This document shows positions 1 through 64,000 of a stretch of 64,000 bases of DNA, piece by piece. Each line of letters begins with the position of its first letter. The first letter of the stretch is position 1. The notes beneath the pieces are model-generated. The model was not told the origin of the DNA. It did no database searches and was given only the letters and a program-made list of their open reading frames with translations. The stretch comes from Cladocopium goreaui. Lineage: Eukaryota > Sar > Dinophyceae > Suessiales > Symbiodiniaceae. The translations under genes and the position numbers were made by a program. The stretch covers positions 185,414-249,413 of the forward strand of contig CAMXCT020000127.1 of assembly GCA_947184155.2 (NCBI GenBank), given 5' to 3'.

Positions 1-168
1 AACAACTCGCACTGCCCGCAATGAAAGAGAGGGCAGAAGCAGTAAGAATATGAAATACTGAAAGACGATGTTGTTGTCGTCGGCAAAGGTCAGAATAAAC
101 AATGAAGCCCCGTGGACTCGTAGAGAGCATATAAAGCACCTCAACTCCCAGGGTTTTGGGAGGGCGGG
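1..168. other. Left flank of element 1, unassigned
   Basis: No supported gene lies here. If element 1 inserted cleanly, this should be the continuation of the copia Gag interrupted at 8220, but I could not recognise Gag or protease sequence in it. It holds a short inverted repeat around a run of G (ctccca..ggttttgggag) near 145-163. Confidence 0.4.
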
Positions 169-602
169 TGTTCAAAATTTTTCCAGCCCTTGAACCTTCA
201 AGCAACACGTAACAAATTGGAGTGATCAGCACAACTCTTCGAATGACATCAGACTGAATCTCCCTCAGTGTTTTTTTTACAACAGTGGGGAATCAAAAGG
301 TAAACAGAAACCGAATAACGTGTGAACAGATTTGCGACTGAAGCAACCAACTGAACAGTTCACACTCACACGAGTGTTCTCCTCCTTTTTTTTTTAAACG
401 CTGAACCTGGCAGCTCCACCTATTACACCTTTAAACTCAAACCCAGAAGAAAGCAACGCGGAGGAGAGGACACGCCAGCAGGAGGCAGCGAGCAGAGCAG
501 AGGGAGCAAGCAGGAATCTAGAGACCGAGGGGCGAGATCCCCACCCAAGCCCCCCAGAGGGCCAAGCGACTTCAAACAGTCCCCACGGTGAACCGTGAAG
601 GC
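169..602 (-). repeat. 434-bp terminal direct repeat, 3' copy of element 1
   Basis: Matches 7786-8219 almost base for base. By eye the differences are a compensating pair of one-base indels (near 355 and in the T-run near 390) and very few substitutions. The repeat includes a purine-rich stretch near 440-530 and a small palindrome (cacggtgaaccgtg) near its inner end. Confidence 0.9.
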
Positions 603-968
603 CTGTTCTCCATCACTTGAGCCCAGTCAAAACTTCCAAGAAACGGAAAACGCGAACGCGGCCTACGCAACAGAACCTGAAAGGGGGGGAACCCTAAATA
701 AATAAAACCCTAAAACTAAAACCAGCAAAACTAAAACTACCACCAACAGAAATGACATGAAACGTGAATTGCAGTTGCTCAGTGAAAACTGAAATGCGGT
801 GAATCAGTCAGCCACCCTTTTTTGTCGCGTGGATTTGGAACTGAATCCCTGAACTGATCCTTCAGGCTGGTGGTGATATTCACCTGCATATATATTTTGG
901 CCTCATGTCAGGCTCTGAGTAAACTTTGCGCCCCCCCGCAGCGAGGGGCCTGACACTGAAACTGACCC
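603..968. other. Element 1 3' untranslated segment
   Basis: Lies between the end of Pol and the terminal repeat. It contains A-rich stretches (aaccctaaataaataaaacccta, broken by mismatches, near 690-740) and no open frame. I found no second copy of it, so a B-type split repeat could not be shown for element 1. Confidence 0.5.
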
Positions 969-3900
969 TCACCACTGAGTTTTCTCAAACTTCGCACTTC
1001 CAACATGTTTTGCAAACTTTCTCAAAGAGTCCTTGTCCATGAACTCATGTCTCGCTTCCCAAAGCTCGCGCAGCAGGCTAAAATCGAAGTCTTCCCACTT
1101 GCACTCCAAACGCAGTTTCATTTCCACCTGGCTGAAGTCCTCATTGGTAAGCTTGTCAGCTAGATCGTTTTCGGCCCGGGGACGCCATCGCAGCTCCAAC
1201 CGCATCCCCCAACGCATGAGCATGTGCGTCAACTGCATGTTGATCAAGGCCAGTGGAAACTTAGTAGAACTTCCCTTCTGGAGAAGGGCCTCATTCGACT
1301 GGTTGTCTGTGCCTGCTGCCAAGTAAACTGGAACGGTCATTCTTTCTCTCCCTTCTCCATAGTTGAACAAAACAAGTGCCACGGTGGTGGCCAGCAACTC
1401 CGCTGGCGCTGAAGCCCAGCTGCTCTCTCCATCAGGCTTGAACAGGTAGGGCGCCTGTTCGGGCTCCAAACGAAGTGAAAACCAGCGGCCCGTAGCCAGA
1501 TGGTGCCCACCCAAAACGACAACCCCTTGAGCGCACGTCGCATCTGTCCTAAACTGTTCTTCCAGCAAACGGATGGGCCTATGGCATGAATACATAAAAC
1601 TGCAATCTGCAAGTTGCCTGGAAATGAATTTGAGAACCAGGACCACCATGCGCGGTGCCGTGGCGACCGTTCCTTTTGCCAGAGCGGCTGCCCAGCTATA
1701 CAAGGGTGCCAGGTGCGCCTTCAGCCAGACCAGGACTCGGGCAAGGAAAGCGAGTCTCCCAAGGAACTCCCCGAAGCGACGCATGTGCACTGTGTAGCGT
1801 GCTTCTTCCATCTCCTTTATGAAATTCAGCAACCAAAGGCCACGTTTGGCTGTCACTCCCATCTTGCATCGTCCATAGTCCAGCTGAAAACCCACAAACG
1901 TTACTTCTATTCCCCCCTGCGAACTTCGCATACTGGAAAGGGGTGCCCAAAGCCTCATAGGCTGCCAGCATCATCCACAAGGTCAGGAACTTGCGTTCCC
2001 CGAAAACCACAACATGCAAATCATCTACGCAGATGAGCTGGTAGTTGCATTCCGTCCCCATAGCATTGCCCACCAGCCTTCCAACTGTTCCCATGAGCCG
2101 CGTCCACCAATAGGAGGCGCTTGAAACGCCGAAGGTTCCCACCTTGTTGACCCAGATGGTGTCGGAGGCCGAAGAAGCTTTGCAGCAAATGAGAGGGTGA
2201 TCCCTGCTCCGCAATTTCACCAGCCTATGCGCCGACTTGATATCAGCTGAAATGGAAAACCTGGCCTCCCTGGTCTCGGTCACCTCCCGTATGACACCAG
2301 CCGCGTCTTCCGGCCCAGGGTATTGTAATTGGTCTCTGAAAACTATCCTGTTGTTGAGCTGAACATGGTGGGTGGCATCGTGTATGGGACGGATGTCACC
2401 GTTGGGTTTCTCTATGGCCCCCATGGAAGCCACCAGCACTTCCCGGTCAGGGTGTTTTGCTTTCAAGGCCGCAAGCGTGGTCGGATACATCCTCCCCAGC
2501 CTTTCTTCTTCTCTAAATTTGTTCTCCAACTCCTCTGCTACCAGCTCCGCCGACTTATAGTTTTCTGAAAAGGGGATATAGTCCGAATCGTCCAGCTTGC
2601 GGTGTTTCTCCTTTGGTGGAAACACAGCAGGAACCCTCGGCAGCGGTTCATCTAGTCCAACTGGCACGCCCGTTGCAAACGACTCTCTGTCTTGTACCAG
2701 CACCTGGTAGTCAGGGTCCTCCATAACTTCTAGCGTTTGCGCCAAAAGGTGAAGGAAGAAAGGTTGGCCCTCCGTGAGCTCCATGGCGCTAGAGGGGGAT
2801 GGCAAAAGCTGGGCCCATCTCTCCCTAAGTTTCTGCAGCGCACTTTCTGAAAACGGCGAACCCTGCAGCCTCCCCAAAGCCAAGTGAAAAGCTTCCTTCC
2901 TTAGGTCGCCGATCTGCGACACCACAAACTCCTGCAGGAGCTCTTTCAACTTTCGTCCCATCTGTTGTGCCTCCATGCTAAGGTATGCCCCTCTATCCTC
3001 TGGGCGCCAACGGTTTGCAGAGCAAAGACCAAACCCATCAACGAACGGTTTGGATCGTCCGCCCCATTCCACTACCAAAGGCTTTCCTCTATTGCGAGCC
3101 TCTTCTGGCCCTTCTCGAGCTGGATACGCGTCTTCCCCAGCTTCCGGTCTCTGGGTGTTGGTGTCTGAGTCGTCCGGTTGGTCCAAACTATCCGTGGTGA
3201 CTGTAGATGCTGATCCAGCTGCAACTGTAGTGGTTGTAGTTGTCGGCTCAGCCTCTGTAATGGGCCCAGCATGTAGGCCGAGTGAAGAGGTCCTTGCGCG
3301 CCCCACCCGGCTGGCGATGAGCTCGGCCAGGTATTTGCAAAGCGCCGGAGGGTAGGCAGCAGAACCCTCGGTGGCCCACTTTCCGCTGGGTAGTTGGCCC
3401 AAAAGGCGCTTGGCATGCGTGGAGTGTCCACAAAATGTAGGCAAGGGGCCCAGGTACTGTCGTTCTTTGTCGAAAACTGGCCACGTGGCATGTGGTAGGT
3501 CTTGGCAAGGCTTGAGGGTAGAAAGAAACCTGGTTGGCTTGGGCGATGGCGCGTCAAAATGACACTGGAAAATTGCCCAAGTCGTGGCTTTTGTGGCTTG
3601 TTGTAGCTGTTGCATTGTTTCCCACTGCCAAATACTAGCGGGCCATTCACCATGGCATGCCCCTAAATCTTCGGGATGTTCGATCAGAAAATCTGCATTG
3701 CATTGAAAGCATTTGTGTGCAGTGGCGATGGTCTGGTCCACCAAATAGTTGTGATCTTGTGCCAGCTGTAAATTTGAACCTGTAAGCCAAGGAAAGCCTC
3801 TAGGCCAGTTAAAATTGCGTAGTGGCCGTGGGCCAGGCGAGGTTTTCCAGTTGAAACGGACCCTGCTAAAGGTGTTGCAGGGTGGTGACATAACTACCAC

Positions 3901-4128
3901 GTCCCATAATCCAGCTTCTAATTTCTGAAAGATTTTGTCCCAAAGTTGACTGTTTAACAGATCATCTGAGGCCTGTCGTTCCACATCGACCTCCGTAACA
4001 TGCAAAGAAAATTCGTGCTCCAAGCCAAACTCCTGGAGGTAGTGCTTGACGTCTGCCTTGCGAGGCTTCCCACAAAACAAGTACAGCACCCGCAATGTGG
4101 GCTTGCTAGTGGGTGCTGCTGTAGGCTG
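969..4128 (-). CDS. Element 1 Pol: methyltransferase-like, RT and RNase H (one frameshift)
   Basis: Reading starts directly after the Gag UGA. The N-terminal domain resembles cytosine-C5 methyltransferases: LYLFCGK (motif I-like), SPPCNTFSR about 70 residues in (PC, motif IV-like) and IEHPED (motif VI-like). RT follows, with ADIKSAH, GVSSASYWW and CVDDLHV near residue 690. RNase H includes TDNQSNEA and ends near LRWRPRAENDLADKL. The frame breaks at a run of six C (1912-1917, G on the coding strand); with five, VGFQLDYG continues in frame to 969. No AUG precedes motif I: the first Met in this frame is next to SPPC. Translation from Gag by readthrough is therefore likely. Methylation activity is not shown; the fold assignment rests on motifs. 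Confidence 0.8.
1912..1917 (-). other. Frameshift at a six-base homopolymer in Pol
   Basis: Upstream RT sequence (..YAKFAGG) is in one frame and downstream sequence (IEVTFVGFQLDYG) in another. Removing one base of this run restores the reading. It may be a mutation, an assembly or sequencing error, or, less likely, a recoding site. Confidence 0.7.
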
Positions 4129-4131
4129 TCA
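4093..4131 (-). promoter_or_regulatory. Candidate UGA readthrough site between Gag and Pol (element 1)
   Basis: The Gag stop is UGA followed by CAG CCU. Eleven further sense codons in the same frame lead into methyltransferase motif I. No AUG lies between the stop and motif I. The same arrangement occurs at 48878-48910 and 60484-60546. Confidence 0.6.
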
Positions 4132-5403
4132 CTCAGTTTTGCTGTTGCCCTTTGGAAGATCTTTGCAACGATCATGTTCCCGGGCGGCGTGTTCACCATA
4201 ACAGCCTTTGATACGACAGATGTGTAGTCTGCCGCACCGACCCGGACAGCCTTGGCTGTTAAAGGCAAAGCATATTTCACGTCCGTCCGGAGAGTGGGTG
4301 ACAAGTTGGTGGTCCCCGTGTTTTCCTTTCGATTTGCCTGATGCTTTTCCTTTTCCTTTGTCAAATTTGCCTCGCACTTTGCCAAACCCCTTCGACTTGC
4401 CCTTCTTGCTGTCGTAGGTGTTGTTGAAGGAGCGCTGACCGCCATGTCGATTTGGGTCATGGTTGGTCAGAGCCAAAGGGGTGGTAAAATATGACTCCTT
4501 GAGCTCAGCATCCTTTGTAACGGCCTCCAAGGCCTCTGCCAATGTCTTCTCCCCTTTGTTGACCAGTTTGAAGGCTTCTCGCCGCAAACGGTGCTCAAAT
4601 TGCAGCACCAGGGCAAAGGGTGGACGCAGTGGCTGCTGCTGTCCATCAATAGGCACTTTGATACCATGTACCTTTTCTCCAAGCACGAACTCCACAAAGC
4701 GATTGAAGTCCTCCATCTTCAAACCTGCCAAGAAGTGCTTTGACTTGAATTTTGAGGACATACACAGCCATGTTGTGGCCTCCAATTTCATCAACCTCCG
4801 GTATTCTTCTGTGCTTTCTGGAAGCCGGCCTTTGGATTTTGTTTTGGTGATCCTCACATGGCCCGTGCTGTCCAGTGATGTTTGCAGAGCTGATGTGTTG
4901 CGGTCAGCTTTGGAAGACACTTCATCCAGGCTTGCTGCTGTACATTCTCCATTCTCGCATTCTTCAACCTTCAAAGCAAGGTATTCCGCACTGGGTGTCT
5001 CGTGGTCGGAGAGGTGGCCTAGGGCCTTCTCGACTGCCTTAAGCATTGCCAATCTCTCACTGTGCTGAAGGTGACGGGGGACCCCAAGAACCTTGCTTTC
5101 GGCTTGGATCTCTTTCTCTTTGGTGTATAGCTCTTTTCCTGCATTCCAAGCTGCCACCACCTGCGCTACTTGTGCCCGCAGCGCTGGGTCTCTTGCTGGG
5201 TCCAAGTTGAAGTCGGCTTGGACCGCAGTCCGCACATCTGCGGAACTTTCTCCTATGGCTGTAAAGACCCTCAGCGACTTGTAGTGCTGGGCCATCTCAT
5301 ACTGAAGCGCTAACGGGATTTCGGCATCATCCCAAACATACTGCAGATCAGAAGTGACGTTGCTTCGCAAGTATTCCCTGCGATCATCATCCGTCACTGC
5401 CAT
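4129..5403 (-). CDS. Element 1 Gag with Cys/His zinc finger
   Basis: I chose the ATG at 5403 (MAVTDDDRREYL), because the 48 codons upstream read as a hydrophobic stretch unlike the rest. The protein is mostly helical and charged, with a basic Lys/Gly-rich stretch (KGKSKG repeats) about 350 residues in. It ends in a Cys/His cluster (CFAFNSQGC..C..HIC..C..H) like a CCCH finger instead of the CCHC knuckle of LTR-element Gags. It ends at UGA (4131-4129), and Pol continues in the same frame. Its role would be binding and packaging element RNA; this is inferred from position and composition. Confidence 0.65.
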   Translation of the reverse strand: MAVTDDDRREYLRSNVTSDLQYVWDDAEIPLALQYEMAQHYKSLRVFTAIGESSADVRTAVQADFNLDPARDPALRAQVAQVVAAWNAGKELYTKEKEIQAESKVLGVPRHLQHSERLAMLKAVEKALGHLSDHETPSAEYLALKVEECENGECTAASLDEVSSKADRNTSALQTSLDSTGHVRITKTKSKGRLPESTEEYRRLMKLEATTWLCMSSKFKSKHFLAGLKMEDFNRFVEFVLGEKVHGIKVPIDGQQQPLRPPFALVLQFEHRLRREAFKLVNKGEKTLAEALEAVTKDAELKESYFTTPLALTNHDPNRHGGQRSFNNTYDSKKGKSKGFGKVRGKFDKGKGKASGKSKGKHGDHQLVTHSPDGREICFAFNSQGCPGRCGRLHICRIKGCYGEHAAREHDRCKDLPKGNSKTE

Positions 5404-5994
5404 CGCTGAGTCTGAAGCTAAAGCTGAATTGTTTTGTATTGTTTCCTGTCTCTTAAAACTCCCATGTGTGAAGAGGAGGAAGGAGAGTGCCGAGGACGCA
5501 GGACAAACCACAAAAACAAACAATATAAAACATGAAGCCTGCCACAAATTGAAATTCTGTCACCATCTCAAAACTCTGAGCCTCAACCACGAAAATAAAT
5601 AAACTGGAATCCCAAAACAATTCTCCAAACAGTTCTTCCTCTGTGTCTCTGGACCGCCAAAACTGAAACCTTTATTTGTGCTCTGAAATCAAATGTGTGA
5701 AGAGGAGATGGGGAGAGTGCCGAGGACGCGGGACAAATGAATAGCCAACAAACCCGATGCATTTTCACTGAAACGTTTACGATCTGTTGATCGCTTTGCA
5801 AACTGCCATTGCGCTCGTTTAGCGCCAGCGCCCTATTGCCACTATTCTGTGGATGTGGCAGACATGAAACTTAAACTGCAAATGCAAACATCCTAAACCT
5901 TCTGTCTCAGACAGTCCATCTTGCGATTGCAAAAGTGGTGACAAGAACGGTGGAAACGAAGGTGAAAACAAACTGACATGTACTGCAAACTGTC
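5404..5994. repeat. Element 1 spacer with a duplicated 45-50 base block
   Basis: Between recombinase and Gag. A block reading gtgtgaagaggag..gagagtgccgaggacgc occurs near 5463-5512 and again near 5694-5738. No gene is supported. It may hold the promoter or leader of the Gag-Pol transcript, but no motif shows that. Confidence 0.5.
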
Positions 5995-7752
5995 CTAAAT
6001 CACCGGATGCCATTCTGATGCCTCTCCAGCCTCGGCCTCTTCAGCCTCTGCCTCGTCTCCGGATGTATCCGTAGAGGATGAATCGCCTGAATCGCTCGAT
6101 GCATCATGGTCAGTTGTCATGCGACCCAACTCTTCTGAAATCTTACGTTGACAAATCTTGCAAATAGCATCATATGCTGCATCCTGAACATTGTCAACAT
6201 CAGTGCTGTCGATGCATCTGTCTGAGCGCACCGGACACTTGCCATGCATGTGTAATCGTCTAAACCCTGTCCTCCTCGACGTCGTGATAAAATAACCCAA
6301 ATGAATTGGGTTCTCACCTGCCTCTCGTTGCACGGCCTCCATGACCTGTTGTTTCTCCTGAACGTCTACCTGTTCAACATCCGAATCAAACGTGTCGTAA
6401 ACCTCACCAGCATTGGCTCTCTTGTAGTCATGCGTGTGGCGTCTCCTGACTCTCTGCCCTACCAGCTCATGCTTGTCTGCAAAATGCATGATATCTTCCA
6501 ACAATTCTGACTCATCCAACGCTCGGGCTCCCAACACAATTGAGTCCCTGACCAAATGCTGAACCTCTTCCACCACTTGACGTGATGTATGCAAGTATGC
6601 ATTGCTTCCTGTTCGTCCTATCGACCATCTCCCAAGGAAGTCCCGCTTAGTCTTGTCCACTCCTAACGATGCTGCCGCCTGTGTCAGGAAATGACGTGGG
6701 CTATGGCCTCCAGTGGTCTTCGTCCTGGCCATCCTGAGTGTCAGGCCACGGTTGCTAAGCCTGACAGATTCCGGCATGACATTCTGCAAATCATCAACCC
6801 TCATTGCAGCCCAAGTTGAAACCAACATACACCATGCAATTAGCCGCAGACAGAATTCATGATCCATCTCAATGACAAACAGCTCAAGCGCCAACAATAT
6901 TGCTGTCGTGTATGGTTTTGCAGCCTTTGGGAACGTGTTCGTGGCCAGTTCCTGTTTCCAGCTCTCAATATGTGCCTTCCACAATGGATCCCGTGACAAC
7001 TGTTTACCATCCGGAATCCGTCCAGCCTGTTCTAAAACAACCAGTGCAGCCTGAAATTCTGAAACGAAACTGAATGTAACCCCATTTTGTATATGTTCCT
7101 CAATGTAGTGTATCAAGACGTCCAGGCCGCCCGGCCAGGTCTTACCTGAATAGGCTACCAGCCATGTGCGAAAACGGTTCCATGACCTGTATCTGTTCCT
7201 CAAGGTCTTTGACCGCCTTGCACCAAACAGTCGTAGCCAAGCCTTGTTCGGATCCTGCAATGCCTCTATCTGGAGACTCACCGGCAGAACGGCCTCCTGT
7301 AAAATGCCTGCAAGCTCTAATGCATATCTGTCTCTCTCTTGTTGTTCTTTGGCCGCTCTCGTCTCCGGTCCTTCCCCAGTTGAAGACCTACGCTGGGAAC
7401 GCTTCACAGTGTCCAACATAAAACGGGGATCCTCCTTCATGATTTGCTCAAAAGTTTCTTGTATGGTGCCTACTGTGTCCCGTTTGGGATGTGCACAAAA
7501 CTCGAAACTCAGTTCTCGGTCAAGGATACGCTGCCTCTTGACCTGTGGTCCATACTTGGTATGCCATGCAACCAGTCCCTCAACACCCAACTGTCCAAAG
7601 TCAGCCCACTCCGTCTCTGTCAAAATACCTTGCAAAAGGTCTTGGGCACCAGCCGCATCATCAAACGAATACCACAGGTATTTCAGATCACCAAAGATTT
7701 CCTTCAGCCTTTGCCTAAAGCTCTGTTTAACTGGAATATCATTCCAATCCAT
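5995..7752 (-). CDS. Element 1 tyrosine recombinase
   Basis: This 585-residue protein would catalyse integration of the element's circular DNA. The catalytic set is legible: Arg318 in AAMRVDDLQ, His350 and Arg353 in HSPRHFL, Trp376 in LGRW, and Tyr386 in SNAYLH, giving R..HxxR..W..Y. The segment before Arg318 (about residues 130-300) is a helical core-binding domain. The C-terminal tail has paired cysteines (CKICQ), then an acidic Ser/Asp/Glu-rich end. The frame is open throughout and starts with ATG 34 bases inside the terminal repeat. It is the only recombinase in the window with a canonical HxxR. Confidence 0.85.
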   Translation of the reverse strand: MDWNDIPVKQSFRQRLKEIFGDLKYLWYSFDDAAGAQDLLQGILTETEWADFGQLGVEGLVAWHTKYGPQVKRQRILDRELSFEFCAHPKRDTVGTIQETFEQIMKEDPRFMLDTVKRSQRRSSTGEGPETRAAKEQQERDRYALELAGILQEAVLPVSLQIEALQDPNKAWLRLFGARRSKTLRNRYRSWNRFRTWLVAYSGKTWPGGLDVLIHYIEEHIQNGVTFSFVSEFQAALVVLEQAGRIPDGKQLSRDPLWKAHIESWKQELATNTFPKAAKPYTTAILLALELFVIEMDHEFCLRLIAWCMLVSTWAAMRVDDLQNVMPESVRLSNRGLTLRMARTKTTGGHSPRHFLTQAAASLGVDKTKRDFLGRWSIGRTGSNAYLHTSRQVVEEVQHLVRDSIVLGARALDESELLEDIMHFADKHELVGQRVRRRHTHDYKRANAGEVYDTFDSDVEQVDVQEKQQVMEAVQREAGENPIHLGYFITTSRRTGFRRLHMHGKCPVRSDRCIDSTDVDNVQDAAYDAICKICQRKISEELGRMTTDHDASSDSGDSSSTDTSGDEAEAEEAEAGEASEWHPVI

Positions 7753-7785
7753 GCCATACGTCGAAGATTGCAGCGCGTCCCTGAC

Positions 7786-8219
7786 TGTTCAAAATTTTTC
7801 CAGCCCTTGAACCTTCAAGCAACACGTAACAAATTGGAGTGATCAGCACAACTCTTCGAATGACATCAGACTGAATCTCCCTCAGTGTTTTTTTTACAAC
7901 AGTGGGGAATCAAAAGGTAAACAGAAACCGAATAACGTGTGAACAGATTTGCGACTGAAGCAACCAACTGAAACGGTTCACACTCACACGAGTGTTCTCC
8001 TCCTTTTTTTTTAAACGCTGAACCTGGCAGCTCCACCTATTACACCTTTAAACTCAAACCCAGAAGAAAGCAACGCGGAGGAGAGGACACGCCAGCAGGA
8101 GGCAGCGAGCAGAGCAGAGGGAGCAAGCAGGAATCTAGAGACCGAGGGGCGAGATCCCCACCCAAGCCCCCCAGAGGGCCAAGCGACTTCAAACAGTCCC
8201 CACGGTGAACCGTGAAGGC
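7786..8219 (-). repeat. 434-bp terminal direct repeat, 5' copy of element 1
   Basis: Partner of 169-602. Its outer edge is the insertion point in the copia Gag. On the coding strand it precedes the recombinase, so it probably carries the element promoter. Confidence 0.9.
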
Positions 8220-9422
8220 AAGCTCATCACTGCTGGGAAGTTCTTCAACGATGGGGCCAACATATGAAGAAAGCAAACGCACAGAGCCAGTAGCTGAGGT
8301 CATGGTTGTTGAGGCAGCGCTTGAAGAAGCACCACTGCTAGAGCTTCCAGCGTTTTGCATCTCTTCAACTTGATTCACATTCTTTGTATTGGTGGGCTTC
8401 CCATGCAACTTCCAACAGTCTCTTTTGAAATGCCCATATTTACCACAATGTAAACACTGATCACTCATGGTAGCCGCACGTGGCTTTGAAACATCTTGTT
8501 TGCTCTTTCCCTTACCTTTGTCAAACTTACCCTTAGTCTTTCCTTTGGAAAATGAAGAGTCTTTACTTTTGTGCTTTCCTTTGCCTTTGCCCTTCTTGCC
8601 TTTCTCAGAGCTGGATGGCAAAATGCCAAGTTCACTAGGAATTCGACCAGCGCTCCAAGTGGTTGTCACCGACTCATAGCTGAGGACAAGTTCCCTGACC
8701 TGGGCATACGTTGAGTGCTCTGTCATCTGCAGCTGAATGTGGGTCTGCAATGCCTTTGGCAACGACTTGACCAGGATGCTCAACATCAGGTCATCAGCCA
8801 CATCAGTTCCAGAAGATCTCATATACTCAGTTCTCAAACGTTCAAGGCCTAAAATCTGGTCCATCAGGGTTTTGTCCTTCAGGCTGAAGGCTGGAATATT
8901 CATCAACGCAGCAAGCAAGGAAATCGACCTGCTTTTGGTCTTTGGTGAAAAGAGTTGCACCAATTTCCTCCAAACCTCGAAACCATTTCTCTCAGAAGTC
9001 TGGTGCGGTAGCCGCAACAGCTTGCCACAAAGGATCCCCGTAAGGATGTTGAAAAGCTGTTTGCATCTTTCTTGAACGTCATTGGGCTCGGATCTAGGAA
9101 ACTCTATTGAAGTTGAGGCATAGTTGGTCTCGACTCTATGAAGGTCACTTTCAAAACCACTATCACCATAGAACAACCAAGCTTTGAAGTTCACTGTGAA
9201 GTCTTGCCACTTGCTAAGATCTTCTTCGTGGTTTTCAGAACCAAACGGGTCAGGTCGTCTAATGACTTTTGAGGCTTCACTAAACCCCTTTCCACTCAAA
9301 CCAGTTCCACGACTAGCCTGAACATCTCTCAAAGCTGCAGCCGCATCAGCAGCAGCACGAGCAGCGTCTGTAGCTGCTTGTATCAGCTGGGCCACGTCCA
9401 ACGTGCCACCATCACCAGCCAT
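8220..9422 (-). pseudogene. Copia element 1 Gag, truncated by element 1
   Basis: Starts at ATG 9422 (MAGDGGTLDVAQL). It has the UBN2-type Gag region of copia elements (LRLPHQTS..GFEVWRKLVQLF, later LVKSLPKALQ), then a Lys/Gly-rich basic stretch, then a CCHC zinc knuckle CLHCGKYGHFKRDCWK (C-x2-C-x4-H-x4-C). The protein ends artificially at 8220, where the element 1 repeat begins. Its protease, integrase and RT are not in the window and may lie beyond coordinate 1. The knuckle is nearly identical to that of copia element 2 (about 35758-35806). Confidence 0.85.
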
Positions 9423-9535
9423 GCTCCAAGCAGAGCTGCGCAACCAGAACCCAAATTGCTCAACTAAACGGCAACGGGAGTTTCCTAGTCCAAGGTAGCT
9501 TCAGGTGCCCTCACCAGAATAAAGGATCTGGATCA

Positions 9536-9551
9536 CAGGGCTCCGCTACCA
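9536..9551 (-). other. Primer-binding site of copia element 1
   Basis: On the minus strand TGGTAGCGGAGCCCTG follows directly after a CA dinucleotide. It resembles the complement of an initiator tRNA-Met 3' end, the usual copia primer. The same 16 bases form the primer site of the LTR element at 30289-30304. Confidence 0.75.
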
Positions 9552-9795
9552 TGAACATTTTCCTTGATGCAAAGACGCCTGAGGATTATATCCATGTGAC
9601 ATCCTGTTGACTCACATTGCAAGCAGCAAAAGTTGTATGTCGTTTGACATGTAACAACTGCTATTAACATGTACATGTATGCAAACTGGACAGGTGTGGG
9701 AACGTAGCAATTCTCTTCAAAAATTCTGAAAGTGAGATTGGAGTGAACTTATGTGTTGTTCTTCTGTTCTTTCATTTGAAAACTAAATCTACTTG

Positions 9796-10030
9796 GGTAA
9801 TCTTAGGTGCAAATAAGATTCTACCTAGGCGTCACAAACTGACGCCTAAGTAGAATTCTATTTGCGCCCAGGTAGATTTTGCATTCCAAATTATAGCCTG
9901 GGGCTGTTGGACGCCTAAGTAGAATTCTATTTGCGCCTAAGTAGATTACGTCTTCCAAATTCTAGTCTGGGGCTGTTGGAAGACATAATTCATAATTTAC
10001 TTAGGCGCAAATAGAATTCTATTTAGGCCT
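9796..10030. repeat. Cluster of related palindromes
   Basis: A motif reading cgcctaagtagaattctatt plus tgcgcc appears twice directly (near 9842 and 9911) and in inverted form near 9810 and 9995. The first pair flanks a five-base loop (tgacgcc..caaac..ggcgtca) and could form a hairpin of about 27 bp with a few mismatches. Confidence 0.7.
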
Positions 10031-10169
10031 TGCCTCAAATACTTGAAATTGGAAACCTTGAATAAATGCACAACCCGCATACAGATAGTGGGTTTAATTT
10101 ATGATGCTGCATTTGTTTGAGGGAAGATTCGGGCGATTTAAGCGCAATTGGAGAAATACTTAGGTGGTT

Positions 10170-10400
10170 CTGAGTTTGATATCTCACAGCTACTAGGCAC
10201 TGCAGGGTGGGAGTGGATAGTTTCTTCCACCCCCGCTATGCTATGCTGCAAGTGCTGTGAGCTTTGAACCGAAAGAGTTCAAACATCAAACATCAAAACA
10301 ACGTGAACAAGTACACAAGTAGTTCTGAGTTTGATATCTCACAGCTACTAGGCACTGCAGGTTCAGAGTTTGACATCTCACAACTACCAAGCACTGCAGG
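10170..10400. repeat. Three copies of a 35-38 base motif
   Basis: The motif gagtttgatatctcacagct followed by actaggcactgcagg occurs at about 10172, 10325 and 10365. The last copy carries a few substitutions. The third follows the second directly in tandem; the first is about 150 bases away. Confidence 0.8.
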
Positions 10401-10507
10401 CGGCCTTTTTGACTGTCTGGTTTGAGCGTCGAGTTGCCCGGTATATATGTTCAACCAAAATTCTCTGGGTAACGAACGCTAATAGAATCCCCAAAAAGTT
10501 GTGTTAG

Positions 10508-13500
10508 TTAGCCAGTCAAAATAGGCAGCCAGGAAACAGTGGATCCTAAAGGGTAAACACGGGTTTGATTTGGGAATGCCCAAAGGTCACTCAGGTGGAT
10601 GCGGATTCTGTTCTCTGCATGGAATTGATTTGGCAACGTTAAAGGATCCGTGCGCCTGCTTAGCAGATCAGCGTCCTCATTCAAGCGTCCCGGGATGTGG
10701 TGGACTTGCAAGAAACTCCCCATGTGAGCCAATTGATGACTCAGCCTTTCTATCAGTGCACCCATCGGCTGATCGGTGCAGAAGAGCTTGTTGATAATGG
10801 TTTCAGCACCTGCGTTCTCTGATTTGGAAGACATGCAAAAATTTAATCGGCTGTGCGTAGCTGATGATTTCAAAATCCAAACGAGGGCACATTGGCTGAG
10901 TGCTTCCAAGAATGCGATATTTTTCTGCAAATCATCTTTGACTTCAATCTGCACTGCACGAAAATCTGACACGGAATATTGCTCAGAGAACCACCAAGTT
11001 TGTTGTTGGGATTGAATTAGTCCGCCAATTCCACATTGAGAACATGAGGCACATGCATCGGCTTCCATTCTGACATCTGCAAGAATCTTGGGTCTCATTG
11101 TGGCCATGAGATTTCGTGAAAGGAACCAAACTTTGAGTTGACGCAAAATGCGCAGTGAGTGCTGCGACAATTTCCGCTGAGAGGATCCAGGGTCACGAAC
11201 ATGCATCCAAATGGGACGTTCTGTGATTGGCACATTTTGCAAATCAGCCTTGCATCGCAGGGAGCGATGCCGGGCTGAAACCAAAGTAGAATCCAAGGGA
11301 ATGGCAGTGTTTGGCGGTTGACTGCGAAATGTCAAGTCATCATCAAGGCAATCTTGCAATGCCTGCCAATTGGAAGGCAGGCAGCTATACAGGGTCTCTG
11401 GAAATTTATGCAAATCACTATACAACCAATGGAGTTGAGATCGGAGTTGTGGGAAAATGGCGGTGCACCACATTGCTAGGCCCAAGAATTGTTCCAGAGC
11501 CTTCTTTTTCATTTTGGGATACTGCAGCATATGGTCAATGAGTTGCAACATTTTTTCGCGCTTGGATTCTTTCAAGTAAATTAATCCTGCTGAAAAGTTG
11601 AATTGCCAACCGATCCATGTTTGATGATGCCCCCAATGACATTTCTTCCAACTAACTGGAACTTCAAAAAGCAAGCAGGCAACCACCATCAAGGTGGCTA
11701 GAAGGGGGAGGCTGGAAAATGGGGCGGTGAGGAGGAAATCATCCACAAACAACCATAGAGCATGCTTGATGAATAATAGGCGGTGAAAAAAACGCATCAA
11801 AAAGCTGCCAATTCGTCCCCACCAATGTTGTGAAAAACTGGCCCCAAATGGACAAACTTGATAGTAAAGAAGTTTTTCTTGAAAGGTGAACATCAGTAAT
11901 GACTGTTCTGATGGGCGGACCCTCACACGCTTGTGTGCACTCTTGATATCTAGACCAAATGCTGATTGATGTTCCTGGCGCTGTCGCAATGGAAATGAAT
12001 GCATGACGTCTCGTGCTGTGGGCATTGACTGCTTCTCTGGGATCCAACAAGATTTATTTGTGCCACTCACTGTTGGGTCCATCACAAGGCGGGGAGGTCG
12101 AGCGTCACTGAATGCGATGGAAAGTTTCCCAATGGCCAGCCTCGGCCATTTTGCTTGGGCGTCAGCTACTGTCCCATGAAAAGGTACTACAAAGCCTTGG
12201 TCAATTTCTTCTTGAAGCAAGCTACTGGCGATATCTTGGTTATCATCTGCTGAGCGCCAGTTTTGCAAATGAATGGAGAGATCATTAGGAATTGGCGAAA
12301 AAACATGGCTTGACGGGATGTCATGATCTATTCCCGTTGGCACTCCAGCGAATAGGGCTGGCCAGAGATCTTGGTCTGGGTCACGCATCAATTTGGTCAT
12401 CTGCTGAGCGCCAGTTTTGCAAATGAATGCAGAGATCATGGTCTTGAGGGCTTTGATCATTAGGAATTGGCGAAGAAACATGGCTTGACGGGATGTCATG
12501 ATCTATTCCCGTTGGCACTCCAGCGAATAGGGCTGGCCAGAGATCTTGGTCTGGGTCACGCATCAATTTGGCCAGAGATTGCAAGGCTGACAGGCAAAAT
12601 GGCTGTCCGTTGGGAACACCTCAGTCTACAGTTTCACCTTTGGTGTTGAAAACAAAAGATTCAAATGATGCACGAAATGGTGCAAGGTCGTCTTCACTTA
12701 AGGGCAAGGATGAATCAGGCATGGAAAAACGATGTGCGAGTTTTTGATGCAGATTATTGGAAACAATCAGGCTCATCCAAGTGGAGCGTAGGGGTTTAAA
12801 TACATTACTTGATTCTTGGGGCATACTCCAATCTGGGGAAGACCCAACGCCCCCACCATCAACATGTGCATGTGGCACGGCATCGAATGCTTTCAGCGGA
12901 ATGAGGCGTAATGCCTCATCAATTGTGATGGTGGCACCTGGTTGGCAAAGAGGAGCTACAATTTGGGCAAAATCCTACGCTAGGTGAGCTGGGTATTCAG
13001 CGGTGTGGCGACTAGCATACTGGCCATCTGAGGAACGAAGTCCTGCCAAGGAAACATGTTGGTTTTGGTGCTTGCATGTGGTTGCCAATGCTGTCAAGGC
13101 TTCAAGTGACGTAGCGAAAAGCCAGGTTTTGGCCCAGTCAAGATCATATGCACAAGCTGCAATCAACACTAGTTCGCAACAAAATGATTTGATCAAGAGT
13201 TGAACCTCTGGGTCTTGCCAAGAGAGGGCACCTTTAGGCTGTTCCAGATGCCCTTGACCACCCGCACTGATCGTGGCTTGGACCAGCTGCACTGCTCTGT
13301 GAAGAAGCGTTCGTGACGATACTAGTCTTTCTTGCTCACTGGGGCTAGGATTGGGGATGCCTAAGGGAAATTCTTTAGTGCGCACTGGTGTTAGTCCTGG
13401 TTGGATCAACTTAAGAAGGGAGAATTCGGCAGAGCTGGGGCTTGCGGCTGTATATCCTGCACATCCGGAGGACGCAATGCGCAAAATGCGCTCGTAGTGA

Positions 13501-13790
13501 AAATCATTCAAAATATCATGCTGCCCTGCAATGATTTTATCAATAGGCAAAGACATGCGAGAATTTTGAACCATGGCGGTGGACAAAGGGCATGTTGCTC
13601 CTGCACACATATACAAAAAAATCGTTTTTCCTGTCGGAGAGAGATGAAACATGGAATCTGCTGAAACAGTGGAAACAGTCCTGGGTATCTCTGGTAACGG
13701 CCTGGTGTCTACTGCATTGGCTGCAGGGAGCAGGGATGGGCTTGAATCACTTTTGGGAGGACTTGGAACATCCCATTGGCTCTGCCCCAA
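10508..13790 (-). pseudogene. Element 2 Pol: methyltransferase-like, RT and RNase H, broken
   Basis: The methyltransferase-like part (13790-12975) has FLYMCAGATCPLS and HLEQPKGALSW, but the central motif reads ASPSSAEFS, so the cysteine seen in elements 1, 3 and 4 is lost. An in-frame TAG just inside 12975 stands within otherwise conserved sequence (..YPAHLA*DFAQIVAPL). A TGA at about 12620 probably replaces a Trp codon. A partial duplication at 12243-12574 shifts the frame. RT (LDIKSAHKRV, CPFGASFSQHWW, LFVDDFLL) and RNase H (ADACASCSQCGIGG, HHIPGRLNEDADLLSR) are open from 12499 to 10508. Confidence 0.8.
12243..12574. repeat. Tandem duplication of about 155-178 bp inside Pol
   Basis: The copies are 12243-12396 and 12397-12574. 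The second has 22 extra bases between two gatcat hexamers, which suggests slippage or deletion in the first. The duplication shifts the frame of the RT N-terminus. Confidence 0.85.
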
Positions 13791-14932
13791 GGGAGCCGGG
13801 CATCCTCAATGCTGGGATGCTGTTGAATCGCAAACACAGTCTGACCTTTTTTCCATTCTGAGTCAACTCCGTTACCCAGGATGGTCTGGAAGGCTGGCCC
13901 TTGTTGGTGGCCAACCCTTTTCCTTTGCCTTTGGTCTTGCCTATGGATTTTCCGCGTCCTTTTGCCACGGATGATGGGGTTCCTTTCATTGAAGGCCTTG
14001 GCTGTAAAAGGGCATCGAGATCACCTCGGACGTCCGTAAGTTCGTGAATGGCATCATCCATGGTCCACCCCCGCAAATAAACCAGACCAGCGATCTTCGT
14101 CCACACCTGTTGATCTGCAAGCAAACATTCCTGCGTGGATGGATTGCGCAAATGAGAATCTGCTTCATACCTTTGGGTGGCTAGGTGAACAAACTTGGCC
14201 ACGTAGGTCTTAAGGACATGAAGATGGGCACCTTTACAGACTGCAATGGCAAATGCTTGGAGCATCAAAACTTGGGTCAGCTGAGCAATCCCCATTTGAC
14301 TGGGGAGATCACGGGATGGCACTTCGTCTAACAGGAGCTCGGTCATCTGAATGGATTCCAACTTGGCCAGTTTTTTGGGACAATTGGAGACATGCAACTC
14401 ATGTTGTGATTGGCTAAGGCGCATGGTCCAAGGAATCCACATCCACTCCCCTTTTTTGAGCTGATGCGGAGTCAGGGCAAGTAAACGAGCCTCAGGCATA
14501 CTATTTGGATCCAACGGTTCAGAAGGATATGCTGTCTCAAAATCCAGTCGCATCTGACGCAGCATGTTGGCGTCCAACTTGGCTGGAAAAGTTTCTGACC
14601 ATCCGGAGGCTATGGAAGGAGGCGCAGTTGATGCTGATGCAGCAAGCGGCTGCGGAGGTGCTGGTTGCGCTTTCTGCTGGCAAAACTGCCAGAGCTGTCT
14701 GAATGCGGCTACATCTTTGCGTGTGAATGCTGCAAGTCGGCTTCATATGCTTTGATGATTGTATCCAACTCCATAAGCGTGAGTGCTATCATGGCAAATG
14801 ATGCTATATCAAAGTTCTCTTCGAGAAGTTTGGCACAAACATCATTGCTAAATCCAAATTTTGTCATGGGCTCATCTAGATCGGAGCTTTGAAACGCAGA
14901 GCCAACCCCATCTGGTGGTGGTTCAGAAGCCA
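13747..14932 (-). pseudogene. Element 2 Gag, frameshifted
   Basis: Begins at the ATG of MASEPPPDGVG (14932). Reading shifts frame near 14735 and continues as AFTRKDVAAFRQLWQFC and then the main body (WSETFPAKLDANMLRQM..). It aligns with element 3 Gag, including the segment LLDEVPSRDL, the acidic segment ending DLDALLQPRP and a Lys/Gly-rich basic tail. The C-terminal Cys/His finger is lost: after LCLRFNS the sequence diverges. Confidence 0.7.
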
Positions 14933-15232
14933 TCGCTGTCAAAAGACAAGGCGTGAGAGCGCTAAAACTATAACATGCAATGCAACGTGATGTGATGCAT
15001 GAAAAAGCGATGAACAAACACATAATGTGTCCAAGCACCAAGCGGGCGCATGTCAGCTGATCTGACTTGCTGAGCCACACGCGGGGCAATGAAATCGCTG
15101 TTGGTTGATGAGGTTGTGCTCCAATGCGGAAGCATTGACTACAATGCCACATGATACCATGCTGCAACACAAGAAGAAGAGAAAAGGAAAAAACAAGGGA
15201 TAGAACATAATAAAGAGGCTGGGTTGCACAAT

Positions 15233-16009
15233 TTAAACACCGCATGATATACTGGTCCATGTGCAAACACTGGATAGGATTGCAGGCAAAATACTGTGCA
15301 ATTTAAGGTCTGAAAATGAACCAGTAGACCGGCCCCTGCAAACCCACTTTTTTGTCCATAGCGAGGGTTGAAACCACGCTGGCCAAAGTGATGCATTGGC
15401 TTGTGGCTGGGACCGTGGCATGTAAACATCCAAGGCGGATGCGGCAGCTGAGGGAGATGCACATGAACCCACTTCCTGTGGTTCATCCTCAATTGTGTCT
15501 GCTGGGGATGGGAGTCTACTGTTGAACGGACTACCCAAAATATCCAGGACGTTTTCCAGCTCTAATTGGGCTGAAAAAAGCAGCATCGATGCCCCACCTT
15601 GCGTCTGCGAGTCTTCATCCATCTCAAGCCAGTGGTCCAAGCTCATGAGGACTTGGATTGCAATGGGACAATCGTGTAAGAGCTGAGTGGACAACGGGGC
15701 AACATTGAGAGCCCTCAAGGATTTCCACTGTCGCGATGGTAATGGCTGGGTTTGAAAAGAAGAGAGCAAACTTTGACTGTTGGGCACAATGCCAGCGGCC
15801 GCAAAAGCACGGGCTTTCCCGACACAGTGGTAAATCGTCACCAAGGATCTAACATATGGAGGGTCTCCCACCGCATCAATAATTGAGTGGATGGTGGCAT
15901 TGAGCAATTGCAGGGGTTCTGGAACATTGTGGCCAAACTGCTCATCTTCAAAGCCCATAACTTGGAAGATCAAGGAAATCAGAACCAATTGGATCGACAT
16001 GATGCACAC
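15233..16009 (-). CDS. Unidentified ORF within element 2
   Basis: An open frame of 258 codons between the recombinase and Gag remnants. From MGFEDEQFGHNVPEPLQLL to about the middle it looks like real helical protein, with an acidic Ser/Pro-rich part around ADTIEDEPQE. I recognise no domain, and elements 1, 3 and 4 have no counterpart here. It may be an extra element gene, a captured fragment, or chance. Confidence 0.3.
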   Translation of the reverse strand: MCIMSIQLVLISLIFQVMGFEDEQFGHNVPEPLQLLNATIHSIIDAVGDPPYVRSLVTIYHCVGKARAFAAAGIVPNSQSLLSSFQTQPLPSRQWKSLRALNVAPLSTQLLHDCPIAIQVLMSLDHWLEMDEDSQTQGGASMLLFSAQLELENVLDILGSPFNSRLPSPADTIEDEPQEVGSCASPSAAASALDVYMPRSQPQANASLWPAWFQPSLWTKKWVCRGRSTGSFSDLKLHSILPAILSSVCTWTSISCGV

Positions 16010-16496
16010 AACAATGGAAAATGATAACGCGTTTGGGAATATAAAGGTGCTCCGAAAGTGGTATTGACTCAGTACTGTTGTGATATCAACATGGCACAGC
16101 GGTTGGTAACATCAACTGACATGGAGTGCTTGATGCTATAGCAGTATCAATCAAGACCTCATGATGCAAGCACTCTTTTTTGCCGCGAGCACAATGAATT
16201 CGTAACGCATGAAAGGCAATCGCTGATCGATTTTGTATATGAAGTCCCAGGCGGGGATCAACATCATCAAAATGATGACGAACAGAGTGATTCTGTTGGA
16301 AGCGAGGCAAAAAACTGGCATCCATTCATTCATAATGCTGAAATGTGCCGATGCATGCTTTGCGAAGGCACAGGCGGGATCCATCAGGGATGTGAGTGCA
16401 TGTTTGCGGAGAGGCAATTAGGGATCCACATTTGGCTTTCCATTTCGTAGCATCCTCAGGATCCTGAATCGCAACATGGCAAACTGGCAAATGTTT

Positions 16497-17066
16497 TTAT
16501 TGCACACGAAAGTAATTCGATTGCTTGGAGCAGTTGGAGCAACGGATGGCTCTTCTACACATGAAAGTGAATCCGATGCAGCCACTGGAACAGCTGGCAT
16601 TAACACACTGGATGCCGAATGAAAACAGAAAAAATTGGTGTGATTGGTCATCCAAGGAGCAATCTGGTTCAATCATATGAGGTTGGCCACCTCGAGCCAA
16701 GGGGGCAAAGGGCCTCCAATGTTGGTGCAAGTTTTTCGAAATCAAATTTTGGAGTTGGAGTGATGGAAATACGTCATCACGACTATATAATTGCACTGAA
16801 TGCACAAAAACATGGTGGCCTTGCGAGGCCCTGATCTCTGCTGGGAGCTGCAATTGAGCAGCCCAACTAAGCATGGTTGTCTTCATGGAATGAAGGGTGA
16901 ATGACTCGATTTGATCAGCGGTCATACCCAATTTTGGGGTGCTTGAAATACAATGCCGCAAAGTTTTGAGGCTTTGTCCATACGACATAGGGCTGACTAA
17001 TTTATCATTTTCAAGCAGCATTAAAAGGCTATCTGGAATGTCATCAATGGAATCTTTTAAAGATAA
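16497..17066 (-). pseudogene. Element 2 tyrosine recombinase, C-terminal remnant
   Basis: Keeps the second half of the catalytic domain: His-x-x-Lys in TLHSMKTTMLSW, then SQGHH and Tyr in QLYSRDDV, followed by HWRPFAPLARGG. Each matches the element 3 recombinase (VHGLKSTLLSF, RLYSRDDV, GWRPHTPLGRGG). The catalytic Arg half is missing, cut off at the start of the 17068 repeat. Sequence from 16010 to 16496 is degraded, with no gene I can support. Confidence 0.75.
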
Positions 17067-17067
17067 C

Positions 17068-17343
17068 CACAACTTATTTCCTAAACACAAAAACCTTCAC
17101 GCCCTCACTCAACAAAAACATACTCTCACGTATTTGAACTGGAAATCAAACTTATAAATAATTCTATGTATATATATAATAATATATATATATATACAAA
17201 CGAGAATACGCAAATGCAGAGGCAAAAACACCTCGCGTGAGATCGTTCAAAAACAGCAGTTGTGAAATCACAGCTTTCCGATGGACAAAAGCGCACTCTC
17301 TTTTTTCCTACTCAAGTGGGGAAATCCTGCCGCCGCTTTCGGG
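17068..17343. repeat. 280-bp direct repeat, first copy
   Basis: Matches 18069-18344, from aacttatttcctaaacacaa through an AT microsatellite (about 17162-17198) to ggggaaatcctgccgcc. The copies differ in the length of the AT tract and at scattered bases. No coding potential. Confidence 0.85.
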
Positions 17344-18068
17344 GGTGAGAAATGCGAAGGCACCAAACATAAACAGGTGATGTTTGGTCGAGCTGTAAAT
17401 ATCTGTTGTCGTTAAACCACAATTTACCGCACTCGGTAAGTGAAACAAATTCCGCTTTCGGAAAAAAGTGCGGGGGGTGGGGGGCGCAAAAGAAGAAAAA
17501 CCACACGAAAGTGGAAACCCTCCCTCCCTCCCTTTGGAGGCATTACTTGAAATTCAATGGCCACCGTTGGCATAGAATTCTTAACATGTACGTTAATCTT
17601 CATTTGTGCTGTCATCCTTTTTTTTGTCCGAGCCCGTTGCCTTTCGGCGGGTCTACGGTCTTGAGTCTTACTTGCGGACCAGCGGGGAATCGAACCACCA
17701 CCGGCAGTCTGTCAGCGACACAAGAGTGCCGCGATACCAACTGAGCCATGAGGACGACTTTCATTTGCGTTGTCATCCGTGCAACTTCTGACATGTTAAC
17801 ACAAGGTTTTGTGGTTAACACTGTTTGACAAGACAGTTTGAGGTTTGCACAGTTTTTTTAAAAAAGAACTGCTCACAGATCTTTCTTCTCATAATTCCAT
17901 TGAGGAATCAAAAGTGCAAAACACTCACCACGTAAAAGCCACAAACCTTTAGGCAAAACGCAGGACGCGTAGACGCTCGCGAGAGAGAGCAGAAGGGCGC
18001 GCCTAGAAGCTGCTCTCAGCTTCTTTTTAGTGTAGAAGAAATAAGGTTCCATCAGCGCGCTGAGTCGC
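17344..18068. other. Spacer between the 280-bp repeats
   Basis: No gene is supported. It holds a GC-rich purine/pyrimidine stretch near 17455-17545 and the SINE at 17618-17759. The whole 17068-18344 unit could be a small element with terminal direct repeats, but no target-site duplication was found. Confidence 0.4.
17618..17759 (-). mobile_element. tRNA-derived SINE, subfamily 2
   Basis: On the minus strand it starts gtcgtcctcatggctcagtt (A-box-like), has the B-box GGTTCGATTCC, and ends in an A8 tail. It is flanked by imperfect 19-base target duplications (ttcatttgtgctgtcatcc and ttcatttgcgttgtcatcc) at 17599-17617 and 17760-17778. The A and B boxes are internal RNA polymerase III promoter elements in such SINEs. 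Confidence 0.85.
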
Positions 18069-18344
18069 AACTTATTTCCTAAACACAAAAACCTTCACGC
18101 CCTCACTCGACAAAAACATACTCTCACGTATTTGAACTGGAAATCAAACTTATAAATAATTCTATATATATATATTAATATGTATATATATATATATACA
18201 AACGAGAATACGCAAACGCAGAGGCAAACACCTCACGTGAGATCGTTCAAAAACACAATTGTGAAATCACAACTTTCCGATGGACAAAAGCGCACTCTCT
18301 TTTTTCCTCTCAAGTGGGGAAATCCTGCCGCCACTTTCGCCACG
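18069..18344. repeat. 280-bp direct repeat, second copy
   Basis: Partner of 17068-17343. It ends where the helicase-related sequence begins. Confidence 0.85.
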
Positions 18345-18414
18345 GTCCCCACCCATCTCATTGTGGTGAAGCGGCTTTGCTCACAAAGCCCATGCTGCTT
18401 TCAACAGGCAGTCG

Positions 18415-18762
18415 GTGAGAGGCGCTTCAGGAAGATACCTTAAGGGGCCCCTCCGCCTGATCTCATGGTGCAGCTTCGAGCTCCCGAAAACAGCCAAAAA
18501 ACTTCTGCGCGAATTAGCTGAAATGTGCGAGCTACCTGAGACCACGACACAGGCACTTGTCACCCACATTGCTGTTCACAACTCAGAGGTAAAAACGGAG
18601 CAAGAGGCAACCCAATACTTAGCATCGCTGGCAACTGTCACCATCTCGTCAAGGACCAAATTGCTCAACTATACCACCATGGTTCAACATTTCCTTGGCA
18701 CCTTGCAATTGCCCATGGCTGTCTACATGTTAGACTACTATTTGCCCGCTCAGCCCCAATGA
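18415..18762 (+). pseudogene. Helical ORF upstream of the helicase
   Basis: Open for 115 codons. The part from about residue 16 (SWCSFELPKTAKKLLREL) is helical and protein-like. It ends 25 bases before the helicase ATG in another frame. It may be the N-terminus of the same gene, split by a frameshift. I recognise no domain. Confidence 0.35.
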
Positions 18763-18787
18763 AGGCTATAATGAAACAGGGTTAACA

Positions 18788-21300
18788 ATGCAAAGTGCAG
18801 GACCTATCCGTCAACCATTGCAACCCATTACTTTCGAATTCCTCTTCAAAGGCAGCGAATTTGGACACTGGAAAGTCAAAGGCGGACAAGATGCATTTGC
18901 GTTCCGACATCCAAGCCTGGGCAAAACTGAGGTTTTCAGCCTCCTAGCCAGTGATGCGCACCATCACAAAGTTAGCCCCATCGGCACGGGTAGGCTTGTT
19001 GCAATGGTAGGCACCGCAGAAGCTCCAGCCGATGACGGAGGAGACCTTCAAATCCTTTTTGGGTTGGTCCTAGCCATCACGCCACGCACATCAAAAAGCA
19101 AGGATGAGCTGCCTGCCTCCCGCATACACAGACAGTGCAACCCCAGATTCATCGAGGTAGCCTTTCTCTCAGGGCCAGCCATTGAATTTTTTGCGAAGGA
19201 ACAGCTTGTAGCCCTTCTTCAAGACTGGTATGGTGCCTCCGGCCAGCGCCTGGACCCCATTGATGCGACCGTTCAGGGACAGAAAAGCCCGGTCGCAGGG
19301 ACCTTCTTTCTACACACAATGTGGATGTTCGGATGTACCAAGCCTACCCGAGAGGTTACCGCTGTCGCGCAAACCCCCCCGTGCAGATACCACCTGGGAT
19401 TAGGCATCTATAATGTCCAAACGGCAGTTGAAGGAATGGATGGCAACAAAAGATCACATTTCTTGCATTTGTGCGGCCAGTTGCTACGCCTAGTGCTAAT
19501 TCCATGTCACGTAGAGGGTGAGCTTCACCCCTGGACCCGCTCCACTGCACTATCCTTTGCCGCTGAGCTCGACGGACATGTCTTGGGCACACTCTGCGCA
19601 GTGACAATGGCGTTGCTCACCAATCGGTTAGACCTGTGTATCCAAGGGCTTTTCGGAGCAGGCAAGTCGAAATCGATGGCAATCCTCATCCTGGCCTTGA
19701 TTGAAATCGATGCTACTGACAGCCTCAAAATATTATTCATCTGTAAAGAGAACTCCGGTACTAGATCCTTTGCTGACCTCCTCCTATGGCTCGACCCCCC
19801 GTCGGGGGTGTTTGGGCGCATAGGACGGCTAGTGGGAGACCAAGAACGTAACAAAAGCAGTTACTCCGACACGAAATTCGACATACACCCGAGAGAAAGA
19901 AGACAGATGCTGAATAAGTGTCAGTTAATAGGCGTCCCTGTGGAGTAGTTGGTAGGGCATCGTTCTTGACGACGCGGACAGACTACCGGTGGTGGTTCGA
20001 TTCCCCGCTGGTCCGCAGGTAAGCCTCAAGTGTGGTGACCAGTCGAAAGACAATGGCGCCGGCCACAAAAAAAAATGAATAAGTGTCAGTTAATTTTAGC
20101 CACCGGAGGGACGGTAGCCCAGGATCTTACCATGCAATGGTCCACAATGGGTGGCTTTATGCAAGAGCTCTCCCTCCTGGTCATTGATGAAGGCCAGCAA
20201 TATGGTACTGACCGAGAAATTGCAGTCATCAGCCTGCTCAGACAGCAACCCCTGGTCTTGTGGACAGGAGACTCTGAGCAGACACCCGGCGGCATTGATC
20301 GTGCAGCCCGCAACGCGAAACGATCACGACAGCTCCTGTTGGCCACGAAGCATGGGCTGCGAAGCGACCGGAATTATTATATGCTAGCTAACCTTGCAGA
20401 TGCAATGATCCGACTGCTGGACGGTTCGGCCAATGAAGGTTTAGCGGCTCTTAGTCAAATCCTCAAACGAGGCCAGCCCACTTTAGGTCAGCTATGGACA
20501 AGTCATCTCTCGCCGCAGGATGCGGAAGAACTCAGGGCAGCCAGCACTGTTCTTCCAGGCCTGAGAGCCCAATTTGAAGCCGCCCAGCCGAATATGCAAC
20601 GGCACTCCCGATTTGTGGACTCAGAACTTCTGGCAGGTACAACTATTAACTTTCCACGGTCCCTCGTGCGCCTCGCCTGGATTTTGCAGCATGCCGCTAC
20701 CCTCCTACCCATGGCGGGAGACATACAAGCAGTTTTAAATTCCCAGACCGCCGGAGTGAGTGACATCCATGCTTGGGGGTTAATGCTTCCCTCCAGCTCT
20801 AGGGTTAGTCCTGTGACATACCATGCCGTGGTTGCAGTTAGATATCCTGATCTCTGCAGGCAGATCAATGGCCTATGGGAACTGGGAAGTTTTGCCTCGG
20901 GAGGACTCCCCGACAAGCCACCAGGATTCCAATTAGTGCTTTGGGACACTAATGCTAGGATTAACGGGCTGGTAGCGACAGACCTTGAGACTCTCGTGTC
21001 AGAGGTACTCACCCCCTTCCCCCACAATGCAGGGTTTGCCGATGGACTTTTCGTAATGACCACTGCAACCGACCACAAGAACAATTTGAACCAATCGGTG
21101 CTGAAGAAAGATTACACCCGCACCCTACGTGTAGAAACAATAGCCAATTCGGCAGGAGGAACAGCACAGGTATCAATCGTAGCTCAGCCCAGTATTGGAT
21201 TTTTAAACACCAAATACTACTCCAATGGCTTCCCTACAGAAGATACCGAAGATTGCCTTGGCAGGATCACTGTCGGACTTACCCGGTCCAAATGCTTGTC
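18788..21300 (+). pseudogene. Superfamily 1 (Upf1-like) helicase core, interrupted by a SINE
   Basis: From ATG 18788, Walker A is GLFGAGKS (about 19647-19670). The Walker B motif LLVIDEGQQYG (about 20175) and motif III-like WTGDSEQTPGG (about 20263) follow. Near the end is a motif VI-like stretch, ITVGLTRSK. The set fits Upf1/DNA2-type SF1 helicases. A SINE at 19930-20075, with its target duplication, splits the frame (19948 stop, resuming at 20075). A second break at about 21299 moves reading to another frame. The gene is therefore dead as assembled. No HUH nuclease domain was seen, so Helitron is not supported. Confidence 0.7.
19930..20075 (+). mobile_element. tRNA-derived SINE, subfamily 1
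   Basis: Starts aggcgtccctgtggagtagt, has the B-box GGTTCGATTCC about 70 bases in, then a tail domain ending caatggcgccggccac plus A9. A perfect 19-base target duplication, tgaataagtgtcagttaat, lies at 19911-19929 and 20076-20094. It interrupts the helicase between the Walker A and Walker B parts. Confidence 0.95.
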
Positions 21301-22834
21301 TCCCCGCTAAACATGATGGGGCTCATGGGCATGGCGCAGGTGATTGCGACAATTGCATATGGCATCCGGGGCCTCCGGAGAGGAGAAACGACATGGGGGT
21401 GGCCTGACTTTGATCCTGACCCAGCTCAAGAGAATCTTGCACAGTTAAGCCGGTGGTCACTGAATTCAGCGCCAACCTGGGAGTTCCCTCCCCTTGCAAT
21501 CGCCAACCAATACTACGACCAGCAAGCCGACGAAGTGAAGAGAGCGAGATACCGTCTCATATTGGTGCGCGGGTCAGACCTTCGCTGGCTAAACAGGGAG
21601 CGCCTCCAAGAAGTCAAAACAGGCTTAGCAACTCAACATAAGTGGCTCCCCGAGCAGACTCTCCCTTTCTCTGAAGTCGTCGTATATGCCTATGCGGCTG
21701 ATCGCACACCCTTCCCCACCTACGTGTGCCTGCCCTCCGGACTGTACAAAGCCCGCGCCGGGCAAGTAGTAGCGCAGACGAGCCCAGAACAGGAGATCCT
21801 TTCCTTGCCTGGTATATACTTCTTTGATGGATGGCGATTACACCCTACGTTGCCGATCCCAGACCACTTGCCACGCACAAAAGAGGCGCCAGTCCAAGGC
21901 ACCGCTCTAACTGCACCTGCACCTGGTACGGAACCCAAACGGTCGCCTGAAGAAGAAGCGAGAGACATCCTGGCAGCAGCTGCCAAGAATCAGCCCGAAG
22001 ATGGGCCAAACACAAGAAGAGCAGCTGTCCGCGCATGCAAGTACCTACGAGCTATGGTCAACCAATATGAGACCACCATCCAAGCCGTGCATATAGCCGC
22101 CCGCACCCATACGCAAAAAAGCAAGGGCACGGTAGGACCAGCAGTTGACTATCGCCCGCAAGGAGAAGCCCTCCCAGTCATCTCTGCAGACCTGACCTCT
22201 GAATTGCTGCATTGCTTGTCCACGCTCCCAGACCCATGGCCTCTGCTGGCCAAGATCACCATAGACATGGAGAAACCGAGCCAGTGGGTCTCAAAGTTCT
22301 GCAGACTTTACTTCGCTGATGAGTATGCCAAGCGAACAGTTGGACTGCCCTCACGAGGCATGTCCCGGACATTGCGGGTGCACTTCGAGCAGTTCAAGCC
22401 ATCCTCCCCAAACTCAAAGTCAAAATGATTGAATTTTTAGCTGAATGGATGGTCACTCTTTTAATGCCAGCATCGCACGTATTGGAAGTGAGGGCACCTC
22501 ACCTTTCCTTTATGATGCTCAAGGAATACTGGTTTAGAGAGCTGTACCTAGGCCTGAAAGTCACAGCATCCTTTGACCGCTCCGAATCATACACCGGAGT
22601 GATCGATGGTCAGGTAAGATGTATCACGCCTGAAGTTAAGCCGCAGAATTTGCAGGTCATTTGGAATGTGCAGTTTATCACAGTTTTTGTGCCGGCATGG
22701 ATGATCCCGCCCGTCTACCATAGCCTGCGCAGAGAAAGCATCAAAACCGCTAGCTCTGCAAGTCCCATAGGTGTCCAGTCGGTCCGTCCCACCTGGTTTG
22801 AAGACACAACACCCAAGGATACCGCATCCCAACC
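21301..22834 (+). pseudogene. Helicase C-terminal region, part 1
   Basis: Continues the helicase after the 21299 frameshift (VSPLNMMGLMGMAQV.., TTWGWPDFDPDP). A further frameshift near 22388 is implied, because the other frame reads AVQAILPKLKVKMIEF into the ORF that continues to 22834. There the LTR element begins. Reading resumes in the same frame at 31876 once the element and one copy of its CAACC duplication are skipped, which shows this was one continuous gene. The region has no recognised domain apart from an Ala/Glu/Pro-rich segment around EPKRSPEEEARD. Confidence 0.65.
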
Positions 22835-24399
22835 TGTGAAAAACGCAAACCCAAGTACACCTCTCGTGTACCCAAATCAACGCTTTCATAAAATCACTAC
22901 GCCAGACGCAAGCACCTACTGTGGTTGCGACTCCGCAGTTACTTACTTTTCTGCAATGTCAAATAAAGGAACTTGTTCCAGCCCGACTCCTAAGTGCACG
23001 TCAGACTCCTTCTTTTCTCTCCAGACGCCACACACAACGGAACAGGTCAACAAGAACCAGGGCAGGCACACAGCCACAGCCCACAAACAAAGAAAGGAAG
23101 CAAACTGTTCCAGTGTGGCTACTGTTTCAAGTGCCCTAGGTGACACTGCAGTTCAGTTCTCTTCGGAACGCTCGACACCACTCCCTTGAGCCGATGTCTC
23201 AACTGGGAAACTCGATTCCAGGTTTCCAATACACAACCTTCCTTCAAAGGTTGTTGAAACAATTTCAAACTGCTATGATATACAAATCACCTAGTCACAA
23301 AAACGTCAGAAACATTTCCAAAAGTTCTCAAGTCAAACTGGTTCTCGTCCAAATGCAAATAACCAGCTAGCCGGTGTTACTAGTCTCTACCAAACGTCTA
23401 GACTAGTCACACGGCTATTCAAGAACGAAATGATTCATTCAAATTCCTTTACAAAATCTTCTTGCAATACAGAACAACATGGGAACCTCATGTTCCATCT
23501 CCAAAACAGTTCTTCACACAGAGATGTCTTCTCATAGTTCCAAACCGTCGAGGAGAGTAGAATGTTCTGCTCGACTTCTCAACCAATATCCAGTCATAAA
23601 CAGTCATAGCGCTAAAGTAGTTCGCTCACTGTCATAACCAAAAGTCAGCAACAAGTCACAGGCATAAAGATCATGATGCATCTCTCCAGATCAAGTATCT
23701 GGAGGCTGAATAAGATACGTAGGCATTGTCCTCACAATGTCGAAGTATCTCACATACTCAAAAGATCTGCTTGACTTCTCAGCCAGTGTCCAGTCTTCAG
23801 CAGTCATAGCGCTAAAGCTTTTCGCTTACTGCAATAACCAAACGTCAGCCAATAGTCACAGCTACAAAGGTCACAAAAAATAGACTTCCAGATCAAATAC
23901 CCAGAGGTCAGAGAAGATACGTAGGCGTTGTCCTCACACTGCCGAAGTATCTCGTATATTCGCAAGAAGCAATCAAATAAGCTTCACCAACATCTCAGAT
24001 GTATGAAGCAATGTCGAGAATTGCAATAAGTGATCCACAACCATCTCAGTTGGATTCATACTCCTTCAAGAGGTCAAAGTCCTTCCGAGATCGATGGAAT
24101 CATAGTATCTCGACTCAACTGCATAGCGAATGCTTCTGGAAGCGTTCGCTCAGTATCATAAAGCTAAATAAAGCTCCAAACTGTATTCCAAGGAGAATCA
24201 AGCTCCAAGTGGATCCACTTAGACTCACTGGTTGATATCTCAGATCAGCTCATGCAGCTCCTCATACCACAAAGTAATATTGAAGCTACTTATGTCTGAT
24301 GCAGACATCTTCCCATAGTCCAGTTTCACCACTGAAGGCTCAATGAAAGTCAGGTCGCTCCAATGCCAAGTTGTACCCCCAAGGGTTCAAACTTCCACA
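22835..24399 (-). repeat. LTR (3' copy on the minus strand)
   Basis: Differs from 30305-31870 by about twelve substitutions and a one-base indel as counted by eye, so insertion is recent. It holds an imperfect internal duplication of about 200 bp (about 23560-23760 and 23765-23965), each copy with tcatagcgctaaag..gatacgtaggc.ttgtcctcac. Confidence 0.95.
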
Positions 24400-24412
24400 C
24401 CCCCTTTCGACA
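24400..24412 (-). other. Polypurine tract of the LTR element
   Basis: On the minus strand it reads gtcgaaaggggg immediately before the LTR start TGTGGAAG. This is the expected primer site for plus-strand DNA synthesis. Confidence 0.75.
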
Positions 24413-24618
24413 TGACATTGATTTCTCTCTCTATACATACTCAGATGCATATCCAGTATGAACTTCGCCATACCTTCAAAATCAAACTCATAGAATACGT
24501 CGTATTCGCTAGGAGACTTCGATGCTCCAAGCACGGTTGTTCCTCCAATACTTCGCTCATCTTTAATAATCATCCATCCATATCCACAACCATCCAATAT
24601 CACCAGTTCAGAATCCAT
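24413..24618 (-). CDS. Small ORF in the LTR element, 3' end
   Basis: Starts MDSELVILDGCGYGW and is open into the LTR. The first 60 or so codons look protein-like (acidic, with YDVFYEFDFEG). No family recognised. Confidence 0.3.
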
Positions 24619-25419
24619 CGAATGACCAAAGATACCATGGCGTCAGTTCACGATCAACTACAGTGCTGTTTGTTAGTCCCTAAAACAAACGAGAACAAAA
24701 ACAAAACACCAACAACACACACGAGATCCAAGACGAAGACAGACGAAGCACTGTCGGAGTCAACACAAAAAACAAGGCCGACTGTTTCCGCTAATCCGCA
24801 TCCTCCAATGGAAGATAGGCGTGTCAGACAAGCGAAACTGTCGTCAGTTCAAAAAAACACTCAGACAAAACTCCACATTCGTGGTGTCACTAATCTTGAA
24901 CGTGATTACATTATTGTACCACGCAAACTCAGCTTCAGACAAGCTATATACTAGATGCACTAAGCTTGGAACACCTTAGATACCAAGCGTTCTAAGTTTC
25001 GGGCACGCTAGGCATGAGATGCACTAAGCTCAGGGCAAACTTCCAAGGCTGGACCTTGTCCCCCCTTTTGAGATAAAGTCCATCAACCTTCAAAAACCTC
25101 AAATGAATTCTGGCCATCATAAAAGTTGATCTATTGCATGTTCAAACAAAGAAAACAACTACCTAAGCAACTTCACAATCACTACCTACGAACATGTTCA
25201 CAACGCCAGGGAAATCCATTCCACTGACATCAAGATCAAATCAATCACAAGACGCTCAAAATCAAAAACAAAACCTTCCAAGGGTTTCCATCAGACGTTT
25301 GGCCTGGACCTATTTTGATTCTCCTCAATTAAGAATCAGGTCTGGCCTTGTCATCATTTGGAAAACGGCGGCAGATAAACACAAACCACACTCAACAATG
25401 AATCAATCACAATGCACAA

Positions 25420-25520
25420 GTTCACAACAAATTCACAAACATGCTCAAGCTCACAAACATGCTCAAGTTCACAAGCAAGTTCACAAACATGCCCAAATTC
25501 ACAAGCATGTCCAAGGACAA
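25420..25520. repeat. Degenerate tandem repeat cacaaacatgctcaa
   Basis: Six or seven degenerate units of about 12 bases (cacaaRcatgctcaagttca). It is inside the LTR element and spacer-less, so it is not a CRISPR. Confidence 0.75.
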
Positions 25521-25766
25521 CGCAAACATGACACCGTTCCAATCCAGAGCTGCTTCATCCCAAGCAATATCAACCCTTGCAGGCTCACCCCCTTTTTCAG
25601 TGCAGGAGGTCTGAATCACAGACACAGTCATAGCAAAGGTGCACCAGAGTGAACCTCGAGCTAGCCGATACTAGCTATTCTCTCTGCCGCAAAGAAAACT
25701 GCTAATCCTTCACAAAAAAATATTCAGGCCTCTCTCAGATGTCATCCCAGGGCGGCACCAGCATCT

Positions 25767-26432
25767 CTATTGATACACCCGACGACACTGTTGTTGCCCA
25801 TCGCGCAACATGGCCAGGCCGCCTGGTGCCCAAAGCGATATGAGGGCATTCACTTGGGCGCCCTTGTATGGCGTAGGGGATAACGTGCGGACTTCACCGC
25901 TGGTTGCATCTTTCGACATGATAGCCCCTTGCCGTTGGCCTGGCGTAGTCAGCCCAGGATGCAAAGACATGGCCGCAATTCGGCGTGAGCATGCCAGGAT
26001 ACTCTGCGCCAAGGCCTTTGAAGCCATCATCATCGAAATCTCGGGATCCCCAATGGTATCCTCAATGACATCCTCAGGATTTGGAGGAACCTCCACATCA
26101 CGGCCTTCTACAGCTGGCACTCCAGGGACTTCCAACGCGGCTCCAGGGGCTTCCAACGCGGCTCCAGGGGCTTCCAACGCGGCTCGAGCTGGTGATCTCG
26201 ATCGGTCAGCTCGGTCTCCTTCCGCATCATTGCCACGGAGTTCACCTTCCCCTGGCACACCATGAATGTGGGGTCCACCTTCACCTGCCATGCTGACTAC
26301 CCTCTCGAGTCTACGATGCAAGGCTTGGACGACACGGGCAGACAATCCCTGTTGAATGTAGAGCCGCATTCTTCCATTTCCATCATACCAACATGAAAGA
26401 CATGCCAAACAACACAAGTCACTAAACAACAC
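25767..26432 (-). CDS. Unidentified ORF with a 21-bp repeat, LTR element
   Basis: The likely start is one of the internal ATGs after the hydrophobic first 20 residues (for example MAGEGGPHIHGV). The middle carries three near-identical seven-residue units, A-A-L-E-(A/V)-P-G, encoded by 21-bp tandem repeats at about 26120-26190. An acidic helical segment and a Gly/Gln-rich end follow. It has no retroviral domain I recognise. Confidence 0.4.
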   Translation of the reverse strand: MLFSDLCCLACLSCWYDGNGRMRLYIQQGLSARVVQALHRRLERVVSMAGEGGPHIHGVPGEGELRGNDAEGDRADRSRSPARAALEAPGAALEAPGAALEVPGVPAVEGRDVEVPPNPEDVIEDTIGDPEISMMMASKALAQSILACSRRIAAMSLHPGLTTPGQRQGAIMSKDATSGEVRTLSPTPYKGAQVNALISLWAPGGLAMLRDGQQQCRRVYQ

Positions 26433-27077
26433 AAATCATTCACAAGACTGTTTCCCAAAATTCTGGACGCCACCAGCATACCAGAATTTTGCGAACCAGT
26501 ATCACAAGTTCCAACATGCAACACAATCTGGCCTCACTTCCAAAGCAGCAAAATCAGGGGAAAACCTGACTGTCCTTCTCTCTACAAACCACCAAAACAG
26601 TCACCATCCCTAAAACTAAAACAAGTTCTCGTGAGTTCACTGTGCAATCCCCATTGTATGCAGCACCAACTCAAAAAAAAATCGATTGACAGACATGCAC
26701 ATGTTCAGGAAATGAGGATGTCTCCGTGGTTTGATCAGAACCCTTCAACAAGCCATCTCCGCAAAAATTGCACTCGCCAACTGACAAACAAACAAAAATC
26801 TAACTGCAACAAAAACAAGGCGCATTGCACAAAACACTCAAAATTTGTTTGTGTTTCATTTGTTTGTTCCGTTTCGTTTAAAAACGAGATTCCACATGAC
26901 GGCATTCCACACTCTTGCAACATGACTGCATCAAACAAACAACTGAAATGTGCCAATCATCAATTGCACGCGCTCAAGCCGCACTTTCACCTATTTCTCT
27001 CACGCATACCAATACTGCCAGAAACTCTATTGACTACATCTGGCAACTTGATCACACAGAAATGGGTCACAGGTTTT

Positions 27078-27368
27078 TCAACCTTGCAGTGACCTCTGAT
27101 ATCGGCCTAAGATACGCTCACGCATCTCAAAAATCTGCCTTTGCATCTCGATCTCCAATTCTGAGAGATGATCACGGAACATTGTCATGATGTCCCGTTG
27201 GTTCGCATTCAAACGAACATCTTCAAGCAAAGGTAGAAGCCATTCCATGAGAACAAGCATAGTCTGGACTATCCGAAAGATACTCGTCAACTTCTCCAAT
27301 CCGACAATCCACTCAATGTACCTTTCTTCCATTGCTTCACGTAGTGGTCGGTTGTCGCGATTGTCCAT
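27078..27368 (-). CDS. Helical ORF, LTR element
   Basis: A 96-residue, strongly helical, charged protein (YIEWIVGLEKLTSIF.., HLSELEIEMQRQIFEMRERI) with coiled-coil character toward its C-terminus. It could be a structural or Gag-like peptide, but nothing identifies it. Confidence 0.4.
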   Translation of the reverse strand: MDNRDNRPLREAMEERYIEWIVGLEKLTSIFRIVQTMLVLMEWLLPLLEDVRLNANQRDIMTMFRDHLSELEIEMQRQIFEMRERILGRYQRSLQG

Positions 27369-27946
27369 TCCTGGTATAGACTATGTGGCGATACTTTCCT
27401 TGAGCTTAAACGCTTGAGCCACTCACATTCCAGTGATTTCTCAACTCTTATCTCCAAAGACTTCTAGGCAAGTTGTCAGAGTCTCCACAGTCCAAACACC
27501 TACACTAGTGCCTCCAGGACCTACTCCCAACCTCAGCCTATCAAAATATTCTCAACGCTCCTCTCCAGGCAATCAATCGACAAGTCACTTTCAACACATG
27601 ACCTACAGCCAACATGCCATAAAAAGGAGTGAAACAAAACACACATCACTGCAAATCTCAACACAGGCTGATCTCTTGACTGTGATTCTTGCCGCATACA
27701 GTCCCTCTGAACCAACGACCCATGACCCTACAGTCAATCTCCAACTCTGCATGACAATTCCAGATATCCAAATTCAAAGTTTCCCTACAGCAATGCAAAC
27801 TGTCCGTCCATCACATGAGCAATGCAGACCCCCCAGGCTGCCGAAGGAACTCTTTCTTCTTTCCTTTCCGCATTTCAAACTGTGATTCAAAAACTATTCC
27901 CAATACTCCATGGTCTGCCCGATCGCTACACTTGGACCCTGACCAG

Positions 27947-28321
27947 TTAAATGAACTTGACAGCCATCTCACTAATGCGGTACAACAAGCGCCCGTTGCA
28001 ATCCCACTCTTCGCACTTCACAGGTCCATGCCAGCGATACTCAGTGGGCTTAGTCTTCTCCAAGATTCCACTCTCAACTTTCACAAGGTACCCGAGCACA
28101 AATACTTCCATTTCCATTACCGCATAGTCCTTCTGATGGAGCTCACCCTTCAAACCTTCAGGTGTCCAATCCATAAAATACTGGGCACGATCCACAGCCT
28201 CCTTAGGTCCCAAACGTAGACCAAAACGGCCGGAGTATTCATCTGGAAACACTTCATTGCCCTTGTTCAACTCTTCCAGCTGCTTAGGCGTCAAAGCAAT
28301 CCAGAGCTTGAGCGACTCCAT
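27947..28321 (-). CDS. Unidentified ORF, LTR element
   Basis: Start chosen at ATG 28321 (MESLKLWIALTPKQLEEL); the 15 codons upstream look non-coding. The product is about 124 residues, with balanced composition like a folded domain (PDEYSGRFGLRLGPKEAV, YAVMEMEVFVLGYLVKVE). It may be a captured host segment. I recognise no family. Confidence 0.45.
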   Translation of the reverse strand: MESLKLWIALTPKQLEELNKGNEVFPDEYSGRFGLRLGPKEAVDRAQYFMDWTPEGLKGELHQKDYAVMEMEVFVLGYLVKVESGILEKTKPTEYRWHGPVKCEEWDCNGRLLYRISEMAVKFI

Positions 28322-28678
28322 ATTTGAAACGCAGACACACAGCCACGGTCTCAGAACTCTTGACACAAAACAGTCACAAACAGCTGCGGAACCATGAATG
28401 GAGGTTCATCCAAAGCTCATATTCTTGGAAACCCAAAAACTGCCACACTTCTCATGTGTAGACATCACAAAAAAACTGACCCAACGGCTTTCTCTGTCGC
28501 TTCCAGCTTTACCTCTCTAAGCCAACGACCTTATACACCTCTAGGTCGCAAACAGTTCAACGTTTCAAGCTCCGACATCAAAACCAGAGCTAAACGGATC
28601 ATTTATTTCCAGGCAGTCAACCGCAGAGCACAAAAGCTCTTTCTACTGACGTCTCCTCCCAAACCAGCAACCTATGGC

Positions 28679-29233
28679 CTAACTAGGATCACTCAGCCCA
28701 ACCTCTCTGAGCAAGTCCTCTTCAGCTGTCCTCTCCGGGACGTCACTTACACTCGTCAACTCATCGTCCGAGTCGGCACGTGCCTCACCGTGACCTTCCT
28801 TCCCAGACACAGACACCGCCGCAGCATCAATCAACGGTAGCTCCCTTCTGATGCCCGCCATACCCTCTTCCGCATTAATGACAACAGGTGCGGCACAAGT
28901 AGCCGCATCAATGGGATATTCTCGACGTCGCCGATCCACATCAATGACAACAGGTGCAGCACAAGTAGCCGCGTCAATGGGATATTCTCGACGCCTCCGA
29001 TCCACATCAATGACACCAGATGCGGTACAGGTAGCCGCATCAATGGGATATGCTCGACGCCTCGCAGCTTTGATAGACTGGCCCTTCTTGTCGAAGCTCT
29101 CCTTGATCACTGATGGCTTAGTGCTAGACTTCACGGATGTTGACTCCTGTTTAGACATAGCAGCCAGAGCTACATCTGACCTTCTTGAACCATACTTGGC
29201 GTCATCAGTGACAAGCATGACTTCCACCTTCAA
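28679..29233 (-). CDS. ORF with a triplicated 22-residue unit, LTR element
   Basis: 184 residues. Three tandem units of RRRREYPIDAATCAAPVVIDVD type (66 bp each, about 28870-29070) are followed by an acidic C-terminus (RADSDDELTSVSDVPE). The repeats are nearly identical in DNA, which points to recent amplification. Function unknown. Confidence 0.45.
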   Translation of the reverse strand: MKVEVMLVTDDAKYGSRRSDVALAAMSKQESTSVKSSTKPSVIKESFDKKGQSIKAARRRAYPIDAATCTASGVIDVDRRRREYPIDAATCAAPVVIDVDRRRREYPIDAATCAAPVVINAEEGMAGIRRELPLIDAAAVSVSGKEGHGEARADSDDELTSVSDVPERTAEEDLLREVGLSDPS

Positions 29234-30288
29234 TCATCCACAATGTACTCAGATAAAACAAAATTTCATGCGTATTGGGCTCCAAAATAAACAAATCAAA
29301 TCCTCAGATTGAGTAACACTGTCATGACAACTCAGAAAGCGCTCTTCACATGCTCATCTCAGTCACCTGATACACCTTCTCTTTCACACTCCAAAAATAC
29401 CAACTGAGCTCAAGACCCAAGACGTGCCTAAGTTGTTTGCAAGAAGCATGCACCTGACACCATCAGTTCCCAACCTTTGCACCTTGATCTACCTCAGTGT
29501 CCGAGGATGTCGAACCTGGCAATCTGCTGTCCACCCTCAGGGAGTTCCAAGTTATAATCTTGCAGCAAGTTACCTACCGTCACTTTCTACTGCCGAAACG
29601 AAAATCCTACGTCTAGGAAAGCTCCATCTATGCAAACATCTTCAGATACTCCAGCGCAGCCTTGCACTAGTGACCCTACGCTAGCAATACGTCACACCGT
29701 GACACAGACCCCTACCAGAACACTGTCAAGACCACATGGACGCCTCCTACAGACAACGTACCTACACAAGGTAAAAATAAAAACTTGCTCTGACAGAATC
29801 CACTGCCAACACAAATCCAAAAAAACTCAACTCCTCCGTCCAAGTCACAAGTGTCCTGCCCAGGGCTGACTAATCTTGTATGCTCTTCTACAGGTACCAC
29901 TGTCGACAGTTCACCCGGGTTCACTTCTGTCCAGCCTCCCAAGCATACACCCTGCCAATACTTGTTCGACTTGCAAACGAAGAGTCGTCCAATAAAACAG
30001 CTCCACGATCCTCATGACCCGTAGAAATCTATACATAAGACTAAAAACAGGATCCCCAACGTCACCTGGATCCTAACAGACTCAAACCAACTCCACACTC
30101 CCTAGTGACCTTATACTTTCAGACCATCACCTCCTGTGCAACAGGTGCACCTCAGTACGAGCTCATCTCTGCCTCTGCATCCAGATCACGGAGCTCCAAT
30201 ATCCAAGATCCCAATCTCACCTTAGATGACGTCCTTAGCATCTTGTCACACACAAGGGTCAGCGGAAGATGGTGTGGGTAGCCCTTTT

Positions 30289-30304
30289 CAGGGCTCCGCT
30301 ACCA
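30289..30304 (-). other. Primer-binding site of the LTR element
   Basis: TGGTAGCGGAGCCCTG on the minus strand directly follows the LTR end. Identical to 9536-9551 of copia element 1. It resembles an initiator tRNA-Met primer site. Confidence 0.85.
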
Positions 30305-31870
30305 TGTGAAAAACGCAAACCCAAGTACACCTCTCGTGTACCCAAATCAACGCTTTCATAAAATCACTACGCCAGACGCAAGCACCTACTGTGGTTGCGA
30401 CTCCGCAGTTACTTACTTTTCTGCAATGTCAAATAAAGGAACTTGTTCCAGCCCGACTCCTAAGTGCACGTCAGACTCCTTCTTTTCTCTCCAGACGCCA
30501 CACACAACGGAACAGGTCAACAAGAACCAGGGCAGGCACACAGCCACAGCCCACAAACAAAGAAAGGAAGCAAACTGTTCCAGTGTGGCTACTGTTTCAA
30601 GTGCCCTAGGTGACACTGCAGTTCAATTCTCTTCGGAACACTCGACACCACTCCCTTGAGCCGATGTCTCAACTGGGAAACTCGATTCCAGGTTTCCAAT
30701 ACACAACCTTCCTTCAAAGGTTGTTGAAACAATTTCAAACTGCTATGATATACAAATCACCTAGTCACAAAAACGTCAGAAACATTTCCAAAAGTTCTCA
30801 AGTCAAACTGGTTCTCGTCCAAATGCAAATAACCAGCTAGCCGGTGTTACTAGTCTCTACCAAACGTCTAGACTAGTCACACGGCTATTCAAGAACGAAA
30901 TGATTCATTCAAATTCCTTTACAAAATCTTCTTGCAATACAGAACAACATGGGAACCTCATGTTCCATCTCCAAAACAGTTCTTCGCACAGAGATGTCTT
31001 CTCATAGTTCCAAACCGTCGAGGAGAGTAGAATGTTCTGCTCGACTTCTCAACCAATATCCAGTCATAAACAGTCATAGCGCTAAAGTAGTTCGCTCACT
31101 GTCATAACCAAAAGTCAGCAACAAGTCACAGGCATAAAGATCATGATGCATCTCTCCAGATCAAGTATCTGGAGGCTGAATAAGATACGTAGGCATTGTC
31201 CTCACAATGTCGAAGTATCTCACATACTCAAAAGATCTGCTTGACTTCTCAGCCAGTGTCCAGTCTTCAGCAGTCATAGCGCTAAAGCTTTTCGCTTACT
31301 GCACTAACCAAACGTCAGCCAATAGTCACAGCTACAAAGGTCACAAAAAATAGACTTCCAGATCAAATACCTAGAGGTCAGAGAAGATACGTAGGCGTTG
31401 TCCTCACACTGCCGAAGTATCTCGTATATTCGCAAGAAGCAATCAAATAAGCTTCACCAACATCTCAGATGTATGAAGCAATGTCGAGAATTGCAATAAG
31501 TGATCCACAACCATCTCAGTTGGATTCATACTCCTTCAAGAGGTCAAAGTCCTTCCGAGATCGATGGAATCATAGTATCTCGACTCAACTGGCATAGCGA
31601 ATGCTTCTGGAAGCGTTCGCTCAGTGTCATAAAGCTAAATAAAGCTCCAAACTGTGTTCCAAGGAGAATCAAGCTCCAAGTGGATCCACTTAGACTCACT
31701 GGTTGATATCTCAGGTCAGCTCATGCAGCTCCTCATACCACAAAGTAATACTGAAGCTACTTATGTTTGATGCAGACATCTTCCCATAATCCAGTTTCAC
31801 CACTGAAGGCTCAATGAAAGTCAGGTCGCTCCAATGCCAAGTTGTACCCTCAAGGGTTCAAACTTCCACA
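30305..31870 (-). repeat. LTR (5' copy on the minus strand)
   Basis: Partner of 22835-24399. In element orientation it begins TGTGGAAGTTTG and ends GTTTTTCACA, directly next to the primer-binding site. Confidence 0.95.
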
Positions 31871-34044
31871 CAACCACCTCAAGACCCTCAAAAAAGAACA
31901 GCCCCAGCCACTACACGGGCTAAAGTTAGTTATCAAAGAAGAGTGTTGCCGACGAATGACCAACCAGAATTCCCATCGCTCGAACTGTTGGCGGCCAGAG
32001 ACCTTTTGGCACCTGACACATGGAAGTGCAAACGTGCGCAAGTTAGCCTCAAAGCAACTATTGAATTGATGTCCCTATGTTGGGTACAATCATGGAGCAA
32101 AATGGTGATGGACTCCTAGAAGACTCCCACATGCCCGTCGGATGGCCACTCCAAATTGATGGTGCTGTCAGAGAATGTTATATTCACCGAGCCGCTAGCC
32201 TACAAGAATTAGATGATATGCTCAAAGAATGTGACATGAAAAGGGATTCAGTTGAAATCAACCACGACGCGCCTCAATGGTCCCATCATGCAGTGTGGAA
32301 CCGACGGTATATGGAACCGAAACCAGGATATACACTGGAACAACTACTGGGGAGGTCCGTTTTTGCGCGCCTGCTTTTTGTTGTGTTTTGAGGACCAAAA
32401 AAGGTTCCCCTTCTTTGTCATATTGTTTTGCTCCAATTTCATAGCCTTGAGGCCCTTGAGGCCTGACTCGAAGCCTGCCTCGAAGCCTGCCCCGAGGTGT
32501 TTTGTTCTAATTTCATGGTCTCGCGACACTGGAGTTCGAGACTTGCATTGAGGCCTGCCTCCAACTTTGTTTTATCCCATAAACTTTTTGTTTTTGCAAT
32601 TTCCATAACCTTGCGGCCTCGAGGCTTACCTTGAGGCCGTCCCTTTGGGCCAGCTGCGGACGAGGCAGCACAGTTACCAACTACTTCAAATTTAGCCTTA
32701 CTAGGACTTCAACAATAGTATCGTTTATTTCAAGTTGAAGCTGATTTCACCAGCAACAGCTGCGACTGGAATCTTGAACTGTTGGAGGCCCTTATTGCCA
32801 ACTCGGTATTGGTTTGTGTGACGTCGCTGCGTTTCGCGCAGCTGAAGAAGGTGCTTGGGTGGGCTCAAAACCGGACCTCCAAGGAGGCACTGGATTCAAC
32901 CTGTTGAGGGTCCAGTTTTGGACCCCCCTGCAAAGGAAACGTGTTTAAAAAGGGTCAGAAAGTGGACCCCTTGAAATCAAAAGTGGTCTCCCCTGGAGGG
33001 TCCAGTTTTGGTCCCTTCATTGTGGCAAATCTGTTGAAACGTTTATTTCAAGTTGAAGCTGATTTCACCAGCAACAGCTGCGACTGGAATCTTGAACTGG
33101 GAAGGCCCGTTTTTGCGCGCCTGCTTTTTGTTGTGTTTTGAGGACCAAAAAAGGCCCCCTTCTTTGTCATATTGTTTTGCTCCAATTTCCATAGCCTTGA
33201 GGCCCTTGAGGCCTGGCTCGAAGCCTACCTCGAAGCCTGCCCCGAGGTGTTTTGTTCTAATTTCCATGGTCTCGCGACACTAGAGTTCGAGACTTGCATT
33301 GAGACCTGCCTCCAACTTTGCTTCATCCCATAAACTTTTTGTTTTGCTGCAATTTCCATAAGCCTTGAGGCCGTCCCTTTGCGCCAGCTGCGGCCTAGAA
33401 TTCTAGCGAGGCAGCACAGTTACCAACTACTTCAAATTTAGCCTTACTGGGACTTCAACAATGGTATTATATAGTTTCGAGTCCCCGTGAGCCTCGCTTT
33501 GTCCTTGTGCCAATACGTTTTGCGTCCGAGGCGTGGCCTCGGCCAGGCCTCGCCGAGCCTCGAAGCGCCTCGATTGCAGGCTTTGCAACAAAACAGAAAG
33601 GGAAAGATTGTCATGATCAAGGCAAGCAGGTACATGGAGCTAGTTTTGGGTTCCTTTTTGGCACCTCAAACTGATATGATTTTTGGAGACGGAGTTGGGG
33701 CCTCCCTTGTATGGGCTGACTCCGAGTCATATGAAGTTCAAACAAATGATGTCTTGCGTGCAGTAGCGGCCATTCAGCATCTCTCATCCCCCATGCCACC
33801 CGATAGCCCCTTCCTAAGAGCGTTAGGGACAACAGCTGCTCTCAAAGCCCCACCACAAACTGACACCTTAGCGCAAAGAGCCCTGGAGGAATGGGAACGC
33901 ACTTTGTGTGAAAACAAGGCAGGGGCAATCCTCGCAGAGGTGCAAGCCGGCCGACCAACTATAATCCACAAAGATGGTGGCGAAATGCTCATTGCCATTG
34001 TCCTTGACAGGCCACTAGCGGAAGCGAAGGAACTAGTTGATGAC
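31871..34044 (+). pseudogene. Helicase C-terminal region, part 2
   Basis: Resumes the frame lost at 22834 (PQDPQKRTAPATTR.., DQPEFPSLELLAARDLL). A small insertion near 32065 shifts frame. Reading then gives MLGTIMEQNGDGLLEDS.. to PGYTLEQL at 32345. Low-complexity DNA (32346-33709) interrupts it before WADSESYEVQTNDVLRAV, and it runs to LAEAKELVDD at 34044. The intact version of this stretch is at 42210-43126 (-). The last part of the gene is inverted (34045-34962). Confidence 0.7.
32346..33709. repeat. Low-complexity insertion with internal duplication
   Basis: Splits the helicase between caact and atgggctgac, as comparison with 42740-42760 shows. A block of about 370 bp (ttttgcgcgcctgctttttg.. 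and runs of gaggcc/gaagcct) occurs at about 32355 and 33105. A 49-base segment, agttgaagctgatttcacca.., occurs at about 32733 and 33051. No gene supported. Confidence 0.75.
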
Positions 34045-34962
34045 CAGAACTGCTTTTCCAATCATCATACTGCATCAAACTTGCGGTTGCGGTAGGCACT
34101 ACTGTGCTAGTGCACTTGCAATTCGTTTTCATGGTATGGGAGATTGTACTCGTCATCAGTGCGTGGCGATATCTGTGCATTGAGTTCTTCTGATGATGTG
34201 CTGGCTCCCCTGGCTGTATGGTGAAGCTGCAGTATGGCTTTCTGCGCCTGGGTTACTTCGTAACTGGCAGATATGGTAACTATCCAAGATACAGCCAATC
34301 TGACGGAGTTGCGTCTTTGATAGGAGTCGGTCGCTCCATTCCAAAGGACTAAGTTGTCTACAGGTTTGTCGGTAGACGTAAAGCCTCAGGGCATTCAGCT
34401 GACACTTACCGTGTTGCTTGGTGGAGAAAGGGCATGGGGAGGTGTGGTGAAGATCATTTGGCCGGTCGAAAGATTGGTTGAGCGAAGGTCAAACGGCGAC
34501 GGGCACCATGGCTAGATGTACTTTGACATCGCACTACACTACCATGCAACAATTAAGGTAGAACAACACGAACAAAACAACTTACAAACCCTGAAAAGGA
34601 TTATTATAACCGCTCCCCACCGCCTCCCGTCCCATACTGGCTCCGGCATGCTGACAGCAAAGGTAGTCACAGCGGGCAGTAGTCAACCATGAGTACCCCA
34701 TGGTGACAACGCCGCTCAACCTAGGTCAAGTTACAGGCTGAATGCATGGATGGGAAACTTGGGTACTCTACGTTACCTCGAGTGGCTTTACTGGAACTGC
34801 ACGTGTGAGGTGGTGCGAGGTTCTCCACTGCTACTAGCGCCACTGGCTGCAGCAGTGGTGGGGTGGATCACTGCTCTCCGCTGGTCTCATCATTTGGGCG
34901 ATGAGTGGGTGGGTTTGTTTTTCGCGTAGGATCCGCGTCATTTCGCGAGTGAATGCTGTAGG
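34045..34962 (-). pseudogene. Inverted 3' end and 3' UTR of the helicase gene
   Basis: Reads on the minus strand from 34962: TAFTREMTRILREKQTHPLIAQMM, then SSDPP and a stop, then sequence matching the 3' UTR of the copy at 41918-42240. The forward gene stops exactly at the Asp-Asp that precedes this in the intact copy, so the segment is a clean inversion of about 0.9 kb. Confidence 0.75.
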
Positions 34963-35655
34963 GAGCGGACTCTGAGTGTGCTCTGAGTGTCGTAGCCTCG
35001 CTGTCATTTTCACCTTAGATCATGTTTCACTCTCCTGTTTCACTGCGGTAGTTTTTCTCACCACTTCGTTGCGACCCGGCTTTGTCGGTGTTTGCTTCAA
35101 GTGTCAGGGTGAATGTCATACCGTGAAGGCTGCTCTTTGTGATCTCGGGGATCCTGGCTGGGGGGATCCCTGGTTTCCGCATTGAGCTTTGTTGCTTCCT
35201 GCACCCTTTGAAGTGGCCCATGGTGGTTTTTGTGGTTTTTCCTGTTGTTGTTTTGTTTTATGGGCCTGCGTCAACATGACACATAAGTTGTCATCTGCAC
35301 GCGCCGAGATGATACTAAGCTCTCACCTCTTGCCTCACAGATCTTTTTCACCCATAAACTGGAACCTGTCACGTCACTGCTTTGTGGTTGTGTGGTTGTT
35401 TGTGTTTTGTGTGGGTTGTTTTTGTTTGTGTTTGTTTTTGGTGTTGTTTTTGCTTTTGGTTCTTTGTGTTTCGGTTCTTTTTCTCTGATAACGTGACAAG
35501 GGAATAGGACTATGTATCGGTCCTGTACCAGTTTACTTTTGCGGCCACTACAGCTTCGGCCCCTGATGAATTAATTAATTAATCTCATATGCAACATGCT
35601 TGGTAACATGTTGAACGACCTGGCGGAAGCCATACGGCGTTGGACGGAAAAAAAA
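34963..35655 (+). mobile_element. A-tailed retroposon, copy 1
   Basis: Starts gagcggactctgagt and ends tggcggaagccat..cggcgttggacgg plus A8. Matches 43731-44340 (-) along its length, with diverged G/T-rich middle parts. It lies directly before copia element 2 Gag and probably removed or hid the Gag start. No ORF and no tRNA boxes recognised. No target duplication seen for this copy. Confidence 0.65.
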
Positions 35656-36407
35656 CCTCCAAAGGGAAGTCCAAAGGTAAGAACGATAAGGGTAAAGGAA
35701 AAGGTGTTGGCAAAGATACCTCAAAACGTGTTGCAACCCAAAATGATCAATGTTTACATTGCGGCAAGTATGGTGACTTTAAAAGGGACTGTTGGAAGTT
35801 GAATGGAAAACCTGGTGCTTCTAGAGTGAACCAAGTCTCAGACGAGACCCAGAGCGTTGCTGGCAGTGCTGCGCCTTCGACAGCTTCGACTTCTTTGCCT
35901 TCAAGTGCTAGCGCTGTGCGTCTCTTTAGCACTATGGCCTCACCTGTGATCGAAGAGCTTTGCAATGAAGATTCTGACTTTGAATTGCGCGACCTCATTG
36001 TTTATGATGCTGGTGGCAACATCAACATGGTTTCACATGCTGAAGTTTCATTTGATGACAACCTTTGCATGGCCGACACAGCATACATGGAGCGTTTTGT
36101 GCACTTTGATATTTCATATAGTGATGATGATGATGATTCATGGACTGTTTGCAATTCACCCAGCTTTGACTTGCTTTCCAGTGATGTTTGCATTTCTGAC
36201 GAAGTGGACTGTATTCGAGCAATTGGGTCTACCAGCCCTACGCCTGTGGAGGTGGTGCTGGACTCTGGTGCTGATGGCTCGGTTTTACCACTTGAATATG
36301 CCCACATTGGTTTGCACCATGAAAGTTTTCACAAGGACTCTGCATATGTTGATGCCCAAGGTAAGCCAATAAATGTGCGGGGAGCTGGATTGCTGAAGTC
36401 CAACTAG
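35656..36407 (+). pseudogene. Copia 2 Gag C-terminus and protease
   Basis: The Lys/Gly-rich tail leads to the zinc knuckle CLHCGKYGDFKRDCWK and an acidic spacer with an Asp run (gat repeats near 36121). The aspartic protease active site VVLDSGADGSVLPLEYA (about 36250-36300) follows. A stop at 36407 and a frame change at 36413 break the polyprotein. Confidence 0.8.
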
Positions 36408-36412
36408 GATCA

Positions 36413-37643
36413 GTGCGTTTCAAAGAGCGTTTCATTATTGCTGCTGTCACTTCACCACTTATTTCAATGGGTAGACTGTTGAAGGATGGATGGTGTTTGG
36501 AAAACAGTGGTGGTACTATGAAACTTGTGAGAGCTGGCAGGAGCATACCAGTTCATTTCAAACGAAACTCACTTTGTGCACATGGTAGCATTAGGATGCT
36601 GAATGTTGTGGGCGATTCTTCAACGCCCACTGCCCAAGAGTGCAAGGAACACGTCAGAGCCCTTGCGTTGAGTGAACCACTTTCAAGTCTTGGTCGAGGT
36701 TGGATTCAACTTTCTGAAAATGTTTATGCACTGCGTAGTATCTCACCTCAACATGTTGATACAACTTTTTGCGTGAGTGATGCACTATTGTGGTTGCGTA
36801 CAACATTGGTCAAGCATGATGATGATACATGGCACTTGGATGAGTTTTGTGAAAATATTTCAGAAATGGACTCACGAGTTAGTCCAATTGAGTCTGCAAA
36901 GAAAGTTGTGGAGGTGATCACGATTGCCCACACGGAGTTTGTTCCACCTGAGGCCCTCGGTTTTTCAGTTTATGATGATGCGGTTGTACCTGCACTCTCA
37001 AGTTCTTTTCGTGCTTCAGCTTCATCCAGTTCAGCTCCATCTTCATCTGTGCCCAGGCCTGCAGCTGATGCCAGTGCAGCGCCTGACCCTGTTCCTGCTG
37101 CCGCTGGTGAACAAGAGCTGCCAGTGGCTGATAGAGAAGTTGGTGTAGAAGTTAGAGAAGTTTTGATAGATGGAGTGAAGCTGGACAGCAACTCATCGTT
37201 GAATACTTTGAGAGGTGCATGCGACACCCTTGGACTTTCGAAGGGAGGAGGCAAGGTCAAACTATTGCAAAGACTTTGGGAACACTTGCAAGCTCAAGAA
37301 CTTATTGCAGCTCACTCTGCAGAGCGCAACTTGCAAGGTGAACAGATGAGACCAGCTATAGGCCAACCAGTTCCTACTGAACCAACGGAAACGCAACGTG
37401 CCCAGCACAATTTGGTGCACTACCCATACGCTGCATGGTGTGAACTTTGTGTTGCAAATCATGCCAGGCAAGATGGACATGAACCTCAACCACATGTCGA
37501 CTCAGGCCACAGTTGTATTTCTTTCGACTTTGGCTATGCTGCACGAAACGATGATGATGACAAAATTTGTGCACTTTTCTTGCATGACAGGCACACTGGT
37601 GCCATGCATACGGTGCCTACACCCCAGAAAGGTGGACGTTGGC
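36413..37643 (+). pseudogene. Copia 2 SAP motif and integrase N-terminus
   Basis: After the protease C-terminal part comes a Ser/Ala/Pro-rich linker. Then a SAP-like DNA-binding motif (SLNTLRGACDTLGLSKGGGK, about 37195-37290) and the integrase zinc-binding HHCC region (HNLVHYPYAAWCELC) follow. The first catalytic Asp region reads CISFDFGYA. The frame ends in the SINE. Confidence 0.75.
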
Positions 37644-37662
37644 TCAACCACCTATGCACGGA

Positions 37663-37811
37663 AGGCGTCCCTGTGGAGTAGGAGTAGTTGGTAGGGCGTC
37701 GTTCTTGACGACGCGGACAGACTACCGGTGGTGGTTCGATTCCCCGCTGGTCCACAGGTAAGCCTCAAGTGTGGTGACCAGTCGAAAGACAATGGCGCCG
37801 GCCACAAAAAA
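37663..37811 (+). mobile_element. tRNA-derived SINE, subfamily 1
   Basis: Close copy of 19930-20075, with an extra gtagga in the A-box region. Perfect 19-base target duplication tcaaccacctatgcacgga at 37644-37662 and 37812-37830. Confidence 0.95.
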
Positions 37812-37830
37812 TCAACCACCTATGCACGGA

Positions 37831-38870
37831 GTTTTGCAGGTTCATACTTTGGCTTGGTCATGAAACAATTTCACTGAAGTGCGATCAGGAGCCTTCGACT
37901 TTGTCTTTGCTGGAGGCCGTGAGAAAAACATGTAGGTGCTTGGGAGTCAAAACAATTGTTGAGACCGTTGCCCCTGGCAGCCATGCTTCAAACGGAGCGG
38001 CTGAAGTCACAGTGAAGCTGCTTCGGCGTCAGGCCAATCTGCTGATACAGCAACTGGAACGTGTGTGGAATCCCAGAAGGTACAATTGGATGTCAACACC
38101 CTTTGTATTCATGGTCACTTCTTCATGCGGCATGGTTGCATAATAGGTACGTTGTGAAACAGGGACACACTGCTTATGAACTTTGTGCAGATAGAACCTA
38201 CAGTGGTCGAGTAGCCCTGTTTGGTGAATGTGTCTTAGGATACCTACGACAGTCAGCCAAAGGAGCCCCACAATGGACGAAAGGCATTTGGCTTGGGAAA
38301 ACAATCAACAATGATGTCAACATCGTTGCAGTTCCTGGCAACAACCAACTGTTTGTGACACGTAGTATCAGAAGGTTTCCAAATGCGTGGAATGGTGAGA
38401 TGATGAGTCAGGTGGAGACCTGCCCTTGGCAATTTTCATATGCCTCTTTAGGTTCTCAGTTGATTTTGGCCAAGAGGATTGCTCCACCAACACCAGCCCC
38501 TTTTGTTTCAGCTCCTCTCAGGGATGAAGATGCAGAAGCAGTTCGAAATGTGCCGCCCACTCCAGTTGAGGCGCCACACAAACCTGTTGTTTTGCCTGCT
38601 CCAGTTTCTGGCGTACCAGCTTTGGAAGGTGATGCGTTGGATGAAACTATGGGACAAGCTGCTGAGGCGGGGTCCCTTCCAAGTGCAGTTGGACTGCAAG
38701 TTCCTTCGACTCCATTGGATGGAGCAACACATGCTGCAGGCAGTGCTTTGGAAGCACCTTCGAGAGGCAAGGACACTTCTTCAGGTGTCGTGCACCCACT
38801 TGAGACTGCATCGGGAGAGTCTGAGAGACCTGGGCCATCCTCAACCATTGCGGCACCAGAAACCGGTTGA
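37831..38870 (+). pseudogene. Copia 2 integrase core and C-terminal region
   Basis: The remaining catalytic residues are in LKCDQEPS and NGAAEVTVKLLRRQ. A frameshift near 38100 leads to HAAWLHNRYVVKQGHTAYEL and QWTKGIWLGKT, typical copia integrase C-terminal sequence, and then a Pro/Ala/Glu-rich linker that stops at 38870. Confidence 0.75.
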
Positions 38871-38871
38871 C

Positions 38872-39150
38872 TACTTTCGGATTTTGAGGGACGAGTGGAT
38901 CGATTTGGGCAATCCTTACTCCAGTGTCCCACCTGATGACACTTGAAACACTTGGTACGGCTTTTGAGAGTGCGAATGTCCTGTTGGAACTGCTTCTTCA
39001 CAGTTCCAACCTGGGAAAAACGGCGAGCTTTCTGCAGACGGGAAATCTCACTACGCTTCTCACGCCACGTCGCTGCAAGAATCTCGGCCGTCTCGAGCTC
39101 ATCAAAGACCTCGGTGGACTGATTCTCCTGAGCTGAAACGTCATGATCTG
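38872..39150 (-). pseudogene. Inverted Gag fragment of another element
   Basis: On the minus strand a coiled-coil-like charged segment (ETAEILAATWREKRSEISRL) leads to a different CCHC knuckle, CFKCHQVGHWSKDCP. It sits head-on inside copia 2 between the integrase linker and RT. The boundaries are approximate. Confidence 0.65.
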
Positions 39151-39152
39151 CC

Positions 39153-40712
39153 AGAAAAGCTGAAGCCTACGACTTTTCGTTGGACGAAGAGCTGAACAAC
39201 AAAAGTGATGATGTCAGTGATGCTGCTTTGTTGAAACAACTTTGTTTTCCTTACTCCACTACTGGACCTCAGCTTAGTGAAAGTGAGTTACTTCGAATTG
39301 ACACCATGGCCGATCACCTTGAAATCTCCAGGTTGAAAACAATGGGAGTCTTACTTCCTACCGATGGCTATGACTACAAAGGTCAAGCACCCAAAAGACT
39401 GACGACAAGAATGGTGAGAGCTTGGAGAGACAAACATATAGATGGAGAAAGAGTTTGGCTACGTCGATCGAGATACGTAGCGCGTGAATTTGCTTGGTTG
39501 AGTCCAGATAGACAAGATTTGTTTTCACCAGCATCTTCAGTGATCACAACAAGGTTACTGCCTACGCTCTTCATGAAGTGGAAGACTGATGGCTATGTGC
39601 TATGCTCAATAGATGTTGGTGATGCTTTTCTAATGGTTCCTCAAGAAGAACTCACACAGGTTACAAGCGTTGATGCTTCAGGTGCCACCATGGAGTTTGT
39701 CCTCGGCCGTGTGCTTCCAGGCCAGAGGAATGGGTCACAGATGTGGCACGATGCTTTTAGCAGTTTCTTGCGTGATGAGCTGAAGATCAACCCTTGTGAT
39801 GCATACCCCTGCCTACTTCGAGCTGAAAACTCAGAATGCGTCTTGCTGCTGCATGTCGATGATGTTCTTTGCTTGGTGAAAGAGAACTACCTGAACAACA
39901 CGTTGGTACCAGCTTTGCGTGCCAAGTACAAGATATCGTTGGATGTAGTTTGCAACGAGGGTGATGAACTTACGTTCTTGAAGAGAAAACATGTGATGGT
40001 CAGCCCAAACCAGCTAGCTATACAAAGCCACCCGAAACACCTTGAAAAACTGTTTGAGCTTTTGAAGATCAAACGCAGCCTGATGCCAAAGAAGACACCT
40101 GGCCACCCACTGTTGGATGAACCCGACAACTCCAAAGAGTTGGATGCCCAATATGCAAAGATATATAGATCATGTATTGGTATTCTTTTGTATATCTCCA
40201 GTGACTACATCGAATGTCAATACAGCATACGTGCGTTGTCGCAGTCGATGTCAAAGCCCACAGTGAACTCGTTTGCATGCTTGCGACACTTGTGTATGTA
40301 TTTGTTGGGATGCATGGAAAACTGTCTTATTTTGACTTACAAAGGTCACCATGGACTTTTGCACTACACCCCTGAGGACTACACGTTGGAAGTCTTTTCA
40401 GACAGTGATTGGGCGAAACACCGCTCAACAAGGAAATCAGTTTCTTCTGGATTCATATTCCTATTTGGGAACTTACTGTATTCAAGTTCACGATCACAGA
40501 AAGCAATAGCACTCTCTTCAGCAGAAGCTGAAATTTATGCAGCAACTAGCGCATGCTGCGATGGTGCACTGTTGGAATACTGCCTGTGTTTCATTGTTGG
40601 AGGAGAGAACAAAGTGGTCACCTTCATCAAGATGGACAACTCAGCAGGCAGATCCTTCTTTTTACGTTCTGGAGTAGGACGTATTCGGTTTTGTGGATGC
40701 AGCAAAGAGTGA
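39153..40712 (+). pseudogene. Copia 2 reverse transcriptase and RNase H
   Basis: RVT_2-type RT with SIDVGDAFLMVPQ and LLHVDDVLCLV. RNase H follows, with VFSDSDWAKHRSTRKS, ALSSAEAEIYA and KMDNSAGR. It is open in one frame until about 40690, where a frameshift moves the end to the next frame (SRENPADLGTKRL). Confidence 0.9.
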
Positions 40713-41599
40713 AAGAGAAAGGTTTAGTTCCTTCAAAAGTTCCCAGCCGTGAGAACCCTGCAGACTTGGGGACCAAACGGTTAGCAAAGGATAGGATGGA
40801 ATACCTCATGTGTTTGTGCAAAGTATACAACATGGACACCTCTGAGTTTGTTGGCATGAATGCCTATGACAAGATACAAGAACAGGACAACATGAAGGCC
40901 AGTATTCGACTTCTTAAAGAACAAGGATATAGCGCCCCCAAACAACTTCTGAGAATCCTCCTTCTCGCCTTGAGTCCTTCGGAAATGGCTATGGCAATCT
41001 CTACTGATGCAATTTCAGCTGACCTCAGCCCGAGCTCAAGCTTCATGGACTACAAGAATGTGATGATAGCAACCCTGCTTACGCTGCTCTGTGGTGCATT
41101 GGCTGTTTGCTTCTACCTGCGCTTTGCACTGGGAGTTGCGAGAGGCGAGACCTTCGCCAAAGGCATGGACCAAAAGTTGCATCAAGTTTTGGATATACTT
41201 GAGTATAAAATGGGTTGGGGAATATATGAAGGAAAAGCTGAAACCCTGCAAGAGAAACGTCGCCGTTATTTGGACAGTGAGATGCGTGAAGTTTCAGATG
41301 ACGAGTATTGGCGTCACATCCACTATGGGCCACCCTGGACCGATGAGCATGATCATGGAGAAGGAGAAAGATCAGAGTCTCCTCTATCTGATGATCCTGC
41401 AGTTCGTCCTTCACCTTTGCCGCCTGAACTGAGACAAGCGATGAGAGAAACAAATAGTGTGCTGAGAACCAGAATCGAAAGACTGGAATGTGAATGGGAT
41501 GATGCCCAGATTCACAACAATAGTTTGCTGATGGCGCAAATTGAAGGGCAAATCAGAGAAGCCCATGGAATGATGTACACCGATGTAGATGAGACTTGA
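40690..41599 (+). CDS. Copia 2 C-terminal extension with a membrane segment
   Basis: After the RNase H end (about 40770) the frame stays open for about 270 residues, ending YTDVDET. It has one strong hydrophobic segment (VMIATLLTLLCGALAVCFYL, about 41056-41120), then a basic/acidic helical part. Most copia Pols stop soon after RNase H. The position is that of an env-like gene, but there is no signal peptide or glycoprotein feature, and it could equally be a fused host tail. Confidence 0.55.
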
Positions 41600-41740
41600 A
41601 AAGTCTTACAAAGCTGTGTACAGAAGTTTTTTGGAAAATGGATGGACATGCGATCCAAAGCCCTTTGCCAAGAAGGCTTAGCTGACAGCCTTTTTGGATT
41701 GAAAGTTTAAATTTCAGTCAAAATCCGAAGGAAATTGACT

Positions 41741-41917
41741 GAGGCGGGGTGAACAACATTTCACTCCATGGAACATAGCATGGATATGCAGTACAAATGC
41801 ATGTCTAAGCAGTTTAGCATGTCTTGGCATGGAAAGACTTCATGTCATGTCAGTTGCAATACATGTCCAATTCATGTGTCAACTATGGATGTTACCGTAG
41901 GCGTTTTTGTGCGAGGA
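41741..41917 (+). repeat. Copia 2 polypurine tract and truncated 3' LTR
   Basis: gaggcgggg followed by TGAACAACATTT at 41750. The LTR continues only to about 41917, where helicase 3' UTR sequence begins. No matching 5' LTR is present, so its length is unknown. Confidence 0.5.
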
Positions 41918-43126
41918 TCAAAAGGGCGCTGCCAATCAAAAACAGCGACGGGCGCCATGGCTTGATGTACTTTGACATCGTCCTACGCTACCCTAAAACA
42001 CTACAATAAGTAAGGTCCCCGAGAAAGGATATTATAATCCCCCCCTCCTCCTCACTTCCCTCATTGACACCAGCAAGCTTACCACCGGATTAGCTGCAAT
42101 AGGCAGTGGTCAACCATGGGTACCCCATGGTGACCGAACCTCAGAACCACGTTCTTAAAAATGGCTAATATCATGCCAAATGTGGGTACCCCACGTTAGC
42201 TCTAGTAGCTTACTGAAACTGCACGGACTGACTGGGGCAGGAGTTATCACGGCTACCGGAGCTACTGATTGCGGCATTTGCAGGGGGTGGGTCACTGCTT
42301 TCGGCTGGTTTCATCATTTGGGCAAGTAGTGGATGACTTTGTTTTTCGCGCAGGACTCTGGTCATTTCACGAGTGAAGGCTGCAGGGTCATCCACTAGTG
42401 CTTTTGCTTCCGCTAGTGGCCTGTCAAGGACAATGGCGATGAGCATTTCGCCACCATCTTGCTGAATTAGGGCTGGTCGGCCGGCTTGCACCTCTGCGAG
42501 GATTGCCCCTGCCTTGTTTTCACACAGAGTGCGTTCCCATTCCTCTAGGGCTCTTTGAGCCAGGGTGTCAGTTTGTGGTGAGGCCTTGAGAGCTGCCGAT
42601 GTCCCTAACGCCCGTATGAAGGGGCTGTCCGGTAGCGTGGGAGCTGGGATATGTTGGATAGCTGCTACTGCACGCAAAACGTCATTAGTTGTGATTTCAT
42701 ACGAAGGGGACGTTTTTTTGCTTATGGTAGGCTCGGAATCAGCCCATAGTTGCTGTAGTGTGTATCCTGGTTTTGGCTCCATGTACCGTCTGTTCCATAC
42801 TGCATGGTGAGACCATTGAGGTGCGTCATGGTTGATTTCAGCTGAGTCTCTTTTCATGTCATATTCTTTGAGCATGTCGTCTAATTCTTGCTGGCTCGCG
42901 GCTCGATGAATGCAACATTGCCTGACAGCACCATCAATGTGCAGTGGCCATCCTACGGGCATGTGGGAGTCTTCAAGGAGTCCATCACCATTTTGCTCTA
43001 TGATTGTGCCTAGCATGGGGACATCAATGGTTGCCTTAAGGCTAACCTGTGCACGTTTGCACTTCCACGTGTCGGGTGCTAAAAGGCCTCGGGCAGCCAA
43101 CAGTTCAAGCCATGGGAACTCTGGTT
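41918..43126 (-). pseudogene. Second copy of the helicase 3' portion
   Basis: An undamaged version of the helicase C-terminus: EDQPEFPWLELLAARGLL down to DNSCPSQSVQFQ and the stop at 42210, followed by a 3' UTR (42209-41918) that matches the inverted block at 34045-34962. The 5' part is absent: homology ends at about 43126 and unrelated sequence follows. It is therefore 5'-truncated, as retroposed copies often are. Confidence 0.75.
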
Positions 43127-43380
43127 GGTCTTCAGAAATCCACAGAGATCCGAAAACAAGTCTTAGCTCTGTCGTCAGAACCATGTCGGTCAAACGAGAT
43201 TCTTTCCAGCAGTGCCGTTCCGAAATGCAGTGCCGTCCGAAAGGGAACGGCACTGCTGGCCCAGACAAAGACTCTGGCATGTCGGAACCGAAAACTGAGT
43301 GTCATGATAAAAATACGTCGCACGTGCTCTCACTGTTCAGACTTGCAGAGCATCATCGGTTATCATCTGAGACTTGGTCG
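43127..43380. other. Unassigned segment with a perfect hairpin
   Basis: No gene supported. Bases 43206-43221 (ccagcagtgccgttcc) and 43244-43259 are perfect reverse complements across a 22-base loop. Confidence 0.7.
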
Positions 43381-43400
43381 CAACAATGAGAGAAGCAGAT

Positions 43401-43550
43401 TTTTTTCCGTCCAACGCCTTCATGGCTTTCGCCAGGTCGTTGCACACGTTCAACCGCAGCAGAAAAGCTGAATTGTAATTTGCTTGCAAGGCCGTCAAAT
43501 TGGTCGGCAGCCTCAAAAGAGCTGGTAGTGGACAATACAAAGTCCTGTAA
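43401..43550 (-). mobile_element. A-tailed retroposon, 5'-truncated copy
   Basis: The 3' 150 bases of the retroposon at 34963-35655, ending in an A-run. A perfect 20-base target duplication, caacaatgagagaagcagat, at 43381-43400 and 43551-43570 proves insertion by retroposition. Confidence 0.9.
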
Positions 43551-43730
43551 CAACAATGAGAGAAGCAGATGAAACAAAACAAAAACGGACAAGTGACCAC
43601 GGCAGCAGGGAGAAAAAACGCCAGGGGAAGGTAGAGGAGGACGACGAGTCAGCAGCATAAGCTTGAAGGGGACACATGCTGCGCTACGGCGATAAGGGTG
43701 GTGACGTGAGCAGGCGCAGGAGGGTGAGAG

Positions 43731-44340
43731 TTTTTTTCCGTCCAACGCCTTCATGGCTTCCGCCAGGTCGTTACACACGTTCAATCGCAGCAAAAAGATG
43801 AATTGCAATTATCATGCAAGGCTGTCTACTTGTCGGTCGATAGCCACAAAAGCCTGGTAGTGGACCTGTACACAGTCCAGTGAGCGGTCCCCTCAAGAAA
43901 AACCAAAACCACACACCAAAAACAAAAGCAACCAAGCAAACAAAACACACAAAACCACAACCAAACCAAAACAAACAAAAAACACAGAGAAGAGGGAGCG
44001 CTACCAGCTATGAGAATAACATGTACGATGACATCTTGTGTGTCATTATGAGTATGGCTACCGAAAATGAAGCAAAACAAAGATAACACGGAACAACACA
44101 AGGGGGCAGGCAAGAGGGTGAAAGAAGCAACAAAGCTCAATGCGGAAACCAGGGATCCCCCCAGCCAGGATCCCGGAGATCACAAAGAGCAGCCGTTCAG
44201 GCCAAACACTTCGAAGCGACGACGCCGTGTCGCAACGAGAGTGGTGAAAAACGAATAAAAGGTGAAACAGGAGGTGAGACGTGATAATGTGAAAATGACA
44301 GCAGTAGCTACGGCATTCAGGGCGCACTCAGAGTCCGCTC
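43731..44340 (-). mobile_element. A-tailed retroposon, full-length copy 2
   Basis: About 610 bases on the minus strand, from gagcggactctgagtgc to ..aaggcgttggacgg plus A7. Matches 34963-35655. No target duplication found at its ends. Confidence 0.7.
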
Positions 44341-44569
44341 AGTAGTTCTTTGCCAAGCATTATCGTCATTGGGAGCTGCAGGGCACTCTTACGGTGCATG
44401 CTGCTTTCAAAACTGTATCCAATGCGATCGAGTTAGCGAAAATCGCTAGCTCGACAGCATTGATGCAGGCTTGCAAGCGTGGAGCTTCTTCAGCAAGAGT
44501 TGTCGGCTCAAATGAATGTTCAACAGAGGTTCAGAAAGGCATTTTGTGTGAGCAGTGCAAAGATCTTCT
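44341..44569. other. Left flank of element 3
   Basis: A short frame here reads STEVQKGILCEQCKDLL (about 44515-44565), like the CxxC tails of the recombinases in this window. It may be a recombinase C-terminal remnant, but it is too short to be sure. Confidence 0.3.
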
Positions 44570-44685
44570 TATACATGTACTTGTTTCATGTTTGTTTTAC
44601 GGGGCTTCATTTTGTTTCGTGGAAACCATTTTGGCTCTAAGACTTACATTTGCGTTTTTTGCTGGGGCATTTATTTGAAAAAAAA
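44570..44685 (+). repeat. Split repeat A1 of element 3
   Basis: Matches 52361-52474, from tatacatgtacttgtttcat to tttatttgaaaaaa. Contains CCATTTTGGCTC followed by TAAG (about 44629-44644), close to the 3' part of the dinoflagellate spliced leader. Confidence 0.9.
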
Positions 44686-45122
44686 CAGAAACAACAAAGA
44701 ACTACAAACATTACACAGCAGGCTTAACTTTCCAACCAGTGCCTTGGTTTTTACTGTAGGTGATTGTCATGTCAGTTTTCATGACCAATTTTCAATTTGC
44801 ATTCTCCTAGTCATCTCTCCCGGCTGGCGTCGGGCAATGCTGGTTCGAAATCCTCGGCGTGGCATCATCGGGCCCTCAGAGCGTTTTTACCAGGTTTTTG
44901 CAGCACCTCAACATCGACATCTTTTCACTGGCATTTTGTCATTACTGACTGACTCATCTGGTGCATTTACAGCGGACATTGTGAGTTTTTCATTGTGTTC
45001 AGCATTCTTGCGTTTTTGGACCAGCATTTTCAGAAGGGTAGATACCCCATCAGTGGCCGACGCCCTATCACCGGCAGCATCACCTGCTGCATCATCAGAT
45101 TATTTTCCGGAAGACTGGACTG

Positions 45123-47258
45123 ATGAAATTTGATGACTGGGATTTGATATCGGAAGGCAGTCAGGACACTGATGGGACATTACACGTGTGTGCTCCGTTG
45201 CAGGTTTCTTCATTGCCGACCTCTTCGCGGACCTCTTCAACGGATATCCTGCCAGCAGCTCCAAAGTCCCGACCTTTGCAACGTCCGGACACTCCAGGTA
45301 GACCCAGGATTAGGGCAACGCTTCAGTTGAATTCTCAATGCAATTCTTTGGATTCTGGTATGGATGTTTCACGTGCCATGTTTGTGGATGTTTCACAATT
45401 ACAACACGCTGAACCTTTGCAGCGGCCTACACCGACATCAGTGCCGGTGACCTCGGCTCCAATGCCGACACACCGAACCCCTTTGCCAGCACCTCAGATG
45501 CGGAGTGGTTACAGGCCATCAGATGGGCCACAATTGCGATTGAGCGCATCATCAGATGTAGTGACAGTATCACACATGAAGAGCGACCCAACTAAGTTGC
45601 CCAGTCGTTCAACCAGGGAATTACACCTTCAAACCAGAGGGCCGAAACAACGGCGTTTACTGCAAACATCCAGAGGGAATGTGTGCAGCACTTGTCCAGC
45701 AGTACAATCGATCTGGCCTCAGTTTGTTTCTGCGTTTTTGGGTTTTTCACCGATGCTTCAAGAATTATCCACAAGTGCTCATTTTGATGAACATTGCCAA
45801 CACATTTTGGATGGCTTTGCATCCTCCACCATTTACAGGTACCTGTCAACCTTGATGCAGTTCCATGCAGTTTGCATATCCATGCGTGTATCTCTGGAGG
45901 GCTTGACGGAAATTCAATTTGCAGACATCTTACTGGCGGGACGCTCCAGTGAACCACGTGTCAGCCCCAGCATGTGCATCAAGAGTGTCAGATGGGCGTT
46001 CAAGCAATTTGGCATTCAGTGTTTTCAGGTCTCATTAGGACCCTTGATTTCATCATTTACAAAAGAGCATGTGATTTCAGACCGCAGAGAAGCGCTTCCG
46101 TACAGCTTGCTGATTGTTGTTCAATGGGAACGGCGATTACTTCAGAGTTCAGCAACACAGCACGAGGTTTTAGGCCTGGGCAGTCTTTTACTCATGTTAT
46201 GGAGCGGAATGAGATTCGCTGATTTGCAGCGTACGTATCTCAGCAGCCTGGCGTACGACCTCACCTCGTTGAGGGGGTTATCCTATAGGACCAAGACCTG
46301 TAAGTCAGGCTGTCCTTTCGGATTGCTATGTCGAGGGTTTTTGTCCTCTGGATCGTTCAACTGGGTTTTTCGATACCTGCAAGAGATCGATTCCCTATAC
46401 TCCAAGTTTGGCAGGCAACCGAGTGAGATCGACTTCATTGTCCCAAGCCTGGACCAATTGGGTCATGATGAATGCCCGGGACCCATGACTTATCCAGAAG
46501 CTTTACATCACTGCAGATATTTTTTATCCTTACCATGGAGGAAATCCCCCATCAACACCAAAATCACTGCACAACATTACACAGTGCACGGTTTAAAAAG
46601 CACACTGCTGTCCTTTGCCAACCAACTGCAATTGGCACCGGAGCTGAGACGACTTCAAGGGAAACATAAAGATCCCCTGCAGAGTACACGCCTGTACTCA
46701 CGAGATGATGTCAATGGTGCTCTGCAGCTGCAAGAGGCAATTATTACAGCAGTTCAGAAAGGGTGGCGACCTCACACCCCATTGGGAAGAGGGGGACAGA
46801 TTCCTATCCAAGAACAGGAATTCACTTTGGAGAAGTTCAAAAAAGATGCAGGTGACCCTCAATGGTCTTTTTTCGCTTTCAACAAACCACCAGTTTTTGA
46901 AGCTGATCATTTTGATCCAGTGGATGCAGAACAGTCCGAGAGTTCCTCATCCTCATCAGACTCCAGCGAGTCTTCATCGTCTCCCTCTGTCAAAGCGACC
47001 AAGAGGGACCCCAAAACAATTCCAGATTCATTTGATGAAATTGCAATGGGCGTTTTTCGGCAAACGTGGCATGTGGTTATGAATCCACAAACGGAGGAAG
47101 GCTTGCCTCTGGATTTCAAATGGACCACAGCATGTGGCCGGCGTTTCCATCCTGACAGCTTTTCAATTCGTGATGAATTGGCGTTGACTGCAGGGCATGT
47201 GTTGTGCGCACATCCAGGATGCAAGAAGGGATGGATCTCAGTTGGCATTTTTCAATAG
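45123..47258 (+). CDS. Element 3 tyrosine recombinase
   Basis: 711 residues. The first 200 are a Ser/Thr/Pro-rich, low-complexity region. A core-binding domain (about 215-330) follows, then the catalytic domain with Arg364 in WSGMRFADLQ, His489-x-x-Lys492 in VHGLKSTLLSF, and Tyr525 in RLYSRDDV. Lys replaces the second Arg of the usual HxxR. After GWRPHTPLGRGG comes an acidic Ser-rich stretch, then a Cys/His tail (CGRRFHP..CAHPGCKKGW). It should carry out integration of the circular intermediate. The ATG overlaps the end of an upstream frame (44555-45133) by 11 bases, which may be a leader ORF. Confidence 0.85.
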   Translation: MKFDDWDLISEGSQDTDGTLHVCAPLQVSSLPTSSRTSSTDILPAAPKSRPLQRPDTPGRPRIRATLQLNSQCNSLDSGMDVSRAMFVDVSQLQHAEPLQRPTPTSVPVTSAPMPTHRTPLPAPQMRSGYRPSDGPQLRLSASSDVVTVSHMKSDPTKLPSRSTRELHLQTRGPKQRRLLQTSRGNVCSTCPAVQSIWPQFVSAFLGFSPMLQELSTSAHFDEHCQHILDGFASSTIYRYLSTLMQFHAVCISMRVSLEGLTEIQFADILLAGRSSEPRVSPSMCIKSVRWAFKQFGIQCFQVSLGPLISSFTKEHVISDRREALPYSLLIVVQWERRLLQSSATQHEVLGLGSLLLMLWSGMRFADLQRTYLSSLAYDLTSLRGLSYRTKTCKSGCPFGLLCRGFLSSGSFNWVFRYLQEIDSLYSKFGRQPSEIDFIVPSLDQLGHDECPGPMTYPEALHHCRYFLSLPWRKSPINTKITAQHYTVHGLKSTLLSFANQLQLAPELRRLQGKHKDPLQSTRLYSRDDVNGALQLQEAIITAVQKGWRPHTPLGRGGQIPIQEQEFTLEKFKKDAGDPQWSFFAFNKPPVFEADHFDPVDAEQSESSSSSSDSSESSSSPSVKATKRDPKTIPDSFDEIAMGVFRQTWHVVMNPQTEEGLPLDFKWTTACGRRFHPDSFSIRDELALTAGHVLCAHPGCKKGWISVGIFQ

Positions 47259-47675
47259 ATTTCACTGGCTTTGTTCGCTAATTTGGCGATCCCTGCATAG
47301 TTGGTACAAACCCAACAACCATAATTCAGAGAAAAAGTGAGCCCGGCGGCTCCTTCATGGCCATTGTGACAAATAAACCCAGACGCAATCTGGGCACATT
47401 CATGGACAATTCATTCAACAGGTCTTGCGCTCCATATTTATTTCCGCAGCCCCTTTTTTGGAGCTGGGTTCAAAAAAAAACAAAAAAGACCGAATGGACC
47501 TTTTATGCATGTTACAGGTCATTGGACACCAGTGCCACATCCCATCACCTCATTTCCATCACTTCACACCTTATTGGTTCCCCCCATTGGTTTCCCTACA
47601 TTCCTTATATGGAAGCTTTTATGACTTCTCCAGTTTTATTTTTGCGTTGGCTTGACGGATCCGTCACGCGTTGCG
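47259..47675. other. Element 3 spacer between recombinase and Gag
   Basis: No gene supported. Parallels the spacer in element 1, so it may hold the Gag-Pol start signals. Confidence 0.4.
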
Positions 47676-48880
47676 ATGGATTCCAAACTGGAGGATATCC
47701 TGCAAACAGCAGGGGTGGACCCAGCAATAGCCAATCAGTTGGTTGCTGATGGTTGGACACTTGCTACATTTGCATGTTGTGCGTTGGACAGCAAGACTTT
47801 GACAAATCAATAGATGAGATGATGGCTGGACGCCCTGCCCTATCCATTTTGGAGCGATCTCAATTGAGAGCTGCGTTCAAGGCTTGTTCAACTCAGGTAT
47901 CTAAGGAGACTAAGGCAACACAAGGGGATGCCGCATCAATTGCACAACCAGCCACCTCGACCAGCTCCTGGAGCGAATCGTTTGCACCTAAGTTGGATAG
48001 CCAGGTCATTCAGCAGCTCAAACAACAGTTCTTGAAGAATTACCCAAGTGAAATTCTGGATGGAGCCACAATGCCATCCACCAGGCTATTGTCGCTTGTT
48101 TACCATCAGCTCCAGAAAACTCATTGGGCATGGATCCCATGGAAATACCGCATGAGTGTGGAGAAAGCTGAAGAACTGCAAGCTCAAAGGTCCTCTAAAC
48201 AACCAAAGATGGAAGGACTCGCATTGCATTCGTTGTTGCTGGACGAGCCGCCAGCGCTGGAAGTCTCCAACTCAGGGATGGGTCTGAATGCTATCAGGAC
48301 TCTCATGGACTTACACAATGTGGCTATTGCAATGTGTAGGGGTGCACACTTAGCAAATCTCAAGCAGTATTCCCATCGTTTTCTTCATTATTTGACTCAG
48401 AAGGTGGATTCAGAGACAGGTTTGCGCACAGCCAATGTGATTGAAGCTCAAGCAGCAGATCGTCAGATTTGGGGCATCATGGCTGAACTCATGAATGATC
48501 GTGATTGGAACATGGATGATGCCCTTCATGAATTGACGCATGTACGTCAGGATTTGGCGGGATTGCTTCAGCTCCGACCCAAGATGCCCAAACCGCAATC
48601 TTGGCCCTCGTCATCACCATTCAGTTCGACCAGCTCTCAGAAGGGCAAAGGGAAGCAAACCCAATCCAAAGGAAAAGGAAAACAAAAAGGGAAACCACAA
48701 TGGGTGACTGAAACGCGCAATCCAGACGGATCCACAAAAGCCCTGTGCATGCGTTTCCAACTTGGCAAGTGCAAGCTATCGGACTGCAAATTCAGTCACC
48801 AATGTGCATACCCAACGGCAGCGGGACATGCATGCGGAGGAAGTCATGGCGCACTGGAGCATAAACAAATTCCTCACTGA
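47676..48880 (+). CDS. Element 3 Gag with CCCH finger (N-terminal frameshift)
   Basis: The ATG at 47676 opens MDSKLEDILQTAGVDPAIAN.., which aligns with element 2 Gag. Near 47795 reading must shift by -1 to join DFDKSIDEMMAGRPALS.. and the main frame to 48880. The body has WSESFAPKLDSQVIQQL, LLDEPPALEV and MDDALHELTHVRQDL, then a Lys-rich stretch. The finger is CMRFQLGKCKLSDCKFSH (C-x7-C-x4-C-x3-H) with a second Cys/His cluster after it. It stops at UGA, with Pol in the same frame. An internal AUG could supply a shorter Gag without the shift. Confidence 0.7.
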
Positions 48881-48910
48881 CTCCCCTCGCAAGACAGCAG
48901 GCCTATCAAC
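48878..48910 (+). promoter_or_regulatory. Candidate UGA readthrough site between Gag and Pol (element 3)
   Basis: UGA CUC CCC, then open codons in the Gag frame to the first Pol AUG at 48911. UGA followed by CU is a known leaky context. Confidence 0.6.
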
Positions 48911-51900
48911 ATGGAAGTTGACATGCAGGAAGCACCCAAAGCAGCAGTTTCAAGTTCATCAGGCCTCACCGTTTCATCTCAGATGCAGACAGCATTGGCT
49001 CAGGGTACTGGCAATCCAGACCCACCATCGCCCAGTTTCACACCACCTCCGGAGGAGAAGGTTTCACAAGTGCCGCATTTTGCGGCGGCAAGTGCATTAG
49101 GCAATGTTAAAGCTGTGGGAACAAATCGCATTTTTCTAGATATCTGTGCAGGGGCTACTAGACCATTATCTCGAGCATGCTTACGCAGAGGCAAATGTGT
49201 TTTATCCTTTGACATTTTGATTCAATCAGCGATGAATTTACTTGATGATACTGAATATGAACAACTGTTGAGACTGTGCGCCAGTGGCTCAGTCGCTTAT
49301 GCTGGTGCTAGCCCTAGCTGTGGACAGTACTCCCGACTCAAACTGCGCAAAGGTGGCCCTCCTCCAGTGAGAACACCGGACCACCTGAATGGAGTGCCGG
49401 GCATTTCACCAGCGGACCTTTTAAAGGTACAAGAGAGTCATACAATGCTTTCCAGATGTCTTCAGTGTTTAATTTTGGTATTTCAGTCAGGAGGACACGT
49501 ACATCTCGAGCAACCTCCCTCAGCAATGTCATGGTTGGAGCCAGAAGTCCAAACATTTCTAATTCTTATTGGAGCATTTTGCATTAATCTTCCAGCATGC
49601 GCTTTTGGTTGGAGCATTCACAAAGCTTGGATGTTTGCTACAAGTTTCTCAGACCTGCAGAAACTTGGATCCATCTGTCGACACTCGCAATCAGACCATG
49701 AATCCATTGCAGGACGACACAATGCAGCAGGCGATTTTTTGAGCAAGGATACAGCCTGTTATCCCGAATCCTTGGCGGAAGCATTTGCAGACATTGTTGC
49801 TCCGCTCTTGTCTGACCACCCGGCGGATTTAGCTTGGCCTTTTCCAAATGCAATTTTACCCACAAAAGGGTATGACGACTTTCCCAAAAGTTCCGAAGAT
49901 GGTGGTGGCCTTTTCTCCCTGCCGGACTGGAGTCAAAGCAATAGGCAGGCCACGGATTCTCTTCATAATTTGCGTGTTAAGTGGCGGCAAATGATTTTGG
50001 ATCAAAGGTTGGATCGTCAATTATTGGCATATGTTGCTCAGGGACCATCAGCGGACCCACCATTTTCTGAGGAGACACTGCAACCATTTATGAATGAGCT
50101 TAATCATTTTATTCGAATGCATGGACTGACTCCGGACTGGTCTATTCGTGAACACCAACCCATGAGACTGGGTATTTTGGCAGCCTTGAGCACGATCATG
50201 GGTGACAAGGACACCACATTATTTGGTGAACTACAAGCTGGAGTCAGCACTGGATTTAACAATGATATCCCTTTATCACAATGCTTTCCTCGCAATGATC
50301 GTCCAATCGATACTACAACACTGTTGTCCGCACACATGTGCAACTGGGCCTCCGCTGAAAGCGACTTGGAACTCACTCGATCACTGGTTGAAGAAGAAAT
50401 CTCGCGTGGATGGGTTTACAAATTTGATGGAGATCTCGCTGATGCACAGGCGGCATTTCCTGTTGGTGTTGCACTCGGCAAACTTGGCGTCGCTACCAGC
50501 GATTCCAGACCACCGCGCCTAGTTGTAGACAATAGTATATGCGGCCTCAACTCGAGGTGCCGTATACCTGAGCGGTCAACGCTGCCGACCGCAAAGGATG
50601 TGCTGCGTAGCTACCCTCTTAGAGGTTGCACCGAGGACTTCATGGCCATGTCTCTTGACATTAAATCAGCACATAAATGTGTAGTTATTCGAGAAAGTGA
50701 AAGAGGATTGGTCGGATTTACGCTGGAAGGGGCCTTGTATTTTTACAAGGTAGCTCCGTTCGGAGCATCTTTCTCGGCAGCGTGGTGGAGTCGAGTAGGT
50801 GGATACCTACTCCGCCTGATGCACCATACAATATGGATCCCACACTGTGGACTTGTATTCGTTGATGACTACTTGTTCTACCAAATCAAATCGATGATGC
50901 CGGTCACTGCGGCATTACTTTGTGTCTTGGTACTATGTTGTCGCATTCCCATTTCTTGGAAAAAACTGGAATTAGCATCAACGATATCATGGATCGGCTG
51001 GCGTTTCCATTTTTCTTCAGGCTTTGTGGAACTTCCCATGAATAAACTGGAAAAAATTCGACGTTATTTGCAACAACTATCCCAATCTTCTCGCACCACG
51101 AGAAAAGACCTGGAGAAATTCATCGGTATTATGATGTGGGTCACACAACTTTTCCCATACATGCGCATTTGGCTGCATTATTTTTACAAGGATTTGTATG
51201 CCATTCCAGCTACGCATTTCAGCATTGACAGAGACAATTGGACAGCTGTTGCGCCATGCCTCAATGATGATTTGATTTTTCATACTCGTCCATCAAACAC
51301 TGCAATTCCTGTTCAAGGGAAGCTGATTTCTGTACGACATCAACCAGTGGAATCCCTGGATGACCTCTCCAAACTTCGTCTTTCTGATCGACGTATTTGG
51401 ATGCGCATTCGTGATCCGAACTCCAATAAACGAACTTTATCCTCGGATACCATTCGAATGATATCACTGTATCAATCCTGGTTTTTACACTTGCAACCAT
51501 TGCGACCCATGCGGCCCAAGAATTTTTGGATAGGAGAAGTCGCAGCTGATGCATGTGCCGCTGGATCTTCTACTCAAATCGGAGGTTTCATTCGAGCACC
51601 GAACGGTGAATGTCGCTGGTTTTCTGAAAAATATTCTCATGAGGATTTTATGGACCTCCACATCGATCTGGATCCCGATCTCCAGAAATCCATTACCTGT
51701 ATGGAAACACTTGCACAACTGGGAATTTTGCATTTGGCCGCAAGGCATTTCCATGCCACCAGGATGCCGATCAAATTATCATCCTGGAGTGACAATACTG
51801 GTGCAGAAGCTTCAACCAATAAACTGTTTTGCACCAGCAAGCCCCTTTGCTATTTTGTGGAAAGAATGTGTATTTTTTCAGCACTCTCAGGCATAGAGAT

Positions 51901-52099
51901 GGATGTACACCATGTCCCTGGTCATGCAAATGAGGAAGCAGACGCATTATCGCGTATGAATGTCGAAATCGAATGTCCCACAGGTTTCACATTGTCTGAC
52001 AGGATTCGTTTGCCTTTGTCAGAACTTTGGATGGATAGCCCATCTCCGCGCTTAGTTCCTATCGACACTAAAATTCCCTGGAAGTTACCAACTCCTTGA
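48881..52099 (+). CDS. Element 3 Pol: methyltransferase-like, RT and RNase H
   Basis: Open from the Gag UGA; first AUG at 48911 (numbering from it, 1062 residues). The methyltransferase-like domain has FLDICAGATRPLS (about 75), ASPSCGQYSRLK with Cys137, and HLEQPPSAMSW (about 197). A linker follows to about 450. RT has LDIKSAHKCVV, APFGASFSAAWW and FVDDYLF (Asp652/653). RNase H has ADACAAGSSTQIGG, WSDNTGAEA and VHHVPGHANEEADALSR. Motif IV reads SPSC, where C5 methyltransferases have PC, so activity is doubtful. The product would copy element RNA into DNA in a virus-like particle. Confidence 0.85.
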   Translation, partial: LPSQDSRPINMEVDMQEAPKAAVSSSSGLTVSSQMQTALAQGTGNPDPPSPSFTPPPEEKVSQVPHFAAASALGNVKAVGTNRIFLDICAGATRPLSRACLRRGKCVLSFDILIQSAMNLLDDTEYEQLLRLCASGSVAYAGASPSCGQYSRLKLRKGGPPPVRTPDHLNGVPGISPADLLKVQESHTMLSRCLQCLILVFQSGGHVHLEQPPSAMSWLEPEVQTFLILIGAFCINLPACAFGWSIHKAWMFATSFSDLQKLGSICRHSQSDHESIAGRHNAAGDFLSKDTACYPESLAEAFADIVAPLLSDHPADLAWPFPNAILPTKGYDDFPKSSEDGGGLFSLPDWSQSNRQATDSLHNLRVKWRQMILDQRLDRQLLAYVAQGPSADPPFSEETLQPFMNELNHFIRMHGLTPDWSIREHQPMRLGILAALSTIMGDKDTTLFGELQAGVSTGFNNDIPLSQCFPRNDRPIDTTTLLSAHMCNWASAESDLELTRSLVEEEISRGWVYKFDGDLADAQAAFPVGVALGKLGVATSDSRPPRLVVDNSICGLNSRCRIPERSTLPTAKDVLRSYPLRGCTEDFMAMSLDIKSAHKCVVIRESERGLVGFTLEGALYFYKVAPFGASFSAAWWSRVGGYLLRLMHHTIWIPHCGLVFVDDYLFYQIKSMMPVTAALLCVLVLCCRIPISWKKLELASTISWIGWRFHFSSGFVELPMNKLEKIRRYLQQLSQSSRTTRKDLEKFIGIMMWVTQLFPYMRIWLHYFYKDLYAIPATHFSIDRDNWTAVAPCLNDDLIFHTRPSNTAIPVQGKLISVRHQPVESLDDLSKLRLSDRRIWMRIRDPNSNKRTLSSDTIRMISLYQSWFLHLQPLRPMRPKNFWIGEVAADACAAGSSTQIGGFIRAPNGECRWFSEKYSHEDFMDLHIDLDPDLQKSITCMETLAQLGILHLAARHFHATRMPIKLSSWSDNTGAEASTNKLFCTSKPLCYFVERMCIFSALSGIEMDVHHVPGHANEEADALSRMNVEIECPTGFTLSDRIRLPLSELWMDSPSPRLVPIDTKIPWKLPTP

Positions 52100-52177
52100 A
52101 CTTCATTTCTCTTGCTGGAAATCATTCACTTTCATTAGGGGGTATATTGGCGATTGATTTCCCCTGATAACTTTACT

Positions 52178-52360
52178 TGGGTGACAAATATCATCAAGGG
52201 AAATAGATCCGAACAACAGTTTGGATCTTCCAATCCAACATGGATCAATTATTCCAGCAAGAGAAAAGAATAATATCAATGTGCGAGTGTCTGCAATTTT
52301 AAGTTATAATTATATGCTTTTGTAAATTATATAGAAAGCAAATGTAAGTCTTAGTAGAAC
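52178..52360 (+). repeat. Split repeat B1 of element 3
   Basis: 183 bases, identical to 52655-52837. Its end, gcaaatgtaagtcttag, is the exact reverse complement of ctaagacttacatttgc inside repeat A (52430-52446). Confidence 0.95.
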
Positions 52361-52474
52361 TATACATGTACTTGTTTCATGTTTGTTTTACGGGGCTTCA
52401 TTTTGTTTCGTGGAAACCATTTTGGCTCTAAGACTTACATTTGCGTTTTTTGCTGGGGCATTTATTTGAAAAAA
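52361..52474 (+). repeat. Split repeat A2 of element 3
   Basis: Matches A1 (44570-44685), differing in the final A-run length. Together with B1 it keeps the likely circle junction. Confidence 0.9.
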
Positions 52475-52654
52475 CCCACCCACCCACTACCTCAAGCTGT
52501 TGTTTCTACTTTCTGGTTCTTCCACGGGAAACACGTTTCACCACACTGCGTAAATCGGGGGCTTGATCGCTTCCATAATATGAAGGTACTCCTCCTTCTT
52601 CAGCCGCTATAGTCACTAAGTGACAACTCACCAAGGAACACCTTTCAACATGAA
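52475..52654. other. Extra segment between A2 and B2
   Basis: About 180 bases not found at A1, starting with a CCCA run. Either A1 is truncated or this is a later insertion. No gene. Confidence 0.5.
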
Positions 52655-52837
52655 TGGGTGACAAATATCATCAAGGGAAATAGATCCGAACAACAGTTTG
52701 GATCTTCCAATCCAACATGGATCAATTATTCCAGCAAGAGAAAAGAATAATATCAATGTGCGAGTGTCTGCAATTTTAAGTTATAATTATATGCTTTTGT
52801 AAATTATATAGAAAGCAAATGTAAGTCTTAGTAGAAC
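52655..52837 (+). repeat. Split repeat B2 of element 3
   Basis: Identical to B1; taken as the right end of the element. Confidence 0.95.
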
Positions 52838-52840
52838 GTA

Positions 52841-53167
52841 GCGTTTAATTCTTTGGACAGGGACCAGTTTTATCAGCGAAATGTTCAGCCGAAGTTCTGG
52901 ACGGGCAACTTGTGTCAGCTGTGTCAAGGTCCTCTGTATGGTGGGATTGAACCTCGCTTGCATAAGCTGTAGCTGTCGGCTTTTTATTCCTTGCGCCAGC
53001 AAGCTCTTGAAAAAGACAACCAAAAAGGGGGTGATAGCCGAGTTTTCTGTGGAACGCACATCTCAAAAAGCAAGCGTTTGAGCGCAGCTATGTCTGCTAT
53101 TGACGGTGCAACTCCCATGCGCATTGTTCCCACTGATCGTCTGATGCAACCGTCCCAGGGCTGGTAA
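52841..53167 (+). pseudogene. Degenerate coding fragment with CxxC
   Basis: A frame starting AFNSLDRDQFYQRNVQ is open to TAA at 53165 with a single TAG inside. It includes WTGNLCQLCQGPLYGG and reads like real protein. Unidentified; possibly an upstream part of the helicase family gene that follows it. Confidence 0.35.
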
Positions 53168-53215
53168 TTGCAAAACTCAACTTTGCAAAGGCACCTGTGC
53201 CCCAGCTGGTTCAGT

Positions 53216-53514
53216 TGAAATAAACCATGACGCACCCTAATGGTCTCACAACGCAGTATGGAACAGAAGGGATATGGAACCGAAGACAGGATACACGCTG
53301 CGGCAACTTTGGGCTGACTCCGAGCCGGCCATTGGACAGAAATCTTCCCCTTCGTATGATATCAAAGAAGGTGACATTTTACGTGCAGTAGCCGCTATCA
53401 CAAACCTGCCGTCTTCCACGCTGCCTGACAGTCCCTTCATCCGTGCATTGGGGACACCGGCAGCTCAAAATGCCCCACCACAGACTGGCACCCTGGCGCA
53501 AAGAGCCCTGACGT
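53216..53514 (+). pseudogene. Third fragment of the helicase C-terminal region
   Basis: INHDAP*WSHNAVWNRRDMEPK through GTLAQRAL matches 42560-42860 (-) and 32250-32345 plus 33710-33890 (+), with one in-frame stop. It ends abruptly at the recombinase fragment. Confidence 0.75.
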
Positions 53515-53517
53515 GAT

Positions 53518-55157
53518 TCATCTGGTCTGAAATGATCCAAACTTTGCCAGCACGCTACAAAAAAGCTGTAACGGCCTGGTCAACAAATCCCTTGAGTACA
53601 CAGTCATTGCTTTTGCACCTTGAACTTCATGATGACCCAAAAGGGTCCCGGGCTCATCGAGTCCATAAGCCGCACACCAAGACAGCGTTGTATGTTTCAA
53701 GGAATGTGAAGTAACTGCATTCTCCGTGTTGGTTTTCAAAATCTTGTTAGAAAAATGCCAACCTCTTCAGTAGTGCATGACCTCTTGCACAGGCACACCA
53801 CCATGCGAGGCTGCCCGGCAAAGGGCACCAAAAGGTTCCTTTTCAAAGCTCACATCTGACACAAGCCTGTACCCAATGCCTTCGTCCAGTCCATGGCGGT
53901 GACACCCAAAACCGGTGCAACCAACGGCATGTACAACTGTTTCTTTGCGAGTGACGTGGCCGTTTTGTGATACTTTGCACGGGCCTCAACAAACCCATAT
54001 GGTCCTCCATCATATTTTGTTCGTTCAATCCAGATTTGATGAATGTGCTTCAAGTCCGACCATCTTGATCTGGACAAAACTGTAAAAATGATTGCCTCCA
54101 TCACGTATGCGTCAATAGGGTCCAACGGCCCCTGCATCGTCTTCTCCAGCAGTGCCAGTTCTGAAACCTTTAAGGGCCTTGCTGGCTTGCAGGTCTCCTT
54201 CTCTGCCATCAAGCGCTGAGCCCTAGTCGTCCTCGTGGCTCAGTTGGTCGCGACACTCTTGTGTCGCTGACAGACTATCGGTGGTGGTTCGATTCCCCGC
54301 TGGTCTGTGAGTAAGACTCAAGACCGTAGACCCGCCGAAAGGCAACGGGCTCAGACAAACAAAAGCACCAAGCGCTGAGCCCCACCACGCAGCTAAGATC
54401 ACTCAAATCAATTGGTCTGGAATAGGAACTTCGAGAACAAACCTTGCAAACCTAAATGTCCAACAAAGTCAAACCTCTTGATGCCGATGGTCTTAACTGC
54501 CCCTCTGGTCTCAAGTACTGAAGATAATGATTGCGATTCCATGGATCCCATTCCAAAAAATGTGATTGCATCTAAAGAAAAATACTGCAGCAAAGTTTGA
54601 GCACACTTGATAGCTGTTCTAGGTGACTTGATTCCAACAGAATCTCTTAGTACCACACTAATAGATCCGGGGTCAGGTGCCACCTGCTCCTGTAAAAGTG
54701 TCCTGCCAAGTTGTCCAGGGTAATCCAGAATCTTAAAAACCTGTTGCCATTTGTACAATGCTTGATTCCAAAGTTTCTCATTCTCTTCCATTGCATCTCT
54801 ATCTGGAAGAACCTTAACCGCAAATGAATAAAATGGTAACTTCAGATCCTGACTGATTGAGCTCTCTGCCATGGTCTTCTCTGCGACCCGCTCTACCTCG
54901 TCCGATGCAGTTGCAGCAGACGAACGATGAACCAAATATTCACCTGGAACAGGCGGCAACACTGTAGGGAAAACATTACTGTCGTCGTCTGAGAAAATTT
55001 CTTTCCAAACTCCTTGCTCCTGTGACAGCTTCAACTCTCAATCGCCTACCGCATTCAAACGTGCTTTAAACAAAGTTCTATTGCAATCTAACTTGGAAAT
55101 GGGCACGTCCACACGCTGATGTTGGGCACCTGTAGAAACCTGTGCAGACTCCTCCAT
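53518..55157 (-). pseudogene. Tyrosine recombinase 5, broken by a SINE
   Basis: From ATG 55157 (MEESAQVSTGAQ) the frame continues past a TGA near 55035 into the N-terminal domain (PGQLGRTLLQEQ, GIKSPRTAIKCAQTLLQYFSLD). After the SINE (54224-54368) it resumes with the catalytic Arg region SRSRWSDLKHI and a Lys-containing sheet (KYHKTATSLAKKQ). A last frame has SHSLKHTTLSW (His-x-x-Lys) and Tyr in MTVYSRDLL. Frameshifts separate the pieces. No Gag or Pol is attached. The N-terminal half resembles that of element 4 (LGRALLTSAGAVV). Confidence 0.75.
54224..54368 (+). mobile_element. tRNA-derived SINE, subfamily 2
   Basis: tagtcgtcctcgtggctcag (A-box-like), B-box GGTTCGATTCC, tail ccgccgaaaggcaacgggct and an imperfect A-run. 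14-base target duplication caagcgctgagccc at 54210-54223 and 54369-54382. Confidence 0.9.
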
Positions 55158-55579
55158 GTTTCCCAGCAAGTCAAGATCTAACTGTTCTGCATCAGAACCG
55201 TTTCCAAAAAGATCACCAATGGGTGTTCCAGGACATAGCCAATTTTGAAGATGAAGATCACATGAACTACGTTGGTGAGTTTACCTTCAGGGTCAATGAA
55301 ACTTGCTTGAACAATGATCACAACATCTTCATGGTTGCACCTACAGATCGTGATGCTCACAATCCTATTGTTGTTCATTTAAAGCCCTCTGATATGCTCT
55401 GGTCAGAAAAACGTCAGTACATTCCAAGTCAGATGAAGATGAGACGTCATGACACGAGAAAGGAGAAGCAGAGGCAGAACAAGAGGAAAGGATATGATGA
55501 TCAAGCATGGAGCGACTGGCGCAGCAGTGGCTATGGTGGATCCTCAGCTTCATCGTCCACAACATGGAGACCAAAGTGA
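55142..55579 (+). CDS. Unidentified ORF, possible host exon
   Basis: The stretch from about 55200 reads like real protein: NYVGEFTFRVNETCLNNDHN, then a Lys/Arg-rich segment (about 55435-55495) and a Gly/Ser-rich end (GYGGSSASSSTT). No AUG start is convincing, so it may be a last exon. The minus strand is also open here, as the recombinase 5 N-terminus, for the first 50 bases. No family recognised. Confidence 0.35.
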   Translation: MQTPPCFPASQDLTVLHQNRFQKDHQWVFQDIANFEDEDHMNYVGEFTFRVNETCLNNDHNIFMVAPTDRDAHNPIVVHLKPSDMLWSEKRQYIPSQMKMRRHDTRKEKQRQNKRKGYDDQAWSDWRSSGYGGSSASSSTTWRPK

Positions 55580-57429
55580 GTGTATACTTCTAGACGAGGA
55601 TAACACAGCATGAGAGGCTTATACAGTTTTTCTGTGCATTCAGTTTCTTTTCACAAAGTATATACTCTTTTAGACGAGATACAACAAGGCAAGTGTTTAT
55701 TTTTCACAAGATGGCATATACTCTTTTAGATGGAGATAATGCCACTACTGTGTCTGAATTTCAACTTACTGTAATGTAGATAGATACTCTTGTATATAGA
55801 GATGCTATCACAATTGTGTCCGTAACCTTTCCGCTGAGCAGAACATCTCCAAATGGAGCGAATCCAATATACCAACTCCGAGTTTTGTCCATCGTTTGCC
55901 TGAATGAGCAACTTTGGAGATCCGCTATTTCCGTTTATTTTGTGATTTGGTCAACTGTTTTCCATCTGACCTCAATTTCTGAATCTTGCATTGCGAAGTA
56001 GGAACTTTTCACCTGTAGAGCGAGCATTTTGCTTGGAGAGACCGTGCCTAGTGCACCATTGGTCCTGCCGAAAAATAATTACCGAATCCGCTGCTTTCAT
56101 TTGGACATGTCCTTAGGACATTCCGTCGCTTTTCAAGTTTGTTTTCTTTCATCCACTGCGTGACTTCCACTCAGTTTTTGCCGATTTGCCATTGTGCCTC
56201 CCCCCCCCACCCTTCGATTCCTCCCTGGTCCGGATTCAGCCACGCATATTGTTGGCTCCGCTGCTAGCCTCAAGTGATAAGTTTTTAGATACGGGCTAAT
56301 GTATCGTCATTGCGGCTGCCAGTTGAAGCACAGTATGTTCTAGATGTGCAGCGCACAAGCAGAAAATCGCCTCGAACTCTCAGATAGCCTATTGCTTGGC
56401 CACTACTGTTGAGGGCTTCACCCAGGAGCGCCGACCCCATCTCAATGCGCAAGCATCAGCCCCTGCGAGCCCCAGTTCAAGCGTGCCCAGGGTGCTCTGA
56501 AGGTCTGCATGGGTCCGGTTGTGCGTGCCCCGACTGAGTTGACGCGCGCGATCTTCTTCAGCGACGTTCTGTCACTTTGACTAGCGCTTACTATCCGGAT
56601 CGGTGCCCGCACTGGCAGGGCATCAGCTGTGCGTTACAATCTCATAGATATGGGTTACTGTGTTGTCATTTCCTGGAAGGAAGGAAGGAAGGCAGGAAGG
56701 AAGGAAGGATGACTTGCGTGTGCAAAAGTTTGCCTATTTACTTCAACCTCTTCTGATACCCCTCAGCGCACGCATCCTGTTTCACCCAGCACACATGCAA
56801 TTCCATTCCATGTACGTTGCGTTCTAGAGTCATGACAGAAGAAAGTCCATTGCAATGGCTGTTTGCACCTGCCTACTTTGATACTGTTGCCATGGCATTT
56901 TTTTCTGTTCAATAAGAAGCAATGTTCAGTGCTCCACGCATATCACAGACAGGCAGCTGAGCTCCATGCTCCAACTGAAATACGTTGAGGCTCAGCGTGC
57001 TGATCCTTCTGTTTCTTAATACTCGGCGTAAGGTCATGGACCTGAAGCGTACATGTTGGTTAAGGGTGTTGATTATGGGGTTGTGCATTTGGGTTAAGTG
57101 GTGAGCCTTGCGACGCGTGTAGCGTTATGTAATGCTGCGTTATACGCCTGACTGAATCTAGAGATCCTGCTGTGTATTGGAATCTGACACGGTTCTGTGT
57201 AGTGATGGGTTCCTGTGTTCGCTAGGGAATGTTTTGAAAAACCTTTTCCCCAGGTGATTTGTTGTGTTGGCCTTTTGAATTTCAGAAGCGTTTGACACAA
57301 CGTTGCAGGAACTCAAAACTTTTAAACACTACACTATTTAAACATTGTTGGCTACCTATTTGAGAAATGATTTCGGATTATGTTTTCAATCTCGAAATTT
57401 TTCATCCCAAACTAGGGTAGGGAGGGAGG
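55580..57429. other. Intergenic stretch with simple repeats
   Basis: No gene supported. The motif tatac-tcttttagacgaga recurs near 55582, 55660 and 55718, and there is a C-run near 56200. A (GGAA)n tract lies at about 56676-56710. Otherwise I see nothing. Confidence 0.6.
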
Positions 57430-57689
57430 GTGCTCTTAAATTTTAGAGCACTTGATATCACGAAATTTTCGCTCTTAGCCATTTTGATGGATGCTGTCAA
57501 TGTACAGCGGCTAACTATTACAGAGCTGATCCGTCTAGTGATTTTGATTCTCTTCGAGTTGGCCCAGCGGTTTCGAGTTACTATCCCAGACCCTCCAACT
57601 GTTGAGTCGGTGCATCCTCCACATTGCCACCACAACTGCAATTTTTGTGATCATTTGTGCGCTAGGGCTGATCGTCACAGAACGCACAG

Positions 57690-58873
57690 GTGCACTTTAC
57701 ATTGGAGGTGATGGTCCTGACCGTAGCTCTGCCATTGGGGGGGGATAACCAAGAGCAGGATGAAGAGGATTTTGGTTTTGGGGAATCCTTGCCGAGTGTA
57801 GCATGTAGCATCAGTCCTGTTCCAAGCATTGCAGATGATTTTGGTCTTCATGAAGATGCAAGGGAACCTGAGAAAGAGCCTCGGAAAAGTAAATACCATG
57901 CCTCTGAAGCGGAAATTGATGCTGAAGAGGAACGCAAAAGAAGAACTAGAATTGCTCAGCAGGTTTTTGATGCTACCTTGATTTTGGGCCGAAATGAGAA
58001 GATGCTGCGGGCAGTGCAAGTTGGTGTTCATAAATTGGAATGGGTGTCAGACCTCTCCAGACTGCCAGCGTTGGGGAGACTTGCACATATTGAGAATGCC
58101 ATGCAGGATGAGACGCTGAATCGACAGGCTGCAAATGGTGTGAATGGCCCTCTCCCTTTTACTAGGAGGCGACTGCTGACTGCAAAGCTGGCCAAGTCAG
58201 ATGATGATCTTCTGACATCAGCATTACGGAAGTTGCGCAACCTGGTACTATACTGGCCAGAGAACAGCAAACTTGGAAGAGCCTTGCTGACCTCTGCAGG
58301 TGCAGTGGTGGGAGAGGACGTTCTTCAACAATCGCTCAAAGATTGTTTTGCTGGTAAGGCAGTGGCAACTTTGGTGAGAAGGGCTGCAGATTTTACGAGG
58401 TTTACTGAATGGATGATACAATCTGGGCGTGGGAGACCTGTGTATCCCACAGAAGCTGACTTGTACGGTTACATGTCGGTGTTACGGTCAACTGGAGCAG
58501 GTGCCACAGCAGGTGAGTCCTTTTTGTCAGCTTGGCGGTTCATGGTTCACACCGTAGGTGCAGGACTGGCAGTCAACAACGACTTGATTTCAGGCCGAGT
58601 TCTTGGTGCTTCAAAAGACTTGGTTGCAAAGAAGAGGACACTGCGTCAGGCGCCTCCCCTCACTGCAGAGATGGTATGGGATTTCCCTCCAGTGGAAAGC
58701 GCACACTGTGTGGTTCACCGGCTTTAGGGCATCGTGCATTGCATGGAAACAACAGACAGCTTGTTATGCGGCCGCAGGATGTCGCTGAATATGAAACCCA
58801 TTGATTTTCCATGGGAAGAACGTGCAACTCACGAATTCTGTGAGCAGTGCAACAAGGCATTTTATCGCTGAAC
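57690..58873 (+). pseudogene. Element 4 tyrosine recombinase, catalytic core deleted
   Basis: The N-terminal acidic region, a helical part (KLGRALLTSAGAVVGEDVLQ) and the core-binding domain end at QAPPLTAEMVW. Shortly after come a TAG (58727) and then, in the same frame, the C-terminal tail LLCGRRMSLNMK and HEFCEQCNKAFYR with a stop at 58873. The catalytic Arg, His and Tyr boxes are all missing, so an internal deletion joined the two ends. Upstream, in another frame (57590-57711), a Cys/His-rich segment CHHNCNFCDHLCARADRHRTH suggests the gene started earlier and is also frameshifted. Confidence 0.7.
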
Positions 58874-59276
58874 TAGCGAGACCTGGAGCGAGAAAAATAG
58901 CGCTGGGGATTTACCAGCGGTGAAGTTTTTTTAAATCTGTATTCAACTTGAAGTGGTATATGTGAATTGCAGGAACTTGCAACACACCACGTGATTTGTA
59001 CCATTTTGTGTGCATTGGCTCACCAGGAGGATTTCTCAAGCGGAATAGCTTGGACAATTGACAGAGCTCAGGTGCATGTAGACACATGACATGTGATTGC
59101 AGCTTGATTATTTCTTTTGATTCAACTGTTTAATTGCGGAAGCCAAGTAGGAGAAGCTGATTTGAAACGACAAACGAAACGTTGTCATTGCCCTTGTTTT
59201 GCACTTGGTCTATTCTCGAGACAGTGAACCTTTCTGACATTTCAGTTTGTGTTCTGCGCCATTTTGGCGTTGAGCA
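58874..59276. other. Element 4 spacer between recombinase and Gag
   Basis: No gene supported. Just before the Gag ATG it reads gcgccattttggcgttgagc, which shares 11 bases with the dinoflagellate spliced leader; this may be chance. Confidence 0.4.
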
Positions 59277-60486
59277 TGGCCTCAATGGAGTCAGTTCCGA
59301 GCTTTAGAGCGCGAGCTGCAGACATTGGCATGAGAGACGAACTGATTGAACGACTTGTGGTGGCTGGAGTTGATACTTTTGGAAAGCTGGCTTATGTTTG
59401 CAGTGTTAATCCGACGGCAGGTGATGATGGACCACTTAAGGAAGCCCTGGGCCGCTTGTTAGCTGATGGAGACCCTTTGACACCGCAGGACATGATCTTC
59501 ATGAGGCGCCTGTGGTTCGAGTCCTACACACTGACAGTGACTGAATTGCAAAACAAAATGCAGAAGAATCCCAGTGACACACCCAAATCAATACCATTGG
59601 CAGAGAGGTTAGTCCGAATTGATGAGCAGCGTGATCGTTTGAGAGGCTTAGTTTATGACCAGTTTCTTGAGCCGGCTCACTCTCTTACAGACAAAATTCA
59701 GGCGATGTTGGAAGATGGTGTTGTGACTTATTTGGCACCAGAAAAATGCATTTCACGTCATGATGAGATTCAAAGCAACAAAACCGAGCAGCAGCTGTCC
59801 TTTGATGCACAGGGAAATGTTAAGGTGTCGAAGGCGGAGTAACCCTTAGCTGTGATGCCACGGGTGAATTGAGGCTGCGCCAGTGCCTTACTCGCAAAGC
59901 TCTGGCGTTCGATCAAATCAAACTGTGCTCCTTTGATGTGATGGAAACATGGCACAACGCAATGGTACAGGCTATCATGCGCAAACCTCCTGCAGGACAC
60001 AAGTACGTCACTGTGCAACAAATCATGGCTGCAGACAAGGAGTTGTGGAGCTATTTGTCTCAACATACACGTGGCAAGCTCAAGACGGCTGTGGGACAAC
60101 CTCCAGCCCTGGACTCAGAGTTGAAGGTGTTGATGACTTCACCCACAGTGTTGTGCTACATGACCCCACTGCCTGGGCAATCACCAAAGCCGGAACCACC
60201 CAAACCGGTGGCACCAAAACCCAGCTCACCCAAAGGTGATTCCAATGATTCGACTAGGCCACAGGGAACAAAGAGGAAACTTGAAGGTGCGACAACGGTC
60301 AAGGAGCTGTTACAAAACCTGCCAGCTAATTGCACGTCCAAGACTGAGCAAAACAAGTTCATCTGCTTGCACTACAACAATGGGACATGCAAGAGACAGA
60401 AAGCTTCTTCGTGTAATATGGGTGTGCACATGTGCTACTACAAGGGCTGTGGAAAGAAGCGACCGTACATTGAGTGCGGACACTGA
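59277..60486 (+). CDS. Element 4 Gag with Cys/His finger (one frameshift)
   Basis: ATG at 59277 (MASMESVPSFRARAADIGM). The N-terminal domain runs to KVSKAE (59842). A frame change near 59840 joins ELRLRQCLTRKALAFDQ. After a Pro/Lys-rich linker comes a short segment ATTVKELLQNLP and a finger, CLHYNNGTCKRQKASSCNMGVH (C-x7-C-x6-C-x4-H), followed by CYYKGCGKK. It stops at UGA in the Pol frame. The architecture parallels Gag of elements 1 and 3, though the sequence is far diverged. Confidence 0.65.
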
Positions 60487-60546
60487 CAAAAGGAAATACA
60501 GCCAGGAGGTCCAGATGCTGACCCATCGAACGATGTTGCAGTGTTT
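60484..60546 (+). promoter_or_regulatory. Candidate UGA readthrough site between Gag and Pol (element 4)
   Basis: UGA CAA AAG, then an open stretch of 20 codons in the same frame to the AUG of MELCAGS. Confidence 0.6.
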
Positions 60547-63500
60547 ATGGAGCTCTGCGCTGGCAGTGCAGTACTATCGTCAGAGGCCGCAAAAAGAGGG
60601 TTTCAAACGTTTGCAGTGGACCATGAATTAAATAGGTTTTCACCCAAAGCAAAGATTTTCCAGCTGGATTTGTCGAAGACAGAATCTGAACAGCTGCTAT
60701 CAGACATGTATCACACCATGAAGCCGCAGTGGACGCACATGGGATTGCCGTGTGGGACGGCATCAAGGGCGAGAGAGAAACCCGTCAGCAACAAGCTGAC
60801 TGCTAAAGGGGCACCACAACCAAGACCTTTGAGGGATCAACACCACTTAATGGGCCTGGCGAACTTGTCGCAAGCAGAGCAACGCAGAGTGGAAGGTGCA
60901 AACAAGGTGTATCAAGCTGCAGAAGGGATCCTTTTTATTATTTTCATGCTGGGGCTATGGGTGTCGATCGAAAACCCTGAGAGATCATGGTTATGGGCTA
61001 TTTTGGCCTTCTTGGTGAAACGGCGCAACAATGCTGATTACACGCAATGGTATTTCCATTTGGCTGACACGACCTTTGATGCATGTCAGCATGGCAGCAA
61101 TTTTGCAAAGACTACCAGACTGAAAGGTACTCCGGGTATTTTTGAGCACCTGGGTGGCCAATGCGATGGCTCACACACCCATGCAAACTGGAAGGTCCAA
61201 AGGTTGGGACCTCACTGGATTTTCAATACGGCAGCTGAAGCTGAATATCCGCGATTGCTTGCGGAACGAATGGTGGCGGCAGTAGCGGCCAAGTTGCCTC
61301 AACACCTTCTTCAACAAACCATCCGTCGCCTGCGTTTGGATCTTTTGCAACAAGCTGATAAACAACATAAGTTGGGCGAACAACTCATACCTGAATACAG
61401 CAATGTGGCGTTCATGGACGAGCTGCCGCTTACTGGGTCCTTCAAGGTATTGGCACAACCTTTCAACCGCACTGGGGGAGACAACGACAAAGGCTGTGCA
61501 GCCGGGGGTAGCAATGAGAGTGACCTCTACAAAATTGGGTTTTATTTTTCACCGGAAGAGCACTTTGACAGGGCCATACATCTCAGGCACCCTGCACTAC
61601 AGTTTAATATTGTTCCCGATGCTTTGAGAAGAAATTTGTTCAGGCTGTGCACCATGGGGACCCATGCGATAGCGCAAGAAAGGATTGCGGTTTTGAAGGA
61701 GGTGATGAAACTCAAATTGGCGCTGACGTCAGAAGAGCAGAAATTGCGGGCTGGCATGGAGGCCCATGTGAACACCGTCACTAAGGACAAAGCGTTGGTT
61801 TTGTGGAGGAGGCTGCTGATGGAAACCCAGTTCCCGGACATGAATGTTTGCACCTTTATGGAACAAGGGGTACCTTTGACTGGACAGGAGGCAGAGTCTC
61901 CCCTATACTTCAAGAAATATGCCCCTGCAGTGATGACGGTTGAACAGTTGGATCACCAGGCCGTTTGGAAGCGCAGGGCTATGATGGGGAAAACAATTAC
62001 TGCAGAGGAAACTGAACAGGAGCGAGACCTCATAAAAGAGAGTCAGGAAGAAGTCGAAGCCGGCTTTTTGGAGGGGCCTTTCACTGAAGACCAACTGAAC
62101 TGCAAACTGGGCACCGACAACTGGAGCTTGACCCGACGATTTTGTTTATACCAAGGGGAAGAGAGAAAGATCCGAGTTATTGACAACTACAAGGATTCTG
62201 GAGTGAATGCCGCTTTCTCCTCATCCTCATACTTGGCGCTGCAGGACACTGACTTTATCGTGGGGTTTTTGCGTTTTGTGATGGTGGTGCTTGCAAGGCG
62301 AGATCAAGTGGTAGTACAACTTAGCAATGGTGAGGTGTTGGTCGGAGCTTGGCATCCTACGATGAGTGCAGGACCGGCCTGGGTTGGAAGATGCATTGAT
62401 CTCAGCAAAGCCTACAAGCAAGTGGCGATACACAGACAATCGTTGCGCCATGGTGTTCTGGGGTTTAGTACCCGTGAGGGTGGATGGCGTATGTACACAA
62501 CATGTTCATTGCCGTTTGGCGCCTCGGCTTCGGTATATTCTTTCAACAAGATCAGCCGAGGAATTTGGCACTTACTGGTTCACAAATTTGGACTCCTCAC
62601 CAGCGTCTTTTATGATGACTATCCGGTTTTTGAAGTACAACCCTTAGCTGCTTTGACGTCAAAAATAGTTGACGCCTTTCTGAACGTTTTAGGCTGGAGG
62701 CATGCTGTGCAAGGCAAGAAGGCTGTAGATTTTTGCAGCCAACCGGTTGCTTTGGGGGTACAATTCAACTTGGAAAATATCAGGACTGGTGACCTCGTGG
62801 TCCAGAACAAACCTGGCCGAATCGAAAGGATTGTTGAAATGATTAATTTGGTGAAGGAAGGTGAGGGGAAAACAAAGTCCCTTGTCGCGTCGTTGGCTGG
62901 GCTGATGAACTTCGCTGGAGGTTTTGTACTTGGCCACCATTTCAAGCTTGGATCCCATGCCCTGAACGCCTGGGCGTACAACCACAGTGTGTCACAGGCA
63001 GATGTCAGACAGGTCTGCGACTATCTGCTAACAGTTGCCAAAGAGGTACAGCCCAAGAGGATACGCCTACATGACTCAGACCTCCCGTGGATCATTTACA
63101 CGGACGGGGCCTATGAAGATGGCAAAGGCACCTGGGGCGCTCTGGTTCACGACCCTTTGTCTGGCCAGAGACTCATCTTTGCAGGTGAGGTGCCGGCAGT
63201 GTTGATCTCTTACTGGACAGCAACAGTTGGTGAGCAATTAATTTGTGAAATCGAATTGTTTGCTTACATATGTGTAAGGTGGCACTTACGGAGAGAACTG
63301 AATAATCGGTATGGGATTGTGTTCATTGACAACGAGTCCAGCAGAATGACTCTGATTAAGAGGAACTCTCCTTCCCATGCAATGTTCTTGATGGTGTCCT
63401 TACTGAGCCTACTGGACGTGGTGTTACCTTGTAGCGCTTGGTGCGAGCGGGTACCGAGCGCTTCTAACCCTGCTGATTTGCCGTCACGTGGGAAGTCAGC

Positions 63501-63630
63501 CGAACTTGGCAAATTGCTTCATGCTACTGACTGCGGTGACATACAGTTGCCAGCCTACGTTTTGAACTTTCTTAGAAGGGACCAGTTCGACGTTGAGCTG
63601 GCGGAGCTTGTGAAATTCGAAGCTTTGTGA
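60487..63630 (+). CDS. Element 4 Pol: methyltransferase-like, RT and RNase H
   Basis: Fully open from the Gag UGA. Residues are numbered from 60541. The methyltransferase-like domain has MELCAGSAVLS (motif I-like), VDHELNR (motif II-like), GLPCGTASRARE with Cys71 and IENPERSW (about 143-150). The order and spacing match C5-methyltransferase motifs I, IV and VI. RT has RCIDLSKAYKQV, SLPFGASASV and FYDDYPVF (Asp692/693). RNase H has YTDGAYEDGKGTWGA, CEIELFAY, FIDNESS and ASNPADLPSRG. This is the clearest PC-type example in the window. Whether it methylates anything is unknown. Confidence 0.85.
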   Translation, partial: QKEIQPGGPDADPSNDVAVFMELCAGSAVLSSEAAKRGFQTFAVDHELNRFSPKAKIFQLDLSKTESEQLLSDMYHTMKPQWTHMGLPCGTASRAREKPVSNKLTAKGAPQPRPLRDQHHLMGLANLSQAEQRRVEGANKVYQAAEGILFIIFMLGLWVSIENPERSWLWAILAFLVKRRNNADYTQWYFHLADTTFDACQHGSNFAKTTRLKGTPGIFEHLGGQCDGSHTHANWKVQRLGPHWIFNTAAEAEYPRLLAERMVAAVAAKLPQHLLQQTIRRLRLDLLQQADKQHKLGEQLIPEYSNVAFMDELPLTGSFKVLAQPFNRTGGDNDKGCAAGGSNESDLYKIGFYFSPEEHFDRAIHLRHPALQFNIVPDALRRNLFRLCTMGTHAIAQERIAVLKEVMKLKLALTSEEQKLRAGMEAHVNTVTKDKALVLWRRLLMETQFPDMNVCTFMEQGVPLTGQEAESPLYFKKYAPAVMTVEQLDHQAVWKRRAMMGKTITAEETEQERDLIKESQEEVEAGFLEGPFTEDQLNCKLGTDNWSLTRRFCLYQGEERKIRVIDNYKDSGVNAAFSSSSYLALQDTDFIVGFLRFVMVVLARRDQVVVQLSNGEVLVGAWHPTMSAGPAWVGRCIDLSKAYKQVAIHRQSLRHGVLGFSTREGGWRMYTTCSLPFGASASVYSFNKISRGIWHLLVHKFGLLTSVFYDDYPVFEVQPLAALTSKIVDAFLNVLGWRHAVQGKKAVDFCSQPVALGVQFNLENIRTGDLVVQNKPGRIERIVEMINLVKEGEGKTKSLVASLAGLMNFAGGFVLGHHFKLGSHALNAWAYNHSVSQADVRQVCDYLLTVAKEVQPKRIRLHDSDLPWIIYTDGAYEDGKGTWGALVHDPLSGQRLIFAGEVPAVLISYWTATVGEQLICEIELFAYICVRWHLRRELNNRYGIVFIDNESSRMTLIKRNSPSHAMFLMVSLLSLLDVVLPCSAWCERVPSASNPADLPSRGKSAELGKLLHATDCGDIQLPAYVLNFLRRDQFDVELAELVKFEAL

Positions 63631-64000
63631 AGTCTCTTGATCGGCTGAAACCATAGGGGGAAGAAACAAGCCTACAATGTCAGTTTGCCAAGTTTGCGTG
63701 AAAGTTTGTGAGTCGACCCACGTGAAACCTTTGGTGGCAAGTCGACGTGAGAAAACCATGCGGAACGCAAACTCAGATCGGTATCGTCCCCCGACTCGCC
63801 GTTTGAAAAAGAAAGTGTGAAGCTGAGCGACAGATGTTTCCAATGATTGAATTGTCCAGATTGGCGGTGATGTGACTGTGGTTTTATTTTCACGAAAGGG
63901 TTGGTTCAGTTTACGCGTATACCCGAGCGGCACACATGAAACGCGGCGCATGCTTACCTATACGGAATACAACCATACTTATGCACTTCCCCCGTTTTGG
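63631..64000. other. 3' flank of element 4 Pol
   Basis: No gene or repeat copy found; presumably 3' untranslated sequence and repeat of element 4. Confidence 0.4.

Follow-up and report, generated by a model that had tools for sequence, protein, structure and literature searches.

This study asked how Pol is made in three retroelements of a dinoflagellate genome in which Gag and Pol lie in one reading frame, separated by a single stop codon. The elements, E1, E3, and E4, occur in a window of 64 kb (the whole stretch of DNA analyzed, G000:C127:185414-249413), for which a first-pass annotation had proposed that a conserved UGA-C sets the ratio of Gag to Gag-Pol by readthrough. The comparisons given below favor that reading, and the UGA-C at the Gag-Pol boundary is judged, on sequence evidence, to be probably a programmed readthrough site (probability about 0.86).

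Element Architecture and Junctions in the Window

The order of genes on one strand was the same in all three elements: a recombinase-like ORF, a Gag-like ORF with a Cys/His-rich end, a TGA, and Pol. The features are as follows.

5995..7788, minus strand: E1 recombinase-like ORF, 5' of Gag (motif seen by eye)
4132..5403, minus strand: E1 Gag, taken to start at the in-frame MAVTDDD AUG (the analyst's choice of start codon), with a Cys/His-rich end
4129..4131, minus strand: E1 Gag stop, UGA-C with CAG as the next codon; 52 of 53 junctions of the E1 family have UGA and 49 of 53 UGA-C
4083..4119, minus strand: E1 predicted RNA hairpin, beginning 9 nt past the UGA (from folding; subfamily mean z -3.6)
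1696..4128, minus strand: E1 Pol, methyltransferase-like N-terminal part and then an RT region, open in the Gag frame
44570..44683, plus strand: E3 repeat A1 (A2 at 52361-52474, 100%)
45042..47258, plus strand: E3 recombinase-like ORF, 5' of Gag (HGLK...LYSRD by eye)
47750..48877, plus strand: main part of E3 Gag, a frameshifted copy with its N-terminal part just upstream in another frame
48878..48880, plus strand: E3 Gag stop, UGA-C with CTC as the next codon and CAC as the preceding one; 28 of 28 E3 junctions have both UGA-C and CAC
48881..52099, plus strand: E3 Pol, 1072 codons, own stop UGA followed by A (RVT_1 E 0.0014)
52178..52377, plus strand: E3 repeat B1 (B2 at 52655-52854, 96%)
59228..60483, plus strand: E4 Gag, in two frames in the window copy (59228-59842 and 59824-60483)
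60484..60486, plus strand: E4 Gag stop, UGA-C with CAA as the next codon and CAC as the preceding one; in the E4 family UGA and CAC in 27 of 27 junctions, UGA-C in 26 of 27
60487..63630, plus strand: E4 Pol, 1047 codons, own stop UGA followed by A (RVT_1 E 7.1e-05)

Read from the window sequence, the junctions are GAG TGA CAG in E1 (minus strand, 4131-4129), CAC TGA CTC in E3, and CAC TGA CAA in E4. Gag and Pol share a frame with a lone TGA between them in each case, which confirms the initial description of three elements with a UGA stop, C as the next base, and Pol in the frame of Gag. The Gag-side frames measure 476 (E1), 376 (E3), and 220 (E4) codons from stop to stop, and the Pol frames 810, 1072, and 1047 codons. 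It had also been stated that no AUG precedes methyltransferase motif I in E1 Pol, and this was borne out in the window copy. All three copies carry lesions, a frameshift being present in E1 Pol, E3 Gag, and E4 Gag; that of E1 moves the remainder of Pol to 969-1970, and in relatives of E1 the Pol frame stays open for about 1040-1060 codons. A further element, E2 (about 10.5-17 kb, minus strand), is related to E3 (Pol identity 41%) but decayed; its Gag finger and junction are gone, and it gives no information on the stop.

The assignment of protein functions drew on profile searches and on motifs. The Pfam RVT_1 matches of E3 and E4 Pol lie below the gathering score, none was found in the window E1 Pol, and two of seven E1 relatives gave one (best E 0.0008). 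The name methyltransferase-like reflects a resemblance of motifs: this part of Pol was unmatched in Pfam, PHROGs, and the sequences of solved structures, PF00145 was found in none of the three window Pols and none of 18 E1 N-terminal parts, and a profile search of solved structures returned only DNMT2-like matches at E 0.86-0.87 over 26 positions. The recombinase motif in the E1 ORF was judged by eye, as was HGLK...LYSRD, common to E3 and E2, and the E3 and E4 ORFs had no Pfam match at E 0.5. Structure models were unusable (pLDDT 40 for the methyltransferase-like part, 37 for a recombinase-like ORF).

In E3 alone, the repeats follow the order A1-ORFs-B1-A2-B2, that is, split direct repeats; for E1 no B repeats were seen in the window, and for E4 no repeats at all. 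The recombinase-like ORFs are set apart from Gag by a gap (5995-7788, 45042-47258, and 57672-58727 in E1, E3, and E4). E1 is flanked by repeats at 169-602 and 7786-8219, identical over 187 and 216 nt and 7617 bases apart, which suggests a fairly recent insertion. The window also holds a degenerate copia-like element in several frames (35607-41599), with zinc knuckle, protease-like, and RT-like stretches recognized by eye.

Related Junctions across the Assembly

Searches of the assembly (1.166 Gb, 6202 contigs) with the three window Pols gave at least 78, at least 46, and at least 44 matches. The loci used were 28 of 30 in a first set, followed by 24 of another 25 for E1, 26 of 40 for E4, and 27 of 42 for E3; these added places had to reach the junction and were picked by match score, sequence unseen, avoiding near-duplicates. 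L001 (identical to the window E1), L009 (its match begins at Pol residue 200), and E2 were left out. With the window copies included, 108 junctions were scored (53 E1, 28 E3, and 27 E4), all from one genome. The Pols of E4 and E1 are 21% and 26% identical, respectively, to that of E3, and a tblastn search of IMG/VR found zero relatives of the elements.

The scoring of many related junctions, which the first-pass annotation had named as one check of its proposal, upheld it within this genome: Pol lies in the Gag frame in 103 of 108 junctions, the stop is UGA in 107, and UGA is followed by C in 103. Two of the outcomes named as contrary to it were not encountered to any extent, UAA or UAG being the Gag stop in 0 of 108 junctions and Pol lying out of frame only in five copies with lesions. 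In those five (L008, L025, L033, L061, and L073), copy-specific lesions lie nearby and the junction was placed via the Gag end; in the other 103, walking upward along the Pol frame from the match reached the stop of Gag. The sole junction with no TGA, L025, reads TGG through a 1-nt insertion that breaks the frame. The claim of a conserved UGA-C stood in 103 of 108 junctions, but the C at +4 is not absolute, since UGA-A occurs in L026, L028, and L159, which form one E1 subclade, and in the E4 copy L051, all four with a long open Pol.

The copies are related, so counts by cluster are the fairer measure. When the 86 lesion-free junctions among the first 91 (the five lesion copies being excluded) were grouped at 70% amino-acid identity, TGA-C was the commonest tetranucleotide in 18 of the 20 clusters; grouping at 60% gave 11 of 12. 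Gag was a single frame of more than 400 codons in 10 of 12 E3 and E4 relatives examined, and intact as a single frame in four of six E4 relatives.

Sequence Context of the Stop Codon

The stop at the end of Pol in the same elements served as a control (n = 64, without L008, L025, and the short-frame E1 copies L021 and L027). It was UGA in 45 cases, UAA in 13, and UAG in six, and UGA-C in only four. The original remark that chance would rarely give such agreement is well founded: UGA-C was present at 87 of 91 Gag junctions versus 4 of 64 Pol stops (Fisher p = 6e-33). Over the full set, stop and context are kept beyond what ordinary terminators have, with UGA in 107 and UGA-C in 103 of 108 junctions versus 45 and 4 of 64.

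These Pol stops also bear on whether UGA has been reassigned in the host to tryptophan or selenocysteine. A parasitic dinoflagellate, Amoebophrya sp. Kv, appears to translate stop codons in a context-dependent way (PMC12005148, excerpt), but reassignment here is given a negligible chance, as Pol itself terminates at UGA in 45 of 64 elements, tryptophan is encoded by TGG in E1 Pol frames (766 in 26,741 codons, a weak argument since each frame was followed no further than its first stop), and no Rfam family matched the window at the gathering score.

The conservation of the base after UGA is that of a nucleotide. The following codon may be CAG, CAA, CAT, CTA, CTC, CTT, CGG, CGT, CCA, CCT, or CCG (AAG, AGG, or ATA in the exceptions), so that the residue differs (Q, P, L, R, or H) while the base remains C; the C at +4 is conserved as a base and not via one residue. 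As background, 30.9% of the first codon positions over Pol codons 2-12 are C. The information content is 2 bits at the TGA, 1.59 (E1), 2.00 (E3), and 1.66 (E4) bits at +4, and 1.06, 1.73, and 0.59 bits at +5.

On the 5' side of the stop, conservation in E3 and E4 is at the protein level, with one added feature. The codon before UGA is CAC in 28 of 28 E3 and 27 of 27 E4 junctions (20 of 20 and 16 of 16 when non-redundant), and elsewhere in the final 150 codons of Gag, CAC accounts for 27 of 119 (E3) and 24 of 44 (E4) His codons, so the synonymous choice looks fixed before the UGA. In E1 this codon is GAG or one of several others. In the context of human MDH1, a C at -3, as in CAC, reduced readthrough (PMC12233894, excerpt).

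Removal of the stop from some transcripts by RNA editing or splicing, for example an A-to-I change that makes UGA a Trp codon, would also join Pol to Gag. Nuclear RNA editing of all types is described for Symbiodinium microadriaticum, but the table of the same paper gives stop-codon loss 0 and 1 times in two columns (PMC5357065, excerpt), and neither the C at +4 nor the CAC codon is obviously explained, which leaves this a very improbable account.

Selection, Linkers, and the Start of Pol

Median dN/dS was 0.08, 0.04, and 0.08 at the Gag ends of E1 (its C-terminal 130 codons), E3, and E4 (15, 20, and 10 pairs), 0.26, 0.31, and 0.20 at the Pol starts, and 0.09 over 700 codons of E1 Pol. By these ratios, purifying selection acts on the Gag ends and on Pol. 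The UGA could be regarded as an old nonsense mutation, inherited by all copies and functionless, given that the copies are related and that one UGA-C per family could be fixed by chance. Such an accident is extremely improbable against this selection, against the prevalence of UGA-C in 18 of 20 clusters despite codon turnover in the linkers, and with the lone change to sense being the TGG made by insertion in L025.

The linker from the stop to motif I spans 10-27 codons in 24 E1, 60-83 in 17 E3, and 12-17 in 16 E4 sequences. The other two frames of the linkers hold 115 stops and the Pol frame none, a zero that is partly by construction because the walk halts at the first stop; that first stop upstream of Pol was Gag's own. 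Among close pairs, linker pN/pS was 0.58 (E1, 16 pairs), 0.50 (E3, 19 pairs), and 1.58 (E4, 7 pairs), the E4 linkers thus being without a purifying signal. The view that Pol can hardly start on its own held for E1 and E4, where 22 of 24 and 14 of 16 linkers have no in-frame AUG (36 of 40 together, non-redundant), but did not extend to E3, where 16 of 17 linkers have one, at varying positions.

The dinoflagellate spliced leader, in a sequence matching that of PMC2606063 (excerpt), was found in 172 exact copies in the assembly, and 0 times when reversed, which places the host among the dinoflagellates. Among the matches listed, three elements carry the 22-nt leader about 4.1-4.4 kb upstream of Pol, namely L145 (G000:C2945), L146 (G000:C1756), and L147 (G000:C459); two are E4-like, with identical flanks, and one is E1-like. 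The RNA of such elements may be trans-spliced and the leader carried along. A relic of the leader before the E4 Gag AUG was considered and rejected, as there were 0 matches in the window with up to 3 mismatches allowed.

Alternatively, Pol synthesis could be separate from that of Gag, through a trans-spliced mRNA for Pol alone or through ribosomes that reinitiate once Gag has terminated, the UGA then being an ordinary stop. Dinoflagellates do trans-splice a spliced leader, copies of it lie within some of these elements, most E3 linkers offer an AUG, and the CACTGAC of E3 and E4 resembles a branch point. This idea is nonetheless disfavored by the lack of AUGs before motif I in E1 and E4 and by the conservation of frame; separate synthesis would need neither the Gag frame, nor UGA in preference to UAA or UAG, nor C at +4, and the three element-linked leaders examined sit kilobases upstream of Pol. 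Separate synthesis is, overall, improbable.

Predicted RNA Structure Downstream of the Stop

A fold scan (44-nt segments in 8-nt steps, scored as z) pointed to structure after the stop in E1. In many E1 junctions the predicted stem begins about 4-11 nt past the stop, and its sequence varies among subfamilies; in L015, L017, L018, L020, and L085 the best fold begins earlier or differs. For the segment at +5 nt, the mean z was -3.6 in the subfamily of the window's E1 (6 of 6 below -2), -1.4 in a distant group (5 of 16), and -0.7 in a middle group (1 of 8). It was the lowest segment in the first two, while the middle group was lower at +64 (-1.4). Other low values were -2.5 at -56 in the window's subfamily and, between +40 and +56 in the distant group, about -1. 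Structure after the stop was not found in E3 and E4, where the mean z was +0.2 and 0 of 20 and 0 of 16 were below -2.

Seven E1 sequences picked for one geometry gave pairing in 46 of 49 cells, which fell to 27-47% when the partner was slid along. Changes on both sides occurred in three of seven stem pairs, all of them in L085 and L086, a single lineage; 67 of 500 shuffles reached three doubly changed pairs, and none reached the covariation score. RNAalifold on whole families gave empty or weak structures, with z-scores from column shuffles that are unreliable wherever the shuffled energies came close to zero. Taken together, the folding results are suggestive of a downstream hairpin in E1, strong in the window's subfamily and weaker elsewhere. 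The UGA-A junctions L026, L028, and L159 retain the predicted post-stop hairpin, as in their relatives.

Host Release Factor eRF1

The sole eRF1 N-domain exon found in the assembly (L165, G000:C5555:154778-155041, minus strand) matched the eRF1 chains in solved structures (best E 1.9e-32) and reads GTASCIKS, with TGC as the Cys codon, where the solved chains shown have GTASNIKS. The other three PF03463 matches cover model positions 82-123 only, and one of them, L167, presumably resembles Pelota. A 2008 survey described the NIK part as universal outside ciliates (PMC2613156, excerpt), and Amoebophrya eRF1 has RIKS (PMC12005148, excerpt).

TASCIKS could affect stop recognition in the host. UGA-C might then be intrinsically leaky through the altered eRF1, with three old families exploiting the leak, each tuned differently by CAC before the stop or a hairpin after it, and host genes perhaps doing the same. 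This wider proposal is unlikely, weakened by the report that mutating the Asn of NIKS alters termination at UAA and UAG (PMC12005148, excerpt), not at UGA specifically; UGA nonetheless ends most Pol ORFs in these elements. A link between the eRF1 variant and leaky UGA-C is speculation, but, if true, would tie a change in a host release factor to elements that use UGA-C.

Comparison with Known Systems

The readthrough stop of Sindbis virus is UGA. As at the junctions described here, C lies just after the stop, where it is the Sindbis readthrough signal (PMC2194720, excerpt); Sindbis differs in being an RNA virus with unrelated genes. Gammaretroviruses of the MuLV type also have Gag and Pol in one frame with one stop, and RNA structure a short way downstream, as predicted for E1. 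MuLV, however, combines UAG with a spacer and a pseudoknot (PMC2194720, excerpt), whereas the stop here is UGA-C, a hairpin is predicted for E1 alone, and a recombinase-like ORF takes the place of the DDE integrase.

In-frame stops are also described in retrotransposons. Tca2 of Candida albicans has an in-frame UGA between gag and pol, like these elements, and SIRE1 of soybean an in-frame stop that the source leaves open as lying between gag and pol or between pol and env; both are LTR elements, unlike those studied here, and the excerpt states no rule for C at +4 (PMC2194720). For Tca2, the junction by itself did not lead to readthrough in S. cerevisiae (PMC2194720, excerpt).

The nearest described dinoflagellate element found was SymbioDIRS-Dnmt3 of Symbiodinium, a DIRS-like element. 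Its Pol includes a methyltransferase, its recombinase has an ORF to itself, and its repeats follow the order A-coding-B-A-B (PMC5890265, excerpt), to be set beside the methyltransferase-like Pol, the recombinase-like ORF, and the E3 repeats described here. The available text of that paper mentions gag and frameshift 0 times, and its single passage on a stop codon concerns mutated copies. A Dnmt3 identity is not supported for the present Pols, as PF00145 was not found in them. DIRS, Ngaro, and VIPER/TATE elements are comparable in layout, with ORFs for a Gag-like protein, RT/RH, and a YR and with split repeats, but their YR and RT/RH ORFs are described as overlapping or frameshifted (PMC6681497 and PMC3783388, excerpts), and the recombinase-like ORF here is, unlike theirs, upstream of Gag. 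The words readthrough and read-through occur 0 times in the available text of PMC6681497, PMC3783388, and PMC8547959, and no report of readthrough in YR or dinoflagellate retroelements was seen among titles and abstract openings of the open-licence literature. In-frame gag-pol stops and the UGA-C signal are, then, already known, and their occurrence in a YR or dinoflagellate element is apparently unreported.

Proposed Mechanism and Significance

Under programmed readthrough, most ribosomes would halt at the UGA and release Gag, and a minority would accept a near-cognate tRNA at the UGA and go on translating without a change of frame, producing a Gag-Pol fusion that would link the methyltransferase-like/RT polyprotein to Gag. 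The common core signal would be UGA with C at +4, a C in this position being described as crucial for the binding of near-cognate tRNA (PMC12233894, excerpt). To this core, E3 and E4 would add the fixed CAC codon before the stop, and most members of the E1 family a stem-loop about 4-11 nt beyond it. Here we infer the occurrence and rate of readthrough, the Gag:Gag-Pol ratio, the inserted amino acid, the roles of the CAC codon and the hairpin, and any role in particles.

Readthrough is a supported interpretation of the UGA-C junctions, in that it would explain the use of UGA over UAA and UAG, the C at +4, the frame kept across varied linkers, and the absence of AUGs from most E1 and E4 linkers; no rival accounts for stop, +4 C, frame, and missing AUGs together. 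The counterpoints are the four UGA-A junctions, the lack of a structure after the stop in E3 and E4, the AUG in 16 of 17 E3 linkers, and the relatedness of the copies, all of them from a single genome. Also against it are the weak hairpin signal of the middle E1 group, the low z values of other segments, the covariation confined to one lineage, the reduced readthrough with C at -3 in human MDH1, the negative result for Tca2 in yeast, and the pN/pS of 1.58 in E4 linkers.

How the level of Pol relative to Gag is set in YR retroelements is not settled in the excerpts of the literature examined. The proposed four-base signal would be common to three families, with Pols only 21-26% identical where measured, and with helper features that differ among them. 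It may offer a compact and directly testable recoding signal of dinoflagellates, in which the upstream codon of some families and the predicted downstream hairpin of another would form a natural comparison.
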